Below, in pieces: positions 1 to 58,982 of a DNA stretch of 58,982 nucleotides; within the stretch, counting starts at the first letter, position 1; the number at the start of each line of letters is the position of its first letter. The translations under genes and the position numbers were made by a program. Under the pieces are notes generated by a model. It was not told the DNA's origin. It searched no databases and was given only the letters and a program-made list of their open reading frames with translations. This DNA is from Rhodovulum imhoffii (GTDB lineage: Bacteria > Pseudomonadota > Alphaproteobacteria > Rhodobacterales > Rhodobacteraceae). Location of the stretch: contig NZ_QAAA01000015.1 of the NCBI RefSeq assembly GCF_003046545.1, forward strand, positions 1 to 58,982. Direction: 5' to 3'.

Positions 1-660
1 TGATGTTTCGACTCCTCTGATGTGAAAGTGGGGGGACGTCAGTGCGCGCTTCGGCAAGACGGCGCCCCCCCTTGGCAGCCACTTTTCCCAGCATGTTTGT
101 CGACTGACCAACCCAACCCGCCAGAGCAGAGCGATCCAGGTCGATGCCTTCGCGGGCGAAGATTTGTGACTGGCGGTACAACGGACAATGATCCGCGTAT
201 TTGCTGACCAGCACATGCGTCAGCAGCCCGGCTCCGGGGCGGCCACGCTCGATCGGGCGCGAGGGCAAGGGTGCCTGAACGATCCTGTCGCAGCACTTGC
301 ATGCCATGCGCGGACGGACGATCCGGTTCACCACGAAGCGGCCGGGAATATATTCCAGCTCTTCGGTCACGTCCTCGCCGATGGTGCGCAGGTCACCGCC
401 GCATTTGCAGGTCTCGCCCGGGCTCATGATTTCCTCATTGCGCGGCAAGGACGGTGGCAATGGTTTGCGCTTCGGCTTTTGCTTGGGCTCTGGATCAGTA
501 ACCTCTTCAGGCGGCGCGGTGCACGCGGCCGCGGTTTCCTCTTCTTCAAGTCGAAGCTGCAAGTTGAGTTGGTCGGCGGATTCCGATCTCGACCCGAAAC
601 GGTGCCGCTGGTGACCCGAAAGCTGGTGCTTCAGCTTCTCAATCTCCAGAGCCTGCGCCT
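1..660 (-). pseudogene. IS66-family transposase (TnpC) fragment
   Basis: The minus strand is open in one frame from about 660 to base 1. It reads as the N-terminal half of an IS66 TnpC: a helical segment (ALEIEKLKHQLSGHQRHRFG), a polar linker, a zinc-binding region with CKCGGDL and later CKCCDR, and the family phrases VTEELEYIPGRF and LLTHVLVSKYADHCPLYRQS. The true start is missing and the DDE catalytic part lies beyond the window or is lost. The right edge abuts the broken integrase at about 660, so this is a remnant that truncated the integrase. No intact terminal repeat was seen. Confidence 0.8.
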
Positions 661-1224
661 TTCGCCGGTGTAGAAGCCCTTCGACTTCGCAACATCCAGC
701 ACCGCCTTGATCCGTTGAGCAACGCGCTTGGCCGTTTCGTGCTTTTCGGTCCAGATCGGGAGCAGGACCTGCAACACCTCGGGCTGCCCGACCTCCGACA
801 CCGGCAAACGCCCGATCTTCGGGAAGGCATATTCGGCGAGCGTGTTGATCCATTGCTGCCCGTGCTTGGGGTTCTTCCATGTCGGCAGGCGCTCGATGTG
901 AACCTGCTGGGCGATCTCCTCGAAGCAAGGCACCTCTTGGCGGACATTGTAGCGCGGGTTGAGGCCTTGCTTCGCCATGCGGCGATATTCAAGGGCGCGG
1001 TCACGCGCTTGGTTCAGTGTCACGATGTCCGCGCCGCCCAAACCAAAATCGGTGCGCAGGGGTTTGCCTTCCCGATTCCGCTGCCCCTTAACCGTGACGC
1101 GCACAATCCAGCGCCGTGCGCCGCTCGGGTCCACCACGAGATAGAGGCCGTTCCCGTCGCCATGCCGACCGGGACCAAGCGTTCGCACCAAATTCTTGGT
1201 CAGCTTGCCGCTATGCAGGGCCAT
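661..1224 (-). pseudogene. Truncated tyrosine integrase (DUF4102 type)
   Basis: The start MALHSGKLTKN at 1224 opens a typical P4/DUF4102 arm-binding domain (GPGRHGDGNGLYLVVDPSG, RRWIVRV), followed by a SAM-like core-binding segment (WINTLAEYAFPKIG). Similarity stops at KSKGFYTGE near 661, where IS66 sequence begins. The catalytic domain with the R-H-R-Y residues is absent, so it cannot recombine DNA. It is a relic of an older island integrase and not the integrase of the main prophage, which has its own serine recombinase at 51015. An ATG at 1251 is possible but adds a non-conserved leader. Confidence 0.85.
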
Positions 1225-1661
1225 GAATATACCACGTTTTATACCACCCAATGAACAGAAATGAGTGTAATCGAAGAAATCTGAAGATCAACACGAATAC
1301 AGATAATCAAACAAAAACAGCGTTTTATGGCGCTGAATAGGTCTGAACGCAACTGTATGAAAATGGTGGGTGGCGGAGGGAATGGGCCTGATATCCAACC
1401 TTCTCTACTGCCTAAGCTATTGTTTTCATTGGCGCGAATAATGGGTTGAATCGTCATTTGGTGCAATCGCGACTGGCAGCCAACTGCGCTCGAAGCGTTG
1501 TGCGTGGGTGCTGCGACTAGGCAGTGGCCCATCCTCGACCCGGGGTGATCACAGCCACCTGCCGGTTTCGGCGTTTTGGGCCTTCCCTGAGAGGGGTGCC
1601 AAAATGTAAGCGAGGCCCATCACGTTGGCATAGCAGCATTTTTTAAAGCCCGTGGGAAAGA
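1225..1661. other. Non-coding gap between integrase relic and IS
   Basis: I see no gene here. The sequence is more AT-rich than its surroundings around 1260-1330. It contains short unrelated open frames without ribosome-binding sites or recognisable products. It would be the place to expect the old integrase attachment site, but no tRNA 3' end can be identified. Confidence 0.5.
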
Positions 1662-2796
1662 CCGGCAAGATGAAATCGACACTCACCCTCCTTCTGGTCT
1701 TCCTGAGCCAGTTCTTTTTGCCGCGACACAACGCTCAACTGAGGCTGCTCAAGGCCCAGATCGCGATCTTGCGGGCCCGCATCCCGGCGCAAAGGGTTAT
1801 CCTGTCGCCCGTCGAAAAAGCTGAACTCATGCGCATCGGGGCTGAGTGCGGGCATGAGATCGATGGCCTTCTGGAAGTGGCAAAGCCCGCGACCTATAGG
1901 AGCTGGCTCGCGCAAATGAACAGCGGACGCCCCTTCAAGCCCGTGGGACGGCCGCGCCTGACGCAGGAGTTGCGCGATGTCGTCCTTCGCATCGGATCCG
2001 AAAACCTTCTCTGGGGCTACAAGCGCATCGCGGGCGAGTTGAAAAAGCTGGGGCTTTATGCCGGTGCCAATTCCGTCAAACGTATCCTGAACGAGGCGGG
2101 CATCCACCCAAGCCCTGAGCGACGCAGAAAGAAGCCCGCTCTTCCTTGGACCACATTTATCCGGGCACATATGGAAACCATGATCGCCTGCGATTTTTTC
2201 ACCAAGACTGTGTTCACGCTGCGCGGGCCAAGGACAGCTTATGTGCTGATCTTCATCCATCTTGGCAGCCGCCGCGTCTATTGCAGCGCCCCGACCTATG
2301 CCCCGGACTCGACCTGGATGACGCAGCAGGCCCGCAACACCTTGATGTGGTGCGAAAATCAGGAAATCGCGCCGGGTTTCCTGATCCGGGACGCCGACAC
2401 CAAGTTCAGCGCCAGCTTTGATACCGTCTGGGCATCGGAAGGTGCCAGGGTCATCCAGATCCCGCACAGGGCGCCCGACGCCAATGCCTTCGCGGAGTCC
2501 TTCATAGCGACCATCAAGCGCGAATGTCTGGATTTCTTCGTTTGCTTCAGCCGGTCGCAGCTTGATTACATCCTGCGGACCTGGCTGCGCCATTACAACA
2601 CCGAGCGCCCGCATCGTGGACGCGGTATCGGCAACAATGTGCTGCAGGTCGATTTCCGGCCCGTCCGTGACGGCCCAATCCGCCGCAACCGCCAGCTTGG
2701 CGGCATCATCACATCCTACACCCGCGATGCGGCGTGAGTGCCATGATTGAGCGAAAACATCCGAACGGAGAAATAGCGCTGATTTCATCTTGCCGG
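1662..2796 (+). mobile_element. Complete insertion sequence with 16-bp inverted repeats
   Basis: CCGGCAAGATGAAATC at 1662-1677 is repeated in perfect inverted form at 2781-2796, with partial matches continuing inward (C.CT) and a few bases outward. The repeats bracket one transposase gene, whose ATG (1670) lies inside the left repeat. No clear target duplication is visible directly outside the repeats, so the true tips may lie some bases further out, or the element may have been rearranged after insertion. Confidence 0.8.
1670..2737 (+). CDS. Transposase with integrase (rve) core domain
   Basis: A 355-residue DDE transposase that cuts and joins the ends of the surrounding IS. A hydrophobic-looking N-terminus (MKSTLTLLLVFLSQFF) is followed by a helix-turn-helix part with LLWGYKRIAGELKKLG, the usual DNA-binding segment of IS3/IS481-like enzymes. 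The rve catalytic core follows. The three acidic residues are visible as ACDFF, IRDADTKF and AFAESFIATIKRECLD (D, D and E, with 35-residue-like spacing), so it looks intact. The start at 1670 matches the conserved N-terminus and lies within the left inverted repeat. An ATG at 1652 would fall outside the IS. Confidence 0.9.
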   Translation: MKSTLTLLLVFLSQFFLPRHNAQLRLLKAQIAILRARIPAQRVILSPVEKAELMRIGAECGHEIDGLLEVAKPATYRSWLAQMNSGRPFKPVGRPRLTQELRDVVLRIGSENLLWGYKRIAGELKKLGLYAGANSVKRILNEAGIHPSPERRRKKPALPWTTFIRAHMETMIACDFFTKTVFTLRGPRTAYVLIFIHLGSRRVYCSAPTYAPDSTWMTQQARNTLMWCENQEIAPGFLIRDADTKFSASFDTVWASEGARVIQIPHRAPDANAFAESFIATIKRECLDFFVCFSRSQLDYILRTWLRHYNTERPHRGRGIGNNVLQVDFRPVRDGPIRRNRQLGGIITSYTRDAA

Positions 2797-3114
2797 GTTT
2801 CGAGACACCCGATATAACGACAGAATATCAATGCGATAGGGATCGCCTACATTTTTGCACCCCGCTCAGGGAAGGTCAAAGAATCTGGGTACGGCACCTA
2901 CCTAGGCTGGCGGAACCCCAGCGGCGCAGCGATCCGTTTGGACCGTTAGATTACGTCGAGCTGAACCGCCGAGCAGTCGCAGGCGACAAACCCCAAGATC
3001 ATGGCGCGCAAACACCATGGTGTCGCCGTTCGCTGCAGCGATGCATGACGGTTGAGAGCGAGGAACGCTGAAAGTCCGGCTGGTACCCTCCGGCTCTAAA
3101 TCTGCGCGTCGGGC
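2797..3114. other. Non-coding gap between IS and biosynthetic operon
   Basis: About 320 bases without a convincing gene. A 93-codon plus-strand frame (2790-3071) has arginine-rich, unstructured content and no ribosome-binding site. A short hairpin GGGCT-CA-AGCCC at 3112-3123 overlaps the end of the LysE gene and could help end the operon transcript. Confidence 0.45.
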
Positions 3115-3756
3115 TCAAGCCCCGATGATGTGCAGGGCCGAAAGTATAGCGAACACCAGAAATAGGCAGCCCGAGGCCAGGAGAATGAGAGGCCGGCGCC
3201 GATCGGTGAAGCGCCGGACTGCTCCCGTGGCCAGGAGGGCCGAAACCGCGCCGTGAACGAGCAACGAGTTGAGGAAAAAAGCCAGCACGACGAAGGCGAG
3301 ATCTCCGAATGACATCGTTGCGAGAGGGAGGCTGGTGGCAAAGACCGCACCAAAGAAGAGGACTGACTTTGCATTCGAAATATTCACTAGAAAGCCCGAG
3401 GAGAAGGCGCGACTCAGGCTCAAAGTGGGGGCAGCGGACCCGCCTTCTGGGGTGTGTCTGCGCAGCGCGGAGCGAATGGACTTCCCCCCCAAATAGACGA
3501 GGAAACCGCTCCCCAACAGTCCAAGAATGCTAAAGATCCTGTCGCTGAATGCTTGTCCGGAGAAATAGATGGCGACCGCGGCGCCGCTCGAGAAGACCAC
3601 GCCAGCGGTCGCGATCCCGACAACAATGAGGCCACGTACGAGCGCTCCCTGCTGCGAGGCCGATAGAATGAGAAAATGGTTCTGGCCCGGAACGCTCATC
3701 GCCGTCGCCTGAAGCGCGAGAGCAGCAAGAAGACTCGCCTGGAACTCACCCATCAC
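3115..3756 (-). CDS. LysE/RhtB-family amino-acid exporter
   Basis: A 213-residue inner-membrane protein with about six hydrophobic segments, the size and layout of LysE/RhtB exporters of amino acids and derivatives. Family phrases include the early SVPGQNHFLILSAS (in place of the usual PGP), GSGFLVYLGGKSIRSAL in the middle, and FSSGFLVNISNAKSVLFF (compare GF..N..NPKA). It is the last gene of the 7797-3115 operon. Its ATG overlaps the stop of the glutamine-synthetase-like gene by 4 bp. The position implies that the operon product is an amino acid or small amine derivative that must be exported. A second ATG, one codon later, is equally possible. Confidence 0.88.
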   Translation of the reverse strand: MMGEFQASLLAALALQATAMSVPGQNHFLILSASQQGALVRGLIVVGIATAGVVFSSGAAVAIYFSGQAFSDRIFSILGLLGSGFLVYLGGKSIRSALRRHTPEGGSAAPTLSLSRAFSSGFLVNISNAKSVLFFGAVFATSLPLATMSFGDLAFVVLAFFLNSLLVHGAVSALLATGAVRRFTDRRRPLILLASGCLFLVFAILSALHIIGA

Positions 3757-4940
3757 AGAACCCTAAGCAGCGCTGCCCGCTCGGCGTCGAACCCGCCGAA
3801 AGCTTTGGCACTGCCTTCCTCCGCACGCTTCAACTTGCCGTACAGACGCAATCCCTCGGGATCGAAGACTTGCGTCGCGAGGTCGCTGGCCAGATACGTC
3901 GCAAGAGATGACTCTATGCTGAAATCGAGCGCCGCACCGGCAGGCGCGGCGCCTCGCTGCGCTTTGAGAATGGCAGACACCACCGTGAGGATAGTAAAGT
4001 AGGGGTTGGTATCGGATGTCGGCGTCCGCAACTCGATGCGCTCTTCCGGGCCGTCGCGAATAATGCGGATGGCCGCAAAACGGCTCCCTTCCTCGATATC
4101 CGCCTTACGCGACGCGAAGGACTCGATCTCTTCGGTGTACCGGCTGTTCCTGCTCGGCCGATAGATCGAGAAAGCGGGGCCCAGAGTTCCCTGGATTGCA
4201 TGGGCCAGCTTGTCTACACTGAGTGACGCGCAGGAAATGTGCAGGTGCAGATTGCTCGGCGATTGGTTCATCGCGTTCACGGCGATAAAGGTCGCCCGAA
4301 GCCCGAAGCTCGCGGCCACATGCCGGATGATAATGCGGGCAAGGAAAACGCGATCAGCCTGTTCCAGCGGAGGAGTATGTCTCAGCGAAATCTCGTATTG
4401 ATCTACCTCGTTCTCCTGTGAGAGGTCGAGCCACTCAATGCCAGCGGCATCGAGTGCATGGAGGATCGCCGAGATGCAATGCTGATTTCCTGCGAGCCCG
4501 CCGAAAGCGTAGGCTTGCCCGTCGGCGGGCAGGTCGTCCCGATCTCCGAGGAGATAGAACTCGAGTTCGGCACCGATGCGGATGTCACGCGCCCCCTGGC
4601 TTGCGGAAAGGCGACGCTCGAGAACCGCCCTGATATCGAACCGGTGCGGGGTTCCATCGGTCGCCTTCGCGCGGCCGATGACCAGTGCATCGGCACCGAA
4701 AAGATCAACCTGAGCCGCCCGTGCGAACGGCCGCACCTCGGTCCCGATCACGTCAATCGTCATGTCGGAAGCTCCGACCGGAATCACGAACTCGTCGAAG
4801 AGATGCGGATGGCCGTAGATATCTTTTGCAAACACTCCGGGAGAAAACCCGATCGTCATACTGCTTTCGACCGCGCGATTGGCAAGTTTTCCCCGCGCAA
4901 TTCCGTGCAGGTCAGGAAAGAGACAGAGGGTTCTTGTCAT
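3753..4940 (-). CDS. Glutamine-synthetase-like ligase
   Basis: A 395-residue relative of glutamine synthetase, shorter than the usual 440-470. The catalytic-domain signatures are present: GAELEFYLL near residue 125 (metal-binding Glu), ENEVDQYEISLRH near 185, NLHLHIS near 232 (metal/ATP His) and ERIELRTPTSDTNPYF near 305. The canonical KP loop and NSYKR stretches are weakened. Members outside primary nitrogen assimilation make gamma-glutamyl amides from amines (PuuA, GMA synthetase, GlnA3/4 types). A neighbouring decarboxylase could supply the amine. I chose MTRTLCLF (4940). An ATG at 4967 would extend the overlap with the upstream gene. The substrate is unknown. Confidence 0.8.
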   Translation of the reverse strand: MTRTLCLFPDLHGIARGKLANRAVESSMTIGFSPGVFAKDIYGHPHLFDEFVIPVGASDMTIDVIGTEVRPFARAAQVDLFGADALVIGRAKATDGTPHRFDIRAVLERRLSASQGARDIRIGAELEFYLLGDRDDLPADGQAYAFGGLAGNQHCISAILHALDAAGIEWLDLSQENEVDQYEISLRHTPPLEQADRVFLARIIIRHVAASFGLRATFIAVNAMNQSPSNLHLHISCASLSVDKLAHAIQGTLGPAFSIYRPSRNSRYTEEIESFASRKADIEEGSRFAAIRIIRDGPEERIELRTPTSDTNPYFTILTVVSAILKAQRGAAPAGAALDFSIESSLATYLASDLATQVFDPEGLRLYGKLKRAEEGSAKAFGGFDAERAALLRVL

Positions 4941-5739
4941 AGGGCGCTTCACTCCTGCCGGAAACACAATTCGTCAAAATCCCATAGACCATAAGTGCTC
5001 GTTCATACCATGCGGAATGTCGCGCGTGGACCTCGATTTCGGGAGGTGACGGGTCTGGCTTTAAGACCGTGCGGCTCCGCTCCAGCGTTTCGTGCCAGAT
5101 TGCTTGTGACTTCTTCTCGCCGCTGCTCCAGGAGCGGATACGGCCATCGGACCAGCGGAGCATGTCGGGATCGAAGGTCACGGAAATTGCCTCGCACACC
5201 CATCTGGTCGTGGCTTCGGGCTCTGCCCTGAACACGTCGCCGTCGATCACGACGGGGTCAACCCCTATGGTTCGGAGCCGCCTGTACAGGCGGCTTAGCG
5301 CGGTGAAGCCGAACTCTTCCTCGGTAAAGTCGGGTTTCAGCTTGATCAGCGACGCGTAAACCGCCGCGGGATGGCGCGTGATGATCAGCTGCCGCGCCTC
5401 TGACAGCATGGCGTCGCTGACATACGGCTCGCCCTGGAAGGCGAGCTCCTTGACGAAGGCCCGCACGCCCGACCGACGGTTGCGGATGGAGGTCTCGATC
5501 TCAATGCGGTCGGCCACGAATTCGGCTGCATCTCGGTCGCCGTAGCGCGAAGACCGGCGGTCAGGTCCGAAATAATAGGCGTCGGTGAAGGGCTCGTGCA
5601 CCACGTCAAGCTTGGGACTGTTCTTCATCACCCGCTCGAATGCGGTCGACACCGAACGGGGCGTCGCCCAGAGAAACACCGGCGCTCCGTCCGGACGTCC
5701 GAATGCGTCACTCGGTAACGTTGAACGTGAAGATGTCAT
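4912..5739 (-). CDS. Sulfotransferase-like P-loop protein
   Basis: A 275-residue protein with an N-terminal PAPS-binding-type loop FLWATPRSVSTAFERVM (about residues 22-38), followed by HEPFTDAYYFGP. The middle contains LIITRHPAAVYASL, matching the 3'-phosphate-binding R/S region of sulfotransferases. The family is often found beside amino-acid enzymes and its real acceptor is usually unknown. Here it overlaps the decarboxylase gene by 32 bp and the ligase gene by 29 bp, so it is co-translated with them. A hydroxyl introduced by the upstream dioxygenase would be a plausible acceptor, but this is inference. Confidence 0.75.
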   Translation of the reverse strand: MTSSRSTLPSDAFGRPDGAPVFLWATPRSVSTAFERVMKNSPKLDVVHEPFTDAYYFGPDRRSSRYGDRDAAEFVADRIEIETSIRNRRSGVRAFVKELAFQGEPYVSDAMLSEARQLIITRHPAAVYASLIKLKPDFTEEEFGFTALSRLYRRLRTIGVDPVVIDGDVFRAEPEATTRWVCEAISVTFDPDMLRWSDGRIRSWSSGEKKSQAIWHETLERSRTVLKPDPSPPEIEVHARHSAWYERALMVYGILTNCVSGRSEAPYDKNPLSLS

Positions 5740-7087
5740 GGTAGCTCTCTCTCCTCCAGATCTCCCGCCCGTCCGCCCCGTTTCGGGCGACCACGGCGGC
5801 TCGGGCCTGGTTAAAATTGGTCGACCGGGAGACGGTGTAGGCCCCGGCGTCTGAAATCAGGACGAGGTCCCCGGCCATGAGGCCGCCGGGAACGCGCGCG
5901 CTTGCCATGAGGACGTCGCCCTCGTAACAAAGTGGCCCGCCGAGCGAGGCCAAGGGGGCGTCCGTCCGGACCGGCAGTTCCTTGTCCGCCCGGAAGAACC
6001 GAAGTCGGCGCCGCTCGCCGAACGCCGCCGTCGGCATGATGTGCAGGCCCGCGTCGAGCACCGCCCACCGGCGTTCCGGCAGGTCCTTGATGCCGGCGAC
6101 GCGGCTTAGCAGGGCGATGCAGTCGGACATCAGGTAGCGCCCCGGCTCGCAGCTGACACGCAGATCGTCCAGCTTCCGCGCGGCGATCTCCGACCGCAGC
6201 TCAGCAACGAAGCGGGTCATGTCGAAGACCTGCTCGTCGCTTTCGGGCGGTGTCTCTCCCATGTGGGCCTTGCATTCCGACCACCACCCGCGGCGCTGCC
6301 GCTGCATGCCCGGCACGCCGAACCCACCGCCGACATTAATCTCCTCCAGCGGCGCCTTCGCAGCGCGCAGCTCGCGGGCGAAGTCAAGGACGGGACGCAG
6401 CGCTGCCACATGAAGATCCGTCTCGGTGATCTGCGAATTCAGATGCGCGTGGAGCGATCTGATGCTGAACCCCTTCTCCGCGATCCAGGCTGCTGCTGCC
6501 GCCGCCAGCCCGCCATCGAGAGGCCAGCCGAACTTGCCCGTGCGCTGCCGCTCTCTGTGAGCCTGGGTGAAGCTTTGATCGGCCGAAGTGAAGACGGGCA
6601 GGCCCGGGCTCACCCGCAGCCCTAGCCTCGGTTCGGGGATCTCGCCGGCGCGCCGCAGTTCCGCCAGGATATCGACCTCCTCGAGAAGGTCGATATTGAC
6701 GACCACCCCGGCCTGCACGGCGCGCACCAACTCTTCGCGCCGCTTCATAGGGCCGTTGAAAACGACTGGCTTACCTTGGCAAAGCAGCAGCGCATGCTCA
6801 AGCTCGTAGCCCGAGACGACATCCGCGCCGAGGCCCAAAAGATGCGCCGTTCGGCAAAGCGACGGCAGGTAGTTCGTCTTGTAGGACAGGTAGATCGACG
6901 AATTAGGGAACGCCGCTTCCCAAGTGCGCCGCAGGGCTTCGGCAGACGCGGAGAAGCGCGCCTCGTCGTAGACGAATGTTGGCGTGCCGTGGCGTGCGGC
7001 GATCGTGTCCGCCTCTGCGGGGGCGATGTCGGCGAAGGGCTCAGTCGCACCTTCGCCGACGAATTTGTCCGGAGAATTAAGCGTCAT
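5708..7087 (-). CDS. PLP-dependent decarboxylase, alanine-racemase fold
   Basis: A 459-residue fold-type III enzyme related to diaminopimelate, ornithine and carboxynorspermidine decarboxylases. PLP lysine K70 lies in YLSYKTNYL. Cofactor and active-site elements follow in order: HAHLNSQI (211-220), NVGGGFG (251-257), CEPGRYLM (313-320), CYEGD (387-391) and DAGAYT (413-418). The catalytic Cys and the second-domain Asp and Tyr are all present, so it should be active. The substrate could be an amino acid modified by the upstream dioxygenase. The start MTLNSPDKF at 7087 overlaps the upstream stop as ATGA. Longer upstream starts add an arginine-rich, implausible leader. Confidence 0.85.
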   Translation of the reverse strand: MTLNSPDKFVGEGATEPFADIAPAEADTIAARHGTPTFVYDEARFSASAEALRRTWEAAFPNSSIYLSYKTNYLPSLCRTAHLLGLGADVVSGYELEHALLLCQGKPVVFNGPMKRREELVRAVQAGVVVNIDLLEEVDILAELRRAGEIPEPRLGLRVSPGLPVFTSADQSFTQAHRERQRTGKFGWPLDGGLAAAAAAWIAEKGFSIRSLHAHLNSQITETDLHVAALRPVLDFARELRAAKAPLEEINVGGGFGVPGMQRQRRGWWSECKAHMGETPPESDEQVFDMTRFVAELRSEIAARKLDDLRVSCEPGRYLMSDCIALLSRVAGIKDLPERRWAVLDAGLHIMPTAAFGERRRLRFFRADKELPVRTDAPLASLGGPLCYEGDVLMASARVPGGLMAGDLVLISDAGAYTVSRSTNFNQARAAVVARNGADGREIWRRESYHDIFTFNVTE

Positions 7088-7797
7088 TCCGCAGCGAGGC
7101 TCGTCGTCTCGGCCGTAGCGAAGGCCTCGAACTCCTGTCCGTAGCGGCGGTCCGCCCAAGGATTGATCGAGATGACCCAGATGTCGCGACAACCGCCCTC
7201 CGGCGATGCCGCTTGGATGTCCCGGGCGCCGTGAACCATGTCCTCATCACGCATCACGAGGCACTGGCCTGGCTGCAGTATTTGCTCGAAGAACGGCTCA
7301 GTCTTTCCGACTTGGTAGAGCGTTGACTCACCGCCGATTATGTTATGGCGCTCCCAGACTGTCACGCTCGTAATGTGATGGCCGTCGCGATGCGGTCCTT
7401 CAGGAATAGTCTTTCCTTGGTAAATTTCGCTCACCCGGGTTCGCCATTGGTGTAGATTTACCTGGAAAACACTGTTCGTGTCGAATTGAAGCTCATTCGC
7501 GATCGATGCAAATTGCGGGGTCGGATCGACGCCGGAAATCGGCTCAAATGCTCTGCGGATCCCTCCAACCTTCTGATTGTATGCTTTGGCCTGGATGAAC
7601 GGGCGATGTTCGAGCACCCGACAAGCCCAGTGATTATTCTCGAAAAACAATATGTACTGCGAGAATTGGCGCCAACGTTCCTTGTAGTACGGATCCTCAG
7701 GAAGTTCGGAGAAGTGATCTTTGGCTTCTTTAGAGATCGGGGGAAGCTCGATGACTTTGTAGCCCAGAGGGCCGAGGCTCAATCCTATATGGTTCAT
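7084..7797 (-). CDS. 2OG/Fe(II) dioxygenase, free-amino-acid hydroxylase type
   Basis: A 237-residue protein that resembles the 2OG-Fe dioxygenase family (PF10014) containing L-isoleucine 4-hydroxylase. The iron ligands are visible as GPHRDGHHIT (H136, D138) and the distal HGARD (H189). A downstream Arg in GCRDIWVIS would bind 2-oxoglutarate, and the NIIGGEST turn is typical of the family. These enzymes hydroxylate free amino acids. It is the first gene of a five-gene operon and has a ribosome-binding site (GAAGGAG) 10 bases before the ATG. Its base composition is lower in GC than the neighbouring phage genes, consistent with separate acquisition. Confidence 0.82.
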   Translation of the reverse strand: MNHIGLSLGPLGYKVIELPPISKEAKDHFSELPEDPYYKERWRQFSQYILFFENNHWACRVLEHRPFIQAKAYNQKVGGIRRAFEPISGVDPTPQFASIANELQFDTNSVFQVNLHQWRTRVSEIYQGKTIPEGPHRDGHHITSVTVWERHNIIGGESTLYQVGKTEPFFEQILQPGQCLVMRDEDMVHGARDIQAASPEGGCRDIWVISINPWADRRYGQEFEAFATAETTSLAAE

Positions 7798-8035
7798 GGG
7801 CGAGATACTCCTTCATTTGTTGGCTGTCACATTACTAGAGGATGCGTAGCGGCTTTCTATTTGGCCAATTGGGATAAGTCTTCTAGCGGCACGTCGGCGG
7901 CGGTCTCGTCCGTGCATTCGTCGATGCTCGCTGGAAATTTCTTCCCGTCGATCACGAGTAACACCACGTCAGGCTGCATGTTAACGAATCTTCAACCTCT
8001 GCATGTTTATTCTCCCCCCCCCCCCCAAGGTCAGG
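7798..8035 (-). promoter_or_regulatory. Leader of the biosynthetic operon with a 13-C tract
   Basis: These 238 bases lie between the phage spanin stop and the first biosynthetic gene. The region is AT-richer than either side and must hold the operon promoter if the operon is not read through from the phage lysis genes. I could not single out a convincing -35/-10 pair. A run of 13 C (8014-8026; G on the transcribed-sense strand) lies about 220 bases upstream of the start codon. Confidence 0.45.
8014..8026. repeat. Homopolymer tract, 13 C
   Basis: Thirteen consecutive C residues (plus strand), 9 bases beyond the end of the o-spanin gene. Tracts this long slip during replication. It could be a contingency locus that changes promoter spacing, or a sequencing/assembly-sensitive spot. 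Confidence 0.9.
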
Positions 8036-8386
8036 TCAAGACGCAATGTTTGGGACATGCCTTGGTAGCTCTATTCGGCCGGTGGCGGCAATGTGAGGAC
8101 GGGCCGGACCAACGCCTGATAAGGGACTGGACGCAGCCACACAAAACCGCGCCTGCGCCCGCATCACGGCATAGTCGCTCAGCATCTCCGCGATGGCGGA
8201 TCCGCCTGGCAGCAGTCCCAGCTCGTCCGCCGCGCGCGTCTGGAGTTCGCGGCTATACTCGACCACGGGCGGGCAAACGGCAGCAACGCCGGGCTCAAAA
8301 CCGAGCGTCCCGCAACCGCTCAGCAAGCTCGTTGCGATCGCGAGGACGGCGAGCCGCCGCTTCCAGCATCCGACGTTGGACGTCAT
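8036..8386 (-). CDS. Outer-membrane spanin lipoprotein (Rz1-like)
   Basis: A 116-residue protein starting MTSNVGCWKRRLAVLAIATS, with a signal peptide ending in the lipobox LLSGC, so it should be exported and lipidated. It is larger than lambda Rz1 but sits where an o-spanin belongs: last in the lysis block and overlapping the i-spanin gene by 92 bases in another frame. With the i-spanin it would fuse inner and outer membranes at the end of lysis. The start at 8386 was chosen for the signal peptide. An upstream ATG at 8527 gives a cysteine/arginine-rich leader that cannot be secreted. Confidence 0.75.
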   Translation of the reverse strand: MTSNVGCWKRRLAVLAIATSLLSGCGTLGFEPGVAAVCPPVVEYSRELQTRAADELGLLPGGSAIAEMLSDYAVMRAQARFCVAASSPLSGVGPARPHIAATGRIELPRHVPNIAS

Positions 8387-8552
8387 TGGCCTTCTCCATG
8401 GTTTCAAGGCGTTCGGCGAGGCGTCCCGCTCGCTCCCCGGAGTGCCGAAGCGAAAGCAGGAACAGGAGCACTGCAAGCGCGATGGCTCCGTAACGCAGCG
8501 CCGCCCGCATCCATGGGCTCGCGGCAATCCCGGCGAGGAGCCCCCCGATCAT
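8295..8552 (-). CDS. Inner-membrane spanin (Rz-like)
   Basis: An 85-residue protein with one N-terminal transmembrane segment (YGAIALAVLLFLLSL) followed by a charged alpha-helical, coiled-coil-like periplasmic part (RLAERLETMEKANDVQRRML). This is the standard i-spanin layout. It overlaps the endolysin gene by 4 bp (ATGA) and the o-spanin start by 92 bp. The partner is the lipoprotein encoded at 8036-8386. Confidence 0.78.
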   Translation of the reverse strand: MIGGLLAGIAASPWMRAALRYGAIALAVLLFLLSLRHSGERAGRLAERLETMEKANDVQRRMLEAAARRPRDRNELAERLRDARF

Positions 8553-9223
8553 CGCCGCCCCCGCTTCCAGTCGTCGAGCCGGGCGTAGATGGCGACCCCG
8601 ATCCCGCCGAGCGCCACCGCGATGAACACCCAGCGCAACGTGTCGAGATACGGCACCAGCGGCAGGATGGCGGTCTGGGTCTCGGCCAACAAGCTCTGCG
8701 CGACCTCAACACCCGCGGCACCCAGTGTCGCGACACCCGCCGCGCCACCCCCCTTCATCGTGCGGCTGTCGGCCAGCACCTCCCGCGCGGGCGGCGTCTC
8801 GGATGCAAATGCGGTCGCCCGTACCGGGAACCGCTCGCCCCACTGCCGCGCGGGGCCGAGGTCGACATGCATGAAGCCCGAGCGCGGGTAGAAGCCGAAG
8901 CCGAGGAACCCGACCTCGCGCGCCGCAGCCTCGAACGCCACCGGGTCGTGGTTCGCCATGGCAATGTCGAAGGCTGCGCCGTCAAGGTGCTTGGAGCGGG
9001 TCGCGCCGCCCACGGCGCGGTTGTGCTCGGGGCTGCGATACGCGGAGCGGACGATCAGCGGCTTGCCCAGCCGGTCGCGCAGCGCCTGCAGCTTGTCGAG
9101 CGCGGGCCCGTTGACGAGCAGCTTGCCTGTGCCCCGGCAGGCAATCTCGGCGGGGGAGAAGTTGGGCCAGCGCCAGGTGCCCTCAGGCACGTCGCGCCAG
9201 TGACGGTGGAAGGTCGTGTTCAC
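8549..9223 (-). CDS. Endolysin, peptidase M15 family, with C-terminal membrane anchor
   Basis: A 224-residue protein. The first two thirds form an M15_3-type zinc peptidase that cleaves peptide cross-links in peptidoglycan. Metal ligands are visible in SKHLDGAAFDIA (H and D) and GFMHVDLG (H), with VRSAYRSPEHN upstream. After a Ser/Gly/Ala-rich linker there is one transmembrane segment (LRWVFIAVALGGIGVAIYA) near the C-terminus, so the enzyme may be membrane-tethered. I chose the GTG at 9223 because GGAGGA lies 4 bases before it. A hairpin terminator sits just upstream. Confidence 0.85.
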   Translation of the reverse strand: MNTTFHRHWRDVPEGTWRWPNFSPAEIACRGTGKLLVNGPALDKLQALRDRLGKPLIVRSAYRSPEHNRAVGGATRSKHLDGAAFDIAMANHDPVAFEAAAREVGFLGFGFYPRSGFMHVDLGPARQWGERFPVRATAFASETPPAREVLADSRTMKGGGAAGVATLGAAGVEVAQSLLAETQTAILPLVPYLDTLRWVFIAVALGGIGVAIYARLDDWKRGRR

Positions 9224-9233
9224 GGGGTCCTCC

Positions 9234-9263
9234 GAAAACAAAGAACCCGCCTCGAGGGCGGGT
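9234..9263 (-). terminator. Rho-independent terminator before the lysis genes
   Basis: On the minus strand ACCCGCC-CTCGA-GGCGGGT (9263-9245) forms a perfect 7-bp stem followed by TTCTTTGTTTT. It lies between the DUF6127 gene and the endolysin start, so lysis-gene expression probably depends on read-through or antitermination. Confidence 0.75.
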
Positions 9264-9305
9264 CATTGCGGGCTGATGAATTGATGAATGCGGAATGGTG
9301 AGCGA

Positions 9306-9593
9306 CTACGGGCCGCCGCCGAAGATCCTGAGCTTGATGGCGATGCCCGCGAGCAGCGCCAGCATGACCCCGGTGGTGATCATGCGGACGGCGGTCTGCA
9401 TGGCGGTGCGGCGCACCAGGCGGATGCAGTCGACCAGGGAGCGCAGATCACGGATGTCGAGCGCGGCCTCGTCGCCGTCGAGGCCGACATCGGCGAGCGC
9501 GCGCTTCGCGCCTTCCTCGGCCGCCCTCGTCAGGATCGCCTCGAACTCGGCGTCCGGCATGCGCACGAAGCCCTCGGATCGGGGTGGTGTCAT
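9306..9593 (-). CDS. Small membrane protein, DUF6127-like
   Basis: A 95-residue protein. Its acidic N-terminal half contains MPDAEFEAILTRAAEEGAK and DIRDLRSLVDCIRLVR, and one hydrophobic segment (MITTGVMLALLAGIAIKL) follows near the C-terminus. I recognise it as the DUF6127 type commonly found between tail-fibre and lysis genes in Rhodobacteraceae phages. A role in lysis control (a holin-like or endolysin-accessory protein) is possible from position, but nothing in the sequence proves it. Confidence 0.65.
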   Translation of the reverse strand: MTPPRSEGFVRMPDAEFEAILTRAAEEGAKRALADVGLDGDEAALDIRDLRSLVDCIRLVRRTAMQTAVRMITTGVMLALLAGIAIKLRIFGGGP

Positions 9594-9613
9594 CGGGATT
9601 CTCCTTCCGCCGC

Positions 9614-10690
9614 TCAGCCGATCTTGCAGCCCCAGAAGGACGTGTGGTCGGCCGCGAAGTAGCCGTCCGCGACCCGGAAATACCCCTGCAGCTCGACGGT
9701 ATCGCCCGCTGTTAGCGGGACCATCGTCTGCAGCCAGATCGCGGTGGCGAGCGAGACATGGGTGGCGGAGATTTCGCCGAGGGAGCCGCGGATTTCGGTC
9801 GTGCCGTTCAGCACAAGCCGCCCGCGCATGCGGGCCGTGGCGCTGGCGTTGATCTTGTAGAGCAGCGTCGCGCCGAAGAGGTAGGTGCCGTCCACTGGGG
9901 CGACGAAGTGATTGTTCGCGGCGTCGAACGCCCCCTGATCGTTATAGTCGGTGTTGTTCAGCCCGATCTTCGTCCACGTCCCGACGCCGACGTAGTTGTC
10001 GTAGTTGGTATACGCCTTGAACCGGGGCAGCCGGGGCTGGTCGACGATGCCGGTGGCGTTGTCGACACTGAGCCCGTCGAAGAAGGTGCTGCCGTCGGCC
10101 GAGACCGCCAGCCGGAACCTGTCCGAGCCAAAGAGGCCGACCAGCGCCTTGGTCACGAAGCCGGTCTGGAGCGTCAGGCCGAGATCGTCGCCCGCAGCCT
10201 CCTTGTTCATGGTGTAGAAGAGATCGCCGGTCCCGCCCTCAGCCACGGTCTTCGCCGTCCAGAGCGCGGCGTTCAGCTTGGCCGAGAACGGGTTCGACGC
10301 ATCTGCCGTCGTCCCCAGCCCCATTAACGCCATGTTCTGCAGCGCCGCGGGCGTGGTCCCGATCCAGCCCGCGCCGTCGTAGACCAGCAGCAGGCCCTCA
10401 TCCTCGACCCACGCCCGCCAGCCGGTGCGCGGTGGCAGGCGCAGCCAGGCGCCGTCGGTCCAGAGCGCGACGTTCAGGTCCCAGCCCGCCCAGTCGCCGG
10501 TCGCGCCCGACCCGACGATGTAGCGGTCGCCATCGGCGGGCGAGCCGGGCGGCGCGGTCAGGTCCCGGTCGAGAACGGAAAGCTGGACGAGCCCGTCGAG
10601 CAGCCGCAGCGCCTCGTTGTGGGTGACATGCTTCTGGGCCTGCGCCGCCAGGATGTAGGGCAGCAGGAGATGGGTCGTGGCGTCGGACAT
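9614..10690 (-). CDS. Tail protein with DUF2793 and C1q-like C-terminal domain
   Basis: A 358-residue protein. The N-terminal 110 residues match DUF2793 (LLPYILAAQAQKHVTHNEAL, then LLDGLVQLSVLDRDL and a W-rich segment ending YDGAGWI). The last 140 residues form a beta-rich domain of C1q/TNF type (HFVAPVDGTYLFGATLLYK, RGRLVLNGTTEIRGS). DUF2793 attaches to phage or GTA tails, and the C1q-like head would be the receptor-binding trimer. It lies directly downstream of the baseplate genes and is the best candidate for a host-recognition fibre. Confidence 0.78.
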   Translation of the reverse strand: MSDATTHLLLPYILAAQAQKHVTHNEALRLLDGLVQLSVLDRDLTAPPGSPADGDRYIVGSGATGDWAGWDLNVALWTDGAWLRLPPRTGWRAWVEDEGLLLVYDGAGWIGTTPAALQNMALMGLGTTADASNPFSAKLNAALWTAKTVAEGGTGDLFYTMNKEAAGDDLGLTLQTGFVTKALVGLFGSDRFRLAVSADGSTFFDGLSVDNATGIVDQPRLPRFKAYTNYDNYVGVGTWTKIGLNNTDYNDQGAFDAANNHFVAPVDGTYLFGATLLYKINASATARMRGRLVLNGTTEIRGSLGEISATHVSLATAIWLQTMVPLTAGDTVELQGYFRVADGYFAADHTSFWGCKIG

Positions 10691-10712
10691 GGGCGGTCTC
10701 CAGAACGAGGAA

Positions 10713-10735
10713 CGCCGCCTGCATGGCAGGCGGCG
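10713..10735. repeat. Perfect 10-bp stem hairpin between tail genes
   Basis: CGCCGCCTGC (10713-10722), loop ATG, then GCAGGCGGCG (10726-10735). It lies 22 bp upstream of the DUF2793 gene start on the minus-strand transcript. It has no T-run, so it is more likely an RNA processing or attenuation structure than a classical terminator. Confidence 0.7.
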
Positions 10736-10765
10736 AACAGTGGCGCGGCGGCGGGCGGTGGTGGG

Positions 10766-11146
10766 CTACCCGCGTTCGGGTTTGTCTGCCGGAATGGCCG
10801 AGAGAACCGGGTCAGGCTTCGGCGCGTCCCACTTCGCGGTCATCGCGGCCCAGCGATCAATCTCGGCCCGAAAAGCGGGATCGTCGATCCGCAGATGGAA
10901 GGTGTAGAGCCGGTCCACGATCTCGCGCATCAGCGCGCGCATCTCGTCGTCACTGATCCGCGAGACCTCGGACCACGGAATGCGTCTTCCTGCAGCGTCC
11001 ACCACGACAACGTCGCTGCCGTCACCAGCTTGCGAGACCGGCGTCAGGCCGGCATGCAGGGTCTCGAGCTGTGTGTTGCGCACGCAGGCCACGGCCATCA
11101 CTCTGGCAAGCTGGGCGGCAATCCTGTCTTCGTCTTCGGGGCGCAT
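10766..11146 (-). CDS. Phage protein of unknown function
   Basis: A 126-residue soluble protein between the baseplate protein and the DUF2793 fibre protein. It has a helical N-terminus (MRPEDEDRIAAQLARVMAVAC), a short beta segment (GDGSDVVVVDAAGRRIPWSEV) and a helical, charged C-terminal half (DDEMRALMREIVDRLYTFHLRI) ending in a proline-rich tail. I do not recognise a domain. The position suggests a baseplate or fibre accessory or assembly protein. Composition and codon use match its neighbours. Confidence 0.6.
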   Translation of the reverse strand: MRPEDEDRIAAQLARVMAVACVRNTQLETLHAGLTPVSQAGDGSDVVVVDAAGRRIPWSEVSRISDDEMRALMREIVDRLYTFHLRIDDPAFRAEIDRWAAMTAKWDAPKPDPVLSAIPADKPERG

Positions 11147-11199
11147 GTCCCGAGCCTACGCCGGAGAGTGCGCAACCGGCCAGAACTCATTGCGCCACC

Positions 11200-14100
11200 T
11201 CAGAAGCTCAGCGTCACGGTCTTGGGCGCGCCTCGCCCGACGAGGGCGGAGAGCTGGAAGATGCGAATGTCGAGCGTGTCGCCGGCATGGAGCAGCGCGC
11301 CCCAGTCGGCGGTCTGCTGGGCGGCGGTGTAAATGGCGCTGGTGGTGGCGGTGCTCAGCGGCCGTTTCACGGCAGCGCCGTCGAGGATCTCGACCTCGTA
11401 GGTCTCGGATTCCTCGGCCAGCGGCACCTCGACCGCACCCCAGCTGTCGGCAGCAAGAGCCCTAGACCGGCGTGTCCAGCGGATGGTGAAATCGCCGGGC
11501 GAGTGCGGCGTGCGCCAAGGCTGCGCTACATGGGCGACGGAGAACGGCCGCAGCCCGATGCCCGCCGGCGCGAAGGCCTGCGCGACATAGGTCTCGTCGC
11601 TGACCGACCGGCTTGCGGGGCCGACGCGCCAGTTCCACGGGATGCCGAGATCGGCTTCGGCGCTCGGCAAGGAGGCAAGGCTGTCGTCGAGTACTACCAC
11701 CTGCGCCCCAGCGAGCGTCGGATTTCCCATGGCGCCTTCGGTGCCGCGCTGGCCCCGCAGGAGTCTGGTCAGGCGATACCGGCCTGGGCCGATCAGTTCC
11801 GCCGCGCCTGCCTGGACGATCTCCCAAACACCTGACGCACTCTCGATGGCGAGCGCGTTCGCCCCGCCGAACAGGGTCAGGTCAGTGACGCTTTCCAGCG
11901 TGCCGGTGAGCAGATCGACATTAAGCACGTTGCCGAGGTCGAAGCGCGACGTCGGCCCTGCGTAGAAGTCCGAGACCAGTGTCCCCATCCGGGCACGACC
12001 GCCAAATGTGGTCAGCAGCTCAAACCCGTCCGTCGATGGACTGCGGAACACGGCCATCTCGCCCGGCCAGGGAACGGCATGGGCAGCGATCAACGGCCGG
12101 TGCTGGGGCTGATCCTCCGTGAGCTGTGGCAAGTTCATCAACAGCACCTCGGGTGCGCCGAACACTACGGTCTTTGAGAGCGAGGACGGTCTTGGCGATC
12201 CGGGTGGCAGGTCGTGGGCCTCGCGATCCTGGCGGACGGCTTCGATGCCTCGCGCCTCAGCATCCGCAATGGAGACCAACCGCAGCGGGGTGTGCTGCCC
12301 GTCATGGGCGAGCGTCACGACATCGGCCGGATCAAGCGCCAGTCGCGACGGCGGCAGACGAAACGCTGCTGTTTCTCGCCCGGTCCACGCTTCCATCAGC
12401 GCGCGGCGGCAGCGGCGCTCGGCCTCCTCGGGCGGCACTGCCATGGGGAAGGACTCGGAGGCGATCCGCTTCGTGTCGACCGTGATGCGCCGGGCCTCGA
12501 CCTGCGCGGCCTCGTAATCCTCGTCGGCGCGAGCGACCTTCCATTTCAGGGCCTGCGGCAGCTCCGTCTCCTGGCCACGGGTCAGCTCGAGAACCTCGCC
12601 TTCGCGCGCGGCGACGAGATCGTCCGGCGAAACGCTCGCCACCGCCGCCCTGCCGCGCATGACGAAGCGGATCACGCCCTCGGTCTCGACCGCGTCGAAG
12701 CCAAAATGGTGCGACAGCGTGGTGATCGAGGCCCGCGGGCTCTCCAGCGCGCCGATGGCGTAGCCCTCGACCGCGCCCCAGAGGCCGGTAACGTCGATCC
12801 GTTCCTCGGGCAATCCTGCGCGCAGACAGAGATGCCGGACCAGCGCCGCCAAAGACACTGCCCCGAGGCGTCCGGTCAACCAATGCCCCAGCCGCCAGTT
12901 CGCGCCGTCGGTCCAGACGTCGGTCAGCGCCGGAAAGAACGGATAGGGCCGCGCGTCCCAGGTCCAGGCGGCGCATTCGGGGACATGGACCATGCGCCCG
13001 CCGTAGACGGACGAGACCGGGTTGTTCGCAGCCTCGCCCCACCAGAGGTATGTCGCCTCGAGATAGGCGCGCTGGATGGCGTCATCGCGCCAGCCCCGCG
13101 AGAAATGCGGCGTGAAGCTCTCCGACGACTTGGGATCGAAGAAGACGTTCGGCTGATTCGTGCCGCGGTCGATGGCCGGGCAGCCCAGCTCGGTGAACCA
13201 GATCGGCTTGGACTGCGGCGCCCACGCCGTCGGCGTGCCGCTCTCCACCCCACCGGGGCGATCGTAATGCGCATTCGACCACCAGGCGCGGAGGTCCTTG
13301 TAGCGAAAGACCCACGGCTTGCTGGCCGCACCGTCTGTGATCGGCGTACGGACCTGCGCGGAGCGGTCGACCGCGCTGGCGTAGAACCAGTCGAAGCCCT
13401 CGCCGCCCACGATGTTCCCCTGCAGGTAGGCCCGGTCGTAGATCGCGGGCCAGCCCTCGGCCGCGTCCGCATGCTCGAACCCGTCCCGCCAGTCCGACAG
13501 CGGCATATAATTGTCGATCCCAATGAAATCGATCTCCGGATCGGCCCAGAGCGGATCGAGATGGAAGAACACATCACCGCTGCCGTCACCCGGCTGGTGC
13601 CCGAAGTATTCCGACCAGTCGGCCGCATAGCCGATCTTCGTGCCGGACCCAAGGATCGACCGCACATCCGCGAGAAGGTCCCGATATGCCTGCACGGCCG
13701 GATAGGTGGCCGCGCCCGAGCGGATCGTCGTCAGCCCAGGCATTTCGGTGCCGATCAGGAACGCGTCGACCCCGCCCGCCGCCGCGCAGAGATGAGCATA
13801 GTGTAACACCATGCGGCGCAGACCCCAGTCGTCGGATGGCCCGGTCCACGAAACCGACTGACCCGAAACGTTGAAGCTCGCGGGCGTGGCCGCGCCGAAC
13901 AGAGCCGCGACCTGGCTTGCGGCCGTGGCAGTCTTGTCCACGGTCCCGGTGTAGCCAGCAGCCGGGGAACAGGTGATCCGGCCTCGCCAAGGGAACGCGG
14001 GCTGGCCGGTCTCGGTGGCATTGTCGGAATACGGATTCGGCAACGCGTTGTCCGGCGGAACGTCCATCAGGATGAACGGATAGAAAGTGACCCGCAGCCC

Positions 14101-15168
14101 GCGCGCCTTCATCTCTTGGATCGCCTGGACCACCGCGAAATCAGCGGGCGTGCCGCCATAGACGGGGCGATCCTGATCGTCGCGGCTGACCAGAAAGGCC
14201 TTCGCCCGGCTGACGCCATTCACGGACCAGGTCGACGGCGTGGTCGATTTCGCGGTCACCTCGACGCCGGGCCGCACCTTGCAGTTTCCCGCGCGCAGAT
14301 CGTCTCCGAACCAAGCCACGACCAGCGAAACGCTTTCGACCTTTGGGGCCATGGCCTTCAGTCGGTCCAGCGCCACCACCATGTCGGCGGTGTCAGTCAG
14401 TGCGTTGAGGTTCTCGGGCTCGGACGACCCGCCGCCGCCCTTCCGGATGCCCTGCGTGGCATAGGCGAACTCACCTGATGCCGGGATCATGGTGACCGCT
14501 CGCGTCAGGCCCTCTGCCGTGTCTGGATCGGCGAGCGGGCGGAAGACCTCAAAACTCAGCTGCGGGATGCGATTGCCGTAGTTGCCGAGCGGCAGATCCT
14601 CGAACACTGCATAGGCGGTGCGGCGATAGGCTGGTGTATTCGCCGCGCCCATCCTCGCGGACATAAACGGATCGGCAGTCTGGCTCTCGTCGCCCGGATA
14701 CCAGCGCCAGGTGATCCCGGCGGTGTCCAGCAGCTTGCCGTCGGCCCAGATCCGACCAATGCCGGTGATCGGCCCCTCGCAGAGTGCGACCGCGAAGCTA
14801 GCATAGTAGAAATACTCGGTGGTTTTGACCTTGCCGCCACCCCCGCCGCCTTTCCCGCCCCCCTGCGTGGTGGTCTTGGTCTCTTCGCGGAAATCCGTCG
14901 CCCAGATGATGTTGCCGCCGATCCGCATGCGGCCATAGAGGCGCGGGATCACCGCTCCTTCGGTGGCCGAGGTGATGCGCAGATTGTCCATCCGCGCGCC
15001 TTCGATCCGTTGGGTCGGCGCCAGTGACGAGATGATCCAGCTGTCGACGACCGATCCGATGGTGGAGCCGATGAAGCCACCAATGGTGGCAGCGTTGACG
15101 CCAAGGATTGCGCCGCCGATGCTGCCGCCAATGGCGGCACCTGCGGCACCGAGAACGAGGGTGGCCAT
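11200..15168 (-). CDS. GTA-type baseplate/host-specificity protein (TIM-barrel domain)
   Basis: A 1322-residue multidomain baseplate protein of the Rhodobacter GTA orfg15 type. It opens with a Gly/Ala-rich membrane-like segment (VLGAAGAAIGGSIGGAILG). A glycine-rich loop precedes YFYYASFAVALCEGPITGIG, which is typical of tail tip proteins. The GTA TIM-barrel-like glycosidase domain lies roughly at residues 430-720 (FLIGTEMPGL, WSEYFG, DFIGIDNYMPLSDW, KPIWFTELGCPAID). A Phage-tail_3-like domain follows (about 780-950), then a beta-rich C-terminus. It sits at the tail tip and probably contacts or degrades the cell envelope. Confidence 0.9.
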   Translation of the reverse strand: MATLVLGAAGAAIGGSIGGAILGVNAATIGGFIGSTIGSVVDSWIISSLAPTQRIEGARMDNLRITSATEGAVIPRLYGRMRIGGNIIWATDFREETKTTTQGGGKGGGGGGKVKTTEYFYYASFAVALCEGPITGIGRIWADGKLLDTAGITWRWYPGDESQTADPFMSARMGAANTPAYRRTAYAVFEDLPLGNYGNRIPQLSFEVFRPLADPDTAEGLTRAVTMIPASGEFAYATQGIRKGGGGSSEPENLNALTDTADMVVALDRLKAMAPKVESVSLVVAWFGDDLRAGNCKVRPGVEVTAKSTTPSTWSVNGVSRAKAFLVSRDDQDRPVYGGTPADFAVVQAIQEMKARGLRVTFYPFILMDVPPDNALPNPYSDNATETGQPAFPWRGRITCSPAAGYTGTVDKTATAASQVAALFGAATPASFNVSGQSVSWTGPSDDWGLRRMVLHYAHLCAAAGGVDAFLIGTEMPGLTTIRSGAATYPAVQAYRDLLADVRSILGSGTKIGYAADWSEYFGHQPGDGSGDVFFHLDPLWADPEIDFIGIDNYMPLSDWRDGFEHADAAEGWPAIYDRAYLQGNIVGGEGFDWFYASAVDRSAQVRTPITDGAASKPWVFRYKDLRAWWSNAHYDRPGGVESGTPTAWAPQSKPIWFTELGCPAIDRGTNQPNVFFDPKSSESFTPHFSRGWRDDAIQRAYLEATYLWWGEAANNPVSSVYGGRMVHVPECAAWTWDARPYPFFPALTDVWTDGANWRLGHWLTGRLGAVSLAALVRHLCLRAGLPEERIDVTGLWGAVEGYAIGALESPRASITTLSHHFGFDAVETEGVIRFVMRGRAAVASVSPDDLVAAREGEVLELTRGQETELPQALKWKVARADEDYEAAQVEARRITVDTKRIASESFPMAVPPEEAERRCRRALMEAWTGRETAAFRLPPSRLALDPADVVTLAHDGQHTPLRLVSIADAEARGIEAVRQDREAHDLPPGSPRPSSLSKTVVFGAPEVLLMNLPQLTEDQPQHRPLIAAHAVPWPGEMAVFRSPSTDGFELLTTFGGRARMGTLVSDFYAGPTSRFDLGNVLNVDLLTGTLESVTDLTLFGGANALAIESASGVWEIVQAGAAELIGPGRYRLTRLLRGQRGTEGAMGNPTLAGAQVVVLDDSLASLPSAEADLGIPWNWRVGPASRSVSDETYVAQAFAPAGIGLRPFSVAHVAQPWRTPHSPGDFTIRWTRRSRALAADSWGAVEVPLAEESETYEVEILDGAAVKRPLSTATTSAIYTAAQQTADWGALLHAGDTLDIRIFQLSALVGRGAPKTVTLSF

Positions 15169-15177
15169 GTCGGGGTC

Positions 15178-15624
15178 TCAGCGCAGCGGGAACAGGAAGG
15201 CGAAGACGATGCGCCGCCGCCAGGATTGGGTGAGCGGTTCCTCGATCACGCCGAGCCGCTCGTAGGCGTGGAGGAAACTGTCAGGGCCGGTAAGGATTCC
15301 AACATGCTTGGCGATGGCGCGCGGCATCATGCGGAACAGCACCAGCGCGCCGGGACCGGCATCTGCGGAAGGTACCTCGATCATCAGGGCGCGCGCGCCT
15401 TCCGCCAGCACCTCTCGCGGGCCGGTCTCGCCCCAGTCGCGGCTGTAGGGCGGGATCGGGAACGGCTCGGGTCCGACCACTTCGCGCCAGACGCCCCGGG
15501 CCAGCCCGAGGCAATCGCAGCCGACGCCGCGCAGGCTCGCCTGGTCGTGGTACGGCGTGCCGAGCCAGGAGCGTGCGACGGCGACGACGCTTGCGGGGTC
15601 GGCCGATGCGAGGAGTTGCGTCAC
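15178..15624 (-). CDS. NlpC/P60-type tail peptidase (GTA g14-like)
   Basis: A 148-residue NlpC/P60 cysteine peptidase of the phage/GTA tail group. The nucleophile Cys is in GVGCDCLGLARGVW, the catalytic His in AIAKHVGIL, and the fold's opening helix is VVAVARSWLGTPYH. It would cut peptidoglycan peptides as the tail enters the periplasm. It lies between the DUF2163 hub protein (ATGA overlap at its start) and the TIM-barrel baseplate protein, exactly as in GTA clusters. Confidence 0.88.
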   Translation of the reverse strand: MTQLLASADPASVVAVARSWLGTPYHDQASLRGVGCDCLGLARGVWREVVGPEPFPIPPYSRDWGETGPREVLAEGARALMIEVPSADAGPGALVLFRMMPRAIAKHVGILTGPDSFLHAYERLGVIEEPLTQSWRRRIVFAFLFPLR

Positions 15625-16505
15625 AACACACCTCCCTCGTGGCCGCCATCCTTCGTGGCGTAGCGGAGAACTGCGTCCTGGCCCGGGATGTGCGGGAAGC
15701 CGCGGAAGTTGGCGGTGTTGGCGAACTTCGCGCCACAGGTCTCGATCCGCTTGTCGCAGCCCGCGCGGATGGTGAATGCGTCAGCTTCGACGATCGCACG
15801 AACCGGGGCTTCGAGCAGTGTGAGGACTGCGATGCCGTCGGTCACGTCATGGCCGAGAACCTCGGCTCGACGCCCCGCGTTCGCGCCGCTCGTCCATTCG
15901 ATGGTGCCGAAGGTGAACCAGCCGGAGGTGAAGCCGCTGAGCCCCGAGGCGGTGAAGGCCCGATTCCGCAGTAGGTCGATCACGGCGCCCGTCGCCTTAT
16001 ACGCGGGGTCCTCTAGATCGACGCCGCATCGCGGATCCCCGAGCGCCGCGTCGCAGGTCGCCTGGAAGGTCCGCCCGACTGTCTGACCGAGCACATGCGC
16101 GAGCGAGCGGACCTCGGCGACGAAGGCCAGACGCCCACGCCGGATTTGCCCGATGGCTCCCCGCCGCATCAGCACGCGCTGGCCGGTGTCGGCCCAGTTG
16201 ACCCGCCAGACCTCGACCTCGGCGTTGTCCCAGCGGCCATCGAGTATGTCGGTTTCGGTGATCCGGTCCGAGGTCAGCACGCCCTCCGCGTCCTGCGCGT
16301 CGACCGACAGGTCGGAGCCGGAGCGAACCTCGGACGCGGTCAGGCCGCTTTCCGGCTCGAAGTCGCTACCATCGAAGCTGAGTGTCCGGTCGTGGTCTGT
16401 GAAACCAAAGGTCACGCTGTCCGCGCGAAGGATCCGCCAGCACCAGGCGAGCGTTGTTGTCCCATCGTCGAGATGCGCTTGCAGATCGGGATTGATGTTT
16501 TTCAT
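15621..16505 (-). CDS. Baseplate hub protein, DUF2163 (GTA g13-like)
   Basis: A 294-residue hub protein of the DUF2163/phage_BR0599 type. The N-terminal part has TLAWCWRILRADSVTFGFTD, and ADTGQRVLMRRGAIGQIRRG lies in the middle. Four conserved cysteines (TCDAALGDPRCGVD and GCDKRIETCGAKF) fit the metal or Fe-S site described for this family. It connects the tail tube to the TIM-barrel protein. It overlaps the DUF2460 stop and the peptidase start by 4 bp each, which implies coupled translation. Confidence 0.88.
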   Translation of the reverse strand: MKNINPDLQAHLDDGTTTLAWCWRILRADSVTFGFTDHDRTLSFDGSDFEPESGLTASEVRSGSDLSVDAQDAEGVLTSDRITETDILDGRWDNAEVEVWRVNWADTGQRVLMRRGAIGQIRRGRLAFVAEVRSLAHVLGQTVGRTFQATCDAALGDPRCGVDLEDPAYKATGAVIDLLRNRAFTASGLSGFTSGWFTFGTIEWTSGANAGRRAEVLGHDVTDGIAVLTLLEAPVRAIVEADAFTIRAGCDKRIETCGAKFANTANFRGFPHIPGQDAVLRYATKDGGHEGGVL

Positions 16506-17128
16506 CGCCGGATCTCCAGAAGCGGGATGGAGGTGATCGAGCCCAGCCGCTCGAGATCAAGCGTCACGTCGAGCACGTCGGTGTCGAAGCGGACGGGTAC
16601 GTCGAACTGGAAGCCCGCTGTGACGGCGATGCCAGCGCCCGGCGCAGCGCTGAAGGTGACGACGCCGGTCGTGGTGTCGACCGACCAGCCCGAGGGCTGG
16701 TCGACGCCACCGAGGGCGATACGCACGGTTCCCACCACCGGCTTCGCAATGGCGCGCGTCCAGGATTGCGCGCCGGACGTGTAGTGCTTCATCAGCTGGA
16801 AGGCGGTCGTGGTGCCGTCGCCTGTACTAATCGACTGATCGGTGGGCGACGGCGTGCCCGAGGGAAGGCAGGACTTGTGATCGGCCCAGTCCTTGAACCG
16901 GAAGCCGTGCAGGCGGCCGTTCCGCGCCTCGAAGAACGCCACGACGGCCGCGAGATCGTCCGCGCGGCGGATGCCGTAAGCGACATCGTAGCGGCGGCGC
17001 GAGTTGGCCCAGCTGGCGTTGCGCTCCTCGTCGCCGCTGGCCAGTTCGACGATCTGGGTGCGGCGTTCCGGCCCGCCGCGTGCGCCCCGGCTGATATTGT
17101 CGGGAAACCGGACCTCGTGAAACGCCAT
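16502..17128 (-). CDS. Distal tail protein, DUF2460 (GTA g12-like)
   Basis: A 208-residue distal-tail protein. It opens MAFHEVRFPDNISRGARGG, the hallmark start of DUF2460/TIGR02217 proteins, and continues with ELASGDEERNASWANSRRRY and FFEARNGRLHGFRFKDWAD. I chose the ATG at 17128 because a GGAG lies 6-7 bases before it and the conserved domain begins there. The frame is open further upstream but that part is not conserved. It forms the ring between the tape-measure/tail-tube end and the hub. Confidence 0.9.
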   Translation of the reverse strand: MAFHEVRFPDNISRGARGGPERRTQIVELASGDEERNASWANSRRRYDVAYGIRRADDLAAVVAFFEARNGRLHGFRFKDWADHKSCLPSGTPSPTDQSISTGDGTTTAFQLMKHYTSGAQSWTRAIAKPVVGTVRIALGGVDQPSGWSVDTTTGVVTFSAAPGAGIAVTAGFQFDVPVRFDTDVLDVTLDLERLGSITSIPLLEIRR

Positions 17129-17157
17129 CAAGTTTCTCCTTGGTTCGTGCTCTGGCA

Positions 17158-17182
17158 CCCGCAACCGGTTCCCACTTGCGGG
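17158..17182. repeat. Hairpin between tape measure and distal tail genes
   Basis: CCCGCAA (17158-17164) and TTGCGGG (17176-17182) form a 7-bp stem with an 11-nt loop in the 61-bp gap after the tape-measure stop. There is no T-run. Confidence 0.5.
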
Positions 17183-17189
17183 GTCGCAC

Positions 17190-19607
17190 TCACATGCCCC
17201 TCCGCCCGAGCGACACGGCGCGGGCGATGTCGGCCGCAACCTGCGTGCGCGATTTCCGGAAGCTCTCGGCGTCGCGCGCCATTATAGTGACGTTGACCCC
17301 GCCGCCCGCGCCGTAGCTCTGGGCCTCAGGGCGCGACAACACGCGCTCGCCGCGCTGCAGGATCGCGGGCACCTCGTCGTGGCGAAGTCCAGCCATACCG
17401 CCGCCATGCATCCGAGGCGCAGCGGCGAAAGCCATGGCCGGGACCATCCGGCCTGGCGCGGAGGCACCTACCATGCCGCCTGCATGCAAGATGTTCGCGA
17501 AAATCCCGCCCGCACCCCCAAGCGCGCCGGAAAGCGCATTGGCGATCGGTCCCAGAATGAACCGCCGCGCCACCAGCTTGGCGAGATCGGCCAGCAGAGA
17601 GGTGACGAGGTCGCGGAAGTTCAGCTTCCCGGTCTTAACAAACTCGCCCACGGCGTTCTCGGCGGACTGGAAGGCGCCGACGAGGCTCTGGCCGATATCA
17701 CCGCCGATCTCACGCGCCTTGCTGGCGTAGTCGGACAGCGCGGCCGTGACCGCCTGCCAGCCAGTGACTGCGGTCTCCACATTGGGCTCGGCCGCAGCAG
17801 CTGCAGCCCCGGCGGCAGCGCCGGCATCGGTCGCCGCCTGTCCGGCACCATCAAGCGCGGTCTCGAACCGCTCCGCCGCGGTCGTGGCCTCAGTCAGCGC
17901 GTCTGCGCCACCCTCGGCGCTACCCTGCACCGCATCACGGAGGGCCTGCCAGCTCGCGAGTGGCGCACGCGCGCCTTCGGCCAAATCCCGTGCGGCACCG
18001 CGATACCTGTTGGCTGTGGCCAGTGCAGTATTGGCCGCCTGGGTGAGCCCGAGATCGGGCGCGGTCAGCGGGTTGTCTTCGAAGGCCCGGTCGAACGCCG
18101 TCTGCGCGGCTGTCGTTGCGGCGGTCGCGGCTCCCTCAAACCGGTTCTCAATCTGGCCCAGCTCAAGATCCGGGATAATCGAGATCCTTCGTTCAGACCC
18201 GAGCGCTTCCAGGCCCTGATTGATCCCGCCGATGAACGTGTTGATCCGCGAGACCACGCCGTTCAGCATGGCCTCGACACCGTCGACCAGACTGTTGGCC
18301 GCCTGGAACGCAAGATCGCCGATGGCGGCGGGCAGCAGACCCCAGATCGCCTTGATCGCCTCGTAGGCGCCCTCGAACGTGTTCGCCGCCGTATTGCCGA
18401 AACCGACGACGCTCTCGATGGCGCTCTGCATGCCGGATGCGGAGTCGGCCTTCAGGTCGAAGAACATCGCCGTGGCCGCGGCACCCGCTGCAGCGGCGCC
18501 CATCCTGATCCGCTCCCAGACCTCGACCGCGAGGTCCTTCAGGAGCGACATGGCTTCGCCGAAGCCGCCCGCGCGGGAGACGAGGCGGGTGAACTGATAG
18601 ACAAGCTCTCCCGCACCAACGATCAGCGCGCCGATGCCGGTGCGGATCAATGCGCCACGCAGGACGACGAGAGCGGTGGCGAGGCCACGGACGGAGAGCG
18701 CGGCAGCGGCCATCCCGGCGACCCAGCGTCCCGCGAGGAAGGCCGTGAAGGTGGCGGCGTAGGTGGTCAGGCGGCCAATGTTGTCGAAGAGACCGCGTAT
18801 CGCGATGCCGAGGGGCCCGGTCCGGCTGGCGACCGCCGCCATGGCGTCGGCGACGGCTTCGAGCGCAGGCGCCGCTGCGACGGCGAGCTGGTTGGACAGC
18901 CCGCGCCAGATCAGCCCGAGCCGGGAGATGGCATCGTTGGTTCGCTCGATCTGGTCGGCATCCTGTTCGGAGACGACCACACCGAAAGCGCGCACGTCCT
19001 CCGTCGCCTGGCGCAACGTCGCGGTGTCGATCCGGCTCATGGCGATGGAGCCTTCCTCGCCGAAGAGTTGGCCCGCGACAGCCGCGCGCTCGGCGGCGGG
19101 CACGAAGCTCTCGATAGCGGCGTTGATAGCAGCCACGCGCTGGTCCAGCGGCAGGGCAATCAAGTCACTCGCTGACAAACCCAGCCGATCCAGCGCGTCG
19201 GCAGCGGGACCGGTCCCGGCCGCCGCCTGGCTGAGACGACGCGTCAGATCCTTGGTGGCCTGTTCAATGCCGGACATCGACACGCCCGCCAGCTCGCCCG
19301 CACGCTCGAGGGTCTGGATCGAAGCGACGGTGGTGCCAAGCGACTGCGCGAGCTTTGCCTGCGCATCCACCGTCTGCAGGCCGGAACGCACCATGGCGAC
19401 GCCCGCGGCCGTGGCTGCGGCGACGGCCGCGGCTGCCGCGACCCTCACACGCCGCGAGAAGGCTACGAGCCTCGCGTTGGCCGCTTCCATCTCCCGGCTC
19501 AGCCTTCCGAAACCGCGCGACCCAGCTTCGCCCACGCCTTCCAGTTCGGCGCGCACCTGTCGCCCGCCGACCGCGGCGAGGCGGACGGATACACGCTTTT
19601 CAGCCAT
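17190..19607 (-). CDS. Tail tape measure protein
   Basis: An 805-residue protein whose length would set the tail length. Helical N-terminal region (EAANARLVAFSRRVRVAAAAA), then the lambda-like tape-measure phrase VASIQTLERAGELAGVSMSGIEQA. Several hydrophobic stretches lie in the middle (LAGRWVAGMAAAALSVRGLATAL). The C-terminal domain (GKLNFRDLVTSLLADLAKLVARRFILGP) is typical of lambda gpH-type proteins. It starts immediately after the tail-assembly-chaperone frames, overlapping the frameshifted stop by 8 bases, the classical arrangement for siphoviruses. Confidence 0.9.
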   Translation of the reverse strand: MAEKRVSVRLAAVGGRQVRAELEGVGEAGSRGFGRLSREMEAANARLVAFSRRVRVAAAAAVAAATAAGVAMVRSGLQTVDAQAKLAQSLGTTVASIQTLERAGELAGVSMSGIEQATKDLTRRLSQAAAGTGPAADALDRLGLSASDLIALPLDQRVAAINAAIESFVPAAERAAVAGQLFGEEGSIAMSRIDTATLRQATEDVRAFGVVVSEQDADQIERTNDAISRLGLIWRGLSNQLAVAAAPALEAVADAMAAVASRTGPLGIAIRGLFDNIGRLTTYAATFTAFLAGRWVAGMAAAALSVRGLATALVVLRGALIRTGIGALIVGAGELVYQFTRLVSRAGGFGEAMSLLKDLAVEVWERIRMGAAAAGAAATAMFFDLKADSASGMQSAIESVVGFGNTAANTFEGAYEAIKAIWGLLPAAIGDLAFQAANSLVDGVEAMLNGVVSRINTFIGGINQGLEALGSERRISIIPDLELGQIENRFEGAATAATTAAQTAFDRAFEDNPLTAPDLGLTQAANTALATANRYRGAARDLAEGARAPLASWQALRDAVQGSAEGGADALTEATTAAERFETALDGAGQAATDAGAAAGAAAAAAEPNVETAVTGWQAVTAALSDYASKAREIGGDIGQSLVGAFQSAENAVGEFVKTGKLNFRDLVTSLLADLAKLVARRFILGPIANALSGALGGAGGIFANILHAGGMVGASAPGRMVPAMAFAAAPRMHGGGMAGLRHDEVPAILQRGERVLSRPEAQSYGAGGGVNVTIMARDAESFRKSRTQVAADIARAVSLGRRGM

Positions 19608-20264
19608 TGGGGCGTTCCATCTGTTCGTTGAGTTTTGCGACCATCACCGCTTCGATGACGGGCAGCAGTTCGGCAGTGGCGAGCGGCGGCACGCCGAGGG
19701 CGTCACCGAGCGCCAGCGCGGCGGACATGTCCCAGCCCATCACCGCGCCGGGCAGCACACGCAGCTGACCGCCGAGGCGGCCTACCAGGTCCCAGACCTG
19801 CCAGCCCTCATGGGTCAGTGGCCGGTTCAGCCGCGCCGGGCAGTCTTTGCACGCTTGCGCGCAGGCTTGGCAGTATCGCTCGCCCCCGCCAAAGGACCAT
19901 TCGGCGAGAGCGCGGAGGCGTTTTTTTCCTGCTCCAGCAGCAGGCCCTTGGAGACATAGGTCAACTGGAAGGCTTCGAAGATCGGCCAGACGTCGAGCAG
20001 CGCGTCGATGGCCTCCGGGCTTGGGTCGATGGGGTTGCCGTCGGCGTCGCCGATGCCGTCCCAGGCGAGCACGGCACGCCGCGCCAGTGATTTCGCGAAA
20101 GCGACGGCGCGCTCCTCGTCGGAGGCGTCCTCCGGTACCGCCTCGAGGGCCGGATCACTGCGCGTCGCCACCATCAGCGCGGTGGTCAGCGGGCGCAACT
20201 GCACCCGGACACCGGGAGTGAGGTCAAGCCAGCGCGGCGCGTTGGTCAGATCGAGCGTGAGCAT
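19600..20264 (-). CDS. Tail assembly chaperone G-T fusion made by -1 frameshift
   Basis: Translation begins at 20264, reads 115 codons in frame 0, slips -1 at A_AAA_AAC (19926-19920) and continues 106 codons to a TGA at 19600, giving 221 residues. The second frame has no ATG/GTG/TTG before its conserved-looking part. It contains a Cys cluster (YCQACAQACKDCPAR) and a domain typical of the small protein preceding tape-measure genes (THEGWQVWDLVGRLGGQ, LPGAVMGWDMSAALALG). Such fusions chaperone the tape measure during tail assembly. Join: 20264-19920, then 19920-19600. Confidence 0.82.
19827..20264 (-). CDS. Tail assembly chaperone, short (G) form
   Basis: This 145-residue product is made when the ribosome does not slip. 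It starts MLTLDLTNAPRWLDLTPGV, a typical GTA/HK97-type tail-assembly-chaperone N-terminus. VWPIFEAFQLTYVSKGLLL precedes the slippery site, and the protein ends in a Lys/Arg/Ala-rich tail. The ATG at 20264 shares one base with the tail-tube stop (TGATG). The long upstream extension to 20465 overlaps the tail-tube gene out of frame and is not expected to be translated. Confidence 0.85.
   Translation of the reverse strand: MLTLDLTNAPRWLDLTPGVRVQLRPLTTALMVATRSDPALEAVPEDASDEERAVAFAKSLARRAVLAWDGIGDADGNPIDPSPEAIDALLDVWPIFEAFQLTYVSKGLLLEQEKNASALSPNGPLAGASDTAKPARKRAKTARRG
19920..19926 (-). promoter_or_regulatory. -1 ribosomal slippery heptamer A AAA AAC
   Basis: In the chaperone frame the codons are GAA AAA AAC, so the heptamer matches X_XXY_YYZ exactly. 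The -1 frame continues AAA AAA CGC and stays open to 19600. It precedes the tape-measure gene, where programmed frameshifting is conserved in tailed phages. Confidence 0.85.
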
Positions 20265-21202
20265 CAATACGTCTCCACATCGTTCACGAGGGTGGCGGTG
20301 CACATCCGGCCGACGACGCTGTCGCGGGCGGCCTGCCAGTCGAAGGTGGCCTGCACCCCCTGCGGCCCGGAAATCTCGATCCGCGGGCGCGGCAGGTAGA
20401 CGGCGTGCACGGTGAAGGTGAAGCTCTCGCCCGAGGGCAGGACGTAGGCGAATTCCATCTCGCACGCCTCGCCGTTGATCGCCTGCGTCACCAGCGTCTG
20501 GTCGGCGAAGCGCACCTCGATCCTACCCGTGAGCGCCGCAATGGACGGATCCGCCCCATCGATGCGCCCGTCCGAGCGGATCGTCTCGATTCGGTCGAGG
20601 TTGTTGGCATAGGTGATCTCGGCCGAGACCACGTTGCCGAGGGCCGAGCCATTGCGCGTGATCGACCCGTTGAAATGGCCGAACCGCTTCAGCTCTAGCG
20701 CAGCCGGGGTGCCGGCATTTGTGGTTGTTCCCACCGTCTCGCCCTGCGCCACCAGCCGGGCGGTCGCGGTCAGGAGCCCCGAGCGCTGCATCTGCCAGGT
20801 GATCTGGTCGAGAACGCAGCCGGAATACATCGCGTAGCGCGGGACCTCAGGCATGCCGGTCTCGATGGAGAGGCTCGGCAGCGTCCACGCACCGGACTGG
20901 AACTCGTGCGTCCAGGGGCCGGTGCCCGTGGTGGTGGGCGCGCCGAAGGCCGCATTCAGCCAGAAGCCGAAGGCCTCGGCGTCGAGCGGCACGACGACAT
21001 CGCCGTCGGCCGTGACCGCGTCCTTGATCGGCGCCAGCGGGTCACGGCCGTAGCCGAGAAGCTCCGAGTTCAGCAGCGGCTGCTCTGCGCCGAGCGAGGT
21101 GCTGGCAAAGGGCATCTTGGTGAAACCGCCCACCGGCGGTGTTCCATAGGTTGTCTCGAACGCAAGCGCCATCTGCGCCCGCGCCCCCTGGGCTCGTGCC
21201 AT
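20264..21202 (-). CDS. Major tail tube protein
   Basis: A 312-residue protein of the phage tail tube type found in lambda-like and HK97-like phages. It starts MARAQGARAQMALAFETTYG and is beta-rich throughout (LNSELLGYGRDPLAP, TADGDVVVPLDAEAFGFWL, GRIEVRFADQTLV). The C-terminal half (SFTFTVHAVYLPRPRIEISG) fits the tube fold. It lies between the tail terminator and the tail assembly chaperone, the conserved slot for this protein. It is expected to be the most abundant tail component. Confidence 0.85.
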   Translation of the reverse strand: MARAQGARAQMALAFETTYGTPPVGGFTKMPFASTSLGAEQPLLNSELLGYGRDPLAPIKDAVTADGDVVVPLDAEAFGFWLNAAFGAPTTTGTGPWTHEFQSGAWTLPSLSIETGMPEVPRYAMYSGCVLDQITWQMQRSGLLTATARLVAQGETVGTTTNAGTPAALELKRFGHFNGSITRNGSALGNVVSAEITYANNLDRIETIRSDGRIDGADPSIAALTGRIEVRFADQTLVTQAINGEACEMEFAYVLPSGESFTFTVHAVYLPRPRIEISGPQGVQATFDWQAARDSVVGRMCTATLVNDVETY

Positions 21203-21264
21203 GGTGTTCTCCTCGGGTTGTCGGGATCAGCCGAGCGGGTCGGCCGTGGAGTGAGGCGGATCAG

Positions 21265-21287
21265 ACGACAGTCCAGTGGACTGTCGT
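21265..21287. repeat. 23-bp palindrome upstream of the tail tube gene
   Basis: ACGACAGTCCA-G-TGGACTGTCGT is a perfect odd-centred palindrome. As RNA it gives a 10-bp stem with a 3-nt loop in the 118-bp gap before the tail tube gene. A 5' hairpin could stabilise or set the level of the transcript for this highly expressed gene. Confidence 0.75.
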
Positions 21288-21320
21288 CCCGCCGAACGCA
21301 GCACCCGCACGGCGGTGGCG

Positions 21321-21740
21321 TCAGCCAAGCGGGTCGTCAGTTGAATAATGCAAGACGACAGGAATGACCGCCGCCTTGAGGCTCGCTGCGCCCTCTACGG
21401 CCAAGTCCACCGGCCGCGGCGCTTCCGCTTCGACCCAGTCGCAGAGCCCGCCCAGCGTGCGGTCAGCGGCGAGCGCCGCGCCAACGCTGGCGCAGAGATT
21501 GTCGAACAGTTCATCGCGGTCATCACCCTGGACGACCGCCTCGATCTCCGCCCGGTGCTCGTAGTGGTAGGCGGGCGGCGAGAGGGTCACTTCCGGCTCC
21601 CCCGGCTCGCCATCGCGCAGGATCAGCAGGCCGTCGGCCGGGACGCGCTCGGGCAGTACGTCGCCCCGCAGGACTTTAGCGGCCAGCGCCGAGAGCCGTG
21701 CGTGCAGCGCGGCGAGGATGGTTTCGCGGGGGGTGGGCAT
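21321..21740 (-). CDS. Tail terminator/completion protein
   Basis: A 139-residue protein starting MPTPRETILAALHARLSAL, with a beta-rich middle (LILRDGEPGEPEVTLSPP, HRAEIEAVVQGDDRDELFD). It matches small tail proteins often misnamed acyl-CoA transferase, which occupy the tail-terminator position (lambda gpU-like). It caps the tail tube for joining to the head. Its ATG was probably once fused as TGATG to the stop of the gene at 22772, before a toxin-antitoxin cassette was inserted between them. Confidence 0.7.
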   Translation of the reverse strand: MPTPRETILAALHARLSALAAKVLRGDVLPERVPADGLLILRDGEPGEPEVTLSPPAYHYEHRAEIEAVVQGDDRDELFDNLCASVGAALAADRTLGGLCDWVEAEAPRPVDLAVEGAASLKAAVIPVVLHYSTDDPLG

Positions 21741-21830
21741 TATGCTATTCGGGCTTTCTTGGGATGATCGAGGCGATCATCATCATGTTGATCATCGTGG
21801 TGAACATGATCTTTCCGGTGCGACCGATGC

Positions 21831-21851
21831 TGATCATCCCCAGGATGATCA
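21831..21851. repeat. TGATCATCC-CCA-GGATGATCA hairpin
   Basis: Perfect 9-bp stem with a 3-nt loop just before the -35 of the antitoxin promoter, within a stretch rich in TGATCAT motifs (21762-21851). It could be a terminator or a boundary structure between the opposing phage and cassette transcripts. Confidence 0.6.
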
Positions 21852-21880
21852 TTGACATGTACGGCGTTATACCGTACATA
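21852..21880 (+). promoter_or_regulatory. Toxin-antitoxin promoter
   Basis: TTGACA (21852-21857), a 17-bp spacer, then TACATA (21875-21880), 21 bases upstream of the antitoxin ATG. This is a near-consensus vegetative promoter, so the cassette is expressed independently of the opposing phage operon. Confidence 0.75.
21857..21879. promoter_or_regulatory. Operator palindrome in the TA promoter
   Basis: ATGTACGG (21857-21864), spacer CGTTATA, CCGTACAT (21872-21879) form a perfect inverted repeat that spans the -35/-10 interval. This is where an antitoxin or toxin-antitoxin complex would bind to autoregulate. Confidence 0.75.
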
Positions 21881-21901
21881 AATCGGCGAAGGAGACCGAT
21901 T

Positions 21902-22210
21902 ATGTTTGCGATCGAAACCACCGCACCTACGCCGGGCAAGATGGAAGCGCGCAAAGAGTTGCGCATGCACCGTGCTGATGAAGAGCGCATCAAGGCTGCA
22001 GCTGCTGCCACTGGCCTGCAGGAAGCTGACTTCATTCGTCAGGCGGCGCTCGCGCGCGCGCATGAAGTGGAACAGCGCATGTCTCTCTCCATTCTGCCCA
22101 TCGACGCGTTTGAATCTTTCAAGGCCGCTGTAGAGGCACCGGGAAAGGTTGTGCCCGGTCTGGCACGTGCTGCGGAAGCGTCGAAGGGCCTCCTGAAGGA
22201 TGCCGACTGA
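21902..22210 (+). CDS. DUF1778-family antitoxin (ribbon-helix-helix)
   Basis: A 102-residue protein. The N-terminal region (ARKELRMHRADEERIKAAAA, then TGLQEADFIRQAALARAHE) matches the DUF1778 antitoxin pattern: a ribbon-helix-helix DNA-binding part followed by a toxin-neutralising tail. The ATG at 21902 has GGAG 8 bases upstream and lies downstream of a strong promoter with a palindromic operator. The gene overlaps the toxin gene by 11 bases. Frames open upstream encode a repetitive Met/Ile string that comes from the TGATCAT repeats, so the later start is preferred. Confidence 0.85.
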   Translation: MFAIETTAPTPGKMEARKELRMHRADEERIKAAAAATGLQEADFIRQAALARAHEVEQRMSLSILPIDAFESFKAAVEAPGKVVPGLARAAEASKGLLKDAD

Positions 22211-22757
22211 GACCGCTGACAGAACGGGGGCGGAAACGCCCGCCCTCACAATCGCCAAATTCGACAAGGCGCTGCATGACCGCAGCGCCTTCTCTTGTGG
22301 CTTTGGCCCAATAGATAACTTCCTGAAGTCGTCACTCTCGGACCAGATCAAGACCGGAATGGTCGCCGCATGGATTGCCACAGCTGGCGACGATCCTGCC
22401 GTGTTGGGCTTCTACACTCTCGGCGCGATGGCCGTCCGAGCGGATCTTGGACCCAAGAAGTGGCAGCGCGCCTGTGTGCCCGACATCCCGGTCATCTACA
22501 TCCGCGCGGTTGCCGTGCGCGAAGACATGCAAGGCAAAGGGCTCGGAACCGCCCTTGTTGTCGACGCCATGCGGCGCAGTTTGCAAATAACTGAGGAGAT
22601 GGGAGCCGCAGCCATCGTCCTCGATGTGCTCAAGGACGATCACTTCAAACGCCGCTGGAGCTTCTACGAAGAACTCGGCTTCCAGCCGCTCGGCGACCCT
22701 GAAAACCCCGAGCGCGTCTTCATCCCAATGGCGAATGTGCGCGCAACGCTGGGCTGA
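22200..22757 (+). CDS. GNAT acetyltransferase toxin (TacT/AtaT type)
   Basis: A 185-residue GNAT toxin that would acetylate the amino group of charged tRNAs and block translation unless bound by the DUF1778 antitoxin. Visible features are the opening FDCGxGxLDxFL-like segment (FSCGFGPIDNFLKSSL), the acetyl-CoA loop VREDMQGKGLGTALV (Q-x-x-G-x-G), and the catalytic-Tyr region SFYEELGFQPL. It is translationally coupled to the antitoxin by overlap. In a prophage such modules act in plasmid-like maintenance or in abortive defence against other phages. Confidence 0.88.
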   Translation: MPTETADRTGAETPALTIAKFDKALHDRSAFSCGFGPIDNFLKSSLSDQIKTGMVAAWIATAGDDPAVLGFYTLGAMAVRADLGPKKWQRACVPDIPVIYIRAVAVREDMQGKGLGTALVVDAMRRSLQITEEMGAAAIVLDVLKDDHFKRRWSFYEELGFQPLGDPENPERVFIPMANVRATLG

Positions 22758-22771
22758 AGAGCCAATCGGCA

Positions 22772-23404
22772 TCAAGTCCGCACCTCCACCCAGTTCGCGA
22801 CGATCAACCCCGGCACGCCATCGAGGGCCCGCTCGGCATCGCGATCTAAGTCCAGGCGCTTCGGCAGCTTGACCTGCGGGACCAGCAAGAAGATTGGGGC
22901 GGTGACCTGGTTGCGGCCGGTCTTTGAGCGCGATGCCACCGCCTGACCGCGCTTATTGATGCGGGCCTTGTCGGCGACCAGCAGGCTGGGTCCTCGGCGA
23001 CGATAGACGAAGCGCAGGCGCAGCCCGCGCCTCCGCTCCCATTCGCCCGGGGTGATCCGGCGACCGCGCAGGCCTCGGCCCGCGGCTTCGGTCGGGATCG
23101 CGAGGTAGAACCCATCTTTCGAGCGGATCAGCGGACCAGTGTCGTGGGCGCCGACGATGACCGGCGCTTTCGACCAGACCAGCGCGGCGGCATCGAGGCT
23201 TTCGCCTGCGCGCGGGAAGGTCTGGTTGCGAATCGAGTTGGCGAGCCGTCTCCCGAGCCCCGCGCCGGTGATCTGCATGCGCCACGAAGACTTCAACCCG
23301 GTCCCGGCCTCGCGCATGGCGGCGGTGACGGCCTTCTCGCCCGCCTTCACCTCTGCGGCCATTGCGGCGATGAGATCGGGTGTGATGTCGAGCTTGAGTT
23401 TCAT
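22772..23404 (-). CDS. Head-tail/tail completion protein, DUF6441-like
   Basis: A 210-residue basic protein of the HK97 gp10-like group seen in alphaproteobacterial phages (MKLKLDITPDLIAAMAAEVK, then GTGLKSSWRMQITGAGLGRR). The middle contains DGFYLAIPTEAAGRGLRGR, and the C-terminal half is beta-rich. Such proteins join head and tail or complete the tail. It overlaps the upstream gene by 4 bp (ATGA). Downstream, the plus-strand toxin-antitoxin cassette separates it from the tail terminator. Confidence 0.7.
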   Translation of the reverse strand: MKLKLDITPDLIAAMAAEVKAGEKAVTAAMREAGTGLKSSWRMQITGAGLGRRLANSIRNQTFPRAGESLDAAALVWSKAPVIVGAHDTGPLIRSKDGFYLAIPTEAAGRGLRGRRITPGEWERRRGLRLRFVYRRRGPSLLVADKARINKRGQAVASRSKTGRNQVTAPIFLLVPQVKLPKRLDLDRDAERALDGVPGLIVANWVEVRT

Positions 23405-23712
23405 GCTGGGCGCAGGTCCACAGTCCAGACCAACCGCTCGCGATCGCGAACGGGCTCGCCATGTATGAGGAAGGCGTCCCCGTCGATCTCCAAGCGGTCG
23501 CCGGGGCGCGGGTTCGCGACATCGGCCACGCGCAGGTCAATCCGAGTGGTCTCGGACCAGAGCCGGGCATCGGCGAAGTCGGTAATCGCATCCGCCTGAC
23601 GGGAGACGACGTGTATTAGGACAGGCGCGCCGCCATCAGCGATGTAGACTGCTTCACGACCGATGTTCGGATCGGCAAAGAGCGTATCAACGATGGCGTC
23701 AAACGCTGTCAT
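23401..23712 (-). CDS. Head-tail joining protein
   Basis: A 103-residue protein starting MTAFDAIVDTLFADPNIGRE, with a beta-barrel-like remainder (DGGAPVLIHVVSRQADA, NPRPGDRLEIDGDAFLIHGE). Size, layout and position after the DUF2190 protein match the lambda gpFII-like head-tail joining proteins of Rhodobacter phages. Its ATG is immediately next to the DUF2190 stop and it overlaps the next gene by 4 bp. Confidence 0.7.
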   Translation of the reverse strand: MTAFDAIVDTLFADPNIGREAVYIADGGAPVLIHVVSRQADAITDFADARLWSETTRIDLRVADVANPRPGDRLEIDGDAFLIHGEPVRDRERLVWTVDLRPA

Positions 23713-24050
23713 CAGAACGCCGCGTTCAGGCGCACCCTGCCGATGGTGTCACCGGCCCCGCCTGCCACGGCTTCGGTCGCCACGCCGATCAACGTGTTCG
23801 ATGTGGCCACGCTCGTGGTGCGCTTGTTGGTGTCGTCCCAATAGACCTTGGCGCCGACGGTCCAGGCCTGCGAACCGACCTTGGTGAGGTCGAATACGCC
23901 GACGAGCGAGGTCTCGACGGGCTCGCCGAGGGCGGCGTCCCCGGATGCGATGCCGAAGATGGAGCCAACGAGCAGGCCGTCGCCGGAGGTCACGGCATAA
24001 GGCGCGGTCAGGGTGATGGTGTTGCCCGGCTGGACGTAGTTTTTGGCCAT
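23712..24050 (-). CDS. Capsid decoration-type protein, DUF2190
   Basis: A 112-residue protein recognisable as DUF2190 by MAKNYVQPGNTITLTAPYAV, VGSIFGIASGDAALGEPVE and the C-terminal GDTIGRVRLNAAF. These small beta-rich proteins occur beside the major capsid gene and are thought to stabilise or decorate capsids. Here an HNH endonuclease gene has been inserted between it and the capsid gene. Confidence 0.88.
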   Translation of the reverse strand: MAKNYVQPGNTITLTAPYAVTSGDGLLVGSIFGIASGDAALGEPVETSLVGVFDLTKVGSQAWTVGAKVYWDDTNKRTTSVATSNTLIGVATEAVAGGAGDTIGRVRLNAAF

Positions 24051-24065
24051 GGGAGATTTCCTTTC

Positions 24066-24641
24066 TCATAGGTGCCGTTTGGCTCTGAGGTGTTTTCGAA
24101 TGCGGCCGGTTTTCAGCGCGGCCACATGCGCGACGCTGACGCCAAAAGCCCCGGCGACCTCTCGCCGGGAATAGCCAACGTCCAGGCAATCAAGCATGCG
24201 CAGACATTGGTGGTCGGTCATGCGGGACAGATGCGAGCGATCTCCGCACAGCATCGTGCCGTGCTCACGCTTGTGTTCGATGTTCTCGCGCTGCGAAACA
24301 TAGGCGAGGTTCTGGGCGCAGTTGTTCGACTTGTCGCCATCGAGGTGAGCGACGACCAGCCCGTCTGGTCGCGGCCCCAGAAAGGCAGCCGCGACGAGAA
24401 TATGCAGAGCAATCCGCTGCCGGGCACCTCTGCCGCCACGCACCAGTGTGTGGTGCAGATAGCCTTCGGGGTCACACCACGGCTGTCGAACAGTCCAGTC
24501 TTTCTGGTCCAGCCAGCGAGAGCGCGCACCGCGTGGGATCCTACCCTTGCGATGCGCGCTCCAGACCTGACCGGTGCGGTTGATGTGATATCCGGGGAAC
24601 CCCGGCACCGGCACAGCGCCCTGTCGATCATCGATCGTCAT
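24066..24641 (-). CDS. Free-standing HNH homing endonuclease (NUMOD4/HNH_3)
   Basis: A 191-residue site-specific nuclease that spreads its own gene. The N-terminal NUMOD4-like segment is VPGFPGYHINRTGQVWSA. The HNH core shows GLVVAHLDGDKSNNCAQNLAY (H, then N near its end) followed by NIEHK. A C-terminal helix-turn-helix (YSRREVAGAFGVSVAHVAAL) gives DNA specificity. It occupies the gap between the major capsid and DUF2190 genes, a common place for phage homing endonucleases, and is not needed for capsid function. Confidence 0.85.
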   Translation of the reverse strand: MTIDDRQGAVPVPGFPGYHINRTGQVWSAHRKGRIPRGARSRWLDQKDWTVRQPWCDPEGYLHHTLVRGGRGARQRIALHILVAAAFLGPRPDGLVVAHLDGDKSNNCAQNLAYVSQRENIEHKREHGTMLCGDRSHLSRMTDHQCLRMLDCLDVGYSRREVAGAFGVSVAHVAALKTGRIRKHLRAKRHL

Positions 24642-24655
24642 GGGGGTCGCCGATC

Positions 24656-26719
24656 CTATGCCCCAGGATTTTTATAGAGGCCGCGCCAGTCGATGGCCTT
24701 GGCACCGAAGTCGAGGCGGCATTTGATCTCGACGCCGTCGACATCGAAACCGTTGCGGGTCTCGATGTAGGCACCCTGCTGGCCCTCGAGATAAGCGTAC
24801 TCGATGGTGTCGATCTGGTTTGGGCTCGCGGCCAGGTACCACGCGGTCTCGCTGGCGGCGTCGAGGCGGGGCTCGCTGATCGGCGCGAGCGTGCGGATCG
24901 ACTGCGGCACCACGCTCGCGGTCGCGGCGGGCACCAGGTTCTGGGCGACCAGCTGTTCGGCCTTCAGTTCCAGCGAGGCGGGAACGATCAGGAAGGCGGG
25001 CCGGACATTGAGCACCGTCTTCTTGTCGAGCCCGGTCTGCTTGGCCATGGCGGCGCGGGCCGTGCCGACGCTGGTCACATCGAGCGCGGCGCCGGTGCCG
25101 GCCAGGTTCTTGTGGCTGTTGTGGAAGAGCGCGTTGCCGTCGGCCATCGCCGGGTTGGCTGTGATGATGCCCCATACCACGTCGGATTCCAGCTGTGCGA
25201 TGGAGTTGCCGTACATCGCCGGGATGCGCGTGAAGGCGTCGAGATCGTCGTTGATCAGCGTCTGGCGGGTGATCGCGACCACCCGGCCATAGGTCTTGAC
25301 CCGGTAGCTCTCCTTGCTCTCGCCGAGCGTCCCACGCTTGAACTCCCCGCTTTCGCTCACCTCCAGCAGCTGCGGCGCTTCGCCGAGCTGGACCCGATGC
25401 ATGGCCTTGAAGTCGGTGGCGAGCACCTGGCGGCAGAACAGCATGAAGGTCCGGGGATAGGCCTCGTAGGCTTGTCGCAGGGTTTTGTTGGTGACGGCCG
25501 AGAGGATCTCGGGGAAGTCCGAGGTGGAGTGTAGCGCCCGCGTGGCCACCTCGTCGCGCGACAGGCCGCGGGTGTTCACGCCCGCATTGCCGAGGCTTTC
25601 GCGGGCCAGTTCCATGAGTGTCATGCCGCGATACTGCCGGGCTGCATCCTCCAGCTGGAAGAGCGTTGGGCTGTAGCGGTGCAGCAGCGCGTTCGCGACG
25701 GCATCGCGGCGGGTGACCTGCTCATCGCGGCCGCCGAGCGGGATCGACACCTGGCTAAAGGTCCGGGTTTCTTCGGATTTGGCGGCGACCTGCTCGAGGA
25801 TCAGGCGACGGGCCTCATCGACGTCCGTGCCGCGTTTCACCAGCTCCTCGGCAAAGCTGCGCTCGAGGTTCAGGCGACCCGCCAGATCGTAGATCGTGGA
25901 AACGCGGTCACGCTCGGTTTCGCGCGCGCGGGTCGCGACCGCTTCGGTGTCGGGTGCAGGAGCGACATCGGGTTTCTGCGGCTTGGGCTGCGCGCGGGTC
26001 TGGGCGGCAGCGTCTTTCGGATCAGGCGCAGCCGGTTTCGGTTCAGTCATCGTGGTGCCCTCGGTTTCAACTGGCTCGGTCGGCTTTTGCGCTTGGGTTT
26101 CGGCGTCGCTCGCCGGATCATTGGATTTGTCCGTCATCGGGATGGCTCCTGTTTGGGTGGATGGGACGTCCCGGCGATAAAGGACGCAGTCGTGAAGGGG
26201 GGATTGCGCGCGAAAGCCCGCGGCGGGGTCCGCGCCAACGGGCACGGCGGAGACCTCGAAGGGCGTCCAATCCACCGCGCGCCAAAGCTCGCGGGCGGCC
26301 TCTGGTTTCGACACCTCGAAGCGGTGAACCTGGTAGCCGATTGACACGGCACGGATGTGGCCCGCTTGGATGTCACGCCAGATCGGCTCAACATCGGCGC
26401 GTTCAGAGATGCGCACCTGCGCAACGCCGCGACCGTTTTCGATGCGGGCCGAGCCGGGAACGACCGAGCCAATAACGGCATCCAGCGTGTCGACCTCATG
26501 CACCTTCAGAAACGGCGCGCCGGCGTTCAGACGGTCGAGCCGCACATGGTCTGGCTCGAGGCTCAGTTCCTCGTCATAGGGTTCCCCGAACAGGGTCGAC
26601 CGGCGGACCCGTGCACCCGCCGACCAGATCACCTCGACGGTGCGAGCGTCGATATCGGCTGAGTTCGGCGCAAGCTCCGCCATCCGGCGCAAGGCCGGGA
26701 TTTCGATCATCGTGTCCAT
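24656..26719 (-). CDS. Prohead protease-major capsid protein fusion
   Basis: A 687-residue fusion. Residues 1-190 form a prohead protease (FLKVHEVDTLDAVIGSVV with the candidate His, HIRAVSIGYQVHRFEV with the candidate Ser). A Pro/Ala/Lys-rich charged linker follows (about 195-270), which probably acts as scaffold and is cut away. The remainder is a Mu-type major capsid protein (TLMELARESLGNAGVNTRGL, RTFMLFCRQVLATDFKAMHR, ETAWYLAASPNQIDTIEY). I chose MDTMIEIPALRRMA (26719), which begins 5 bases after the portal stop. The much longer open frame upstream overlaps the portal gene and is a shadow. Confidence 0.88.
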   Translation of the reverse strand: MDTMIEIPALRRMAELAPNSADIDARTVEVIWSAGARVRRSTLFGEPYDEELSLEPDHVRLDRLNAGAPFLKVHEVDTLDAVIGSVVPGSARIENGRGVAQVRISERADVEPIWRDIQAGHIRAVSIGYQVHRFEVSKPEAARELWRAVDWTPFEVSAVPVGADPAAGFRAQSPLHDCVLYRRDVPSTQTGAIPMTDKSNDPASDAETQAQKPTEPVETEGTTMTEPKPAAPDPKDAAAQTRAQPKPQKPDVAPAPDTEAVATRARETERDRVSTIYDLAGRLNLERSFAEELVKRGTDVDEARRLILEQVAAKSEETRTFSQVSIPLGGRDEQVTRRDAVANALLHRYSPTLFQLEDAARQYRGMTLMELARESLGNAGVNTRGLSRDEVATRALHSTSDFPEILSAVTNKTLRQAYEAYPRTFMLFCRQVLATDFKAMHRVQLGEAPQLLEVSESGEFKRGTLGESKESYRVKTYGRVVAITRQTLINDDLDAFTRIPAMYGNSIAQLESDVVWGIITANPAMADGNALFHNSHKNLAGTGAALDVTSVGTARAAMAKQTGLDKKTVLNVRPAFLIVPASLELKAEQLVAQNLVPAATASVVPQSIRTLAPISEPRLDAASETAWYLAASPNQIDTIEYAYLEGQQGAYIETRNGFDVDGVEIKCRLDFGAKAIDWRGLYKNPGA

Positions 26720-26724
26720 ATGGG

Positions 26725-28269
26725 TCAGTCCTGTTGGTCGGGCTCGGCCTGTGCCGGGTCGGTTTCCGGATCGGCGGTGGGCTCGTCGTCGGCCGGTTCG
26801 TTTGTCGGGTCGCTTGTCTGCGTGCTGCCGGTCTTGGTGACACGCCGTGGATCGCTGTCGAGCACCAGACCAAGATCGTCGAGCTTGGCATTCGTGGCGG
26901 CGATCTCGGCCAGCACGGCGTCGGGGTTGCGCCCCTGTCGCGCGATCACCTCTGCAAGCGTCATGGTGCCAGAGCGGATCGACAAGAGGTTCGCCATGGC
27001 GTCCTTCTGCGGATCGACAGCCTCGAACTTCGGCGGCGACCATTCGACCGGTACGTCTGGCGTTGGGATCTGGCCTGCCGCCCATGCGGCCTCGGTGAAC
27101 CAGCGCCAGACGGGCGCGCAGAACATCGGGATGAAGAGCTGCCACTGCACCGCGTCGATCATTCGGCGGAACTCCACGAGGCCGGCGCGGATCGACGAGT
27201 AGTTCACTTGGCTGAGATCGCCGGTCAGCAGCTCGTAGGGCACCCGGAAGCCGGCAGAGATCGTGTGCAGGCTTGCCCGCTTGTATTCGCCATAGCCCCC
27301 GGTGGCCGCCGGCTGGTTGAACCGGATGTCCTTGCCCCCGCGGGCATAGGCGATGAGGCCCGGCTCGAACTGCTCGACGCGGTTGCCGTCAGCGTCGACC
27401 ACCGCGGGCGCGATGCCCTGCTGCGCCTCCTCGTCGCCGAAGACGATGGCGGTGACGCAGGCCTCGGTCTTCTTCCGCACGATCTCCGCCACCTCGTAGT
27501 CGTCGAGATCGCGCAAGGCACGGATGACCGGCGCGCCCCAGGGCACGCCCCGCGCCTGCGTGCGCTGCTTCTCGTAGACATGGGCGATCTCGGTCGCGGG
27601 CACCGCCCGGCTGGTGAGACCGCCGGTCAGACTGAGGCTCGCGTCGCCCGGATGCGCGCCAAAGAGCCAATAGGCCCGGCGCCGGCCGAGCGCGTCGAAC
27701 TCGATGCCCTGCACCGCCTGGCCCGCGCCGAGCGCGCCGTTGCGGGTCGCGTCGAGAAAGTCGGCCTCCAGCAGCTGCAGCTGGACGGGCGGCATGATTC
27801 CGTCGCCGGGGCGGCGGGGGCGGCGGCGGACCAGCACCTCGCCGGCCTCCACCATCTCGCGGCAGGCGAGGGTCTGCAGCCCGTAGAAGTCGAGTTGCCC
27901 GTCCGCATCGCAGCCCCGCGCCCAGATCTCAAAGAGCCGGTCCACCTCGCGGTCGAGGGCGGCGTCGCCGCTCGCGGCGCGCGGCATGATGCCCGCGCCG
28001 ACGATGTTGTTCACGAGCACCGAGACCGCTTTCGCGGCATGCGGGTTGTTCCGAACCAGGTCCCGCATCCGGTCCCGCAGCAGCGCCCCGGCACGGCCGA
28101 TCTCGGCGTCGGCCGACGATCCCGGCGCATGCCAGCCATCGGTGCGTCGGCCGCGCGCCGCACCCTCGTAGGAGCGGGCGAGCCCTTCGAAAGCCTGCCG
28201 CGCCAGTACGCGACGCGTGGCCGTGCGCGGGGCGACGCTCGCGATGGCCCTGTCGAGCCACGAGACCAT
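26725..28269 (-). CDS. Portal protein, lambda gpB type
   Basis: A 514-residue portal protein that forms the DNA entry ring at one capsid vertex. Recognisable parts are RDLVRNNPHAAKAVSVLVNN, ETWARGC-type helix (LFEIWARGCDADGQLDFYGL), EADFLD, GVPWGAPVIRALRDLDDYE and DLSQVNYSSIRAGLVEFRRM, all typical of the phage_lambda portal family. The C-terminus is acidic and repetitive (Asp/Glu/Thr/Pro). Its start shares a base with the gpW-like stop. Confidence 0.92.
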   Translation of the reverse strand: MVSWLDRAIASVAPRTATRRVLARQAFEGLARSYEGAARGRRTDGWHAPGSSADAEIGRAGALLRDRMRDLVRNNPHAAKAVSVLVNNIVGAGIMPRAASGDAALDREVDRLFEIWARGCDADGQLDFYGLQTLACREMVEAGEVLVRRRPRRPGDGIMPPVQLQLLEADFLDATRNGALGAGQAVQGIEFDALGRRRAYWLFGAHPGDASLSLTGGLTSRAVPATEIAHVYEKQRTQARGVPWGAPVIRALRDLDDYEVAEIVRKKTEACVTAIVFGDEEAQQGIAPAVVDADGNRVEQFEPGLIAYARGGKDIRFNQPAATGGYGEYKRASLHTISAGFRVPYELLTGDLSQVNYSSIRAGLVEFRRMIDAVQWQLFIPMFCAPVWRWFTEAAWAAGQIPTPDVPVEWSPPKFEAVDPQKDAMANLLSIRSGTMTLAEVIARQGRNPDAVLAEIAATNAKLDDLGLVLDSDPRRVTKTGSTQTSDPTNEPADDEPTADPETDPAQAEPDQQD

Positions 28270-28475
28270 CAGCGATCCCCGCGCGAGAAGCCGGCGAAGC
28301 CCGCGATGGGCCGCGCCGTGGTCCCGGCGATCTGGCGCTCGATGGTGCGGATGCGCCCGAGCAGATCCTCGGCCGAGCCGTAGTCCACGGTCTTGCCGTC
28401 ATAGCTGACGCGCGTCGTGCCGCTCGCATAGGCGCGCCTGAGCGCCGCGAGCTCCGCTTCCGTCCAGTCCGCCAT
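28269..28475 (-). CDS. gpW-like head-tail joining protein
   Basis: A 68-residue protein starting MADWTEAELAALRRAYASGT, with TRVSYDGKTVDYGSAEDLLG and a helical end (RIRTIERQIAG). This is the size and pattern of lambda gpW, which binds between portal and connector. It sits between terminase and portal genes as in lambda. The long open frame that continues upstream in the same phase runs antiparallel to nothing useful and overlaps the terminase gene, so only the last 68 codons are taken. Confidence 0.85.
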   Translation of the reverse strand: MADWTEAELAALRRAYASGTTRVSYDGKTVDYGSAEDLLGRIRTIERQIAGTTARPIAGFAGFSRGDR

Positions 28476-28477
28476 GT

Positions 28478-30472
28478 TCAGAACCATCCTTCCCGCCGCC
28501 CGAGCCAGTCGGAGCGGCGCTTGCCTTGCGGGCCCGCTTCGGGCCGCCCGATCAGACCGGCCGGACTGTCCATCCCGCTCGGCACGCCCAGCTGCGCTTC
28601 CAGATCGGCCCATGTCGCCTCGGGCCAGCGATCCGCGCCCGCGATCCAGGCGGCGGCGCGGGCATAGACCCGGCAGTCCAGCGCCTCGTTGCGCTCGCGG
28701 AGCTTCTGCCATTCGAGCTTGGCGAAGCCGCGGCGGTTGCGCACCGTCACCAGCTGCTCGGCCGTCAGCTGCCGGATCCACTCGGTGTCCGCCCAGCCGG
28801 GCAGATGCACCGTGCCAGGCGGGAACGCAGCGCCTTCCTCCAGCTCTTCCGCGGTCGGCCGGGCCAGCCGCAGAAAGCGATAGGTCTCGGCCTTGAAGGT
28901 CGAGGTGGCCACGGTCCAGAGCCGCGCGCCCCGGCGCAGGCGTTTGCCGCCCGCGGTCGCGTCGACAAAGGTCGGCCCCGACACCGGGCTCGAACGGTTG
29001 AAGCCCTCGAGTCCCTTCACCGGCGCCACCTGCGCGAAGCCGACCGAACGTGCCCAGCCATAGACCGCGGCCGTCTCGTAGCCCGAGTCGATGGCGAGCC
29101 TTGCAAGGCCCAACTCCGCGCCGCCGGCATGTCGCCAGCCGCGGCCGAGCAGATCGGTCAGCGCCTCCCACGCCTCGGGGCGCGCCGGGCCGCCCTCGAT
29201 CACGACGTGATCGACCAGCCAGCTTTCCAGCCCACGGCCCCAGGCCCAGACATCGACCTCGATCCGGTCCTTCTGCACGTCCGCGCCGGCGGTCAGGAAC
29301 AGCCCACCCGCGGGAACGGTCCCCGCCGGCCAGTCCTCGCGCCGCTCGGCGATCCGCTGCCAGTCCGGCGCATCGCCGGTCTCGGTCCAGGTCTCGCCGA
29401 GAACGGTATTGCGGAACACCCGCTCGGCCTCGTCCGACCCCGCCGCCGTCTCCTTGTCGCGCGCGATGTCGGCCCAGCTCTTCCACCCCGGCGGCGAATA
29501 GAGCGCCGAGAGATGAAACCCCACCGCCCGCGCGTCGCGAGGCTCTGCGGTCGCCCGCCATTCGCCCGCGGCCAGCATCGCCGGCTTGTGGTGTTCCTCG
29601 ATCTGCTCCTCGCAGGAATCGCAGTGGTACGCCACCGTCTCCGGTTTGCCCTTCTCCCAGCGCAGCCGCTCGAACCGCAGCCACTGGATCGTGTCGCAAT
29701 GCGGGCACGGCACGAAGAAGCGCCGCTGGTCGCTCGCCTCGTATTCCCGCTCGATCCGGCTGACGCCGCGGATCGTCGGCGTCGAGACCAGGAACACCTT
29801 CCGCCGGTGCGCGAAGGTCAGCGAGCGCGCCTCAGCGAGCCCGACCGGGTCGCCTTCCTCGTCTGCCGAGGCCGGATAGGCGTCGACCTCGTCGAGGAAG
29901 ACGTAGCGCGCGGGCATCGAGCGCAGGCCCACGGCCGAGTTGGCGCCGGTCATCACCAGGACGCCGCCGGGAAAATCCTTCGACAGCTGCGTATTGCCGC
30001 TGTCGCGCGCCCGCGCCGGGCGGACACGCTCTTTCAGCGCCGGGCTCTCCTCGATCAGCGGGTCGATCCGCTGGCGCGAGTTTCGCTTGGCCAGTTCCAC
30101 CGTCGGCTGGACGGCGAGCATCGGCCCCGGCGCGTGGTGGATCACGAAGCCGATCCAGTTGTTGCCCGCCTCGGTCGCGCCGACCTGCGCGGCCTTCATG
30201 AACACCACCCGCTGCGTCGGATCGCCGGGCGAGAGCGCGTCCATGATCGCGCGCATGTAGGGCGTGCGCTCGGTGCGGTACCGGCCGGGCTCGGCGCTCG
30301 CGCGCGAGCTCAGCCAGCGGTGCGTGTCAGACCATTCCGAGACGGTCAGCCAGGGATCGGGCGTGAGGCCGCGGCCCCAAGCCCGGAGCAGCGCCTCCGC
30401 CCCATCGAAGGCCGCGATATCCTCAGAGGGCAATCCGGGGCTGGGCGAGTTCCTCGAGATGGGCGCGGACAT
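28478..30472 (-). CDS. terL: Terminase large subunit, GpA family
   Basis: A 664-residue lambda gpA-type terminase that pumps and cuts phage DNA. ATPase motifs: FMKAAQVGATEAGNN (Walker A variant, near residue 95) and RYVFLDEVDAY (Walker B, near 190). A zinc-ribbon-like CPHC...CDSC pair follows (about 255-285). The nuclease half contains FLTAGADVQKDRIEVDVWAW and LAIDSGYETAAVY with acidic residues in place. It overlaps the small-subunit gene by 50 bases at its start. GpA terminases usually go with cos packaging. Confidence 0.92.
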   Translation of the reverse strand: MSAPISRNSPSPGLPSEDIAAFDGAEALLRAWGRGLTPDPWLTVSEWSDTHRWLSSRASAEPGRYRTERTPYMRAIMDALSPGDPTQRVVFMKAAQVGATEAGNNWIGFVIHHAPGPMLAVQPTVELAKRNSRQRIDPLIEESPALKERVRPARARDSGNTQLSKDFPGGVLVMTGANSAVGLRSMPARYVFLDEVDAYPASADEEGDPVGLAEARSLTFAHRRKVFLVSTPTIRGVSRIEREYEASDQRRFFVPCPHCDTIQWLRFERLRWEKGKPETVAYHCDSCEEQIEEHHKPAMLAAGEWRATAEPRDARAVGFHLSALYSPPGWKSWADIARDKETAAGSDEAERVFRNTVLGETWTETGDAPDWQRIAERREDWPAGTVPAGGLFLTAGADVQKDRIEVDVWAWGRGLESWLVDHVVIEGGPARPEAWEALTDLLGRGWRHAGGAELGLARLAIDSGYETAAVYGWARSVGFAQVAPVKGLEGFNRSSPVSGPTFVDATAGGKRLRRGARLWTVATSTFKAETYRFLRLARPTAEELEEGAAFPPGTVHLPGWADTEWIRQLTAEQLVTVRNRRGFAKLEWQKLRERNEALDCRVYARAAAWIAGADRWPEATWADLEAQLGVPSGMDSPAGLIGRPEAGPQGKRRSDWLGRREGWF

Positions 30473-30983
30473 GGGCCTCCAGAACCTTCTGCATGGCCGC
30501 CGTCTCCGTTTCCAACTCCGCCGCCATCAGCGCAGCCACCCGCGCCGGCCAGTTGACCCACGCGTCGCGTTCCTCGCGCGCGAGCCGGAAGACCAGCGCC
30601 GTGGCGCGGTCGCGGTCGACCAGTTCGCCCTTCAGCTTCGCGAGCCGGATGCGCCGCTCCTGCGCCTTCAGCACCTCGTGCGCCGTCTTCGCCTGCAGGA
30701 AGGTCGTGCCGCCGCCGGTGACCGGCGCGGCCATGCCCTGTTCCCGCAGCGTGTCGCCGACGGCCGAGACAGCCGCCTCGGGCACGGGCTTGAGCTTCGG
30801 CTCCTTCGGCGCCTTCCTGGTCTTCGACGGATCGGTCGCTTCCGCGCGCAGCCGGTCCGAGGCCGCGGCGTCGATGCTACCATCCTCGTTCATGACCAGT
30901 CGGCCGGCGGCCTTCGCCTTCTGGATCGCGCCGCGCGACAGCCCGACATGGGCAGCGTACTGGCGCTCGCTCATGCCCTGCAT
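30423..30983 (-). CDS. Terminase small subunit (Nu1-like)
   Basis: A 186-residue DNA-recognition subunit. The N-terminal winged-helix/HTH reads MSERQYAAHVGLSRGAIQKA and AGRLVMNEDGSIDAAASD, the Nu1-type DNA-binding motif. The C-terminal half is helical (AKLKGELVDRDRATALVFRL) for assembly with the large subunit. It is the first gene of the minus-strand late operon. An inverted repeat 32 bp upstream lies in the gap to the divergent plus-strand genes. An alternative start is the second Met, three codons on. Confidence 0.82.
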   Translation of the reverse strand: MQGMSERQYAAHVGLSRGAIQKAKAAGRLVMNEDGSIDAAASDRLRAEATDPSKTRKAPKEPKLKPVPEAAVSAVGDTLREQGMAAPVTGGGTTFLQAKTAHEVLKAQERRIRLAKLKGELVDRDRATALVFRLAREERDAWVNWPARVAALMAAELETETAAMQKVLEAHVRAHLEELAQPRIAL

Positions 30984-31014
30984 CGCCAGCCCCGATTATC
31001 ATTCAAAGTCAGGT

Positions 31015-31033
31015 GCTTATCGAGTTGATAAGC
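31015..31033. promoter_or_regulatory. Inverted repeat in divergent promoter gap
   Basis: GCTTATC-GAGTT-GATAAGC, a perfect 7-bp inverted repeat in the 112-bp region between the start of the late (terminase) operon and a divergent plus-strand gene. Position suits an operator for a late-gene regulator. Confidence 0.55.
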
Positions 31034-31095
31034 CTCCGCGACAGAGCGAACGTCCCTCCCACAAGGACGATGCAACTCACCACGGAGCCACAACG

Positions 31096-31368
31096 ATGAC
31101 GACTCGCCTGAACCCGATCACCACCCCGCGCCACGAACTCCGCGCCGAGAAGGCCCGGCGCAACAAGGAAGCCGCGCTGAGCGCCTTCATCGGTAAGAAG
31201 GCCGAGATCGACGCGATGCTCGCCCGCCTGCAGGCGCTCAGCGACGACCATTTCAACTGCCATCCCGACGACGTGGACTGGGGCCATGTCGGCACCCTCG
31301 AACACTACGCGAGCCTCCTGAAGCGCATCACCGACAGCGCCTTCGGCGAGGGCGAACACGCCCGCTGA
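31096..31368 (+). CDS. Small conserved-looking phage protein
   Basis: A 90-residue helical protein (MTTRLNPITTPRHELRAEKA, then RRNKEAALSAFIGKKAEIDA, LRALSDD-like ALSDDHFNCHPDDVDWGHVG). The start has a purine-rich site (GGAGCCACAACG) before the ATG. It is one of two plus-strand genes between the terminase and methylation modules. I recognise the general type from Rhodobacteraceae genomes, where it accompanies the DUF3489 protein, but no function is known. Confidence 0.65.
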   Translation: MTTRLNPITTPRHELRAEKARRNKEAALSAFIGKKAEIDAMLARLQALSDDHFNCHPDDVDWGHVGTLEHYASLLKRITDSAFGEGEHAR

Positions 31369-31463
31369 TCTCCGGCACTGCCGGAACTCCCGCCGCGCGC
31401 ACTGCGCGGCTCGGGGTCGTAGAAGGCGCCGCATGTCGCGGGCCCGAATATGGAGACGACCCC

Positions 31464-32051
31464 ATGACCAAGCTTTCCGACACCCAGACGATCATCCTGT
31501 CACGCGCTGCCCAGAACGAGGACCGCAACGTTCTGCCGCTCCCCGGCTCGCTCCGCGGCGGCGCCGCCACCAAGGTGGTCGGCGCGCTGCTCTCCCGAGG
31601 ACTGATCGCCGAGACCATCACCGACAGCCGGGCCAAGGCCGACGCCGCGCTCAACCGCGTCTGGCGCAACGATGAGGACGGGCGGGCCATCCTCCTGCAC
31701 ATCACGGACGCGGGCCTCGCCGCCATCGGGGTCGAGCCGGAGAGCGGCGACAGCGCGCCCACGGGCGCCGACGAGGCGCCGAGTGCAGAGCCCCCGCTAG
31801 ACACCCCCGCCGGGGACGACCGCGCGCCCAAGGCGCGCACGCCGCGCACGGGCACGAAGCAGGCGAAGCTGATCGAAATGCTCCGCGCCGACGGCGGCGC
31901 GACCATCGACGAGATCGTGGCCGCAACGGGCTGGCAGCCGCACACGGTCCGAGGCGCCTTCGCCGGCGCGCTCAAGAAGAAGCTCGGACTCGAAGTCACC
32001 TCGGAGAAGGTCGAGGGCCGCGGTCGGGTCTACAGCCTGCCCAGCGACTAG
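31464..32051 (+). CDS. DUF3489-family protein with winged-helix parts
   Basis: A 195-residue protein. The N-terminal half reads like a marker-type winged helix (MTKLSDTQTIILSRAAQNED, ATKVVGALLSRGLIAE), then a Pro/Ala/Asp-rich linker follows. The C-terminal DUF3489 domain (KQAKLIEMLRADGGATIDEI, TGWQPHTVRGAFAGALKKKLG, ending RVYSLPSD) is a helix-turn-helix-like fold. It is probably DNA-binding and could regulate divergent phage genes. GGAG precedes the ATG. Confidence 0.8.
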   Translation: MTKLSDTQTIILSRAAQNEDRNVLPLPGSLRGGAATKVVGALLSRGLIAETITDSRAKADAALNRVWRNDEDGRAILLHITDAGLAAIGVEPESGDSAPTGADEAPSAEPPLDTPAGDDRAPKARTPRTGTKQAKLIEMLRADGGATIDEIVAATGWQPHTVRGAFAGALKKKLGLEVTSEKVEGRGRVYSLPSD

Positions 32052-32110
32052 AGCCGCAGAACACCACGGCCCGATGCCGCCGTCCCGCTTGGGGCGGCGG
32101 CTTCCTTCTC

Positions 32111-32932
32111 TCAGAGCGAGATGTTCCAGTAATCGAACACCTTGCGGACCTCTTCCCGCGGATAGTGCGGACCAGCGGATGCCAGATCCTTACGAATTGC
32201 GGCCTTCCTGCGGTCTGCCGCCGCCTTGACCCGAGGCGAGAACTTGGCCGTGCCCAGCGGGAGCGTCGTCCGACCCGGTTTGGGCCAGCTCTCCGGATAG
32301 GCGTCCCAATTCGCCCAGTCGGCAACCTGACCCGCGATGTCCGCTACGTCGTCGTGGTCGCAGGACCAGCCGTAGAGGTGCAGCGCACAGACGCGAAGCA
32401 TCATCTTTACGTCGGTCATGACGTCCGTGAACGCCTTCAAGGGCGTCGGCAGCAGAACCATGTTCGCGACGCAGGAGAAGAAGCGTCGGTCCTGAACCAC
32501 TGCGTTGCTGACCTGGTAGAAGGCGTCGTCGATGCCCCAGATATGGCAGCACGACCAGTTTGGCCGTTCTCCGGCCCGAAGGCCGAGGGCAAGCGTCAGC
32601 GCCTTGTTCGCATGCACGTTTCCTTCGGACTTGTGGATAGTGACACCGGTCTGGCGGTTTCGGTTCATCTGCGGCTCGGACCAGTTGGCTTTGTAGAACA
32701 GCGCACGTCGCGCATGCTCCGGGTACCAGACTGGAAGATACCTGAACGTCTTCAGGTCGACCCATTGCGCGGTGCGCTCGATCAGACCCATCACGTCCGA
32801 CAAGCTCAGTTCCCGCCGCAGGGCCTCAAGGCCATCCGGCAAGGTGTCGGTATTCGGCGTCTGGTCGTCTGTATCCTTCAAGATCTCGATCCCGTCGATT
32901 GGCCTGGACGGGAAACTGTTCCTCATGCCCAT
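32111..32932 (-). CDS. Unknown 273-residue protein, possible HNH-like nuclease
   Basis: No family recognised. The sequence has an acidic N-terminus (IDGIEILKDTDDQTPNTDTL), a tryptophan- and tyrosine-rich middle, and a basic C-terminus (FSPRVKAAADRRKAAIRKDL). A stretch WSCCHIWGIDDAFYQ ... FFSCVANMVLLPTPLKAFTD has the spacing of an HNH/zinc-beta-ribbon motif (Cys-Cys-His, then Asn-x-x-x-LP), so a nuclease role is conceivable. GC is lower than in its neighbours. The start at 32932 (MGMRNSFP) is preferred over the longer frame to 33076, which overlaps the next gene. It lies beside DNA methyltransferase genes. Confidence 0.6.
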   Translation of the reverse strand: MGMRNSFPSRPIDGIEILKDTDDQTPNTDTLPDGLEALRRELSLSDVMGLIERTAQWVDLKTFRYLPVWYPEHARRALFYKANWSEPQMNRNRQTGVTIHKSEGNVHANKALTLALGLRAGERPNWSCCHIWGIDDAFYQVSNAVVQDRRFFSCVANMVLLPTPLKAFTDVMTDVKMMLRVCALHLYGWSCDHDDVADIAGQVADWANWDAYPESWPKPGRTTLPLGTAKFSPRVKAAADRRKAAIRKDLASAGPHYPREEVRKVFDYWNISL

Positions 32933-33002
32933 CCTACACTTCGAGAAACCATAGGATATGAACGGGATAGCGACAACTTCGAAACTGACCGTCGGCTCCC
33001 CG

Positions 33003-33239
33003 CTAGGTGGCTCGGTCGTTCCTCGACGCGACCCGGATCGCTTCGAACAGTCGTCGCAGAAGATAGGATCTCGCAATGCTCACCACCGTGAACACCGCGC
33101 CCATCTTCAGGTTCTGCGCCAGCGTCGTGTGCAGCCCGAAGACAGGGAAGATCAGGATCTGCGTCACCACCGCAACGCCATAGCCGACCGCCACGTTGGC
33201 GGCGGCCTCGACCAGCGACATGCCCCGGCTCTGCTTCAT
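33003..33239 (-). CDS. Small membrane protein, DUF7220-like
   Basis: A 78-residue protein starting MKQSRGMSLVEAAANVAVGY, with two hydrophobic segments (NVAVGYGVAVVTQILIFPVF and MGAVFTVVSIARSYLL) and a basic C-terminus. I recognise the DUF7220 type, a common small phage protein of unknown function. Its ATG overlaps the stop of the gene nested in the methyltransferase by 4 bp. Confidence 0.78.
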   Translation of the reverse strand: MKQSRGMSLVEAAANVAVGYGVAVVTQILIFPVFGLHTTLAQNLKMGAVFTVVSIARSYLLRRLFEAIRVASRNDRAT

Positions 33240-33649
33240 GCCACGTCCTCATCCATCGGCCAACAGTTGAGCAGCGAGAGTTCGGAGCGCATGCGCTGCG
33301 ACCAGCGGGACCACGCCGTTGCCACAGAGCCGAAGCCGGTCCACCCGGTGGGCCAGCCCATCAGCGCCTCGACGAAGGCTGGGTTCAAGGTCCGGGGCGT
33401 GTCGCAGGAATTCTCGCCAGCCATCGGCGTCACCAGGACCTGGCGGCCAAGCAGCCCGTTCACCGGCGTGTTCGCGAGGCTCGTCGCGCCATCCTTGTGA
33501 TCCCGCGCCGTCGGCGTCATCCACATCCGCGTCGCGTCGCAGAGCGTGGACCCGTCGTTGCGCGGGCGCGCCGTCGCGCTGCGATGGCTCGTCCGGTTCC
33601 GCGTCCCCTTGCTGTCGCCGGCCAGCGGCGTCGGCCAGAGACGCATCAT
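33236..33649 (-). CDS. Nested out-of-frame gene within the cytosine methyltransferase
   Basis: A 137-residue frame inside the 3' part of the methyltransferase gene. It begins MMRLWPTPLAGDSKG, contains WMTPTARDHKDGATSLANTP and LNPAFVEALMGWPTGWTGF, and ends at a TGA that overlaps the DUF7220 ATG (ATGA). These phrases recur in phage proteins found with Dcm-type methyltransferases. GGACGGAG lies directly upstream of two ATGs. Both the methyltransferase frame (motif X GNGVVPLVA) and this frame look conserved, so the DNA appears to encode two proteins. Function unknown; possibly a methyltransferase partner. Confidence 0.65.
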   Translation of the reverse strand: MMRLWPTPLAGDSKGTRNRTSHRSATARPRNDGSTLCDATRMWMTPTARDHKDGATSLANTPVNGLLGRQVLVTPMAGENSCDTPRTLNPAFVEALMGWPTGWTGFGSVATAWSRWSQRMRSELSLLNCWPMDEDVA

Positions 33650-34271
33650 CTCCGTCCGGTTCCCGCCACTCGAGCGCGTCCCCGAGCAGGCGCGAGGGGT
33701 CGGCCAGGTGGTCGCGCTCGCGGTGGGCGAGGATGAAGAGCCGCTCGCGCTTGTGGGGCGCGCCGACTTCCGCCGCCGTAAAGAGGCCTGCCGCAAGCTT
33801 GTAGCCCATGCCGACCAGTCCGCCGGCGACTTCGGGGAAGCCGAGGCGGAGATGATGGGCGACATTCTCGAGGAACACGAAGGGCGGATCGATCTCGCCG
33901 ACGATCCGGGCGACATGGGGCCAGAGGTGGCGCGGGTCGTCCGCGCCCCGGCGCTTGCCAGCGACGGAGAACGGCTGGCACGGATAGCCCGCAGTGACGA
34001 TATCCACCGCGCCGCGCCAAGGGCGGCCGTCGAAGGTGGCAACGTCGTCCCAGACAGGCGCCGGATCCAGGGCCGCGTCTTCCATCCGCGCCACGAGGAT
34101 GGCCGCGGCGTAGGCGTCCCGCTCGACATGACCCACAGTGCGATATCCGGGGAGCGCGAGGTGCAGCCCGAGGTCGAGGCCACCGGCGCCGGAGCAGAGC
34201 GAGAGGCCGAAGAGGCACGCGTCGTCGTCCCCGGCAGGCAGGCCGGAGGAAAATAGAGCCACGCCATCCAC
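33249..34271 (-). CDS. DNA (cytosine-5) methyltransferase
   Basis: A 340-residue C5 methyltransferase. Motif I: GLSLCSGAGGLDLGLHLA. Motif IV: TAGYPCQPFSVAGKRRG with the catalytic Cys. Motif VI: FVFLENVAHHL (ENV). Motif VIII: APHKRERLFILA (R.R). Motif X near the C-terminus: LCGNGVVPLVAAHALRTL. The target recognition region between VIII and X is Asp/Arg-rich, and a second gene is read there in another frame. A phage-encoded enzyme of this kind would protect phage DNA from host restriction. It starts with GTG at 34271, 4 bases after the ParB-methylase gene. Confidence 0.9.
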   Translation of the reverse strand: MDGVALFSSGLPAGDDDACLFGLSLCSGAGGLDLGLHLALPGYRTVGHVERDAYAAAILVARMEDAALDPAPVWDDVATFDGRPWRGAVDIVTAGYPCQPFSVAGKRRGADDPRHLWPHVARIVGEIDPPFVFLENVAHHLRLGFPEVAGGLVGMGYKLAAGLFTAAEVGAPHKRERLFILAHRERDHLADPSRLLGDALEWREPDGDDASLADAAGRRQQGDAEPDEPSQRDGAPAQRRVHALRRDADVDDADGAGSQGWRDEPREHAGERAAWPPGPGDADGWREFLRHAPDLEPSLRRGADGLAHRVDRLRLCGNGVVPLVAAHALRTLAAQLLADG

Positions 34272-34275
34272 GTCG

Positions 34276-35613
34276 TCAGGCCGCGTGGGCCCCCTCGGCC
34301 GCCGCCGGGGGCTCGCCCAGCCGCTCGGCCTTCACCTCGGCGAAGGTCCGGCCATCGCCGTCCAAGATCGCCTCGCGGCCGGTCCCGGCCTGCCAGCGCT
34401 CGACGGCGACATCGACATAGGCTGGGCTGATCTCCATCGCGAAGACGCGCCGGCCATTGGCCTCACCCGCCATGATCTGCGAGCCCGATCCCGAGAACGG
34501 CTCGTAGCAGAGGCCGCCGCGCGCCACGTGCTGGCGCATCGGGATGCCGAATGCATCGAGCGGTTTCGGCGTCGGGTGGTCCGGGCGCTCGTCCTTGGCG
34601 AAGCTGGGCATCACCCAGGTCGAGGGCAGCGTCTGCTCGGCGACTTTCGGCGGCCGGTTCGGGCGACGCCAGCCCATGAAGCAAGGTTCGTGCTTCCACA
34701 GGTAATGCGACCGGGTGAGGACACCCCGGTCCTTCACCCAGATGATCTGTTGATGGACGAAGGCGCCCGCCTTCTCCCAGCAAGCCTCCAGCATCGCCTG
34801 GCGGCGCGAGGCGTGCCAGCTGTACCAGGCGGCATCCTCGGCGATGGCTTCCGCCACGGCCGCCGAGATGAAGCCGTCGTAGAGCTCCGCGCCCTGCGAA
34901 CTGTCGTCCCAGGTGACGCCGTAGGACTGGCTCCAGTCCTTGTTCCGGGTCGGATGGTTCGAACCGTCGTAGTCGACGAGGTATGGCGGGTCGGTCGCGA
35001 AGAGCACCGCCCGCTCGCCGTTCATCAGGCGACGTACGTCGTCATGCGAGGTCGAGTCCCCGCAGAGGAGGCGGTGGTCGCCGAGGATCCACAGATCGCC
35101 GGTGCGCGACGCCGGGTTGCGCGGCGGTTCGGGGATGGTCACCGGCGGCACGGAGCCCCCGGCGCCACCTTCTTCTTCACCGCCCCCGTCCGGATCGAAG
35201 GCCAGCAGCTTGTCCAGCTCGCCGTCCGAGAACCCGACCAGCGACAGGTCGTAGTCGTCCGCGAGCAGGTCCTGCAGCTCGGCCGAGAGCAGCGCCTCGT
35301 CCCAGCTGCCGAGTTCCGTGAGCTTGTTATCCGCGATCCGGTAGGCGCGGCGCTGCGCCTCGGTCAGATGGCCCAGCACGATCACCGGCGCCTCGGTCAG
35401 CCCGAGCTGCGTCGCAGCCAGGACGCGCCCGTGGCCCGCGATCAGCTCGCCGTCCTCGCCGACAAGGCAGGGCACGGTCCAGCCGAACTCAGCCATGCTG
35501 GCGGCGATCTTCGCCACCTGGTCCGCGCCATGCACCTTCGCGTTCTTCGCGTAGGGCTGGAGCTTGGCCAGCGGCCAGGTCTCGATCCGCTCGGGGGCGA
35601 AGCTCAGCGTCAT
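34276..35613 (-). CDS. ParB-domain/adenine-or-cytosine-N4 DNA methyltransferase
   Basis: A 445-residue fusion. Residues 1-130 form a ParB/sulfiredoxin-like domain (ETWPLAKLQPYAKNAKVHG, ELIAGHGRVLAATQLG). After a Gly/Glu-rich linker comes a beta-class amino-methyltransferase with DPPYLVDYDG (motif IV, DPPY) and the SAM-binding PFSGSGSQIMAGEANGRR (motif I) near the C-terminus. This combination is common in phages and prophages. The ParB part probably binds DNA or NTP. No cognate restriction enzyme is adjacent, so it is an orphan with likely anti-restriction or regulatory use. Confidence 0.9.
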   Translation of the reverse strand: MTLSFAPERIETWPLAKLQPYAKNAKVHGADQVAKIAASMAEFGWTVPCLVGEDGELIAGHGRVLAATQLGLTEAPVIVLGHLTEAQRRAYRIADNKLTELGSWDEALLSAELQDLLADDYDLSLVGFSDGELDKLLAFDPDGGGEEEGGAGGSVPPVTIPEPPRNPASRTGDLWILGDHRLLCGDSTSHDDVRRLMNGERAVLFATDPPYLVDYDGSNHPTRNKDWSQSYGVTWDDSSQGAELYDGFISAAVAEAIAEDAAWYSWHASRRQAMLEACWEKAGAFVHQQIIWVKDRGVLTRSHYLWKHEPCFMGWRRPNRPPKVAEQTLPSTWVMPSFAKDERPDHPTPKPLDAFGIPMRQHVARGGLCYEPFSGSGSQIMAGEANGRRVFAMEISPAYVDVAVERWQAGTGREAILDGDGRTFAEVKAERLGEPPAAAEGAHAA

Positions 35614-36141
35614 GGGCGGGTGGTTTCCGTCGATGAGGTGGATGCCGGCCGGAGTCCGGACTCCGGATGCCGCGCTGGACTCCAGGCGGGGTCCAGCGAC
35701 GTCCGGGGCATCCGGCCCAGAGGCCAGCGTTCATTGGGTTTTGCGCGGGGTTCGGGTGGATCCGGGGTCCGGGTGGCTTCCCAAAAATTCGACCCTGTCG
35801 CTGGCGAATTATCGCGCCAAGCCCGCCAGCATACATAGTCGCCAGGAAGGAACCATTGAATTCAATGGGTTGGCGGTATGGACCCCGACTGGACCCCGGA
35901 AGCCAGCCCCGGTGGCCACCTCGAGATCAGCGTCGGTTCGCCCGAGCGCACGACCCCGAGTATATCGTCATGGATACCTTCAGAAGTGCGATCCGTCTCG
36001 CCGTCCGGTGTCTCGCAAGAATTTGTCTCACAGAGCCATACGGCCTTGACAGGTCTGTCAAAAATCGCACCGCGCAATCCTCTCGACGTTGACGCTGCTT
36101 CGATCGGCAGTTAACCCTTGCTGTACTGGCGTAGTAGCCGA
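35614..36141. promoter_or_regulatory. Palindrome-rich region between methyltransferase and RT genes
   Basis: No gene is evident in these 528 bases. They hold three perfect palindromes: CCGGAGTCCGGACTCCGG (35649-35666), CCATTGAATTCAATGG (35853-35868) and TTGACAG-GT-CTGTCAA (36046-36061). The last also offers a TTGACA -35 element on either strand. The region lies between divergent genes, the minus-strand methyltransferase operon and the plus-strand reverse transcriptase, so it should contain both promoters. It could also hold part of an RT-associated RNA. Confidence 0.6.
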
Positions 36142-36273
36142 GGCGGCGAGGGCAAAGTACCGGGCGACCGTGTCGCTGATGGCGTGCAAATTTCCTGTCC
36201 AAGACAGCAGAGATGAGCGCGACGATGGGATCGATCTTCTTGTCGGACTCCCTGACTCTCCGCCCTCGCCGCC
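36142..36273 (+). ncRNA. Candidate structured RNA upstream of the reverse transcriptase
   Basis: GGCGGCGAGGGC (36142-36153) and its exact complement GCCCTCGCCGCC (36262-36273) would pair over 12 bp and close a 108-nt domain ending 19 bases before the RT start codon. Inside are smaller hairpins, CGAC-CGT-GTCG (36165-36175) and CTGTC-CAA-GACAG (36195-36207). Template or effector RNAs of retrons and several defence RTs lie in just this place. No expression evidence is available from sequence. Confidence 0.5.
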
Positions 36274-36292
36274 GACCTAGCCGGGAAGATTG

Positions 36293-37840
36293 ATGCAGAA
36301 CGCGATTAAGGCTGAAATCAAAAGGCTTGCGAAGCGAGCGTTTGAAAAGGAAGAGAAGTCGAAGAAACTCGAAGCGCAGTATCAGCAGCGCTTCACGAAA
36401 CGTACCGGGCTCCCAGCAGGTCCTTCCTCGAGGAAACCGAAGGCTCCAATTTCAAAGCATTTCGACCCGAAGTACTGCTCGAGGAACGCGAACTTCCTTG
36501 CCAAGACCATTTGGCACAAGGTGCTGAACAACTGTTACGAACCCATTCCGGCCGTCTGCTACCAGATCCCGAAACCTGACGGCTCCAAGCGTGAGGTGAT
36601 GGCTTTCGCGATCCCCGACGCCGCGTTGGCCAACGTGGTGCTCCGGCGAGCGCGTGACAGAAATCTGAAACGACTGTCTCCTGCGTCCTTCGCTTATCAC
36701 CCTGACAAGAACGTTTTCGATGCCATTCTCGCGCTCCGTGAGTTCGACCACCGCGGGAAGCTCTTTGCCGTCCAGATCGATTTCGAGAAGTACTTCGACA
36801 ATATTCCCGCAGGCTATCTCAAGGGAAAGGTTGCGGATTCGGGGCAAGTTAGCCTTACGCCGCACGAGCGGCATATCTTCGAGCGTTTCATGCACCACCA
36901 GTTTGCGGACCATGCTCAATATGGAACGGGTAAATTTCAACGAAGACACAAGGGTACTCCGCAGGGATCATCCGTGTCGCTGCTCTTGGCGAACCTCGCC
37001 AACCACGACCTCGATGTCGAACTGACCGCAGCGGCCGGACGGTTTGTGCGATTTGCGGACGACGTCGTGGCACTCTGTTCCGACTATTCGCAGGCCCAAT
37101 TGATCGAGAAGTGCTTCTTCGACCATTGCAGGATCAGCGGTCTCAAGGTGAACTCCGAGAAGTCGCCTGGTATTGCCGTGATTTCGGAAAGAGCGCAGGA
37201 GGTTAGGACACTCCCACACTTCGACTACCTTGGCTATCGGTTCGCGCCCGCTGGACTGACCGTTCCCGAGAAGACCATCAAACGGCTCAAGACGCGTGTT
37301 TCGCGATTGGCGAACATCTATCTCATCCAGTATCTGGCTGCGGGTTTTGACAAGAGTAGGTGCAGCACCAGTGCCCCGGTTTATGACTGGGATCTGCTCG
37401 GCCTGATCTATGAATTACGGCGCTCGCTCTACGGCGGACTGGCGGAAGCAGAGATTGAGGCCTTCATCCACCAGGGGAAGCGTCTTCCGAAGATGAAAGG
37501 ATTGATGGGTTTCTATTGCCTGCTCGACGACCCCGCCCCGCTGAAGCAAATGGATGGCTGGATACTGAGCATGGTTCGTCGCGCCACGCGAACCCGCAAC
37601 CACATCCTGTCTTCGAAGTACGGTTTGAACTGCCCAACACCTTCAAATCGGCAGCTCGCAACCGGCGAATGGTTGGATCCCGCTGCGTGGAGGGGTGACC
37701 CAAAGCCAGAAGCGAGAATGCCCAGCCTCGTTCGCGGCTGGCGCGCCGCCCGAAAGCACTTCTACACTTTCGGCCTCGAGAATGTGGAAGCTCCAAAATA
37801 CGGTTTCTACTCCGATCTCGACGATATCTTCGACTACTAG
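36293..37840 (+). CDS. Reverse transcriptase (defence-type, unassigned group)
   Basis: A 515-residue RNA-directed DNA polymerase. Fingers/palm motifs are intact: SFAYHPDKNVFDAI, motif A VQIDFEKYFDNI (D163), motif B GTPQGSSVSLLLANL, catalytic FVRFADDVVALC (FADD, 254-257), then HFDYLGYRF. About 90 residues precede the RT domain and 200 follow, with no maturase, HNH or protease domain visible. The NAxxH and VTG features of retron RTs are missing. It is plus-strand cargo in a minus-strand operon and lower in GC, like the RTs of phage-carried DRT/Abi systems. The exact group cannot be assigned by eye. Confidence 0.85.
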   Translation: MQNAIKAEIKRLAKRAFEKEEKSKKLEAQYQQRFTKRTGLPAGPSSRKPKAPISKHFDPKYCSRNANFLAKTIWHKVLNNCYEPIPAVCYQIPKPDGSKREVMAFAIPDAALANVVLRRARDRNLKRLSPASFAYHPDKNVFDAILALREFDHRGKLFAVQIDFEKYFDNIPAGYLKGKVADSGQVSLTPHERHIFERFMHHQFADHAQYGTGKFQRRHKGTPQGSSVSLLLANLANHDLDVELTAAAGRFVRFADDVVALCSDYSQAQLIEKCFFDHCRISGLKVNSEKSPGIAVISERAQEVRTLPHFDYLGYRFAPAGLTVPEKTIKRLKTRVSRLANIYLIQYLAAGFDKSRCSTSAPVYDWDLLGLIYELRRSLYGGLAEAEIEAFIHQGKRLPKMKGLMGFYCLLDDPAPLKQMDGWILSMVRRATRTRNHILSSKYGLNCPTPSNRQLATGEWLDPAAWRGDPKPEARMPSLVRGWRAARKHFYTFGLENVEAPKYGFYSDLDDIFDY

Positions 37841-37854
37841 AACGGCGGCCAAAG

Positions 37855-38295
37855 TTATTGTTGGCGGGCACCGCCTGGAGCGCCATCAACCACGTGGGCC
37901 ATCGACCTATTCCGGGGCACGCGCTTTCCATTCAGCCGCCACACGATCACGGCGATACCGTACTGCCAGCGCCGGTTCGCCGTGGCGCGGCTGATGCCCA
38001 ACTCCCAGCAGATGGGCTTCCACGGCGTCCGGTTGGCGCGCAGCCAGACGAGGCGTGCATCGTCCTTCTCGAGCCAGCGCAGCCACAGCATCGCCTCCTC
38101 GGCCTCGGTGATCTGGCGTGGGCTCGGCCGGGGCCGGCGCATCTGCGGCTCCTGGCCGACCTGATCGGCGAAGCTGTGGAAGTACTCGGGCCAGGCGTTG
38201 AAGTAGCCTTGCGGCTTCACCGCGGGCATCTGGGCGAAGACGTCGGCCGCGAGTTCGAGACGGTCCTGCAGCTGCGCGGTGGTCCAGTCAGTCAT
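37855..38295 (-). CDS. DUF6362-family HTH protein
   Basis: A 146-residue protein of the DUF6362 type. The N-terminus is MTDWTTAQLQDRLELAADVF, and QITEAEEAMLWLRWLEKDDA follows. A helix-turn-helix-like part, TPWKPICWELGISRATANRR, suggests that it binds DNA. It is the last gene before the RT cargo and overlaps the upstream small gene by 8 bases. A regulatory role is likely but unproven. Confidence 0.8.
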   Translation of the reverse strand: MTDWTTAQLQDRLELAADVFAQMPAVKPQGYFNAWPEYFHSFADQVGQEPQMRRPRPSPRQITEAEEAMLWLRWLEKDDARLVWLRANRTPWKPICWELGISRATANRRWQYGIAVIVWRLNGKRVPRNRSMAHVVDGAPGGARQQ

Positions 38296-38497
38296 GGCGC
38301 ACCTCCCGAACCGCGGGCGGCTTGCCGTAGAGCTTGTCCCCGAGCTGGCGGATCAACTCTCGCTCCGGCCAGGTGAGACGCTGGTCGTCCAGCGAGACCG
38401 CCAGCATCCGCTGCTCGTGCCAGCCCTCGCGTTTGACCTGCTCCGGGTCGCGGCGGCGGCCGCCATAGCCCTTTGGCGTGTAGCGCATCCTGCTCAT
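38288..38497 (-). CDS. Small conserved phage protein
   Basis: A 69-residue, highly charged protein (MSRMRYTPKGYGGRRRDPEQ, then VKREGWHEQRMLAVSLDDQR, LTWPERELIRQLGDKLYGK). It overlaps the resolvase stop (ATGA) and the DUF6362 start. The pattern is familiar from Rhodobacter/Paracoccus prophages, where it always precedes DUF6362, but no function is known. Confidence 0.7.
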   Translation of the reverse strand: MSRMRYTPKGYGGRRRDPEQVKREGWHEQRMLAVSLDDQRLTWPERELIRQLGDKLYGKPPAVREVRHD

Positions 38498-39012
38498 GCC
38501 ACGCCTCCCGCCGTCTCGATCGCCCAGAACAGGATGGCAATGGCGTCAGCCTCGTTGTCATCCGCGGGGCTGAAGCCCCGGGCGCGGGCCGCCGCGATCA
38601 TCGCCTCCTTCGGCGCGTTCCCCTTGTCGGTTGCGTGGCGCTTGATCGTGCCCACCGGGACGCCCTGATAGGGCACCCCAGCCGTCTCGGCCCATGCGGT
38701 CAGGGTGGCGAGCAGGCCACCGAAGACATGCGCCGCGTCCGTCCCCACATGCCGGCGCACCTCCTCGAAGTGGATCGCGCCGATGGGCCCGGCATCCGTG
38801 GCCAGACGCTCCAGCCAGGCGCGGAAACGGACATAGCGCATGCCGCCGCCGTCATAGCGACTCGGCCGGAACGACACCGTGCCGCTGGTGATCAGCCCGT
38901 CCGCGGCGCGGAGCGCCCAGCCCGTGGTCGTGCCAAGGTCGAGGGCGAGAAGGACCGGCGTGCCGCCGGCAGGCGTGATCGCGGGCGATGGGGTGAGAGA
39001 TGCATGGGCCAT
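38494..39012 (-). CDS. RuvC-like Holliday-junction resolvase
   Basis: A 172-residue RNase-H-fold nuclease resembling phage RuvC-like resolvases. The acidic residues appear in VLLALDLGTTTGWAL (Asp on strand 1), IGAIHFEEVRRH (Glu) and PADDNEADAIAILFW (paired Asp). It would resolve branched DNA before packaging or during recombination. The start MAHASLTPSP at 39012 lies in a good context after the primase. The longer frame to 39072 is possible. It follows the primase gene and precedes a small gene by a 4-bp overlap. Confidence 0.8.
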   Translation of the reverse strand: MAHASLTPSPAITPAGGTPVLLALDLGTTTGWALRAADGLITSGTVSFRPSRYDGGGMRYVRFRAWLERLATDAGPIGAIHFEEVRRHVGTDAAHVFGGLLATLTAWAETAGVPYQGVPVGTIKRHATDKGNAPKEAMIAAARARGFSPADDNEADAIAILFWAIETAGGVA

Positions 39013-39068
39013 CGGGGGCTCCTTTCCTGTCTGCTGCTCGATGGAGGGATGGGGGCGGCGCGCGAGGC

Positions 39069-41999
39069 TCATCGGTCGAGCTCCCGCAGCCAGTCGGGGC
39101 GCGGTGAGGCCTGTGAGCCTGCCGCGGAAGGCTCACATGAAGGCTCACACCCGCAACCCGTTGAAACGACGCCGCTTTGTGAACCTTGTGAGGGTTGTGA
39201 ACCTTTTCCGGCATCTCCTTTCGTGCGCACGCGCGTGCACGCACGCGTAAGGGTGGAAAAAGGTTCACAAGGCTCACAAGGCTCACATTTCTGTTTGGTA
39301 TCAGGGCCTTGCGCGTGTGAGCCTTCGTTTTCGAGGCTCACACCACCGGCCCGAGCCTCACACGCTTCGGCGCTGCGGCGGGCTGCTGCCGAGGATCTTT
39401 CCTCCTCGGTCACCTTCAGCTGCCACTTCGTGGCGCGCCGGTACGTGCCGGCTTTCACCAGCCGGACGCGGAGATCGCCGAGCCGGAACACGCGGTCCCG
39501 CATGCGCCCGATCGACATCCCGAAGCTCGTCTTGCGGGCCCGCTCGTTGGCGCCGCTCATCGGCGGCGGCGGATCGCAGAAGAGCGCGATGTCGTAGACC
39601 TCGGCGGCCGTCACCTCGGCGGTGCCGAACCTGTCCCACCAGGCGCCGATGAAGGCGTTCCAAGCGGAGCCCTCGCTGTCGGAGGACTCCATCATCTCCT
39701 CGAGATTGCCGAGGAAGCCGGGGATGCCTGCGACCTCGAGCACGCCGCCGAGCACATGCGCCCAGTTCTCGAAGGAGCCGATGCTGCGCCCGCCGCGCGG
39801 CCGGCCGGCGGCGATCCACGCTTGGCAGAGCGTCAGGCAGGCCGCGACGAGCCGGGCACGGTTGGCGCGCACCCAGACCATCAGGTCGGGGTGGCGGAAG
39901 TCGGAGCGCTGCCAGGGGCGGTCGGTGTGCGGATCGAGCCGGATGCGCACGAGACGCCGGGCCATCTCGTTGGAGAACTCCGGGTTGTTGCCGGTGGCGA
40001 TCCAGAGGCAGCGGATCGGCAAGCGCGCCATCTCGGAATGGCCGAGGATGCGGTCCTCCCAGAAGGGCGCCGTGAGCGCCGCGGCGACCGCCGAGCTGTC
40101 AAGCGTGGTGCGCAGGTTGTCGATCAGCACGATGGAGGGAATCTGGCGGAGCTTCGCGGTCACGCGCTTGCGCCATTCCTCGTCGTCGCGCCCCTCGGTC
40201 ATGACGCTGGCGCCCGCGCCGGTCAGGATGCCCGTGATGGCGTCGACCATCAGCGTGGCGCCGGTGCCGGGCGCGGGCTTCTCGATCAGGTGCAGCGGCG
40301 TGGGCCCGTCGATCATGCCGCGCAGGAAGCCCAGCAGCAGGAGCGCCACGACGTGGGAGCGCTCGGCATCGCCGGTGAAGGGGAAGTCCCCGAGCAGATC
40401 CTCGCAGATCAGCGCGCGCGCCGCGGCGATTTCGGCCGGGGTTGGCTTGGCGGGGATGTCCGGCACTGCGAAGCCGGGCGCCGGGACGTAGAGCAGCCGC
40501 GCGTCAGGATGATAGCCGGGAGTGGTGAGCAGCGTGCCGTTCCGGCCGAAGACCGGCGTGTTCACGATGCCAGTCAGCACGGGAAGCGCGGGATCGGGCG
40601 TGGCGAGGACCGACTTGACCACTGGCAAAGGCGGCGGCGCCGGGATCGGCTCGCCCTTGGCGTTCACGCGCACCCAGCGGGCAAGCCGCGCAAGCATGTG
40701 GCGGAGCTTCTCCTCGTTGAGCGCGGTGGCGACGGGCCGGCCCTCGTCGTCGGGGACGACCCATGTGGGCTGGCCTGCCAGGCGGAAGAGCCATGGACAG
40801 CGGTTCGAGGCCATGAGCAGGCTCCAGACCTGCTCGTTCGCACGCGCCAGATCGCCCTCGTCGGCGCGCAGCGTTGGGACCGTGTCGCCCGAGCCCTGAT
40901 AGTTGAGCGGGCGGTGCTGCCCGATCTGCATCACCGTCTCGGCCTCGACGACCGACTCCGCGGCGGCGATCACCCGCGCCACGGCCGCGGGGCCGTCGCT
41001 CAGCAGGAGGTCGTTGAAGTCCTGGCCTTCTTCGGGCGGCACGGCGATGGCGACGTCGCGCCCCTGCGCGCGCAGCCGTCGCGCAGCGGCATCCGCGGCG
41101 CGCAGGCCGGCGCCCGAGGCGTCGTTGTCGGCGAGGATCACGATGCGCGTGGCGGCCGGCGGCAGCTCGACCTGCTCGAGGCCCGAGGTCGAGAGCGTGG
41201 CCCAGACCGGCAGATCGGGACAGGCGGTCATGGCCGCGAGGCCGGTCTCTATGCCTTCCGAGAGCGCCAGCCTTTCGCCGTCGCCGAGGGGCGCGAGCCG
41301 CACGGCGCCACCGGCCACGCGGCCCAGCATCTTCTTCGCCTTGTCGAGCGGCGCCTTGCGGATGCCGCCGTCGGGGTCTGCCGCGAGCCACGTCCGATGC
41401 AGCCCGATGACGTCGCCATTCCGGTCGCGCACCTGGCCCACGAGGGCCGGATAGCCAGCCTTCGTCTCGTAATGCGCCAGGTCGGGATGGAAGAGCAGAT
41501 CAGCCCCAGTGGGGACATCCAGACCGCGTCCCGCGAGGTAGTTCGCAGCCGGCGTCCCCGCGAGCGGCTGGGCCGACGACAGGATATGCGCGACCTCTCG
41601 GGTGGCGTCGCGCCTCGGCGTCGGCGGCGTTGCTGGCGCCCGCCGCTCGGGCGCGCCGGGGGTGACGCGCGCAATCTCCGCAGCGCGCGCGATCAGTGCG
41701 CGACCATCGAGCCCGGTCGCTTCCTCGATCGCGCTGATCGGCCCGCCGCCATGGTTGCCGTCGAAGTCGATCCAGTCCCCGGCATGCGTTCCGCGCAGCG
41801 TGATGACGCAGGAGCCGGTGTTCCGTGGCGCGTCGCCCCGGATGTTGGCGAGCCGCCACTCGTCGCCGGAGCGGCGGCCGCGCGGGAAGAGGTCGGGCAC
41901 CCAGTGCGCGGCGGTCTCGCGCAGGCGCTCGACGATCAGGTCGAGATCGTAGCGCGGCGCCTCTGTTGCGGGCGGGAGGGCGTCGTTGAGGTCAAGCAA
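39069..41999 (-). CDS. Toprim primase / AAA-type replication protein
   Basis: A 976-residue replication protein. Residues 1-120 resemble the DUF7146 zinc-less primase start (WIDFDGNHGGGPISAIEEAT). A Toprim domain spans roughly 210-345 (LALSEGIETGLAAM, ATRIVILADNDASGAGL, GQDFNDLLL). An ATPase-like region occupies 520-760 (GFLRGMIDGPTPLHLIEKPA, IVLIDNLRTTLDSSA, LWIATGNNPEFSNEM, RLVRIRLDP). The P-loop is degenerate (PAPGTGATLM, no Lys). The last 90 residues are low-complexity (CEPCEPCEP), encoded by the iteron array. TTG start, overlapping the helicase stop by 8 bases. Confidence 0.85.
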   Translation of the reverse strand: MLDLNDALPPATEAPRYDLDLIVERLRETAAHWVPDLFPRGRRSGDEWRLANIRGDAPRNTGSCVITLRGTHAGDWIDFDGNHGGGPISAIEEATGLDGRALIARAAEIARVTPGAPERRAPATPPTPRRDATREVAHILSSAQPLAGTPAANYLAGRGLDVPTGADLLFHPDLAHYETKAGYPALVGQVRDRNGDVIGLHRTWLAADPDGGIRKAPLDKAKKMLGRVAGGAVRLAPLGDGERLALSEGIETGLAAMTACPDLPVWATLSTSGLEQVELPPAATRIVILADNDASGAGLRAADAAARRLRAQGRDVAIAVPPEEGQDFNDLLLSDGPAAVARVIAAAESVVEAETVMQIGQHRPLNYQGSGDTVPTLRADEGDLARANEQVWSLLMASNRCPWLFRLAGQPTWVVPDDEGRPVATALNEEKLRHMLARLARWVRVNAKGEPIPAPPPLPVVKSVLATPDPALPVLTGIVNTPVFGRNGTLLTTPGYHPDARLLYVPAPGFAVPDIPAKPTPAEIAAARALICEDLLGDFPFTGDAERSHVVALLLLGFLRGMIDGPTPLHLIEKPAPGTGATLMVDAITGILTGAGASVMTEGRDDEEWRKRVTAKLRQIPSIVLIDNLRTTLDSSAVAAALTAPFWEDRILGHSEMARLPIRCLWIATGNNPEFSNEMARRLVRIRLDPHTDRPWQRSDFRHPDLMVWVRANRARLVAACLTLCQAWIAAGRPRGGRSIGSFENWAHVLGGVLEVAGIPGFLGNLEEMMESSDSEGSAWNAFIGAWWDRFGTAEVTAAEVYDIALFCDPPPPMSGANERARKTSFGMSIGRMRDRVFRLGDLRVRLVKAGTYRRATKWQLKVTEEERSSAAARRSAEACEARAGGVSLENEGSHAQGPDTKQKCEPCEPCEPFSTLTRACTRVRTKGDAGKGSQPSQGSQSGVVSTGCGCEPSCEPSAAGSQASPRPDWLRELDR
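39112..39342. repeat. Iteron array of 9-bp AGGCTCACA-type repeats (candidate origin)
   Basis: Copies of AGGCTCACA at 39129, 39141, 39268, 39277 and 39334. AGGTTCACA at 39259. Inverse copies TGTGAGCCT at 39112 and 39316, TGTGAACCT at 39178 and 39196, with a degenerate TGTGAGGGT at 39187. Two tandem triplets (39178-39204 and 39259-39285) face each other as a 27-bp inverted repeat with 3 mismatches. The 54-bp centre between them contains alternating GTGCGCACGCGCGTGCAC. Such arrays bind replication initiators. Confidence 0.75.
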
Positions 42000-43275
42000 G
42001 GATCACCAGCCCCCGCTCGGCCCGCGTGATCGCGGTGTAGAGCCAGCGGTTCCTGTCGGCCGCCGAGCGACCGAAGCCATCGTCGAAGACGACCACGTTC
42101 TCCCATTGCAAGCCCTGCGCCTTGTGGCAGGTGATGGCGTAGCCCCAGCTGCTCTCGATGAGGCCGCGCTTGATCTGCCATTCCCGCCGCCCGCGCTCGG
42201 GGTTGTAGGCGATGTGGTCGGCATACTCGCCGCGCCAGAAGCTCTGCCGTCCAGCGATGGTCTCACCGTCCTCGGTCTCGACCATGGCGCTGAAGGCGAA
42301 GGCGTCGTCGGGATCCTGGCGCACGTCGCTCAGCGTCAGGAACATGCCGTTGATCAGCCCGAGATCGTGGCGGTTCTTCAGGCAGATGATCTTCTCGCCG
42401 TGGCCTGTCGGATAGTCGGCCTCGAACCCGGCCGCGCGCTTCATGGCGGTGTTGAGCCAGCGCCGCGTCGCGTTGGTGCCGCAGAGCACCTGTCCGCCGC
42501 GCAGCATCTGTGCCGGGCCGACATCAAAGCGCGACATCTTCCAGACGTGGTCGTCATGCGCGCCCATCGGGATCGGCGCGCCCTGCCGCGCGAGCGTGGC
42601 GAGCCGCAGGATGGCGCTGTCCTCGGCCTGCCGGTGCACCTCGGTCAGCATCACGTCCGGCGCGGCCTCGGTGAAGAAGCCGGCGCCCTTCACAGGCGGC
42701 AGCTGGCCCGGATCGCCCAGCACCAGGATGGGCTTGCCGAAGGCGAGAAGGTCGCGCCCAAGGTCCTCGCCCACCATCGACACCTCGTCGAGGACGAGGA
42801 GATCCGCGTCGCGCAGGATCGACTGCTCGTTGATCAGGAACTTCGGCTGGTGGATGTCCTCAAGCCGCATCTCGAGCTGGGCGATCCGGGTCATGGCGAA
42901 GTCGCGCTCGGCCGGCCCCATGCGGGGTAGCTCGCGCCGCAACTCGGCCAGGTCCTCGGTCACCCGCTCGATCTCTTCCGGCGTCGCCTCGGAGACGCGG
43001 TAGATCAGGCTGTGGATCGTCTGCGCGGGCGTGCCCTTGCGCGTCATGACGAGCGCGGCCTTGCCCGTGAAGGCGCCGAAGAGCACGCCGCCCGGGGCGC
43101 CGGGAGTCATCGGCGCCAGCTCCAGCGCCTCGATCGCCTGCGCGGTGGTCGTGGTCTTGCCGGTCCCGGCATAGCCGAACACGCGGAACACCTGCTGCTC
43201 GTGGCGGCGGGTCTCGTACCAGTCGCGGATCGCCGCGATGGTGCGGCTCTGCATGTCGGAAAGTGTGACGGTCAT
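41992..43275 (-). CDS. RecD/Dda-like ATP-dependent DNA helicase
   Basis: A 427-residue superfamily 1 helicase. Walker A FGYAGTGKTTTTAQAI (near residue 35), motif II LLVLDEVSMVGEDL, motif III ILVLGDPGQLPPVKG, and motifs V/VI GYAITCHKAQGLQWENVVVFD with LYTAITRAERGLVIL. This is the compact RecD-like/Dda form found in phage replication modules, probably acting at forks or in recombination. It starts by ATGA overlap with the nuclease gene. Confidence 0.92.
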   Translation of the reverse strand: MTVTLSDMQSRTIAAIRDWYETRRHEQQVFRVFGYAGTGKTTTTAQAIEALELAPMTPGAPGGVLFGAFTGKAALVMTRKGTPAQTIHSLIYRVSEATPEEIERVTEDLAELRRELPRMGPAERDFAMTRIAQLEMRLEDIHQPKFLINEQSILRDADLLVLDEVSMVGEDLGRDLLAFGKPILVLGDPGQLPPVKGAGFFTEAAPDVMLTEVHRQAEDSAILRLATLARQGAPIPMGAHDDHVWKMSRFDVGPAQMLRGGQVLCGTNATRRWLNTAMKRAAGFEADYPTGHGEKIICLKNRHDLGLINGMFLTLSDVRQDPDDAFAFSAMVETEDGETIAGRQSFWRGEYADHIAYNPERGRREWQIKRGLIESSWGYAITCHKAQGLQWENVVVFDDGFGRSAADRNRWLYTAITRAERGLVILA

Positions 43276-44099
43276 GCTGTGGCCTCCGGCCGTTCGCCGC
43301 TGAAACGCTCCACCGGAGCGTTTCCTAGACGCGGCTCACCCCAGCAACGCGCCGAGAACGGGCAGAACCGGCAGAGATAGAAGTCGGGGCGCGTGGCGAT
43401 CCGCGGCAGCAGCTCGCCCGCATCCGCGGCGCGCAGCACAGCGACCGCCTTGTCGGAGAGTTCCTGCGCGGTCGCGGGCTCGAAGTGGACGTGCTCTTGG
43501 TAGAGTTCGCAGCTGTCCTTGTTCAGCGCGGTGAAGAGCGCCGAACCGAGGCCCATGTAGGCCATGTAGATCTGCATCTGCCCGAAATAGACGGGCTTTG
43601 AGAGCCGGACGCCCTTCTTCGCGGTGTCCGACCAGGATGACGCCTTCAGCGCCTTGTGCTCCCAGAGAACCGGCCAGGCGATGCCCACCTCCGGGCCGGC
43701 GACGATGACGCCGTCGACATGGCCGCGGATCCGGCCGCCCGCAGTCTCGAAGCCGAACTGGCCGCCCTCGCGGGTCTGGGTGCGCAGGTCGAACCCGGCC
43801 AGCCGCAGCCAGCGGATGGAGAGATCCTCGAAGACATGGCCGGCGGCGAAGATGCGCAGACTGCGCCCCTCGATCTCCTTGCCGGGATCGGGCGGCGTAT
43901 GGGTCACTTCATAGACGAGGCGGCGCGCGCAGGGCTCGCCGATCCGGCTGGCGCCGAGATAGTCACGGGGCCGCTGGCCAGCGCGCTCGGCCACGAGCGC
44001 GTCATCGAGCAGCGTATTGATCCGGGCGCCGAGCGGCGGCGGGGCATCCGCGGCGCGGCCGTAGACGAAGCCTGAGCGGTGGTTGAGATCGACCAGCAT
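43272..44099 (-). CDS. PD-(D/E)XK nuclease, Cas4/RecB-like
   Basis: A 275-residue exonuclease of the RecB/Cas4-like group. HVFEDLSIRWLRLAGFD gives the first conserved acidic helix, GRIRGHVDGVIV the Asp, and VLWEHKALKASSW the E-x-K. Four cysteines (GEPCARRLVYE near the N-terminus and LCRFCPFSARCWG near the C-terminus) fit an Fe-S cluster. With the neighbouring Sak4-like ATPase and ssDNA-binding protein it forms a phage recombination set. The ATG at 44099 was chosen because the conserved region begins just after it. The frame continues upstream as antisense shadow. Confidence 0.85.
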   Translation of the reverse strand: MLVDLNHRSGFVYGRAADAPPPLGARINTLLDDALVAERAGQRPRDYLGASRIGEPCARRLVYEVTHTPPDPGKEIEGRSLRIFAAGHVFEDLSIRWLRLAGFDLRTQTREGGQFGFETAGGRIRGHVDGVIVAGPEVGIAWPVLWEHKALKASSWSDTAKKGVRLSKPVYFGQMQIYMAYMGLGSALFTALNKDSCELYQEHVHFEPATAQELSDKAVAVLRAADAGELLPRIATRPDFYLCRFCPFSARCWGEPRLGNAPVERFSGERPEATA

Positions 44100-44110
44100 C
44101 CGCGCCCCCC

Positions 44111-44452
44111 TCAGAACGGCACGTCGCCGGCGTCGGACTGGCGCTGCATCGACGCCTGAAATCCGTCGACGCAGGCCTCGATCAGGCGGTCGATGTCCTC
44201 GGCCGGCCGGTCGAAGAAGGGCTCCATCAGCCCCATCTCCGTCAGCGCCTCGGCCAGCTCGCGGCGCGCGTCGCGGATCGCGCGGGTTTCCATGTCGGTC
44301 TTGTCGATCATGCCGTGGTTCCTCTTGGCGTTGGCCGAACCCGCCGTGAGGCAGGCCATGGAGCAGAAGCGGTGATGGGGGTGGCGGTCCCAGCGCAGGC
44401 CGTGGCAGTAGCCGAAGCCCCGGGCCTCCCGGCCGCAGAGCGCGCAAGGCAC
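44111..44452 (-). CDS. Small zinc-finger protein, DUF6511-like
   Basis: A 113-residue protein with a treble-clef-like cysteine set (PCALCGREARGFGYCHGLRW and RFCSMACLTAG), followed by a helical part (METRAIRDARRELAEALTEM, IDRLIEACVDGFQASMQRQ). It matches the DUF6511 type next to phage recombination genes. No ATG is available at the right place. I took GTG at 44452. A CTG at 44479, overlapping the upstream stop as CTGA, is the alternative. The function is unknown; binding to nucleic acid is plausible. Confidence 0.65.
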   Translation of the reverse strand: MPCALCGREARGFGYCHGLRWDRHPHHRFCSMACLTAGSANAKRNHGMIDKTDMETRAIRDARRELAEALTEMGLMEPFFDRPAEDIDRLIEACVDGFQASMQRQSDAGDVPF

Positions 44453-44475
44453 GCGGCGGCAGAGTTCGGCCCGGG

Positions 44476-44709
44476 TCAGCCCATGAGCAGGAGGTCGAGC
44501 GCGCTTCGCTCCTCCTCGTCGGGCGCGGCGGTTCGGCGCTCGGAGGCCAGCACAATGAAGCGGCTGATGGCGTTCGAGGCCATGCATTCCAGGTCGCGCC
44601 GGGTGAGGCTCGCGATGGGGCGGTCGAGCCGCCCCCGCGCCTCGAGCCAGCGCCCCATCGCAAGGGCCGCCTCCGTGGTGACATGCGCCTGCCATTCGTC
44701 CGGGCTCAC
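44476..44709 (-). CDS. Small phage protein of unknown function
   Basis: A 77-residue helical protein (VSPDEWQAHVTTEAALAMGR, RRDLECMASNAISRFIVLAS) that begins with a GTG overlapping the stop of the ssDNA-binding gene as GTGA. It ends just before the DUF6511-like gene. Only its place in the recombination operon hints at a role. The longer upstream frame is a shadow of the ssDNA-binding protein tail. Confidence 0.65.
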   Translation of the reverse strand: MSPDEWQAHVTTEAALAMGRWLEARGRLDRPIASLTRRDLECMASNAISRFIVLASERRTAAPDEEERSALDLLLMG

Positions 44710-45443
44710 GGGTTCAGCCAGGCCGGGCCGCCCGCAGCCTTCGGCGCGGCGGGCTCGGGCGCAGGTTGGGCGGCAGGCTGGGAGGCCGGCGACGACCACG
44801 CGGGCGCGGCCGGGGCCGCGGCGGGCTGCGACTGGCCCCAGGCGGGGGTTGCGGGCTGCGCGGGCGCGGCGGCCGGCCGGGGCTTGTTCGAGGGCTGCGC
44901 CGGCACCGTCTCGCCGGCCATCACCTTCTGCCACTCGGGCGCGGTGGGCAGCACGACATGGTCGAGCTTGTTGGCGTCCTTGTAGGCGGGGTTGCGGTTC
45001 GGCTCGATCTGGATCTTCGCGACGAAGGTGATCCCGTCGAGATCGGCGAGCCCGCGCAGGACGCGCTTGGCCTTGGCCGCCTCGCTCATGTCCTCCGGGT
45101 TCAGGCCGAGCGCGCTGTCGATCATGGCCCGGAACTGGCTCTTGGAGATCTTCCAGCCGATCGACTGGCCCTGCTCGTCGAGCTTGCCGCCCTGCACGGT
45201 GAAGTTCTGCCAGAACTTGCGCCGGGCATGCGGTCCTTCGGCCACCGTGAACTCGGCGTCGAGCATCAGCACGTCGCTGCCGGGCTGGTTCGAGGGCTTC
45301 AGGAGGCCGCAGTCCACCTCGCTCGCCCCGTCCGTGCCGCCCTTGCGGATGGACATCGTCACCTTGGCGAAGGTGCCGTCGGGGATCAGGTCGCCGGACT
45401 GCTGCGGCGCCACGTCGTTCATGTCGAAGGTCATCTCGTTCAT
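44706..45443 (-). CDS. Phage single-strand DNA-binding/annealing-type protein (DUF669-like)
   Basis: A 245-residue protein with a beta-rich N-terminal domain (DLIPDGTFAKVTMSIRKGG, DVLMLDAEFTVAEGPHARRK, FWQNFTVQGG) and a central helical part (ISKSQFRAMIDSALGLNPED). A long Pro/Ala/Gln-rich C-terminal tail ends GGPAWLNP. The layout is that of phage ssDNA-binding proteins with a flexible tail. It is encoded directly after the Sak4-like ATPase by ATGA overlap, a pairing known from Sak4/SSB recombination modules. The Ala/Pro tail replaces the usual acidic tip. Confidence 0.72.
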   Translation of the reverse strand: MNEMTFDMNDVAPQQSGDLIPDGTFAKVTMSIRKGGTDGASEVDCGLLKPSNQPGSDVLMLDAEFTVAEGPHARRKFWQNFTVQGGKLDEQGQSIGWKISKSQFRAMIDSALGLNPEDMSEAAKAKRVLRGLADLDGITFVAKIQIEPNRNPAYKDANKLDHVVLPTAPEWQKVMAGETVPAQPSNKPRPAAAPAQPATPAWGQSQPAAAPAAPAWSSPASQPAAQPAPEPAAPKAAGGPAWLNP

Positions 45444-46288
45444 CCTTTCGATGCGTGGTTGATCTTGGAGAGGAGCGCGCCGAGATCGGCCGGCTCGGTC
45501 AGGTCGAGGCGTCCCGAGCGGTCCTTCGCGGGCAGGCCCCACGGGTTGCCGGAGCGGCAGACGAGGCGACGCGTCTCGCCCTTCTCGGGGTCGTGCCGCC
45601 AGGCGGTGGCGCCATCGGGGCCGGTCTCGGGGCTGAAGAGGCCGAGGGTCATCACCTGGTCGACGATGCCGGGCAGCTCGCGCGCGGCCTTCCCGCCCTC
45701 CATCTGCGGCTGCCAGATCGTCCGGTTCATCTCGTCGGTGATCCGCTCGAGAATGCCGACGAAGATCACGGTGCGGCCGGGCGCGTGCTGGAGGTGCTTG
45801 AGGAGCCCGATCACCTCGCGAGCGAGCAGCCCGTAGGCGCCGCGCGTGTCCGGCTTGCCCGTGCGCTCCGACATCGCTTCGGGCCGGGTCTTGGCCCAGG
45901 CCATTGCCTGGCGCGTGAGGTCGGTGATGCTGTCGACGAACACGATGCGCTTGGCGTCGAGCCGTGCAGCGAGTTCCGGGTGCTGTCCGCGGAGATGCGC
46001 ATGGTGCGCCTCCGAGAAATGCTCGTCGGGCTGGGCCGCGGGGTTTGCGCCGCCGATCAGACAGGCGATGTCCACAGCGTCGGCGAAGCGGCGGATCGGC
46101 AGGCTGTCGCCGCGCCAGTCCTGCACCGACTTCAGCCCGGCTTCGAGATCGAGGCAGACGGTCTCCTCGGCCGGCAGCGTCTTCAGCAGCGTGGTCTTGC
46201 CGGCGCCGCTCGGACCGAACAGCGCCATAGTGGTCTTGCCCTGCGCCTCGCGCAGCCGCTCGTCGGCGGTGACGATCCGGAGGCTCAT
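45440..46288 (-). CDS. Sak4/RecA-like AAA ATPase
   Basis: A 282-residue RecA-fold ATPase: Walker A ALFGPSGAGKTTLLKTL, ETVCLDLEAGLKSVQDW, and Walker B RIVFVDSITDLTRQAM. A later segment, TVIFVGILERITDEMNR, fits the phage nucleotide-binding (AAA_24, Sak4-type) group. Such proteins promote single-strand annealing with their SSB partner, here the next gene. ATG at 46288, overlapping the upstream stop by 4 bp. Confidence 0.85.
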   Translation of the reverse strand: MSLRIVTADERLREAQGKTTMALFGPSGAGKTTLLKTLPAEETVCLDLEAGLKSVQDWRGDSLPIRRFADAVDIACLIGGANPAAQPDEHFSEAHHAHLRGQHPELAARLDAKRIVFVDSITDLTRQAMAWAKTRPEAMSERTGKPDTRGAYGLLAREVIGLLKHLQHAPGRTVIFVGILERITDEMNRTIWQPQMEGGKAARELPGIVDQVMTLGLFSPETGPDGATAWRHDPEKGETRRLVCRSGNPWGLPAKDRSGRLDLTEPADLGALLSKINHASKG

Positions 46289-46821
46289 GCCGCGCCTCCC
46301 TGCGGCAGAAGCTCGACCTTCAGCGCGCCGGTGCGCACGGTCCGGGCGGGCTCGAACACCGCCCGGATGTTGTCGGGCCAGGCGGCGTATTTGCGCTCGG
46401 GCACCTTGATGGCGATGTCGACATACTGGGCGGGGTCGTCGCCCGAGGCCCGGATGCGCTCGACGATTTCGCTGAGCCGGTCCTGGTCCCAATCCACCCG
46501 TTTCGGCAGATCGGCCACCACGGTGAAATCGCCGTCGTCGAAGCGGACGGTGCCGGTGTCCTTGGCGCGGACCTGCCGTTCTTCGGCGGCGCGGGTGGCG
46601 TATCGGACGGTCAGCGCGGCATCGAGCCGGGCTTTCGCCGCCCTGGCGCGCATTAGCGCCTCCTCGGTCTCGCGCTGCAGGATGGCGAGCAGTTCGACGG
46701 GAAACTGCGCGAGTTCGGCGTCGGGGATGCCCGGCAGGTCTTCGGGCGTGGGGCTGTTGTTCGGCCAGGGCATGAACGGGTCTCCGTGATCGGCGAATGG
46801 GGTCTGGATGTGGGAGGTCAC
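46285..46821 (-). CDS. Phage protein of unknown function in the recombination operon
   Basis: A 178-residue protein starting with GTG (GTGA overlap with the previous stop). It contains LPGIPDAELAQFPVELLAIL, a long helix (ETEEALMRARAAKARLDAAL), then a beta-rich half (GTVRFDDGDFTVVADLPKRV, YVDIAIKVPERKYAAWPDNI). The type recurs in Rhodobacter phages upstream of the Sak4-like ATPase. Possibly a DNA-binding accessory protein, but no motif proves it. Confidence 0.68.
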   Translation of the reverse strand: MTSHIQTPFADHGDPFMPWPNNSPTPEDLPGIPDAELAQFPVELLAILQRETEEALMRARAAKARLDAALTVRYATRAAEERQVRAKDTGTVRFDDGDFTVVADLPKRVDWDQDRLSEIVERIRASGDDPAQYVDIAIKVPERKYAAWPDNIRAVFEPARTVRTGALKVELLPQGGAA

Positions 46822-47168
46822 GCCGCCTGCTCCTCGAGCAGCCGCGCCGACAGCGAAGCGGCGGCATGCTTGGGCTTCGGGCGCGCGACGGCGATGTAGG
46901 CGAAGCGGTCGGGGCCCACGCGCTCCTGCACGAGGTGGACGAGGCCCTGCTCGGCGGCCCAGAAGGCGCGCGATCCGAGCCGCGACAGTTCCTCCCGCTC
47001 GCGGTCCGCGAGGCGGCCGAGCATCGGGAAGATGTCGAGCACGAGGAAACCGCGATGGTATTCGAGCCGGTCGCCGGGCGCGGCCTGCGCCACCCACGCG
47101 CAGAACTCGATCTCGCTCAGCGGGCGGCTGGCGCGGACGGTGATGAAGGGGGTGTTGCCCATGAACAT
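46818..47168 (-). CDS. Phage protein of unknown function
   Basis: A 116-residue protein starting MFMGNTPFITVRASRPLSEI (or two codons later). It has a compact alpha/beta middle (EFCAWVAQAAPGDRLEYHRG, FLVLDIFPMLGRLADREREE) and VHLVQERVGPDRFAYIAVAR near the C-terminus. GGAG lies 8 bases upstream. It is the first gene of the recombination/replication operon downstream of the sigma-like regulator. I recognise it as recurrent in related prophages without a known function. Confidence 0.7.
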   Translation of the reverse strand: MFMGNTPFITVRASRPLSEIEFCAWVAQAAPGDRLEYHRGFLVLDIFPMLGRLADREREELSRLGSRAFWAAEQGLVHLVQERVGPDRFAYIAVARPKPKHAAASLSARLLEEQAA

Positions 47169-47190
47169 GATCTCCTCCTTTCGCCTCTAC

Positions 47191-47784
47191 TCACGCCGCA
47201 GCGAGATCGTCCCAGGAGGGACCGAGCCCGTAGGCGGTAAGGACGTGACGGAGATCGGCGAGGCGCCGGTAGAGCGCCGAGCGGCTGCCGAAGCCCTCGG
47301 AGGCCAGCGCCGTCACGGACCGATGGGCGAGCGCGCAGCAGAACCGGCGGTCGGCCTCGGGCAACCGCGCCAGTGCGGACTGCACAGCCTCGCGGGTCTG
47401 GATGTCCGCCTGCGGATCGCGGTCCTGGCCGTGCCAGGCGGTCAGCCCATCCGATTCCGCCAAGATGCAGCCCAGCGGTTCGACCGAGCCGGCGATAGGC
47501 GCGTCGAGGGAAAGCATCGTGCCGCCCTGCGCTCGGCGCTGCCGGTGGTGCCGGATCGCGAGGCGCGAGCACTGGTTGCGCAGCACGATGTTGGCGAAGG
47601 CGCCGATGGCGCCGCGGCGCTTGTCGAAGCCCGGCAGCCGACAGATCAGATCGATCAGGAGGTCCTGGCGGAGATCATCGAGGTCGGCGGCAGGGAGCGC
47701 CAGCTTACGGTGCAGACGCCGCGCCGCAACGTCTGTCTCGTCGATCAGCGTGGCAAGGTCGGAGGGGGAAATCGGTGGGTGCAT
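47191..47784 (-). CDS. Sigma-70-like regulator
   Basis: A 197-residue protein with the two-domain layout of ECF-type sigma factors. A region 2-like helix set carries DLDDLRQDLLIDLICRLPGF and KRRGAIGAFANIVLRNQCSR. A linker follows, then a region 4-like part (REAVQSALARLPEADRRFCC, SVTALASEGFGSRSALYRRL). It may direct RNA polymerase to phage promoters of the minus-strand operons or act as an anti-repressor. It precedes the recombination operon on the same strand. Confidence 0.75.
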   Translation of the reverse strand: MHPPISPSDLATLIDETDVAARRLHRKLALPAADLDDLRQDLLIDLICRLPGFDKRRGAIGAFANIVLRNQCSRLAIRHHRQRRAQGGTMLSLDAPIAGSVEPLGCILAESDGLTAWHGQDRDPQADIQTREAVQSALARLPEADRRFCCALAHRSVTALASEGFGSRSALYRRLADLRHVLTAYGLGPSWDDLAAA

Positions 47785-47862
47785 GTCGTTCGATCCTGGT
47801 CGTTTCCGTTCACGACCCGACCGTGCAACATGCTGAAATCGTTTATCTCTCGGACTTCTCCT

Positions 47863-47884
47863 GAAAACCTCCCGAAAACCTCCC
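47863..47884. repeat. Tandem 11-bp repeat upstream of the sigma-like gene
   Basis: GAAAACCTCCC twice in direct tandem (47863-47873, 47874-47884), in the 117-bp gap between the winged-helix gene and the sigma-like gene. On the transcribed strand it reads GGGAGGTTTTC twice and may be a regulator-binding site. Confidence 0.6.
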
Positions 47885-47901
47885 GGCGCCGGAGAAAGGG
47901 T

Positions 47902-48897
47902 CTACGCTATGAACGCGATCTCGGACGGCGAGAGGGTGAGACGAGCGCCGACCTTGGACTTCCGCTCGATGAACCCGTTGTCCGGAACCGCAGTCAGACG
48001 CGTGTTCCTCCGGAAGGCATCGCGTAGCCTGTTCATGCAGCGGTCGACCTGTTCGGGATTGCTCTCCCGTCCCGTGCTGGCCTGCAGCGTGGCCGAGAGA
48101 CTGTCCTTCGGCACCCAGCCGCCGGCAGCCACGGCCTCCTCCGCGAGCATTACGAACGCGTCGAAGTCCCGCGGCTCGACGCCGAGTTCGATGCCTTCGA
48201 AGATCACACGGCGACCGATACGGTCGATCTGGAGGCGTGCATCCGACGCTTGCGATCCCGTAGGCACACGGATCCGGCCGAGATCGAGCGCGAAGGGAAG
48301 ATCTGGATCGTCGCGGAGCAGGTCCTCGGCACGGGCCACCGTCATGCGCAGAGCCTCGAGCTGACGGGCTACTGCCGTGGGCAGATCGCAACTGCCGAGA
48401 CTGATGAGGGCGACGGGGGATTCGCCGTCGATGGCGCCGCGCACGTGATCAACGATCTCCTGTGCGGCGTCCTCGCGCAACCGCCGCACGAGGCAGATCT
48501 CTGCAGCGCGACCGTGGCCCTCATGCCTGCCGAGCCGCCAGACCCGGGCCGAGAGCGCCGCTGGGCCGGGCCCGCCCAGCCCCGACTGCTCGCGGATCGC
48601 ACGGCAGAGCGCGGCGATGTCGATGTCGAAGGTCTGGACATCCAGCGCATCTTCGTAGCGTTCGCACTCGCTGGTTTCCGGATCGACGACGACCAGCCCA
48701 TCATCGACGACATGGAAGACCACAGCGCCGTCGTCGCGCAGGTCCTCCCGCTCCACGAGGATCCCGCGGTTGCGAAGCGAGCGGACGATACCGGGCTCGT
48801 AGTGCTTCAGGTCGGCAGCGCCGACGGCGCGGATCGGATGACGATCACTCTGCCGCAGCAGCAGCCTGACCAGTTCTGCGGCGTTTGCGAATGTCAT
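47902..48897 (-). CDS. Unknown 331-residue protein with winged-helix-like C-terminus
   Basis: No family recognised. The N-terminal part looks like a winged helix (NAAELVRLLLRQSDRHPIRA, PGIVRSLRNRGILVERED). The middle is alpha/beta (VALISLGSCDLPTAVARQLE). The C-terminal 110 residues (GRRVIFEGIELGVEPRDFDA, FVMLAEEAVAAGGWVPKDSL, NRLRDAFRRN) resemble an OmpR-type DNA-binding domain. It overlaps the 412-residue gene upstream by 53 bases and is clearly its partner. Possibly the regulator or sensor half of a two-gene phage module. Confidence 0.7.
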   Translation of the reverse strand: MTFANAAELVRLLLRQSDRHPIRAVGAADLKHYEPGIVRSLRNRGILVEREDLRDDGAVVFHVVDDGLVVVDPETSECERYEDALDVQTFDIDIAALCRAIREQSGLGGPGPAALSARVWRLGRHEGHGRAAEICLVRRLREDAAQEIVDHVRGAIDGESPVALISLGSCDLPTAVARQLEALRMTVARAEDLLRDDPDLPFALDLGRIRVPTGSQASDARLQIDRIGRRVIFEGIELGVEPRDFDAFVMLAEEAVAAGGWVPKDSLSATLQASTGRESNPEQVDRCMNRLRDAFRRNTRLTAVPDNGFIERKSKVGARLTLSPSEIAFIA

Positions 48898-50083
48898 TGT
48901 CTTCCAGCATCTCGAGAATGAGCCGTTCGTGGGAATGGTCGCGCATGCTGACGGTGCGCGGCGGCCGGATGGTGACAGGAACCACCACCTCCGCGTCGTC
49001 CATCTCGATGGTCACATCGACCTTGGCATGCACAATCCGCAGGTCGGCAATGTCGAGGTCCGACGCGACGTCCTTCAAACGCTTGAGGGCATTCTGGGAA
49101 TCGCCAAGCGTGAGGAACCATGGCGAGCGGCGCAAACGCCCCGTCGTCGTGATTTGGGCCTCGTCGACGCGCACCTCACGCAAGGCGACATGCGTGATAT
49201 CTCCATCGGGGTCGAAGTGGAACCTGAACGCGGCGCCCAACTTCTGCAGCGGCTCGAGCGTGTAGAGCTGCTCCTTCGCCGACGCCTCGAAAATGTCCTT
49301 GTCTCCCAGGACATGCTCTCCGAACAACTTGACCAGCTTCTTGGCATCGGCGGCCGATTTCGAGCCGACGGCGATGGAGCCCTGCCGGGGATCATACTCG
49401 ATGGTCGACTGGACGATTTCGCGGAACTTCAGCGTGTCCTCGATTCCCTCCTGGTCGACGTTCTTCGTCTCCGGTTTGGAGCCGTGCAGGATCAGGACGC
49501 GCAGCAGATCCTCCTCCTCGAACCACCGCACGTCGCAATAGTGGCCGTTGTAGCGGCTCGCGAAATGCCGCCGCACGGCCTCGGTGAAGTCGCTCTGAAC
49601 ACCGGCCTCGTGATGGCGCGGCTCGACATCCTCGCGGTCGGCATCGCGCTCGAGCTTGGAGGAATGTGCGAGGAATGCCGCGGCACTGAGCGCCCGATCG
49701 AAGATCGCCCCGTGATCAAGCCATGTAACCAGCGCAATGAAGCGAGGGGTGAACCGCAAATCGTCGTCGCCGCCTTCGACACGATGGGGCGCCAGAACGT
49801 CGACCCCGGCCTCCGTGGCGATCTCCAGGATGATCCGGGCGCCGGCATCGGTCGACAAGGTGGAAATGTTGTAGAGGGCGAACTGCAGCTTGGCCGGAAA
49901 CCGCGTGTCTGCCCTCGCGAAGAGGTTGAAGATCGCCTCGCGGCGTTTCTTGTCATCGTCGGGAAGCTCATTCCAATCGAATTCGATCTGCCCGAAATAG
50001 GGGCTCAGCAGTCGGTGGAGCAATTCGATATCCACGGTTCTCGAAAAAGCACGATCGACGAAATTTCTGATCCTCTTCGGCAT
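48845..50083 (-). CDS. Unknown 412-residue protein, partner of the winged-helix protein
   Basis: No family recognised. It starts MPKRIRNFVDRAFSRTVDIE, has a helical N-terminal region (HRLLSPYFGQIEFDWNELPD), then an alpha/beta central part (HYCDVRWFEEEDLLRVLILH, IEYDPRQGSIAVGSKSAADA, KKLVKLFGEHVLG). The C-terminal part is beta-rich (DVTIEMDDAEVVVPVTIRPP) and precedes an Ala tail. AGGAG lies 7 bases upstream of the 50083 ATG. It and the next gene are conserved-looking and long for phage accessory genes. A defence or lysogeny-control role is possible. Confidence 0.7.
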   Translation of the reverse strand: MPKRIRNFVDRAFSRTVDIELLHRLLSPYFGQIEFDWNELPDDDKKRREAIFNLFARADTRFPAKLQFALYNISTLSTDAGARIILEIATEAGVDVLAPHRVEGGDDDLRFTPRFIALVTWLDHGAIFDRALSAAAFLAHSSKLERDADREDVEPRHHEAGVQSDFTEAVRRHFASRYNGHYCDVRWFEEEDLLRVLILHGSKPETKNVDQEGIEDTLKFREIVQSTIEYDPRQGSIAVGSKSAADAKKLVKLFGEHVLGDKDIFEASAKEQLYTLEPLQKLGAAFRFHFDPDGDITHVALREVRVDEAQITTTGRLRRSPWFLTLGDSQNALKRLKDVASDLDIADLRIVHAKVDVTIEMDDAEVVVPVTIRPPRTVSMRDHSHERLILEMLEDNDIRKRRRTGQAAAAAE

Positions 50084-50084
50084 A

Positions 50085-50285
50085 TTATCTCCTCTTGGTC
50101 CTGAAGGTCCTGCGGACGGGCGGAAGCCCGAACGCCTTCCGGCGATCCGCTTCATCTTGCGCGATGCGATGCGCTGCCGAAATTGGCCGAAGCGATACTA
50201 CCGAGTCACCGCGCGAGCGCGATCTGTGTTCCGATAATGTTCTACCCGACGGGACAACCGAGAGTCGAGTCCATGGCGCCTCCAC
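50085..50285 (-). CDS. Possible small basic protein upstream of the two-gene module
   Basis: A frame of up to 66 residues ending AFGLPPVRRTFRTKRR, whose stop lies one base before the ATG of the 412-residue gene (TAA-T-ATG). The last 35 residues (AAHRIAQDEADRRKAFG) look like real protein. The N-terminal part does not, so the true start may be internal. Such tight coupling suggests translation, but the evidence is thin. Confidence 0.35.
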   Translation of the reverse strand: MEAPWTRLSVVPSGRTLSEHRSRSRGDSVVSLRPISAAHRIAQDEADRRKAFGLPPVRRTFRTKRR

Positions 50286-50365
50286 CCGTGCCTGTCCCGG
50301 CCACGTGGGACGGTTCGCGAATGCGGTGAGTAGGAGAAGGGCGAGACCTCACGGACCCGCCCTTC

Positions 50366-50569
50366 ATGAAACGCCCCAATCCTCTACCACCCGACCAGAT
50401 GACTCCCGCCGAGCGCCGCGCCGAACTGTGCGGCCTGCTGGCGCTCGGGCTGGTCCGGTTGCAGCTACGCGAGCGCGGCGAACCTTCTGATGATACTGGA
50501 GAAAATCGCCTACACTCTCCGGCGAGCGCATGCCGTCATGCAACTCCAACTCACCGGAGAACCGCATGA
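50366..50569 (+). CDS. Small protein of the serine-recombinase module
   Basis: A 67-residue protein starting MKRPNPLPPDQMTPAERRAE, then LCGLLALGLVRLQLRERGEP. This N-terminal pattern is a familiar companion of the DUF2924-recombinase pair in alphaproteobacterial prophages. The stop overlaps the DUF2924 ATG (ATGA), which supports translation. Its function is unknown. It heads a four-gene plus-strand unit that marks the phage end. Confidence 0.7.
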   Translation: MKRPNPLPPDQMTPAERRAELCGLLALGLVRLQLRERGEPSDDTGENRLHSPASACRHATPTHRRTA

Positions 50570-51018
50570 CGACCCATGATCCCATCCCCGCGCGCCTGGC
50601 CGCGCTGAAGACCGCCACGACGCAGGAGTTGAAGGCGCAGTGGCGCGACCTGTTCGACAGCGAACCGCCACCCTTCAACCGCCGCTACCTGGAAAGCCGG
50701 CTGGCATACCGCATCCAGGAGCTGGCCTATGGCGGGCTGAAGCCCGAGACGATCCGGCGGCTGGAGCGGCTGGGCGAAGACCTCGATGGCGGCGACCGGA
50801 AGAAAAGCCGCATCCGCGCCGACACGATGCCCATCACCGGCACGCGGCTGATCCGCGAATGGCAGGGCGTGGAGCATGTCGTCACCGTCACTTCGGACGG
50901 CTTCGAATGGCAGGGACGGCCTTACAAGTCGCTGTCCGCCATTGCCCGCGCCATCACCGGGACGCACTGGAACGGCTGGGTGTTCTTTGGCCTCAAGAAC
51001 CGGAGGGCGCGGACATGA
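50566..51018 (+). CDS. DUF2924-family protein
   Basis: A 150-residue protein of the DUF2924 family (PARLAALKTATTQELKAQWR, LESRLAYRIQELAYGGLKPE, GTRLIREWQGVEHVVTVTSD, FEWQGRPYKSLSAIARAITG). It is nearly always encoded next to large serine recombinases in Alphaproteobacteria and is probably an accessory or DNA-binding factor for integration. It overlaps the recombinase ATG by 4 bp. Confidence 0.9.
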   Translation: MTTHDPIPARLAALKTATTQELKAQWRDLFDSEPPPFNRRYLESRLAYRIQELAYGGLKPETIRRLERLGEDLDGGDRKKSRIRADTMPITGTRLIREWQGVEHVVTVTSDGFEWQGRPYKSLSAIARAITGTHWNGWVFFGLKNRRART

Positions 51019-52325
51019 CGAAACCGATCGTCCGGAAACTGCGCTGCGCGATCTACACGCGCAAGTCCTCCGAGGAAGGACTGGAGCAGGAGTTCAACTC
51101 GCTCCACGCCCAGCGTGAGGCCTGCGAGGCGTTCATCGCAAGCCAGCGCTCTGAGGGCTGGGTGCTGGTCCGCGATCAGTATGACGACGGCGGCATCTCG
51201 GGCGGCACGCTGGACCGGCCCGGCCTTCAGCGCCTTCTGGAGGACATCGAGGACGGGCTGGTAGATGTGGTGGTGGTCTACAAGATCGACCGCCTCAGCC
51301 GATCGCTCGCGGACTTCGCCAAGCTGGTCGAGGTGTTTGACCGGAACGGCGTAACTTTCGTCTCGGTGACGCAGTCGTTCAACACGACGACCTCCATGGG
51401 GCGGCTGACGCTGAACATCCTGCTGTCCTTCGCCCAGTTCGAGCGGGAGGTTACGGCCGAGCGCATCCGCGACAAGGTCGCCGCCAGTCGGAAGAAGGGC
51501 ATGTGGATGGGCGGGGTGCCGCCCTACGGCTACCGCGTCGAGAACCGGAAGCTGGTGATCGACGAGGAGCACGCCGAACACGTCCGCTGGATCTTCGCCC
51601 GCTTCCTCGAGATCGGCTCCGGGACGGAACTGGCGCGGGAGGTCGCGAAGCGCGGCATCCGCACGCCCCGCGGCAACCGGGTCGACAAGAAATACCTCTA
51701 CCGGATGCTGAACAACCGCGCCTACATCGGCGAGGCGGTCCACAAGGGCGAGAGCTACCCCGGCGAGCACGACGCGATCATCGACCGCGAGACGTGGGAT
51801 CGCGTCCACGCCATCCTGCAGGAGAGCCCGCGAAAGCGCGCCGCGCGCACCCGCGCCGAGACGCCCGCGCTGCTGAAGGGGCTGCTGTTCGGCCCCGATG
51901 GTGCAGCATTCTCGCCGACGCATACCCGCAAGGGCGGGCGGCTGTACCGTTACTACGTCAGCCAGACTGTGCTGAAACATGGTGCCGGTTCGTGCCCGGT
52001 GGGCCGCGTGCCGGCCGGTGAGATCGAGGCGGCCGTCATCGACCAGCTGCGCGCCGTGTTCCGCCAACCCGAGATCGTGGCTGGGACATGGAAGGCCGCG
52101 CGCGCCCACGCAGACGACATCACCGAGGCCGACGCCCGTGCGGCCCTGCAGCAACTCGACCCGCTGTGGGACGAACTCTTCCCCGCAGAACAGGCCCGCA
52201 TCGCGGCGCTGCTGGTCGAGCGCGTCGACGTCGGCACAGGCGGATTGAACGTCCGGCTCCGGATGGACGGCCTCGGAGGGCTCGCGCGCGAGATGCTGTC
52301 TGGCAGCATCGGAGCAGCGGCATGA
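51015..52325 (+). CDS. Large serine recombinase (phage integrase)
   Basis: A 436-residue site-specific recombinase. The resolvase domain shows AIYTRKSSEEGLEQEFNSLH with the nucleophilic Ser, YDDGGISGGTLDRPGLQ, and VVYKIDRLSRSLADF followed by QFEREVTAERIRDK. The recombinase domain reads GGVPPYGYRVENRKL, GIRTPRGN and NNRAYIGEAVHKGESYPGEH. A zinc-ribbon-like region and coiled-coil end follow. It should integrate and, with a directionality factor, excise the main prophage. Its attachment site should lie close to its 3' side. Confidence 0.93.
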   Translation: MTKPIVRKLRCAIYTRKSSEEGLEQEFNSLHAQREACEAFIASQRSEGWVLVRDQYDDGGISGGTLDRPGLQRLLEDIEDGLVDVVVVYKIDRLSRSLADFAKLVEVFDRNGVTFVSVTQSFNTTTSMGRLTLNILLSFAQFEREVTAERIRDKVAASRKKGMWMGGVPPYGYRVENRKLVIDEEHAEHVRWIFARFLEIGSGTELAREVAKRGIRTPRGNRVDKKYLYRMLNNRAYIGEAVHKGESYPGEHDAIIDRETWDRVHAILQESPRKRAARTRAETPALLKGLLFGPDGAAFSPTHTRKGGRLYRYYVSQTVLKHGAGSCPVGRVPAGEIEAAVIDQLRAVFRQPEIVAGTWKAARAHADDITEADARAALQQLDPLWDELFPAEQARIAALLVERVDVGTGGLNVRLRMDGLGGLAREMLSGSIGAAA

Positions 52326-52705
52326 CCCGCGGGGCCCCGGTCCCCGACACGGTCACGCTCCACGTTCCGTTCCGGATCGTGAAGCGTGGCGGGAAGAAAG
52401 AGATGCAGTTGCCCGACGGCGCCACGCAATCGCAGCGGACTGACAACACGCTGGTCAAAGCGCTGGCCCGTGCGTTCCGATGGAAGCGGATGCTCGAATC
52501 GGGCGAATACGCCACCATCGCCGAACTGGCCGAACGGGAGGGCATAGCGCCCTCCTACACGACCCGCGTTCTGCGGCTCACGCTGCTCGCGCCTCGCATC
52601 GTCGAGGCGATCCTGGACGGGAAGCAGGGACCGGAGGTGACACTGGGGCGGCTGCTTGAACCCTTTCCAGCCGACTGGGCGCGGCAGCACGATGGCACCA
52701 GCTGA
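52322..52705 (+). CDS. HTH protein coupled to the serine recombinase
   Basis: A 127-residue protein starting MTRGAPVPDTVTLHVPFRIV, with KALARAFRWKRMLESGEYAT and an HTH (IAELAEREGIAPSYTTRVLR, LTLLAPRIVEAILDGKQ). ATGA overlap with the recombinase. Proteins of this kind follow serine recombinases in many alphaproteobacterial prophages and may act as recombination accessory or directionality factors, though this is not established. Confidence 0.8.
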   Translation: MTRGAPVPDTVTLHVPFRIVKRGGKKEMQLPDGATQSQRTDNTLVKALARAFRWKRMLESGEYATIAELAEREGIAPSYTTRVLRLTLLAPRIVEAILDGKQGPEVTLGRLLEPFPADWARQHDGTS

Positions 52706-52951
52706 ACTCAGTACGGTGCGCGCCTCGTTCTCACTCCGCAAAACCACATCATCACGTGCGGCAGGAGTGCTTCCTCACTGTTTGGGCGCTGTTAAGGATG
52801 TTTGGGTGTCCTCTCGATGGCCCCGCGCGCCCTAACCCGCGCCATATCTAGGGTTGCTCTTCATGGGTGGCACCAGATATCATGACGATGCTGCCCACAT
52901 CGACGTCTTGCCACAGCATCGCTGCGGCCCAAAATCACCGAGACTTCTTCT
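52706..52951. other. Gap between recombinase module and defence operon; likely attachment region
   Basis: No gene in these 246 bases. The octamer TGTTTGGG occurs twice (52779-52786 and 52799-52806) and once near the opposite phage end (8047-8054). This is too short to define an attachment core. The promoter of the downstream operon must also lie here. No consensus could be picked with confidence. Confidence 0.45.
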
Positions 52952-53842
52952 ATGATGCAAGATAACGCCATCGCTGTGCTTCATACAGATGACGATCGTG
53001 GCAGCGACGTTCATCGCCTACAAAGGGACTGTAACGCCGAGATTGCCTGCGAGGACAATCTGAAGTTCATGCGTCGTCTGCCGGACGAGTCCATGAGCTT
53101 GATAGTCACGTCCCCGCCATACAACATTGGTAAGGCTTACGAGAAGCGCACGTCGCAGGACAAGTACGTCGAAGACCAAGCCGCGTGCATCGCAGAAGCA
53201 GTTCGCCTCCTCGCGCCTAAGGGATCCATCTGCTGGCAAGTTGGCAATCACATCGATAGCGGCGAGATATTCCCGCTCGATATTCTACTTTACCCGCTCT
53301 TCAAAAACCACGGGCTTCAGCTTCGCAACCGGATCGTCTGGACATTCGGTCACGGCTTGCACTGCCAGAAGCGATTCTCGGGCCGGCACGAGACAATTCT
53401 TTGGTTTACAAAATCTGAGGACTATACGTTCAACCTAGACCCTGTTCGCATCCCATCAAAGTATCCAAACAAGAAGCATTTTAAAGGGCCCAACAAGGGG
53501 GAGCTATCGAGCAATCCCCTCGGGAAGAATCCCTCCGATGTCTGGGACATTCCCAACGTCAAATCCAACCACGTGGAAAAGACTGATCATCCCTGCCAGT
53601 TCCCTATAGGACTTGTAGAGCGCTTGGTCTTGGCGTTGACGAATGAAGGTGAGAGCGTGCTTGATCCATATCTCGGTGTGGGCTCGTCTGCGATCGCGGC
53701 ATTGAAACATGGCCGCCACGCCTACGGATGCGATCTTGACAGGGCCTACATCGACATTGCCTGGAGGCGGATTCACGAGCTACGCGCCGGCACACTCAGA
53801 ACCCGCCCTATGAACAAACCTGTCTATGATCCCAAAGCATAG
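52952..53842 (+). CDS. DNA methyltransferase, beta class (N4-cytosine/N6-adenine)
   Basis: A 296-residue amino-methyltransferase with motif order of the beta class: LIVTSPPYNIGKAYE (motif IV) near residue 55, then LLAPKGSICWQVGNHIDSGE, and the SAM loop DPYLGVGSSAIAALKHGR (motif I) near the C-terminus. It would methylate the host at the operon's recognition site. GC is lower than in the adjacent phage genes. It starts the plus-strand operon 52952-58405. Two consecutive ATGs are possible starts. Confidence 0.9.
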   Translation: MMQDNAIAVLHTDDDRGSDVHRLQRDCNAEIACEDNLKFMRRLPDESMSLIVTSPPYNIGKAYEKRTSQDKYVEDQAACIAEAVRLLAPKGSICWQVGNHIDSGEIFPLDILLYPLFKNHGLQLRNRIVWTFGHGLHCQKRFSGRHETILWFTKSEDYTFNLDPVRIPSKYPNKKHFKGPNKGELSSNPLGKNPSDVWDIPNVKSNHVEKTDHPCQFPIGLVERLVLALTNEGESVLDPYLGVGSSAIAALKHGRHAYGCDLDRAYIDIAWRRIHELRAGTLRTRPMNKPVYDPKA

Positions 53843-53850
53843 GGGGATCT

Positions 53851-54315
53851 ATGAAGCTTGCCTACACATACGAAGATCATCATAGCGCAGGAGCCGAATG
53901 GGAACGGCGCGACCTAAAGGAGTGGCTCACTGACGTCTTCGAAGCGCCGGCCGTAAAGATTGAGCCACGCTGTACGCCGCAGATACGAAAGCATGTTGAA
54001 AACGAATTCCTTAACGAGGGATGGGCGCTAAACGTCAATCTCGATCAGGCGCACGGTCTGAGTGTTTTTGCCATGCAGGACGATCTGGCGTTTCAACTTC
54101 AGACCGGAAACATGAGTCGCGCGCCGTATGATCTTCTGAAGCTTCAATACCTCTTTCAGAGCGAGCGCATTGAGGCTGCCGCGCTCGCTTTGCCGACGAG
54201 GGAAGCTGCGAAGATAATTGGAGACAACATCGCCAATGCCGAGCGCGTCATCAAGGAACTGGAGCTGTTCGACCGTGTAATCACAGTACCGATCCTCGTC
54301 GTCGCATTTCAGTGA
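53851..54315 (+). CDS. Candidate BglII/BstYI-type restriction endonuclease
   Basis: A 154-residue protein that resembles BglII/BstYI-fold restriction enzymes. A short helical N-terminus is followed by VNLDQAHGLSVFAMQDDLAF, QLQTGNMSRAPYDLLKLQYL and a strand-rich end (FDRVITVPILVVAFQ). The Asp...Q-x-Q spacing mimics the D...E-x-K/Q active site of PD-(D/E)XK enzymes, with Gln in place of Glu. Its place 9 bases after a methyltransferase gene supports a restriction role. Without a structure comparison this remains a moderate-confidence call. It could be an inactive specificity protein. Confidence 0.55.
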   Translation: MKLAYTYEDHHSAGAEWERRDLKEWLTDVFEAPAVKIEPRCTPQIRKHVENEFLNEGWALNVNLDQAHGLSVFAMQDDLAFQLQTGNMSRAPYDLLKLQYLFQSERIEAAALALPTREAAKIIGDNIANAERVIKELELFDRVITVPILVVAFQ

Positions 54316-54326
54316 AGGGGATTTCT

Positions 54327-55658
54327 ATGACCTACAAGATTACTCTCAAACCCCGCGCCGAACGCGAAGCCATGATCGCCAAGCGCCTTGAAGCCTCGGA
54401 TGAATTTGGCGAGACGATTTACGATTTTCGCAGCGGGTCATTCACGCCCAAGGTCATCTCGCTACCAATAGACGTGCCTGTCTATCGGATGGAAAACTGC
54501 CGCACATTCAGCGCGCAACAAACCGAGATCGCGCGCGAGGGTCTGGCAAAAGACTTCTTTGAAAAGGGGCAGGAACTAACGACGGCCCAGCAGGCACAGC
54601 ATGAAATTCTTGCCAAACTTGCCAAGCAAGGGACGGAGTCCGTTACCCCCATCATCTCGGTTCTCGAAAAAGATGGACAGCGCGAGACTATCCTCATCAC
54701 AAGCACGGGTGTCGTGATCAATGGCAACCGCAGGCTTGCCGCTATGCGCGAACTCAAGACCCGCAAAGACGGCGCGGTCGATGAACGTTTTACAAACATC
54801 AAATGCGCCGTCCTACCCCCTGACGTGACGCGAGATGAGATCGATGACATCGAAGCTGACCTCCAGGCTCGTCCGCAGACCAAGCTCGACTACGACTGGA
54901 TCGGTGATGCACGCCTGATCCGCCGCCAGGTGGGAAAAGGTCGTTCCACCAAGGAGGTCGCCGACCGCCTGCGCCGAAGCAAGCCTGACATCGAGAACGT
55001 CCTGCAAGCTCTCGATGAGGCAGATTTGTATTTGAGCGAGTGGGTCAAGAAACCTGGCGAGTACGATTTGCTTCAAGACGGGCAACAAATCTTTGGCGAT
55101 CTCCCGAAGGCCATAGCCAAAAAAGACGTCAATCTCCAGAATGCTAGCCGCGCGATTGCCTGGTCGATCTACGAGAACCGAGATAAAATTAGTGGGCGCG
55201 TCTACCGCCTCAACGCCGCTTTCGGAAAGCTCGCGCCAAAAGTGCTGGAAATCCTCGATGAGCGGCTCGAACTTCCTTTCAATGACGATGAAGACCTCGT
55301 CGATGATGATGATTTTGCCATCGACATCGATGATGACGGCATTAGCAAAGACTACACGCCGATTATCGACGCGTTGCGCGACGCCGACGGTAATGACGAC
55401 AGGATCATGACCCTAATCGATGCCTGCGAAACGGCTATCGAACTCGACAAAGGCGAGAAGAACGAGGAAGCGGCGCTTAAAACACTTGCACAGGTCAATT
55501 CCAAGGTGACGGGCATCGATATCAGCGCCGCGGGCACATCGACACTGCCAGCGATCCTCAAGCAAATTGGATCGATCCGCAAAAATCTCGACAAGATCGA
55601 GACGACTGTAAAGGCTCGGCAGCAAGGCGGCGCGTCCGACACTGAAGGGGAGGAGTAA
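54327..55658 (+). CDS. ParB-like domain protein of the defence operon
   Basis: A 443-residue protein. A ParB/Srx-like motif, TSTGVVINGNRRLAAMRELK, lies near residue 140, after a long N-terminal region (FRSGSFTPKVISLPIDVPVY). An HTH-like part follows (QVGKGRSTKEVADRLRRSKP). Then comes a strongly acidic stretch (DDEDLVDDDDFAIDIDDD) and a coiled-coil C-terminus (LKQIGSIRKNLDKIETTVKA). ParB-like domains hydrolyse CTP/ATP and act as DNA clamps. Here it probably recognises DNA or controls the helicase encoded next. The start at 54327 has AAGGGGA before it. Confidence 0.75.
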   Translation: MTYKITLKPRAEREAMIAKRLEASDEFGETIYDFRSGSFTPKVISLPIDVPVYRMENCRTFSAQQTEIAREGLAKDFFEKGQELTTAQQAQHEILAKLAKQGTESVTPIISVLEKDGQRETILITSTGVVINGNRRLAAMRELKTRKDGAVDERFTNIKCAVLPPDVTRDEIDDIEADLQARPQTKLDYDWIGDARLIRRQVGKGRSTKEVADRLRRSKPDIENVLQALDEADLYLSEWVKKPGEYDLLQDGQQIFGDLPKAIAKKDVNLQNASRAIAWSIYENRDKISGRVYRLNAAFGKLAPKVLEILDERLELPFNDDEDLVDDDDFAIDIDDDGISKDYTPIIDALRDADGNDDRIMTLIDACETAIELDKGEKNEEAALKTLAQVNSKVTGIDISAAGTSTLPAILKQIGSIRKNLDKIETTVKARQQGGASDTEGEE

Positions 55659-55664
55659 GCCTGC

Positions 55665-57575
55665 GTGAGCGATGCCCCGACTGCCGTTTCTGTTCGGTAT
55701 AACCCCGATCACACGGGCACGCTTTCCGTGCCTGAAGACGCGCTCGAAACCCCCATCTGGTCACGCCTGAAGCTGGCGATCCGTACCAAGAAGCTCGACC
55801 ACACTCTTGCTGGCAGCGAGATCAATCTCTCATGGCCTGATACGCTAGGCGTGGTTCGCGAGCTTGGCAGCAAAGCTAACCAGAAAAGCCTTCACTTCCG
55901 CTTCAGACCTGAAGGCGAAGCCGCCGACAAGCTCCGTGCCTTCACAGCGCAGATAAAGAAAACGCGCGAACAACGCGGCGAGATCACCGAAGTGCTCTCG
56001 CCCGATGAGATCGAAGAAAAGCTAAAGGCCACGGGCTTTACAAAGCGTGAGCTTCGTGACTTTCAGCTTCGCGATCTCTCTCACCTTCTTGCCCTAAGCA
56101 ACGGCGCAAATTTCTCCGTGCCTGGCGCGGGCAAGACCACCGTGACATTCGCGCTGCATATGTTGACGCGCCAACCAGGTCAACACTTCATCGTTGTCGC
56201 CCCGAAAGCCGCCTTCCAAGCATGGATGGACATCGTTGATGAGTGCATGGAAGACGATGCACCCTATGGCGGCGCTGAACCCTTCACGCTTCTCGTCGGC
56301 AGCGAAGACGAAAACCGTAGAGCGCTTCACTCCGGCGCGACACGGTTTATCATTTCCTACGACATGGTGATCCGTCAGCAGGGAATGCTGGCAGCACACT
56401 TCGCCACTACGCCGACCCATCTTGTTCTCGACGAAGCTCACCGCATGAAAGCCGGCTGGCAGTCGCAGCGCGGCGCATTCTTCCTGCGCACGGCCGATGA
56501 TCCCGTGCGGCGCGATATCCTGACCGGGACGCCCATGCCGCAGGCAGCGTCCGACATGGAATCCCAGCTCGACTTCTTGTGGCCAGGGCACGGCTATGGC
56601 CTTGAAATCTCGCACGGGAAGTCGCCGCGCGAAGTGCTTGGCAATCTTTATGTCCGCACCACCAAGACCGAACTTGGCCTTCCACCCGCGGAGCGGCATT
56701 TCATCGATGTCGGAATGGATTCAGGGCAACTCGCGCTGTACTCCATCGTTCGCAACGAATTCATCCGCGACTACTCCAAACAGCTTTCGCGCGGCATGGG
56801 TGACGCGCAGTTCTTGCGCGCGCGGCGCTCGGTCATGCGCCTTCTTCAGCTTTCCATCAATCCGGCCTTGGCGCTGAGCGCGATGGCCAACGATGACGTC
56901 AAGGTAGACTCAAATATCGTCGATCTCGTCCTCGACGAAGGCCATTCTGCCAAGATGCGGGCGGTCATGGACCACGCCTATTCTCTTGCTAGGGAGGGCA
57001 AGAAGTGCGTGATCTGGACGATTTTCACTGACACGATCCATAGCTTTGTGTCGGCTCTGGCCGATCTTAACCCCGTTTACATCCACGGCGGCGTGCCGTC
57101 CGGTCTTCCTGATGATCCTGAATGCAGGGAGGGGCGTATACGCCGCTTTCATGAAGACTCAGGTTGCTTCGTCCTTGTCGCCAACCCCGCTGCCGCAGGC
57201 GAAGGGATCAGCCTTCATACCGTGTGTCACCACGCGATCTATGCCGACCGCAGCTATGTCTCGACGCATTATCTTCAGTCCATCGACCGGATTCATCGCC
57301 TCGGCCTCGGCCCGGACGAAGAAACCCACATCCGCATCTATCGCTCGAAAGCGCCGCCCGTAATCGGCAGCATCGATATGTCGGTGAGCCGCCGCCTTGT
57401 CGAGAAAATCCGCAATATGCAGCAGCTCCTCGACGATCCCGATCTCCATGAGATCGCCTTTGACGAAGAAGAAGCCGCAGATCCCCTCGATTATGATGTC
57501 GAACTAAAGGACATTATCGACCTCATTGCAGAGCTGGAGGGTACCGCGCCAGCCGCTCCGTCGGAGGAAGTATGA
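55665..57575 (+). CDS. SNF2-type DNA helicase/translocase
   Basis: A 636-residue SF2 ATPase. N-terminal 120 residues of unknown type, then motif I FSVPGAGKTTVTFAL (151-159), HFIVVAPKAAFQAWMDI, DEAH box HLVLDEAHRMKAG (256-259), motif III RDILTGTPMPQAASD, and a C-terminal helicase domain with VLVANPAAAGEGISLHTVCH and motif VI YLQSIDRIHRLGLGPDE. The pattern is SNF2-like, fit for tracking along double-stranded DNA. GTG start 6 bases after the ParB-like stop. It probably drives DNA surveillance for the nuclease at 57572. Confidence 0.88.
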   Translation: MSDAPTAVSVRYNPDHTGTLSVPEDALETPIWSRLKLAIRTKKLDHTLAGSEINLSWPDTLGVVRELGSKANQKSLHFRFRPEGEAADKLRAFTAQIKKTREQRGEITEVLSPDEIEEKLKATGFTKRELRDFQLRDLSHLLALSNGANFSVPGAGKTTVTFALHMLTRQPGQHFIVVAPKAAFQAWMDIVDECMEDDAPYGGAEPFTLLVGSEDENRRALHSGATRFIISYDMVIRQQGMLAAHFATTPTHLVLDEAHRMKAGWQSQRGAFFLRTADDPVRRDILTGTPMPQAASDMESQLDFLWPGHGYGLEISHGKSPREVLGNLYVRTTKTELGLPPAERHFIDVGMDSGQLALYSIVRNEFIRDYSKQLSRGMGDAQFLRARRSVMRLLQLSINPALALSAMANDDVKVDSNIVDLVLDEGHSAKMRAVMDHAYSLAREGKKCVIWTIFTDTIHSFVSALADLNPVYIHGGVPSGLPDDPECREGRIRRFHEDSGCFVLVANPAAAGEGISLHTVCHHAIYADRSYVSTHYLQSIDRIHRLGLGPDEETHIRIYRSKAPPVIGSIDMSVSRRLVEKIRNMQQLLDDPDLHEIAFDEEEAADPLDYDVELKDIIDLIAELEGTAPAAPSEEV

Positions 57576-58405
57576 GCGGAACGATCTCGACTGAGCGGCT
57601 TTTCTCGTTGCCCTGCTTTGAAGGGCTGCGTCTTCTTCGCAAATACATGGCCGATCATCCCGATCTGACGACCCCCGATCTTCTGTCCTTAATCGATCGT
57701 GTCGAAGCCGACGCGCACAGCCTCGATATGGAGGCCTCGGTCTATCTCTCCGAGATCGTCGAAAAGGACTGCCCGCTCAACGGCCATGCCTTCTATCAAA
57801 CGTGCATAAGGGGTGTTCTACTGAAGCATCAACCGATCTGGGCGAAGCTCATGCGCCAGGGTCGTCAACGCTTCGTCAAAAAGCTCGATCCCAACGATCA
57901 GGATATCTTTGCCGCCGCTGGCCTCATGGAGAGCCCGACGCCTATCCACGTCGTTAAATGGTGGGATTCTGTCTCCGGCTATGCCCGCGTTCTGACCGAT
58001 CAGGAAAAGATGGAACAAGGGCGAGCGGCGGAGGTCCTGACGTTGGAATATGAGCGCGAGCGGCTTAAGGCCCTCGGGATCGACCTGGAACCCGAATGGC
58101 CTGGCTTCGATGACAACTTCGCGGGCTACGACGTGCTGTCCTACGACCATGGCCCACATGGAATCCAAAACAAGCTGATCGAGGTGAAATCGACTACCGC
58201 CTCACCACTGCGTTTCATCCTTACTCGCAACGAGTGGGAAAAAGCAGAGCAGGCTGGCGACTCCTATCGCTTTCACGTCTGGGATATGACGCAGGATCCG
58301 CCTCATCTGGTTGAGCGCACGGTCGCTGACGTTGTGCCGCACATTCCCGCTGATAGCGGCAAAGGCCGATGGACAAATACGCAAGTGCCGGTTTTAAATC
58401 ACTAA
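57572..58405 (+). CDS. DUF3883 nuclease-like protein
   Basis: A 277-residue protein. The N-terminal half is helical (CFEGLRLLRKYMADHPDLTT, SVYLSEIVEKDCPLNG). The C-terminal half is a DUF3883/PD-(D/E)XK-like domain: a conserved GYDVLSYDHGPHGIQ (Asp), NKLIEVKSTTASPLRF (E-V-K), and LTRNEWEKAEQAGDSYRFHV, matching the order N-E-W..A...Y..Y typical of this domain. DUF3883 domains recur in anti-phage and restriction systems. It overlaps the helicase stop (ATGA), so the two are made together. Confidence 0.85.
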   Translation: MSGTISTERLFSLPCFEGLRLLRKYMADHPDLTTPDLLSLIDRVEADAHSLDMEASVYLSEIVEKDCPLNGHAFYQTCIRGVLLKHQPIWAKLMRQGRQRFVKKLDPNDQDIFAAAGLMESPTPIHVVKWWDSVSGYARVLTDQEKMEQGRAAEVLTLEYERERLKALGIDLEPEWPGFDDNFAGYDVLSYDHGPHGIQNKLIEVKSTTASPLRFILTRNEWEKAEQAGDSYRFHVWDMTQDPPHLVERTVADVVPHIPADSGKGRWTNTQVPVLNH

Positions 58406-58749
58406 AAATTCATTCGAGCGGTATCTCTGGCAGACAATCTGATCGGCTATGCAGAGAAGAAGGTGCATCGGATTTCAAGCGTAGAACGTTTGACGCCCGT
58501 TCCTTCTTGACGGTTGCCACCGGCGTCGAAGTGTTCGGGGTGGCCTCAGAAAAACGCCGTATTGCCAGGTTCTTACAAGCTATTCACTAAAGCACGGCAG
58601 TCATGAGGTCCAGAGAATATCGGCCTTGAGAGAACGCTTCCGGGCCACCGCGCACCGGGGCCAGTGGTCAGCCCCTCCCGCATAACCCTCGAAAACAACG
58701 GAAAAATCCGGTCGCAGCCGGATCGGGAGAACGCTTTCGCGGGGGCAAG
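58406..58749. other. Non-coding gap before tRNA-Ser
   Basis: No supported gene. Short open frames lack ribosome-binding sites and recognisable products. No repeat of the tRNA 3' end was found in the window, so this is not obviously an attachment duplicate. Confidence 0.5.
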
Positions 58750-58839
58750 TGGCGGAGACGAAGGGATTCGAACCCTCGAGACGGTTTCCCGCCTACTCCC
58801 TTAGCAGGGGAGCGCCTTCGACCACTCGGCCACATCTCC
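58750..58839 (-). tRNA. tRNA-Ser (GCT)
   Basis: Read on the minus strand, GGAGATG (58839-58833) pairs with CGTCTCC before the discriminator G, and CCA is encoded (58752-58750). The anticodon loop CTGCTAA gives GCT (serine, AGC/AGU codons). A T-arm GGTTCGAATCC and a long variable arm typical of tRNA-Ser are present; total 90 nt. tRNA-Ser genes are frequent integration sites, consistent with an island border here. Confidence 0.95.
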
Positions 58840-58982
58840 GGCGACGCTTTTACCGATCCAAATGACCAAGAACAAGGGCAATATTTGCGGGACTGTTGCG
58901 TTAATTGCCTTGAGGCGGGGTGATGCCGTGACATGCCATTGATTACCCGGCGTCTTGGAAGAGTTACCGGATGAACTGGATC
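58840..58982. other. Window edge upstream of tRNA-Ser
   Basis: The tRNA promoter should lie here on the minus strand. No gene is seen up to the window end. Confidence 0.4.

What the first reader, a model, noticed from the sequence alone, without database searches (positions are those of the whole stretch)
52952..58405. Five-gene defence-like operon: methyltransferase, BglII-like protein, ParB-like protein, SNF2 helicase, DUF3883 nuclease
Seen: five plus-strand genes with gaps of 6-11 bases or a 4-bp overlap, lower GC than the prophage, lying between a recombinase module and tRNA-Ser. Known: methyltransferase plus restriction enzyme is a complete R-M unit, and SNF2 and DUF3883 proteins are recurrent anti-phage parts. 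Inferred: a composite in which the ParB-like clamp and SNF2 motor recognise unmethylated or invading DNA and recruit the DUF3883 nuclease. I do not recognise this exact gene order as a named system.
Basis: partly seen in the sequence, partly recalled or inferred. Interest (0 to 1): 0.85.

Follow-up and report, generated by a model that had tools for sequence, protein, structure and literature searches.

The report
Restriction operon with dead recognition enzyme
Five neighbouring bacterial genes look like a defence against foreign DNA in which an old restriction enzyme has lost its cutting residues and probably only reads the DNA, while a motor and a separate nuclease do the cutting.

Summary
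A ParB-like/SNF2/DUF3883 core recurs in distant bacteria and in IMG/VR contigs (79 distinct ParB+SNF2 loci, 60 with DUF3883), but is rare (6 of 385 class genomes; 3 of 398 phylum genomes).

The new observation concerns the "BglII-like" gene. Its modelled fold matches BstYI, BamHI and BglII, but the catalytic acid is missing in 30 of 30 core-linked copies (Q24, C5, N1) and present in 22 of 22 usable free-standing relatives. A different REase family fills the same slot in loci with a C5-methylase: 19 of 19 core-linked copies lack both acids, while 11 of 11 relatives outside the slot keep D..(D/E)xK. Within the BglII/BstYI family the core recruited members at least twice. DUF3883 keeps D..ExK in 48 of 48 rows.

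Best reading: a restriction-modification architecture whose target-recognition subunit is a catalytically dead type II enzyme, serving a ParB/SNF2/nuclease machine. Inactivity, complex formation and phage defence are not shown by experiment. Against generality: some cores have no REase-like gene, and a BanI-like third family is inconclusive.

The parts
50530..51018 (+). DUF2924 protein, first gene of the recombinase platform upstream of the cassette
   Evidence: Pfam PF11149 E 1.9e-54; relatives beside other cassettes
51012..52325 (+). large serine recombinase of the same platform
   Evidence: Pfam Resolvase/Recombinase/Zn_ribbon; 74-86% identical copies over at least 419 aa in L043, L046, L119, L123, L135
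52322..52705 (+). small HTH-like protein of the platform (weak MarR/HTH similarity)
   Evidence: function inferred
52952..53842 (+). beta-class N4/N6 DNA methyltransferase, predicted self-marking enzyme
   Evidence: PF01555 3.8e-50; PADLOC MTase_II 2.7e-82; SPPY motif in 28 of 29 core-linked relatives, NPPY in one
53851..54315 (+). BglII/BstYI/BamHI-fold protein without catalytic acids, predicted target-recognition subunit
   Evidence: PF09195 5.9e-6; model pLDDT 96.0 matches BstYI 4.2e-9, BamHI 1.4e-8, BglII 7.4e-7; acid lost in 30 of 30
54094..54102 (+). codons of Q82-L83-Q84, at the place of the ExQ/ExE active-site motif (BstYI 128-130, BamHI 111-113)
   Evidence: alignments; residue numbers for BamHI are recalled, those for BstYI follow the chain numbering
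54312..55658 (+). ParB-superfamily-like protein with NGNRR motif (start possibly ATG 54327), possible NTP-dependent clamp or adaptor
   Evidence: PHROGs 2.2e-4; RefSeq calls three homologues ParB; NGNRR in 57 of 61 rows; no PDB relative by sequence
55665..57575 (+). SNF2-family ATPase, predicted DNA translocase
   Evidence: PF00176 4.1e-12; profile matches solved SNF2/Rad54 helicase 2.6e-40; Walker A FSVPG[AS]GKT in 56 of 56 rows
57572..58405 (+). DUF3883/NOV_C protein, predicted PD-(D/E)XK nuclease that cuts
   Evidence: PF13020 8.5e-16; D187, E204, K206 in 48 of 48 rows; DUF3883 called a novel REase domain in PMC3710099 (passages)

Best explanation
A multi-subunit, probably ATP-dependent restriction-modification system. 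The methyltransferase marks self DNA at a site. The BglII-fold protein, catalytically dead, binds the same site when it is unmethylated and acts as target-recognition subunit. Through the ParB-like protein (adaptor or NTP-dependent clamp) it loads the SNF2 translocase, and the DUF3883 PD-(D/E)XK protein cuts the foreign DNA. The ParB/SNF2/DUF3883 core is a module that has taken up at least two type II REase families, in lineages where the core-linked copy lacks catalytic acids. Shown here: operon conservation, lost REase residues, retained DUF3883 residues, methylase company, strong constraint on the dead protein. Inferred: binding, complex, ATP-driven movement, cleavage, defence.
For: Acid column of the BglII/BstYI-like family: 0 of 30 core-linked against 22 of 22 usable free-standing. 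X family: D and D/E lost in 19 of 19 core-linked, kept in 11 of 11 others; L011 and L050 carry both forms, 25% and 28% identical. L036 is a separate BstYI-like recruit with N in place of D and of E; the tree needs two changes and none of 200 bootstrap trees shows one. DUF3883 D, E, K kept in 48 of 48. Methylase beside 29 of 30 BglII/BstYI-type cores; C5-methylase in the fetched stretch of 18 of 19 X-type cores, and elsewhere on the same plasmid for the remaining one, L008. Dead gene under constraint: dN/dS 0.029 against 0.039-0.093 for the other four genes, window against L014. The five proteins' pairwise distances correlate at 0.90-0.97 over 210 pairs, which are not independent. No new invariant acid on a strand: only D94 and E136, both in modelled helices.
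Against: No biochemistry. Some cores have no REase-like gene: L067, L068, L069, L113 have a methylase only, L012 and L138 neither. The BanI-like Y family (8 distinct loci) keeps an acid, D-V-S where free BanI relatives have E-V-S or E-I-S, so it is not evidently dead. ParB-SNF2 pairs without DUF3883 sit beside other genes, such as a type III Res-like protein. L052, and L035 (short SNF2-like gene), lack DUF3883 in the fetched stretch. The X model has no PDB match. ParB assignment is weak.
Confidence: 0.6

Rival explanations
1. The dead REase is not the targeting subunit but a regulator: a methylation-sensitive repressor of the operon, or a protective subunit that occupies unmethylated self sites until they are methylated and keeps the core quiet.
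For: DNA-binding fold retained without acids; toxic nucleases need control; cores without any REase-like gene exist, as expected if it is an add-on.
Against: The slot is mostly directly upstream of the ParB-like gene and evolves with the core; different REase families in one slot fit exchange of specificity better than one regulatory role.
Confidence: 0.2
2. The BglII-like protein still cuts with a rearranged active site, so this is an ordinary type II R-M pair joined to an unrelated ParB/SNF2/DUF3883 cassette.
For: Relocated catalytic residues are known in PD-(D/E)XK enzymes (recalled); fold and TGN motif are kept; the BanI-like Y family keeps an acid.
Against: Loss in every core-linked copy examined, in more than one lineage, with different replacements (Q, C, N; V/I and I/V); the only invariant acids left in the 29 BglII-like copies lie in modelled helices; conserved linkage to the core.
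Confidence: 0.08
3. The core senses DNA by itself (ParB-like or SNF2 reading phage DNA, ends or forks); methylase and REase-like genes are mobile companions and the unit is an abortive or suicidal defence.
For: Cores with only a methylase or with neither; rapid exchange of companion genes; DUF3883 domains occur in other candidate defence proteins.
Against: Methylase and REase-like gene persist together with the core over large distances.
Confidence: 0.1

Closest known systems
Type II R-M of the BglII/BstYI/BamHI kind
   Same: Methylase plus a protein of that REase fold
   Different: Catalytic acids absent in every core-linked copy examined; three further genes form the likely cutting machine
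Type I and Type III R-M
   Same: Works like them if right: separate specificity, ATP-driven motor and nuclease functions with a self-marking methylase
   Different: The window operon's best matches in PADLOC are MTase_II and weak SNF2 and DUF3883 matches, not type I or III subunits; specificity would come from a dead type II enzyme
BREX-related BR systems (PMC12839542, passages seen)
   Same: Methylase, SNF2 helicase, active PD-(D/E)XK nuclease and an inactive REase domain
   Different: There the inactive REase is a degenerate domain inside the helicase; here it is a separate type II REase relative. The passages seen describe further core parts not found here
DUF3883-SNF2 proteins in R-M operons (PMC3710099, passage seen)
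   Same: DUF3883 called a novel REase domain, fused to an SNF2 helicase in R-M neighbourhoods
   Different: Described there with a HEPN-AAA protein; no ParB or dead type II REase mentioned in that passage
Zorya ZorD, Dpd DpdE, DISARM DrmD
   Same: SNF2-type helicases; weak profile matches to the window's SNF2 (best ZorD 3e-10, DpdE 4e-10)
   Different: Far below NCBIfam cut-offs (20.8 of 610 bits DrmD, 18.6 of 500 DpdE, 13.4 of 1500 ZorD)

Membership tests
BglII/BstYI/BamHI structural family | shared fold | tested here: met
   PDB ranks 1-16 are BstYI, BamHI, BglII and OkrAI, E 4e-9 to 8e-6
BglII/BstYI/BamHI structural family | catalytic acids D and E of the nuclease site | tested here: not met
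   acid column Q/C/N in 30 of 30 core-linked copies; E/D in 22 of 22 usable free-standing ones; first D absent in the core-linked rows, read by eye in the same output
Type II restriction-modification | methyltransferase | tested here: met
   PF01555 3.8e-50
Type II restriction-modification | cognate REase that cuts on its own | tested here: not met
   by sequence only; no other PF09195 match in the genome; no enzyme assay
Type I / Type III restriction-modification | HsdR/HsdM/HsdS or Res/Mod subunits | tested here: not met
   no such match in the first 25 of 67 rows shown for the methylase, and none among the rows for the other four proteins
DISARM, Dpd, Zorya | helicase over the family cut-off | tested here: not met
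   20.8 of 610, 18.6 of 500 and 13.4 of 1500 bits
BREX / BR systems | their other core parts in the operon | tested here: inconclusive
   five proteins scanned; only weak BrxHII similarity of the SNF2 (0.024); BR systems postdate PADLOC-DB 2.0.0
ParB superfamily | ParB_N profile match over cut-off | tested here: not met
   ddrB-ParB 15.9 of 27.6 bits; HTH_ParB 22.1 of 22.6 in L129; NGNRR motif in 57 of 61 rows
ParB superfamily | CTP-dependent clamp activity | not testable with these tools
   needs biochemistry
PD-(D/E)XK nucleases (DUF3883) | D..ExK | tested here: met
   48 of 48 rows, some near-identical
anti-phage defence system | reduces phage plating | not testable with these tools
   no experiment

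The most novel reading that the evidence does not exclude
A new class of restriction-modification: a portable ParB/SNF2/PD-(D/E)XK machine that repeatedly captures type II restriction enzymes, whose core-linked copies have no catalytic acids, and uses them as interchangeable, methylation-sensitive target-recognition subunits. In X-type loci it can act as a second layer beside the still intact cognate enzyme (L011, L050).
Probability: 0.5. Interest if true: 0.92.

Novelty: new variant of a known kind. Interest (0 to 1): 0.84.

Why it matters
If true, restriction enzymes can be turned from cutters into specificity subunits of an ATP-driven machine, more than once in evolution. That would link type II enzymes with the multi-subunit types I and III, predict that REase annotations in such loci are wrong, and give a natural example of exchangeable recognition modules on a common motor and nuclease. 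It can be tested with purified proteins.

Tried and rejected
Complete type II R-M unit: rejected on the missing catalytic residues. Relocated acid: D78 was invariant in the first 23-row alignment but not in the wider set of 29. The BanI-like Y family as a further dead REase: not claimed, because free BanI relatives themselves read E-V-S or E-I-S and Y reads D-V-S or D-I/V-T. Fold of X: no PDB match at E 1e-3; X rests on PADLOC REase_II PDLC03501 (5e-18) and on its relatives. tRNA-Ser as attachment site: no second copy of its 3' end in the window. More BstYI-like dead copies through L036: none among viral contigs, so that lineage rests on one sequence with a long branch and an unusual composition. 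ParB in the PDB: no relative by sequence.

Rows dropped: 23 free-standing rows, L080 dropped by hand because the script took a wrong frame (22 left). Of 37 PF09195 match rows, not used there: L081, L087, L091, L098 (stop inside or partial), L096 and L097 (core-linked), L099 (same as L084) and 7 rows without a locus; of 18 plasmid records, 9 were fetched and used (H13, H16, H17, H19, H21, H22, H23, H25, H27), plus L011 (also H20) and L050; Kozakia (H15) was fetched but left out because its gene is split into two ORFs; H14, H18, H24, H26 and H28 were not fetched; H29 and H30 are core-linked X genes. Near-identical X rows L047 and L054 were left out. L038, L039 and L042 (ParB-like without SNF2) were not counted as cores; L048 and L058 end before an SNF2 gene, but L048's X copy is in the 19. 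One search used 42 of 52 rows.
Full report
What is there. The window's right end holds five plus-strand genes with junctions of at most 8 bp or 4-bp overlaps. Pfam gives a DNA methylase, a BglII-type endonuclease just over its cut-off, an SNF2 ATPase and a NOV_C/DUF3883 protein. The third gene reaches no Pfam cut-off and is ParB-like only by weak profile matches and by RefSeq names of homologues. PADLOC-DB 2.0.0 names no system: the methylase matches type II methylases, the SNF2 weakly matches ZorD, DpdE and DrmD, DUF3883 weakly matches PDC-S36, TmtA and PD-T4-1, and the ParB-like protein matches nothing. DefenseFinder was not available.

Conservation. Plasmid hits showed the ParB-SNF2-DUF3883 trio with a different gene in front. 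One scan of the GTDB contigs with a ParB alignment gave 45 loci; a viral-contig scan with an SNF2 alignment gave 40. After merging near-identical loci, 79 have ParB-like plus SNF2 and 60 of these also DUF3883. These were fetched by homology, so they are not frequencies. In samples, the SNF2 profile at E 1e-60 hits 6 of 385 genomes of the class and 3 of 398 of the phylum, the window's own genome counted in both. Record titles of loci with the full BglII-type order include Roseovarius, Paracoccus, Thalassospira, Azoarcus, Mucilaginibacter and Ruminococcus. The ParB query has no match in 50,697 phage records.

The slot in front of the core. By: 30 distinct loci carry a BglII/BstYI-like gene (27 with DUF3883; of the other three, L005 and L034 end inside SNF2 and L032 about 500 bp after it), 29 of them with an N4/N6-type methylase. 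19 carry the X family (17 with DUF3883; L046 ends right after SNF2, L052 lacks DUF3883), 18 of them with a C5-methylase in the fetched stretch; for L008 it lies elsewhere on the same plasmid. 8 carry a BanI-like Y gene or are placed with that group (L127 begins at the ParB-like gene). 8 have DUF3883 but none of these genes, and 14 have neither. Within the last group, four (L136, L137, L144, L150) have a protein of about 990 aa in front; the one scanned, L136, is type III Res.

The BglII-like protein is a pseudo-enzyme by sequence. Its model has mean pLDDT 96.0, although one of the five models is poor at 41.0. Its PDB matches at ranks 1-16 are BstYI, BamHI, BglII and OkrAI, and rank 17 is at E 0.08. 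Profile alignments set BstYI AIEVQFGK, BamHI GMEFETGN and OkrAI ALEWETGN against AFQLQTGN. In one search the acid column reads Q in 24, C in 5 and N in 1 of 30 core-linked rows. In free-standing relatives it reads E in 18 and D in 4 of 22, after dropping one wrongly framed row. The first D of the motif is visible in the 22 rows and in none of the 30 (read by eye). The genomes of the free-standing copies are not among those with a core SNF2 hit. In the 29 core-linked copies without L036, the only invariant acids are D94 and E136, in modelled helices, so no replacement acid on a strand is apparent.

More than one recruitment. L036, a BstYI-like protein of about 206 aa in the same slot (PADLOC REase_II 2e-45), has N at both acid positions. 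In the tree of 42 rows, core-linked copies need two changes, forced by starred branches, and no bootstrap tree of 200 has one. L036 is, however, a long branch with unusual composition. The X family matches PADLOC REase_II PDLC03501 at 5e-18, while X' copies beside the C5-methylase match it at 2e-137 and 2e-120. X' keeps D..(D/E)xK in 11 of 11; X has V/I and I/V in 19 of 19 and keeps K. Ten of the 11 X' genes were seen beside a C5-methylase; the eleventh, L158, lies in an unannotated record. L011 and L050 hold both forms, 25% and 28% identical.

The rest of the machine is intact. DUF3883 has D187, E204 and K206 in 48 of 48 rows, and E154 and E221 as well. SNF2 has Walker A FSVPG[AS]GKT in 56 of 56 rows. 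NGNRR is found in 57 of 61 ParB-like rows (some rows are near-identical). PMC3710099 calls DUF3883 a novel REase domain, found fused to an SNF2 helicase in R-M operons (passage seen).

Constraint. Between the window's operon and L014, dN/dS is 0.029 for the dead REase, 0.039 methylase, 0.047 SNF2, 0.051 ParB-like and 0.093 DUF3883. Most other comparisons are saturated at synonymous sites. Protein distances of the five genes correlate at 0.90 to 0.97 over 210 non-independent pairs. The dead enzyme is therefore not decaying, and the five travel together.

Mobility. Beside the cassette lies a DUF2924, serine recombinase and HTH-like trio. Close relatives (74-86% in the recombinase) lie beside cassettes of different kinds: L046 and L123 (X), L119 (BglII-like), L043 (X, on the other side and reversed) and L135 (ParB-SNF2 only). 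In the window, L046, L119 and L123 the cassette begins about 100-470 bp after the HTH-like gene. This looks like a shared carrier with exchangeable cassettes. To its left are phage tail, head and terminase genes.

Mechanism. I propose marking by the methylase, reading of unmethylated sites by the dead REase, loading of the SNF2 motor through the ParB-like protein, and cutting by DUF3883. The first and last roles rest on conserved motifs. The reading role rests on fold, loss of acids, slot and constraint. The ParB role is the least certain.

Results against. Cores without any REase-like gene show that the core can work with other inputs or without it. The Y family reads D-V-S or similar where free BanI relatives read E-V-S or E-I-S, so it is inconclusive. 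L052, and L035 with its short SNF2-like gene, lack DUF3883 in the fetched stretch. X has no structural confirmation.

Novelty. Eight full-text searches of an open-access library gave no description of this arrangement. I read passages of PMC3710099, PMC12839542, PMC10853773 and PMC10952713 and saw PMC5512222 only in listings. Subscription papers and bioRxiv preprints outside PMC are not covered. BR systems in PMC12839542 come closest in parts: SNF2 helicase, inactive REase domain and active REase. I rate it a new variant of restriction-modification; if the targeting role is proven it would deserve a class of its own.

Noticed in passing
window 50530-52705; L043, L046, L119, L123, L135: A DUF2924, serine recombinase and HTH-like trio recurs beside different defence-like cassettes; it may be a carrier rather than the prophage's integrase.
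   Followed up: partly
window 34276-35613 (-): ParB-like domain and DNA methylase in one protein (PHROGs), inside the phage region.
   Followed up: no
window 11200-30472 (-) and 43272-46867 (-): Phage tail, tape measure, head-protease and terminase genes; Cas4-like exonuclease and Sak4-like annealing protein.
   Followed up: partly
window 58566-58840 and 58888-58932: Sequence at tRNA-Ser resembles two other places of the genome (79% and 77%), and 45 bp recur exactly on another contig; possible integration-site relics.
   Followed up: no
L136, L137, L144, L150: ParB-SNF2 pair directly after a protein of about 990 aa, type III Res-like in the one scanned (L136), and without DUF3883 in the fetched stretch.
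   Followed up: partly
L139, L141, L143: C5-methylase (downstream in L139), an unknown gene, ParB-SNF2 and an unknown gene of about 400 aa downstream: perhaps another nuclease in place of DUF3883.
   Followed up: partly
L159 (Kozakia plasmid pKB14400_4): The methylase-paired REase is split into two ORFs while the core-linked dead copy on the same plasmid is whole.
   Followed up: partly
L041, L043, L045-L047, L159, L161, L162: A GIY-YIG-like protein lies near the C5-methylase (annotated in L159, L161, L162; by the start of the sequence in the others).
   Followed up: no
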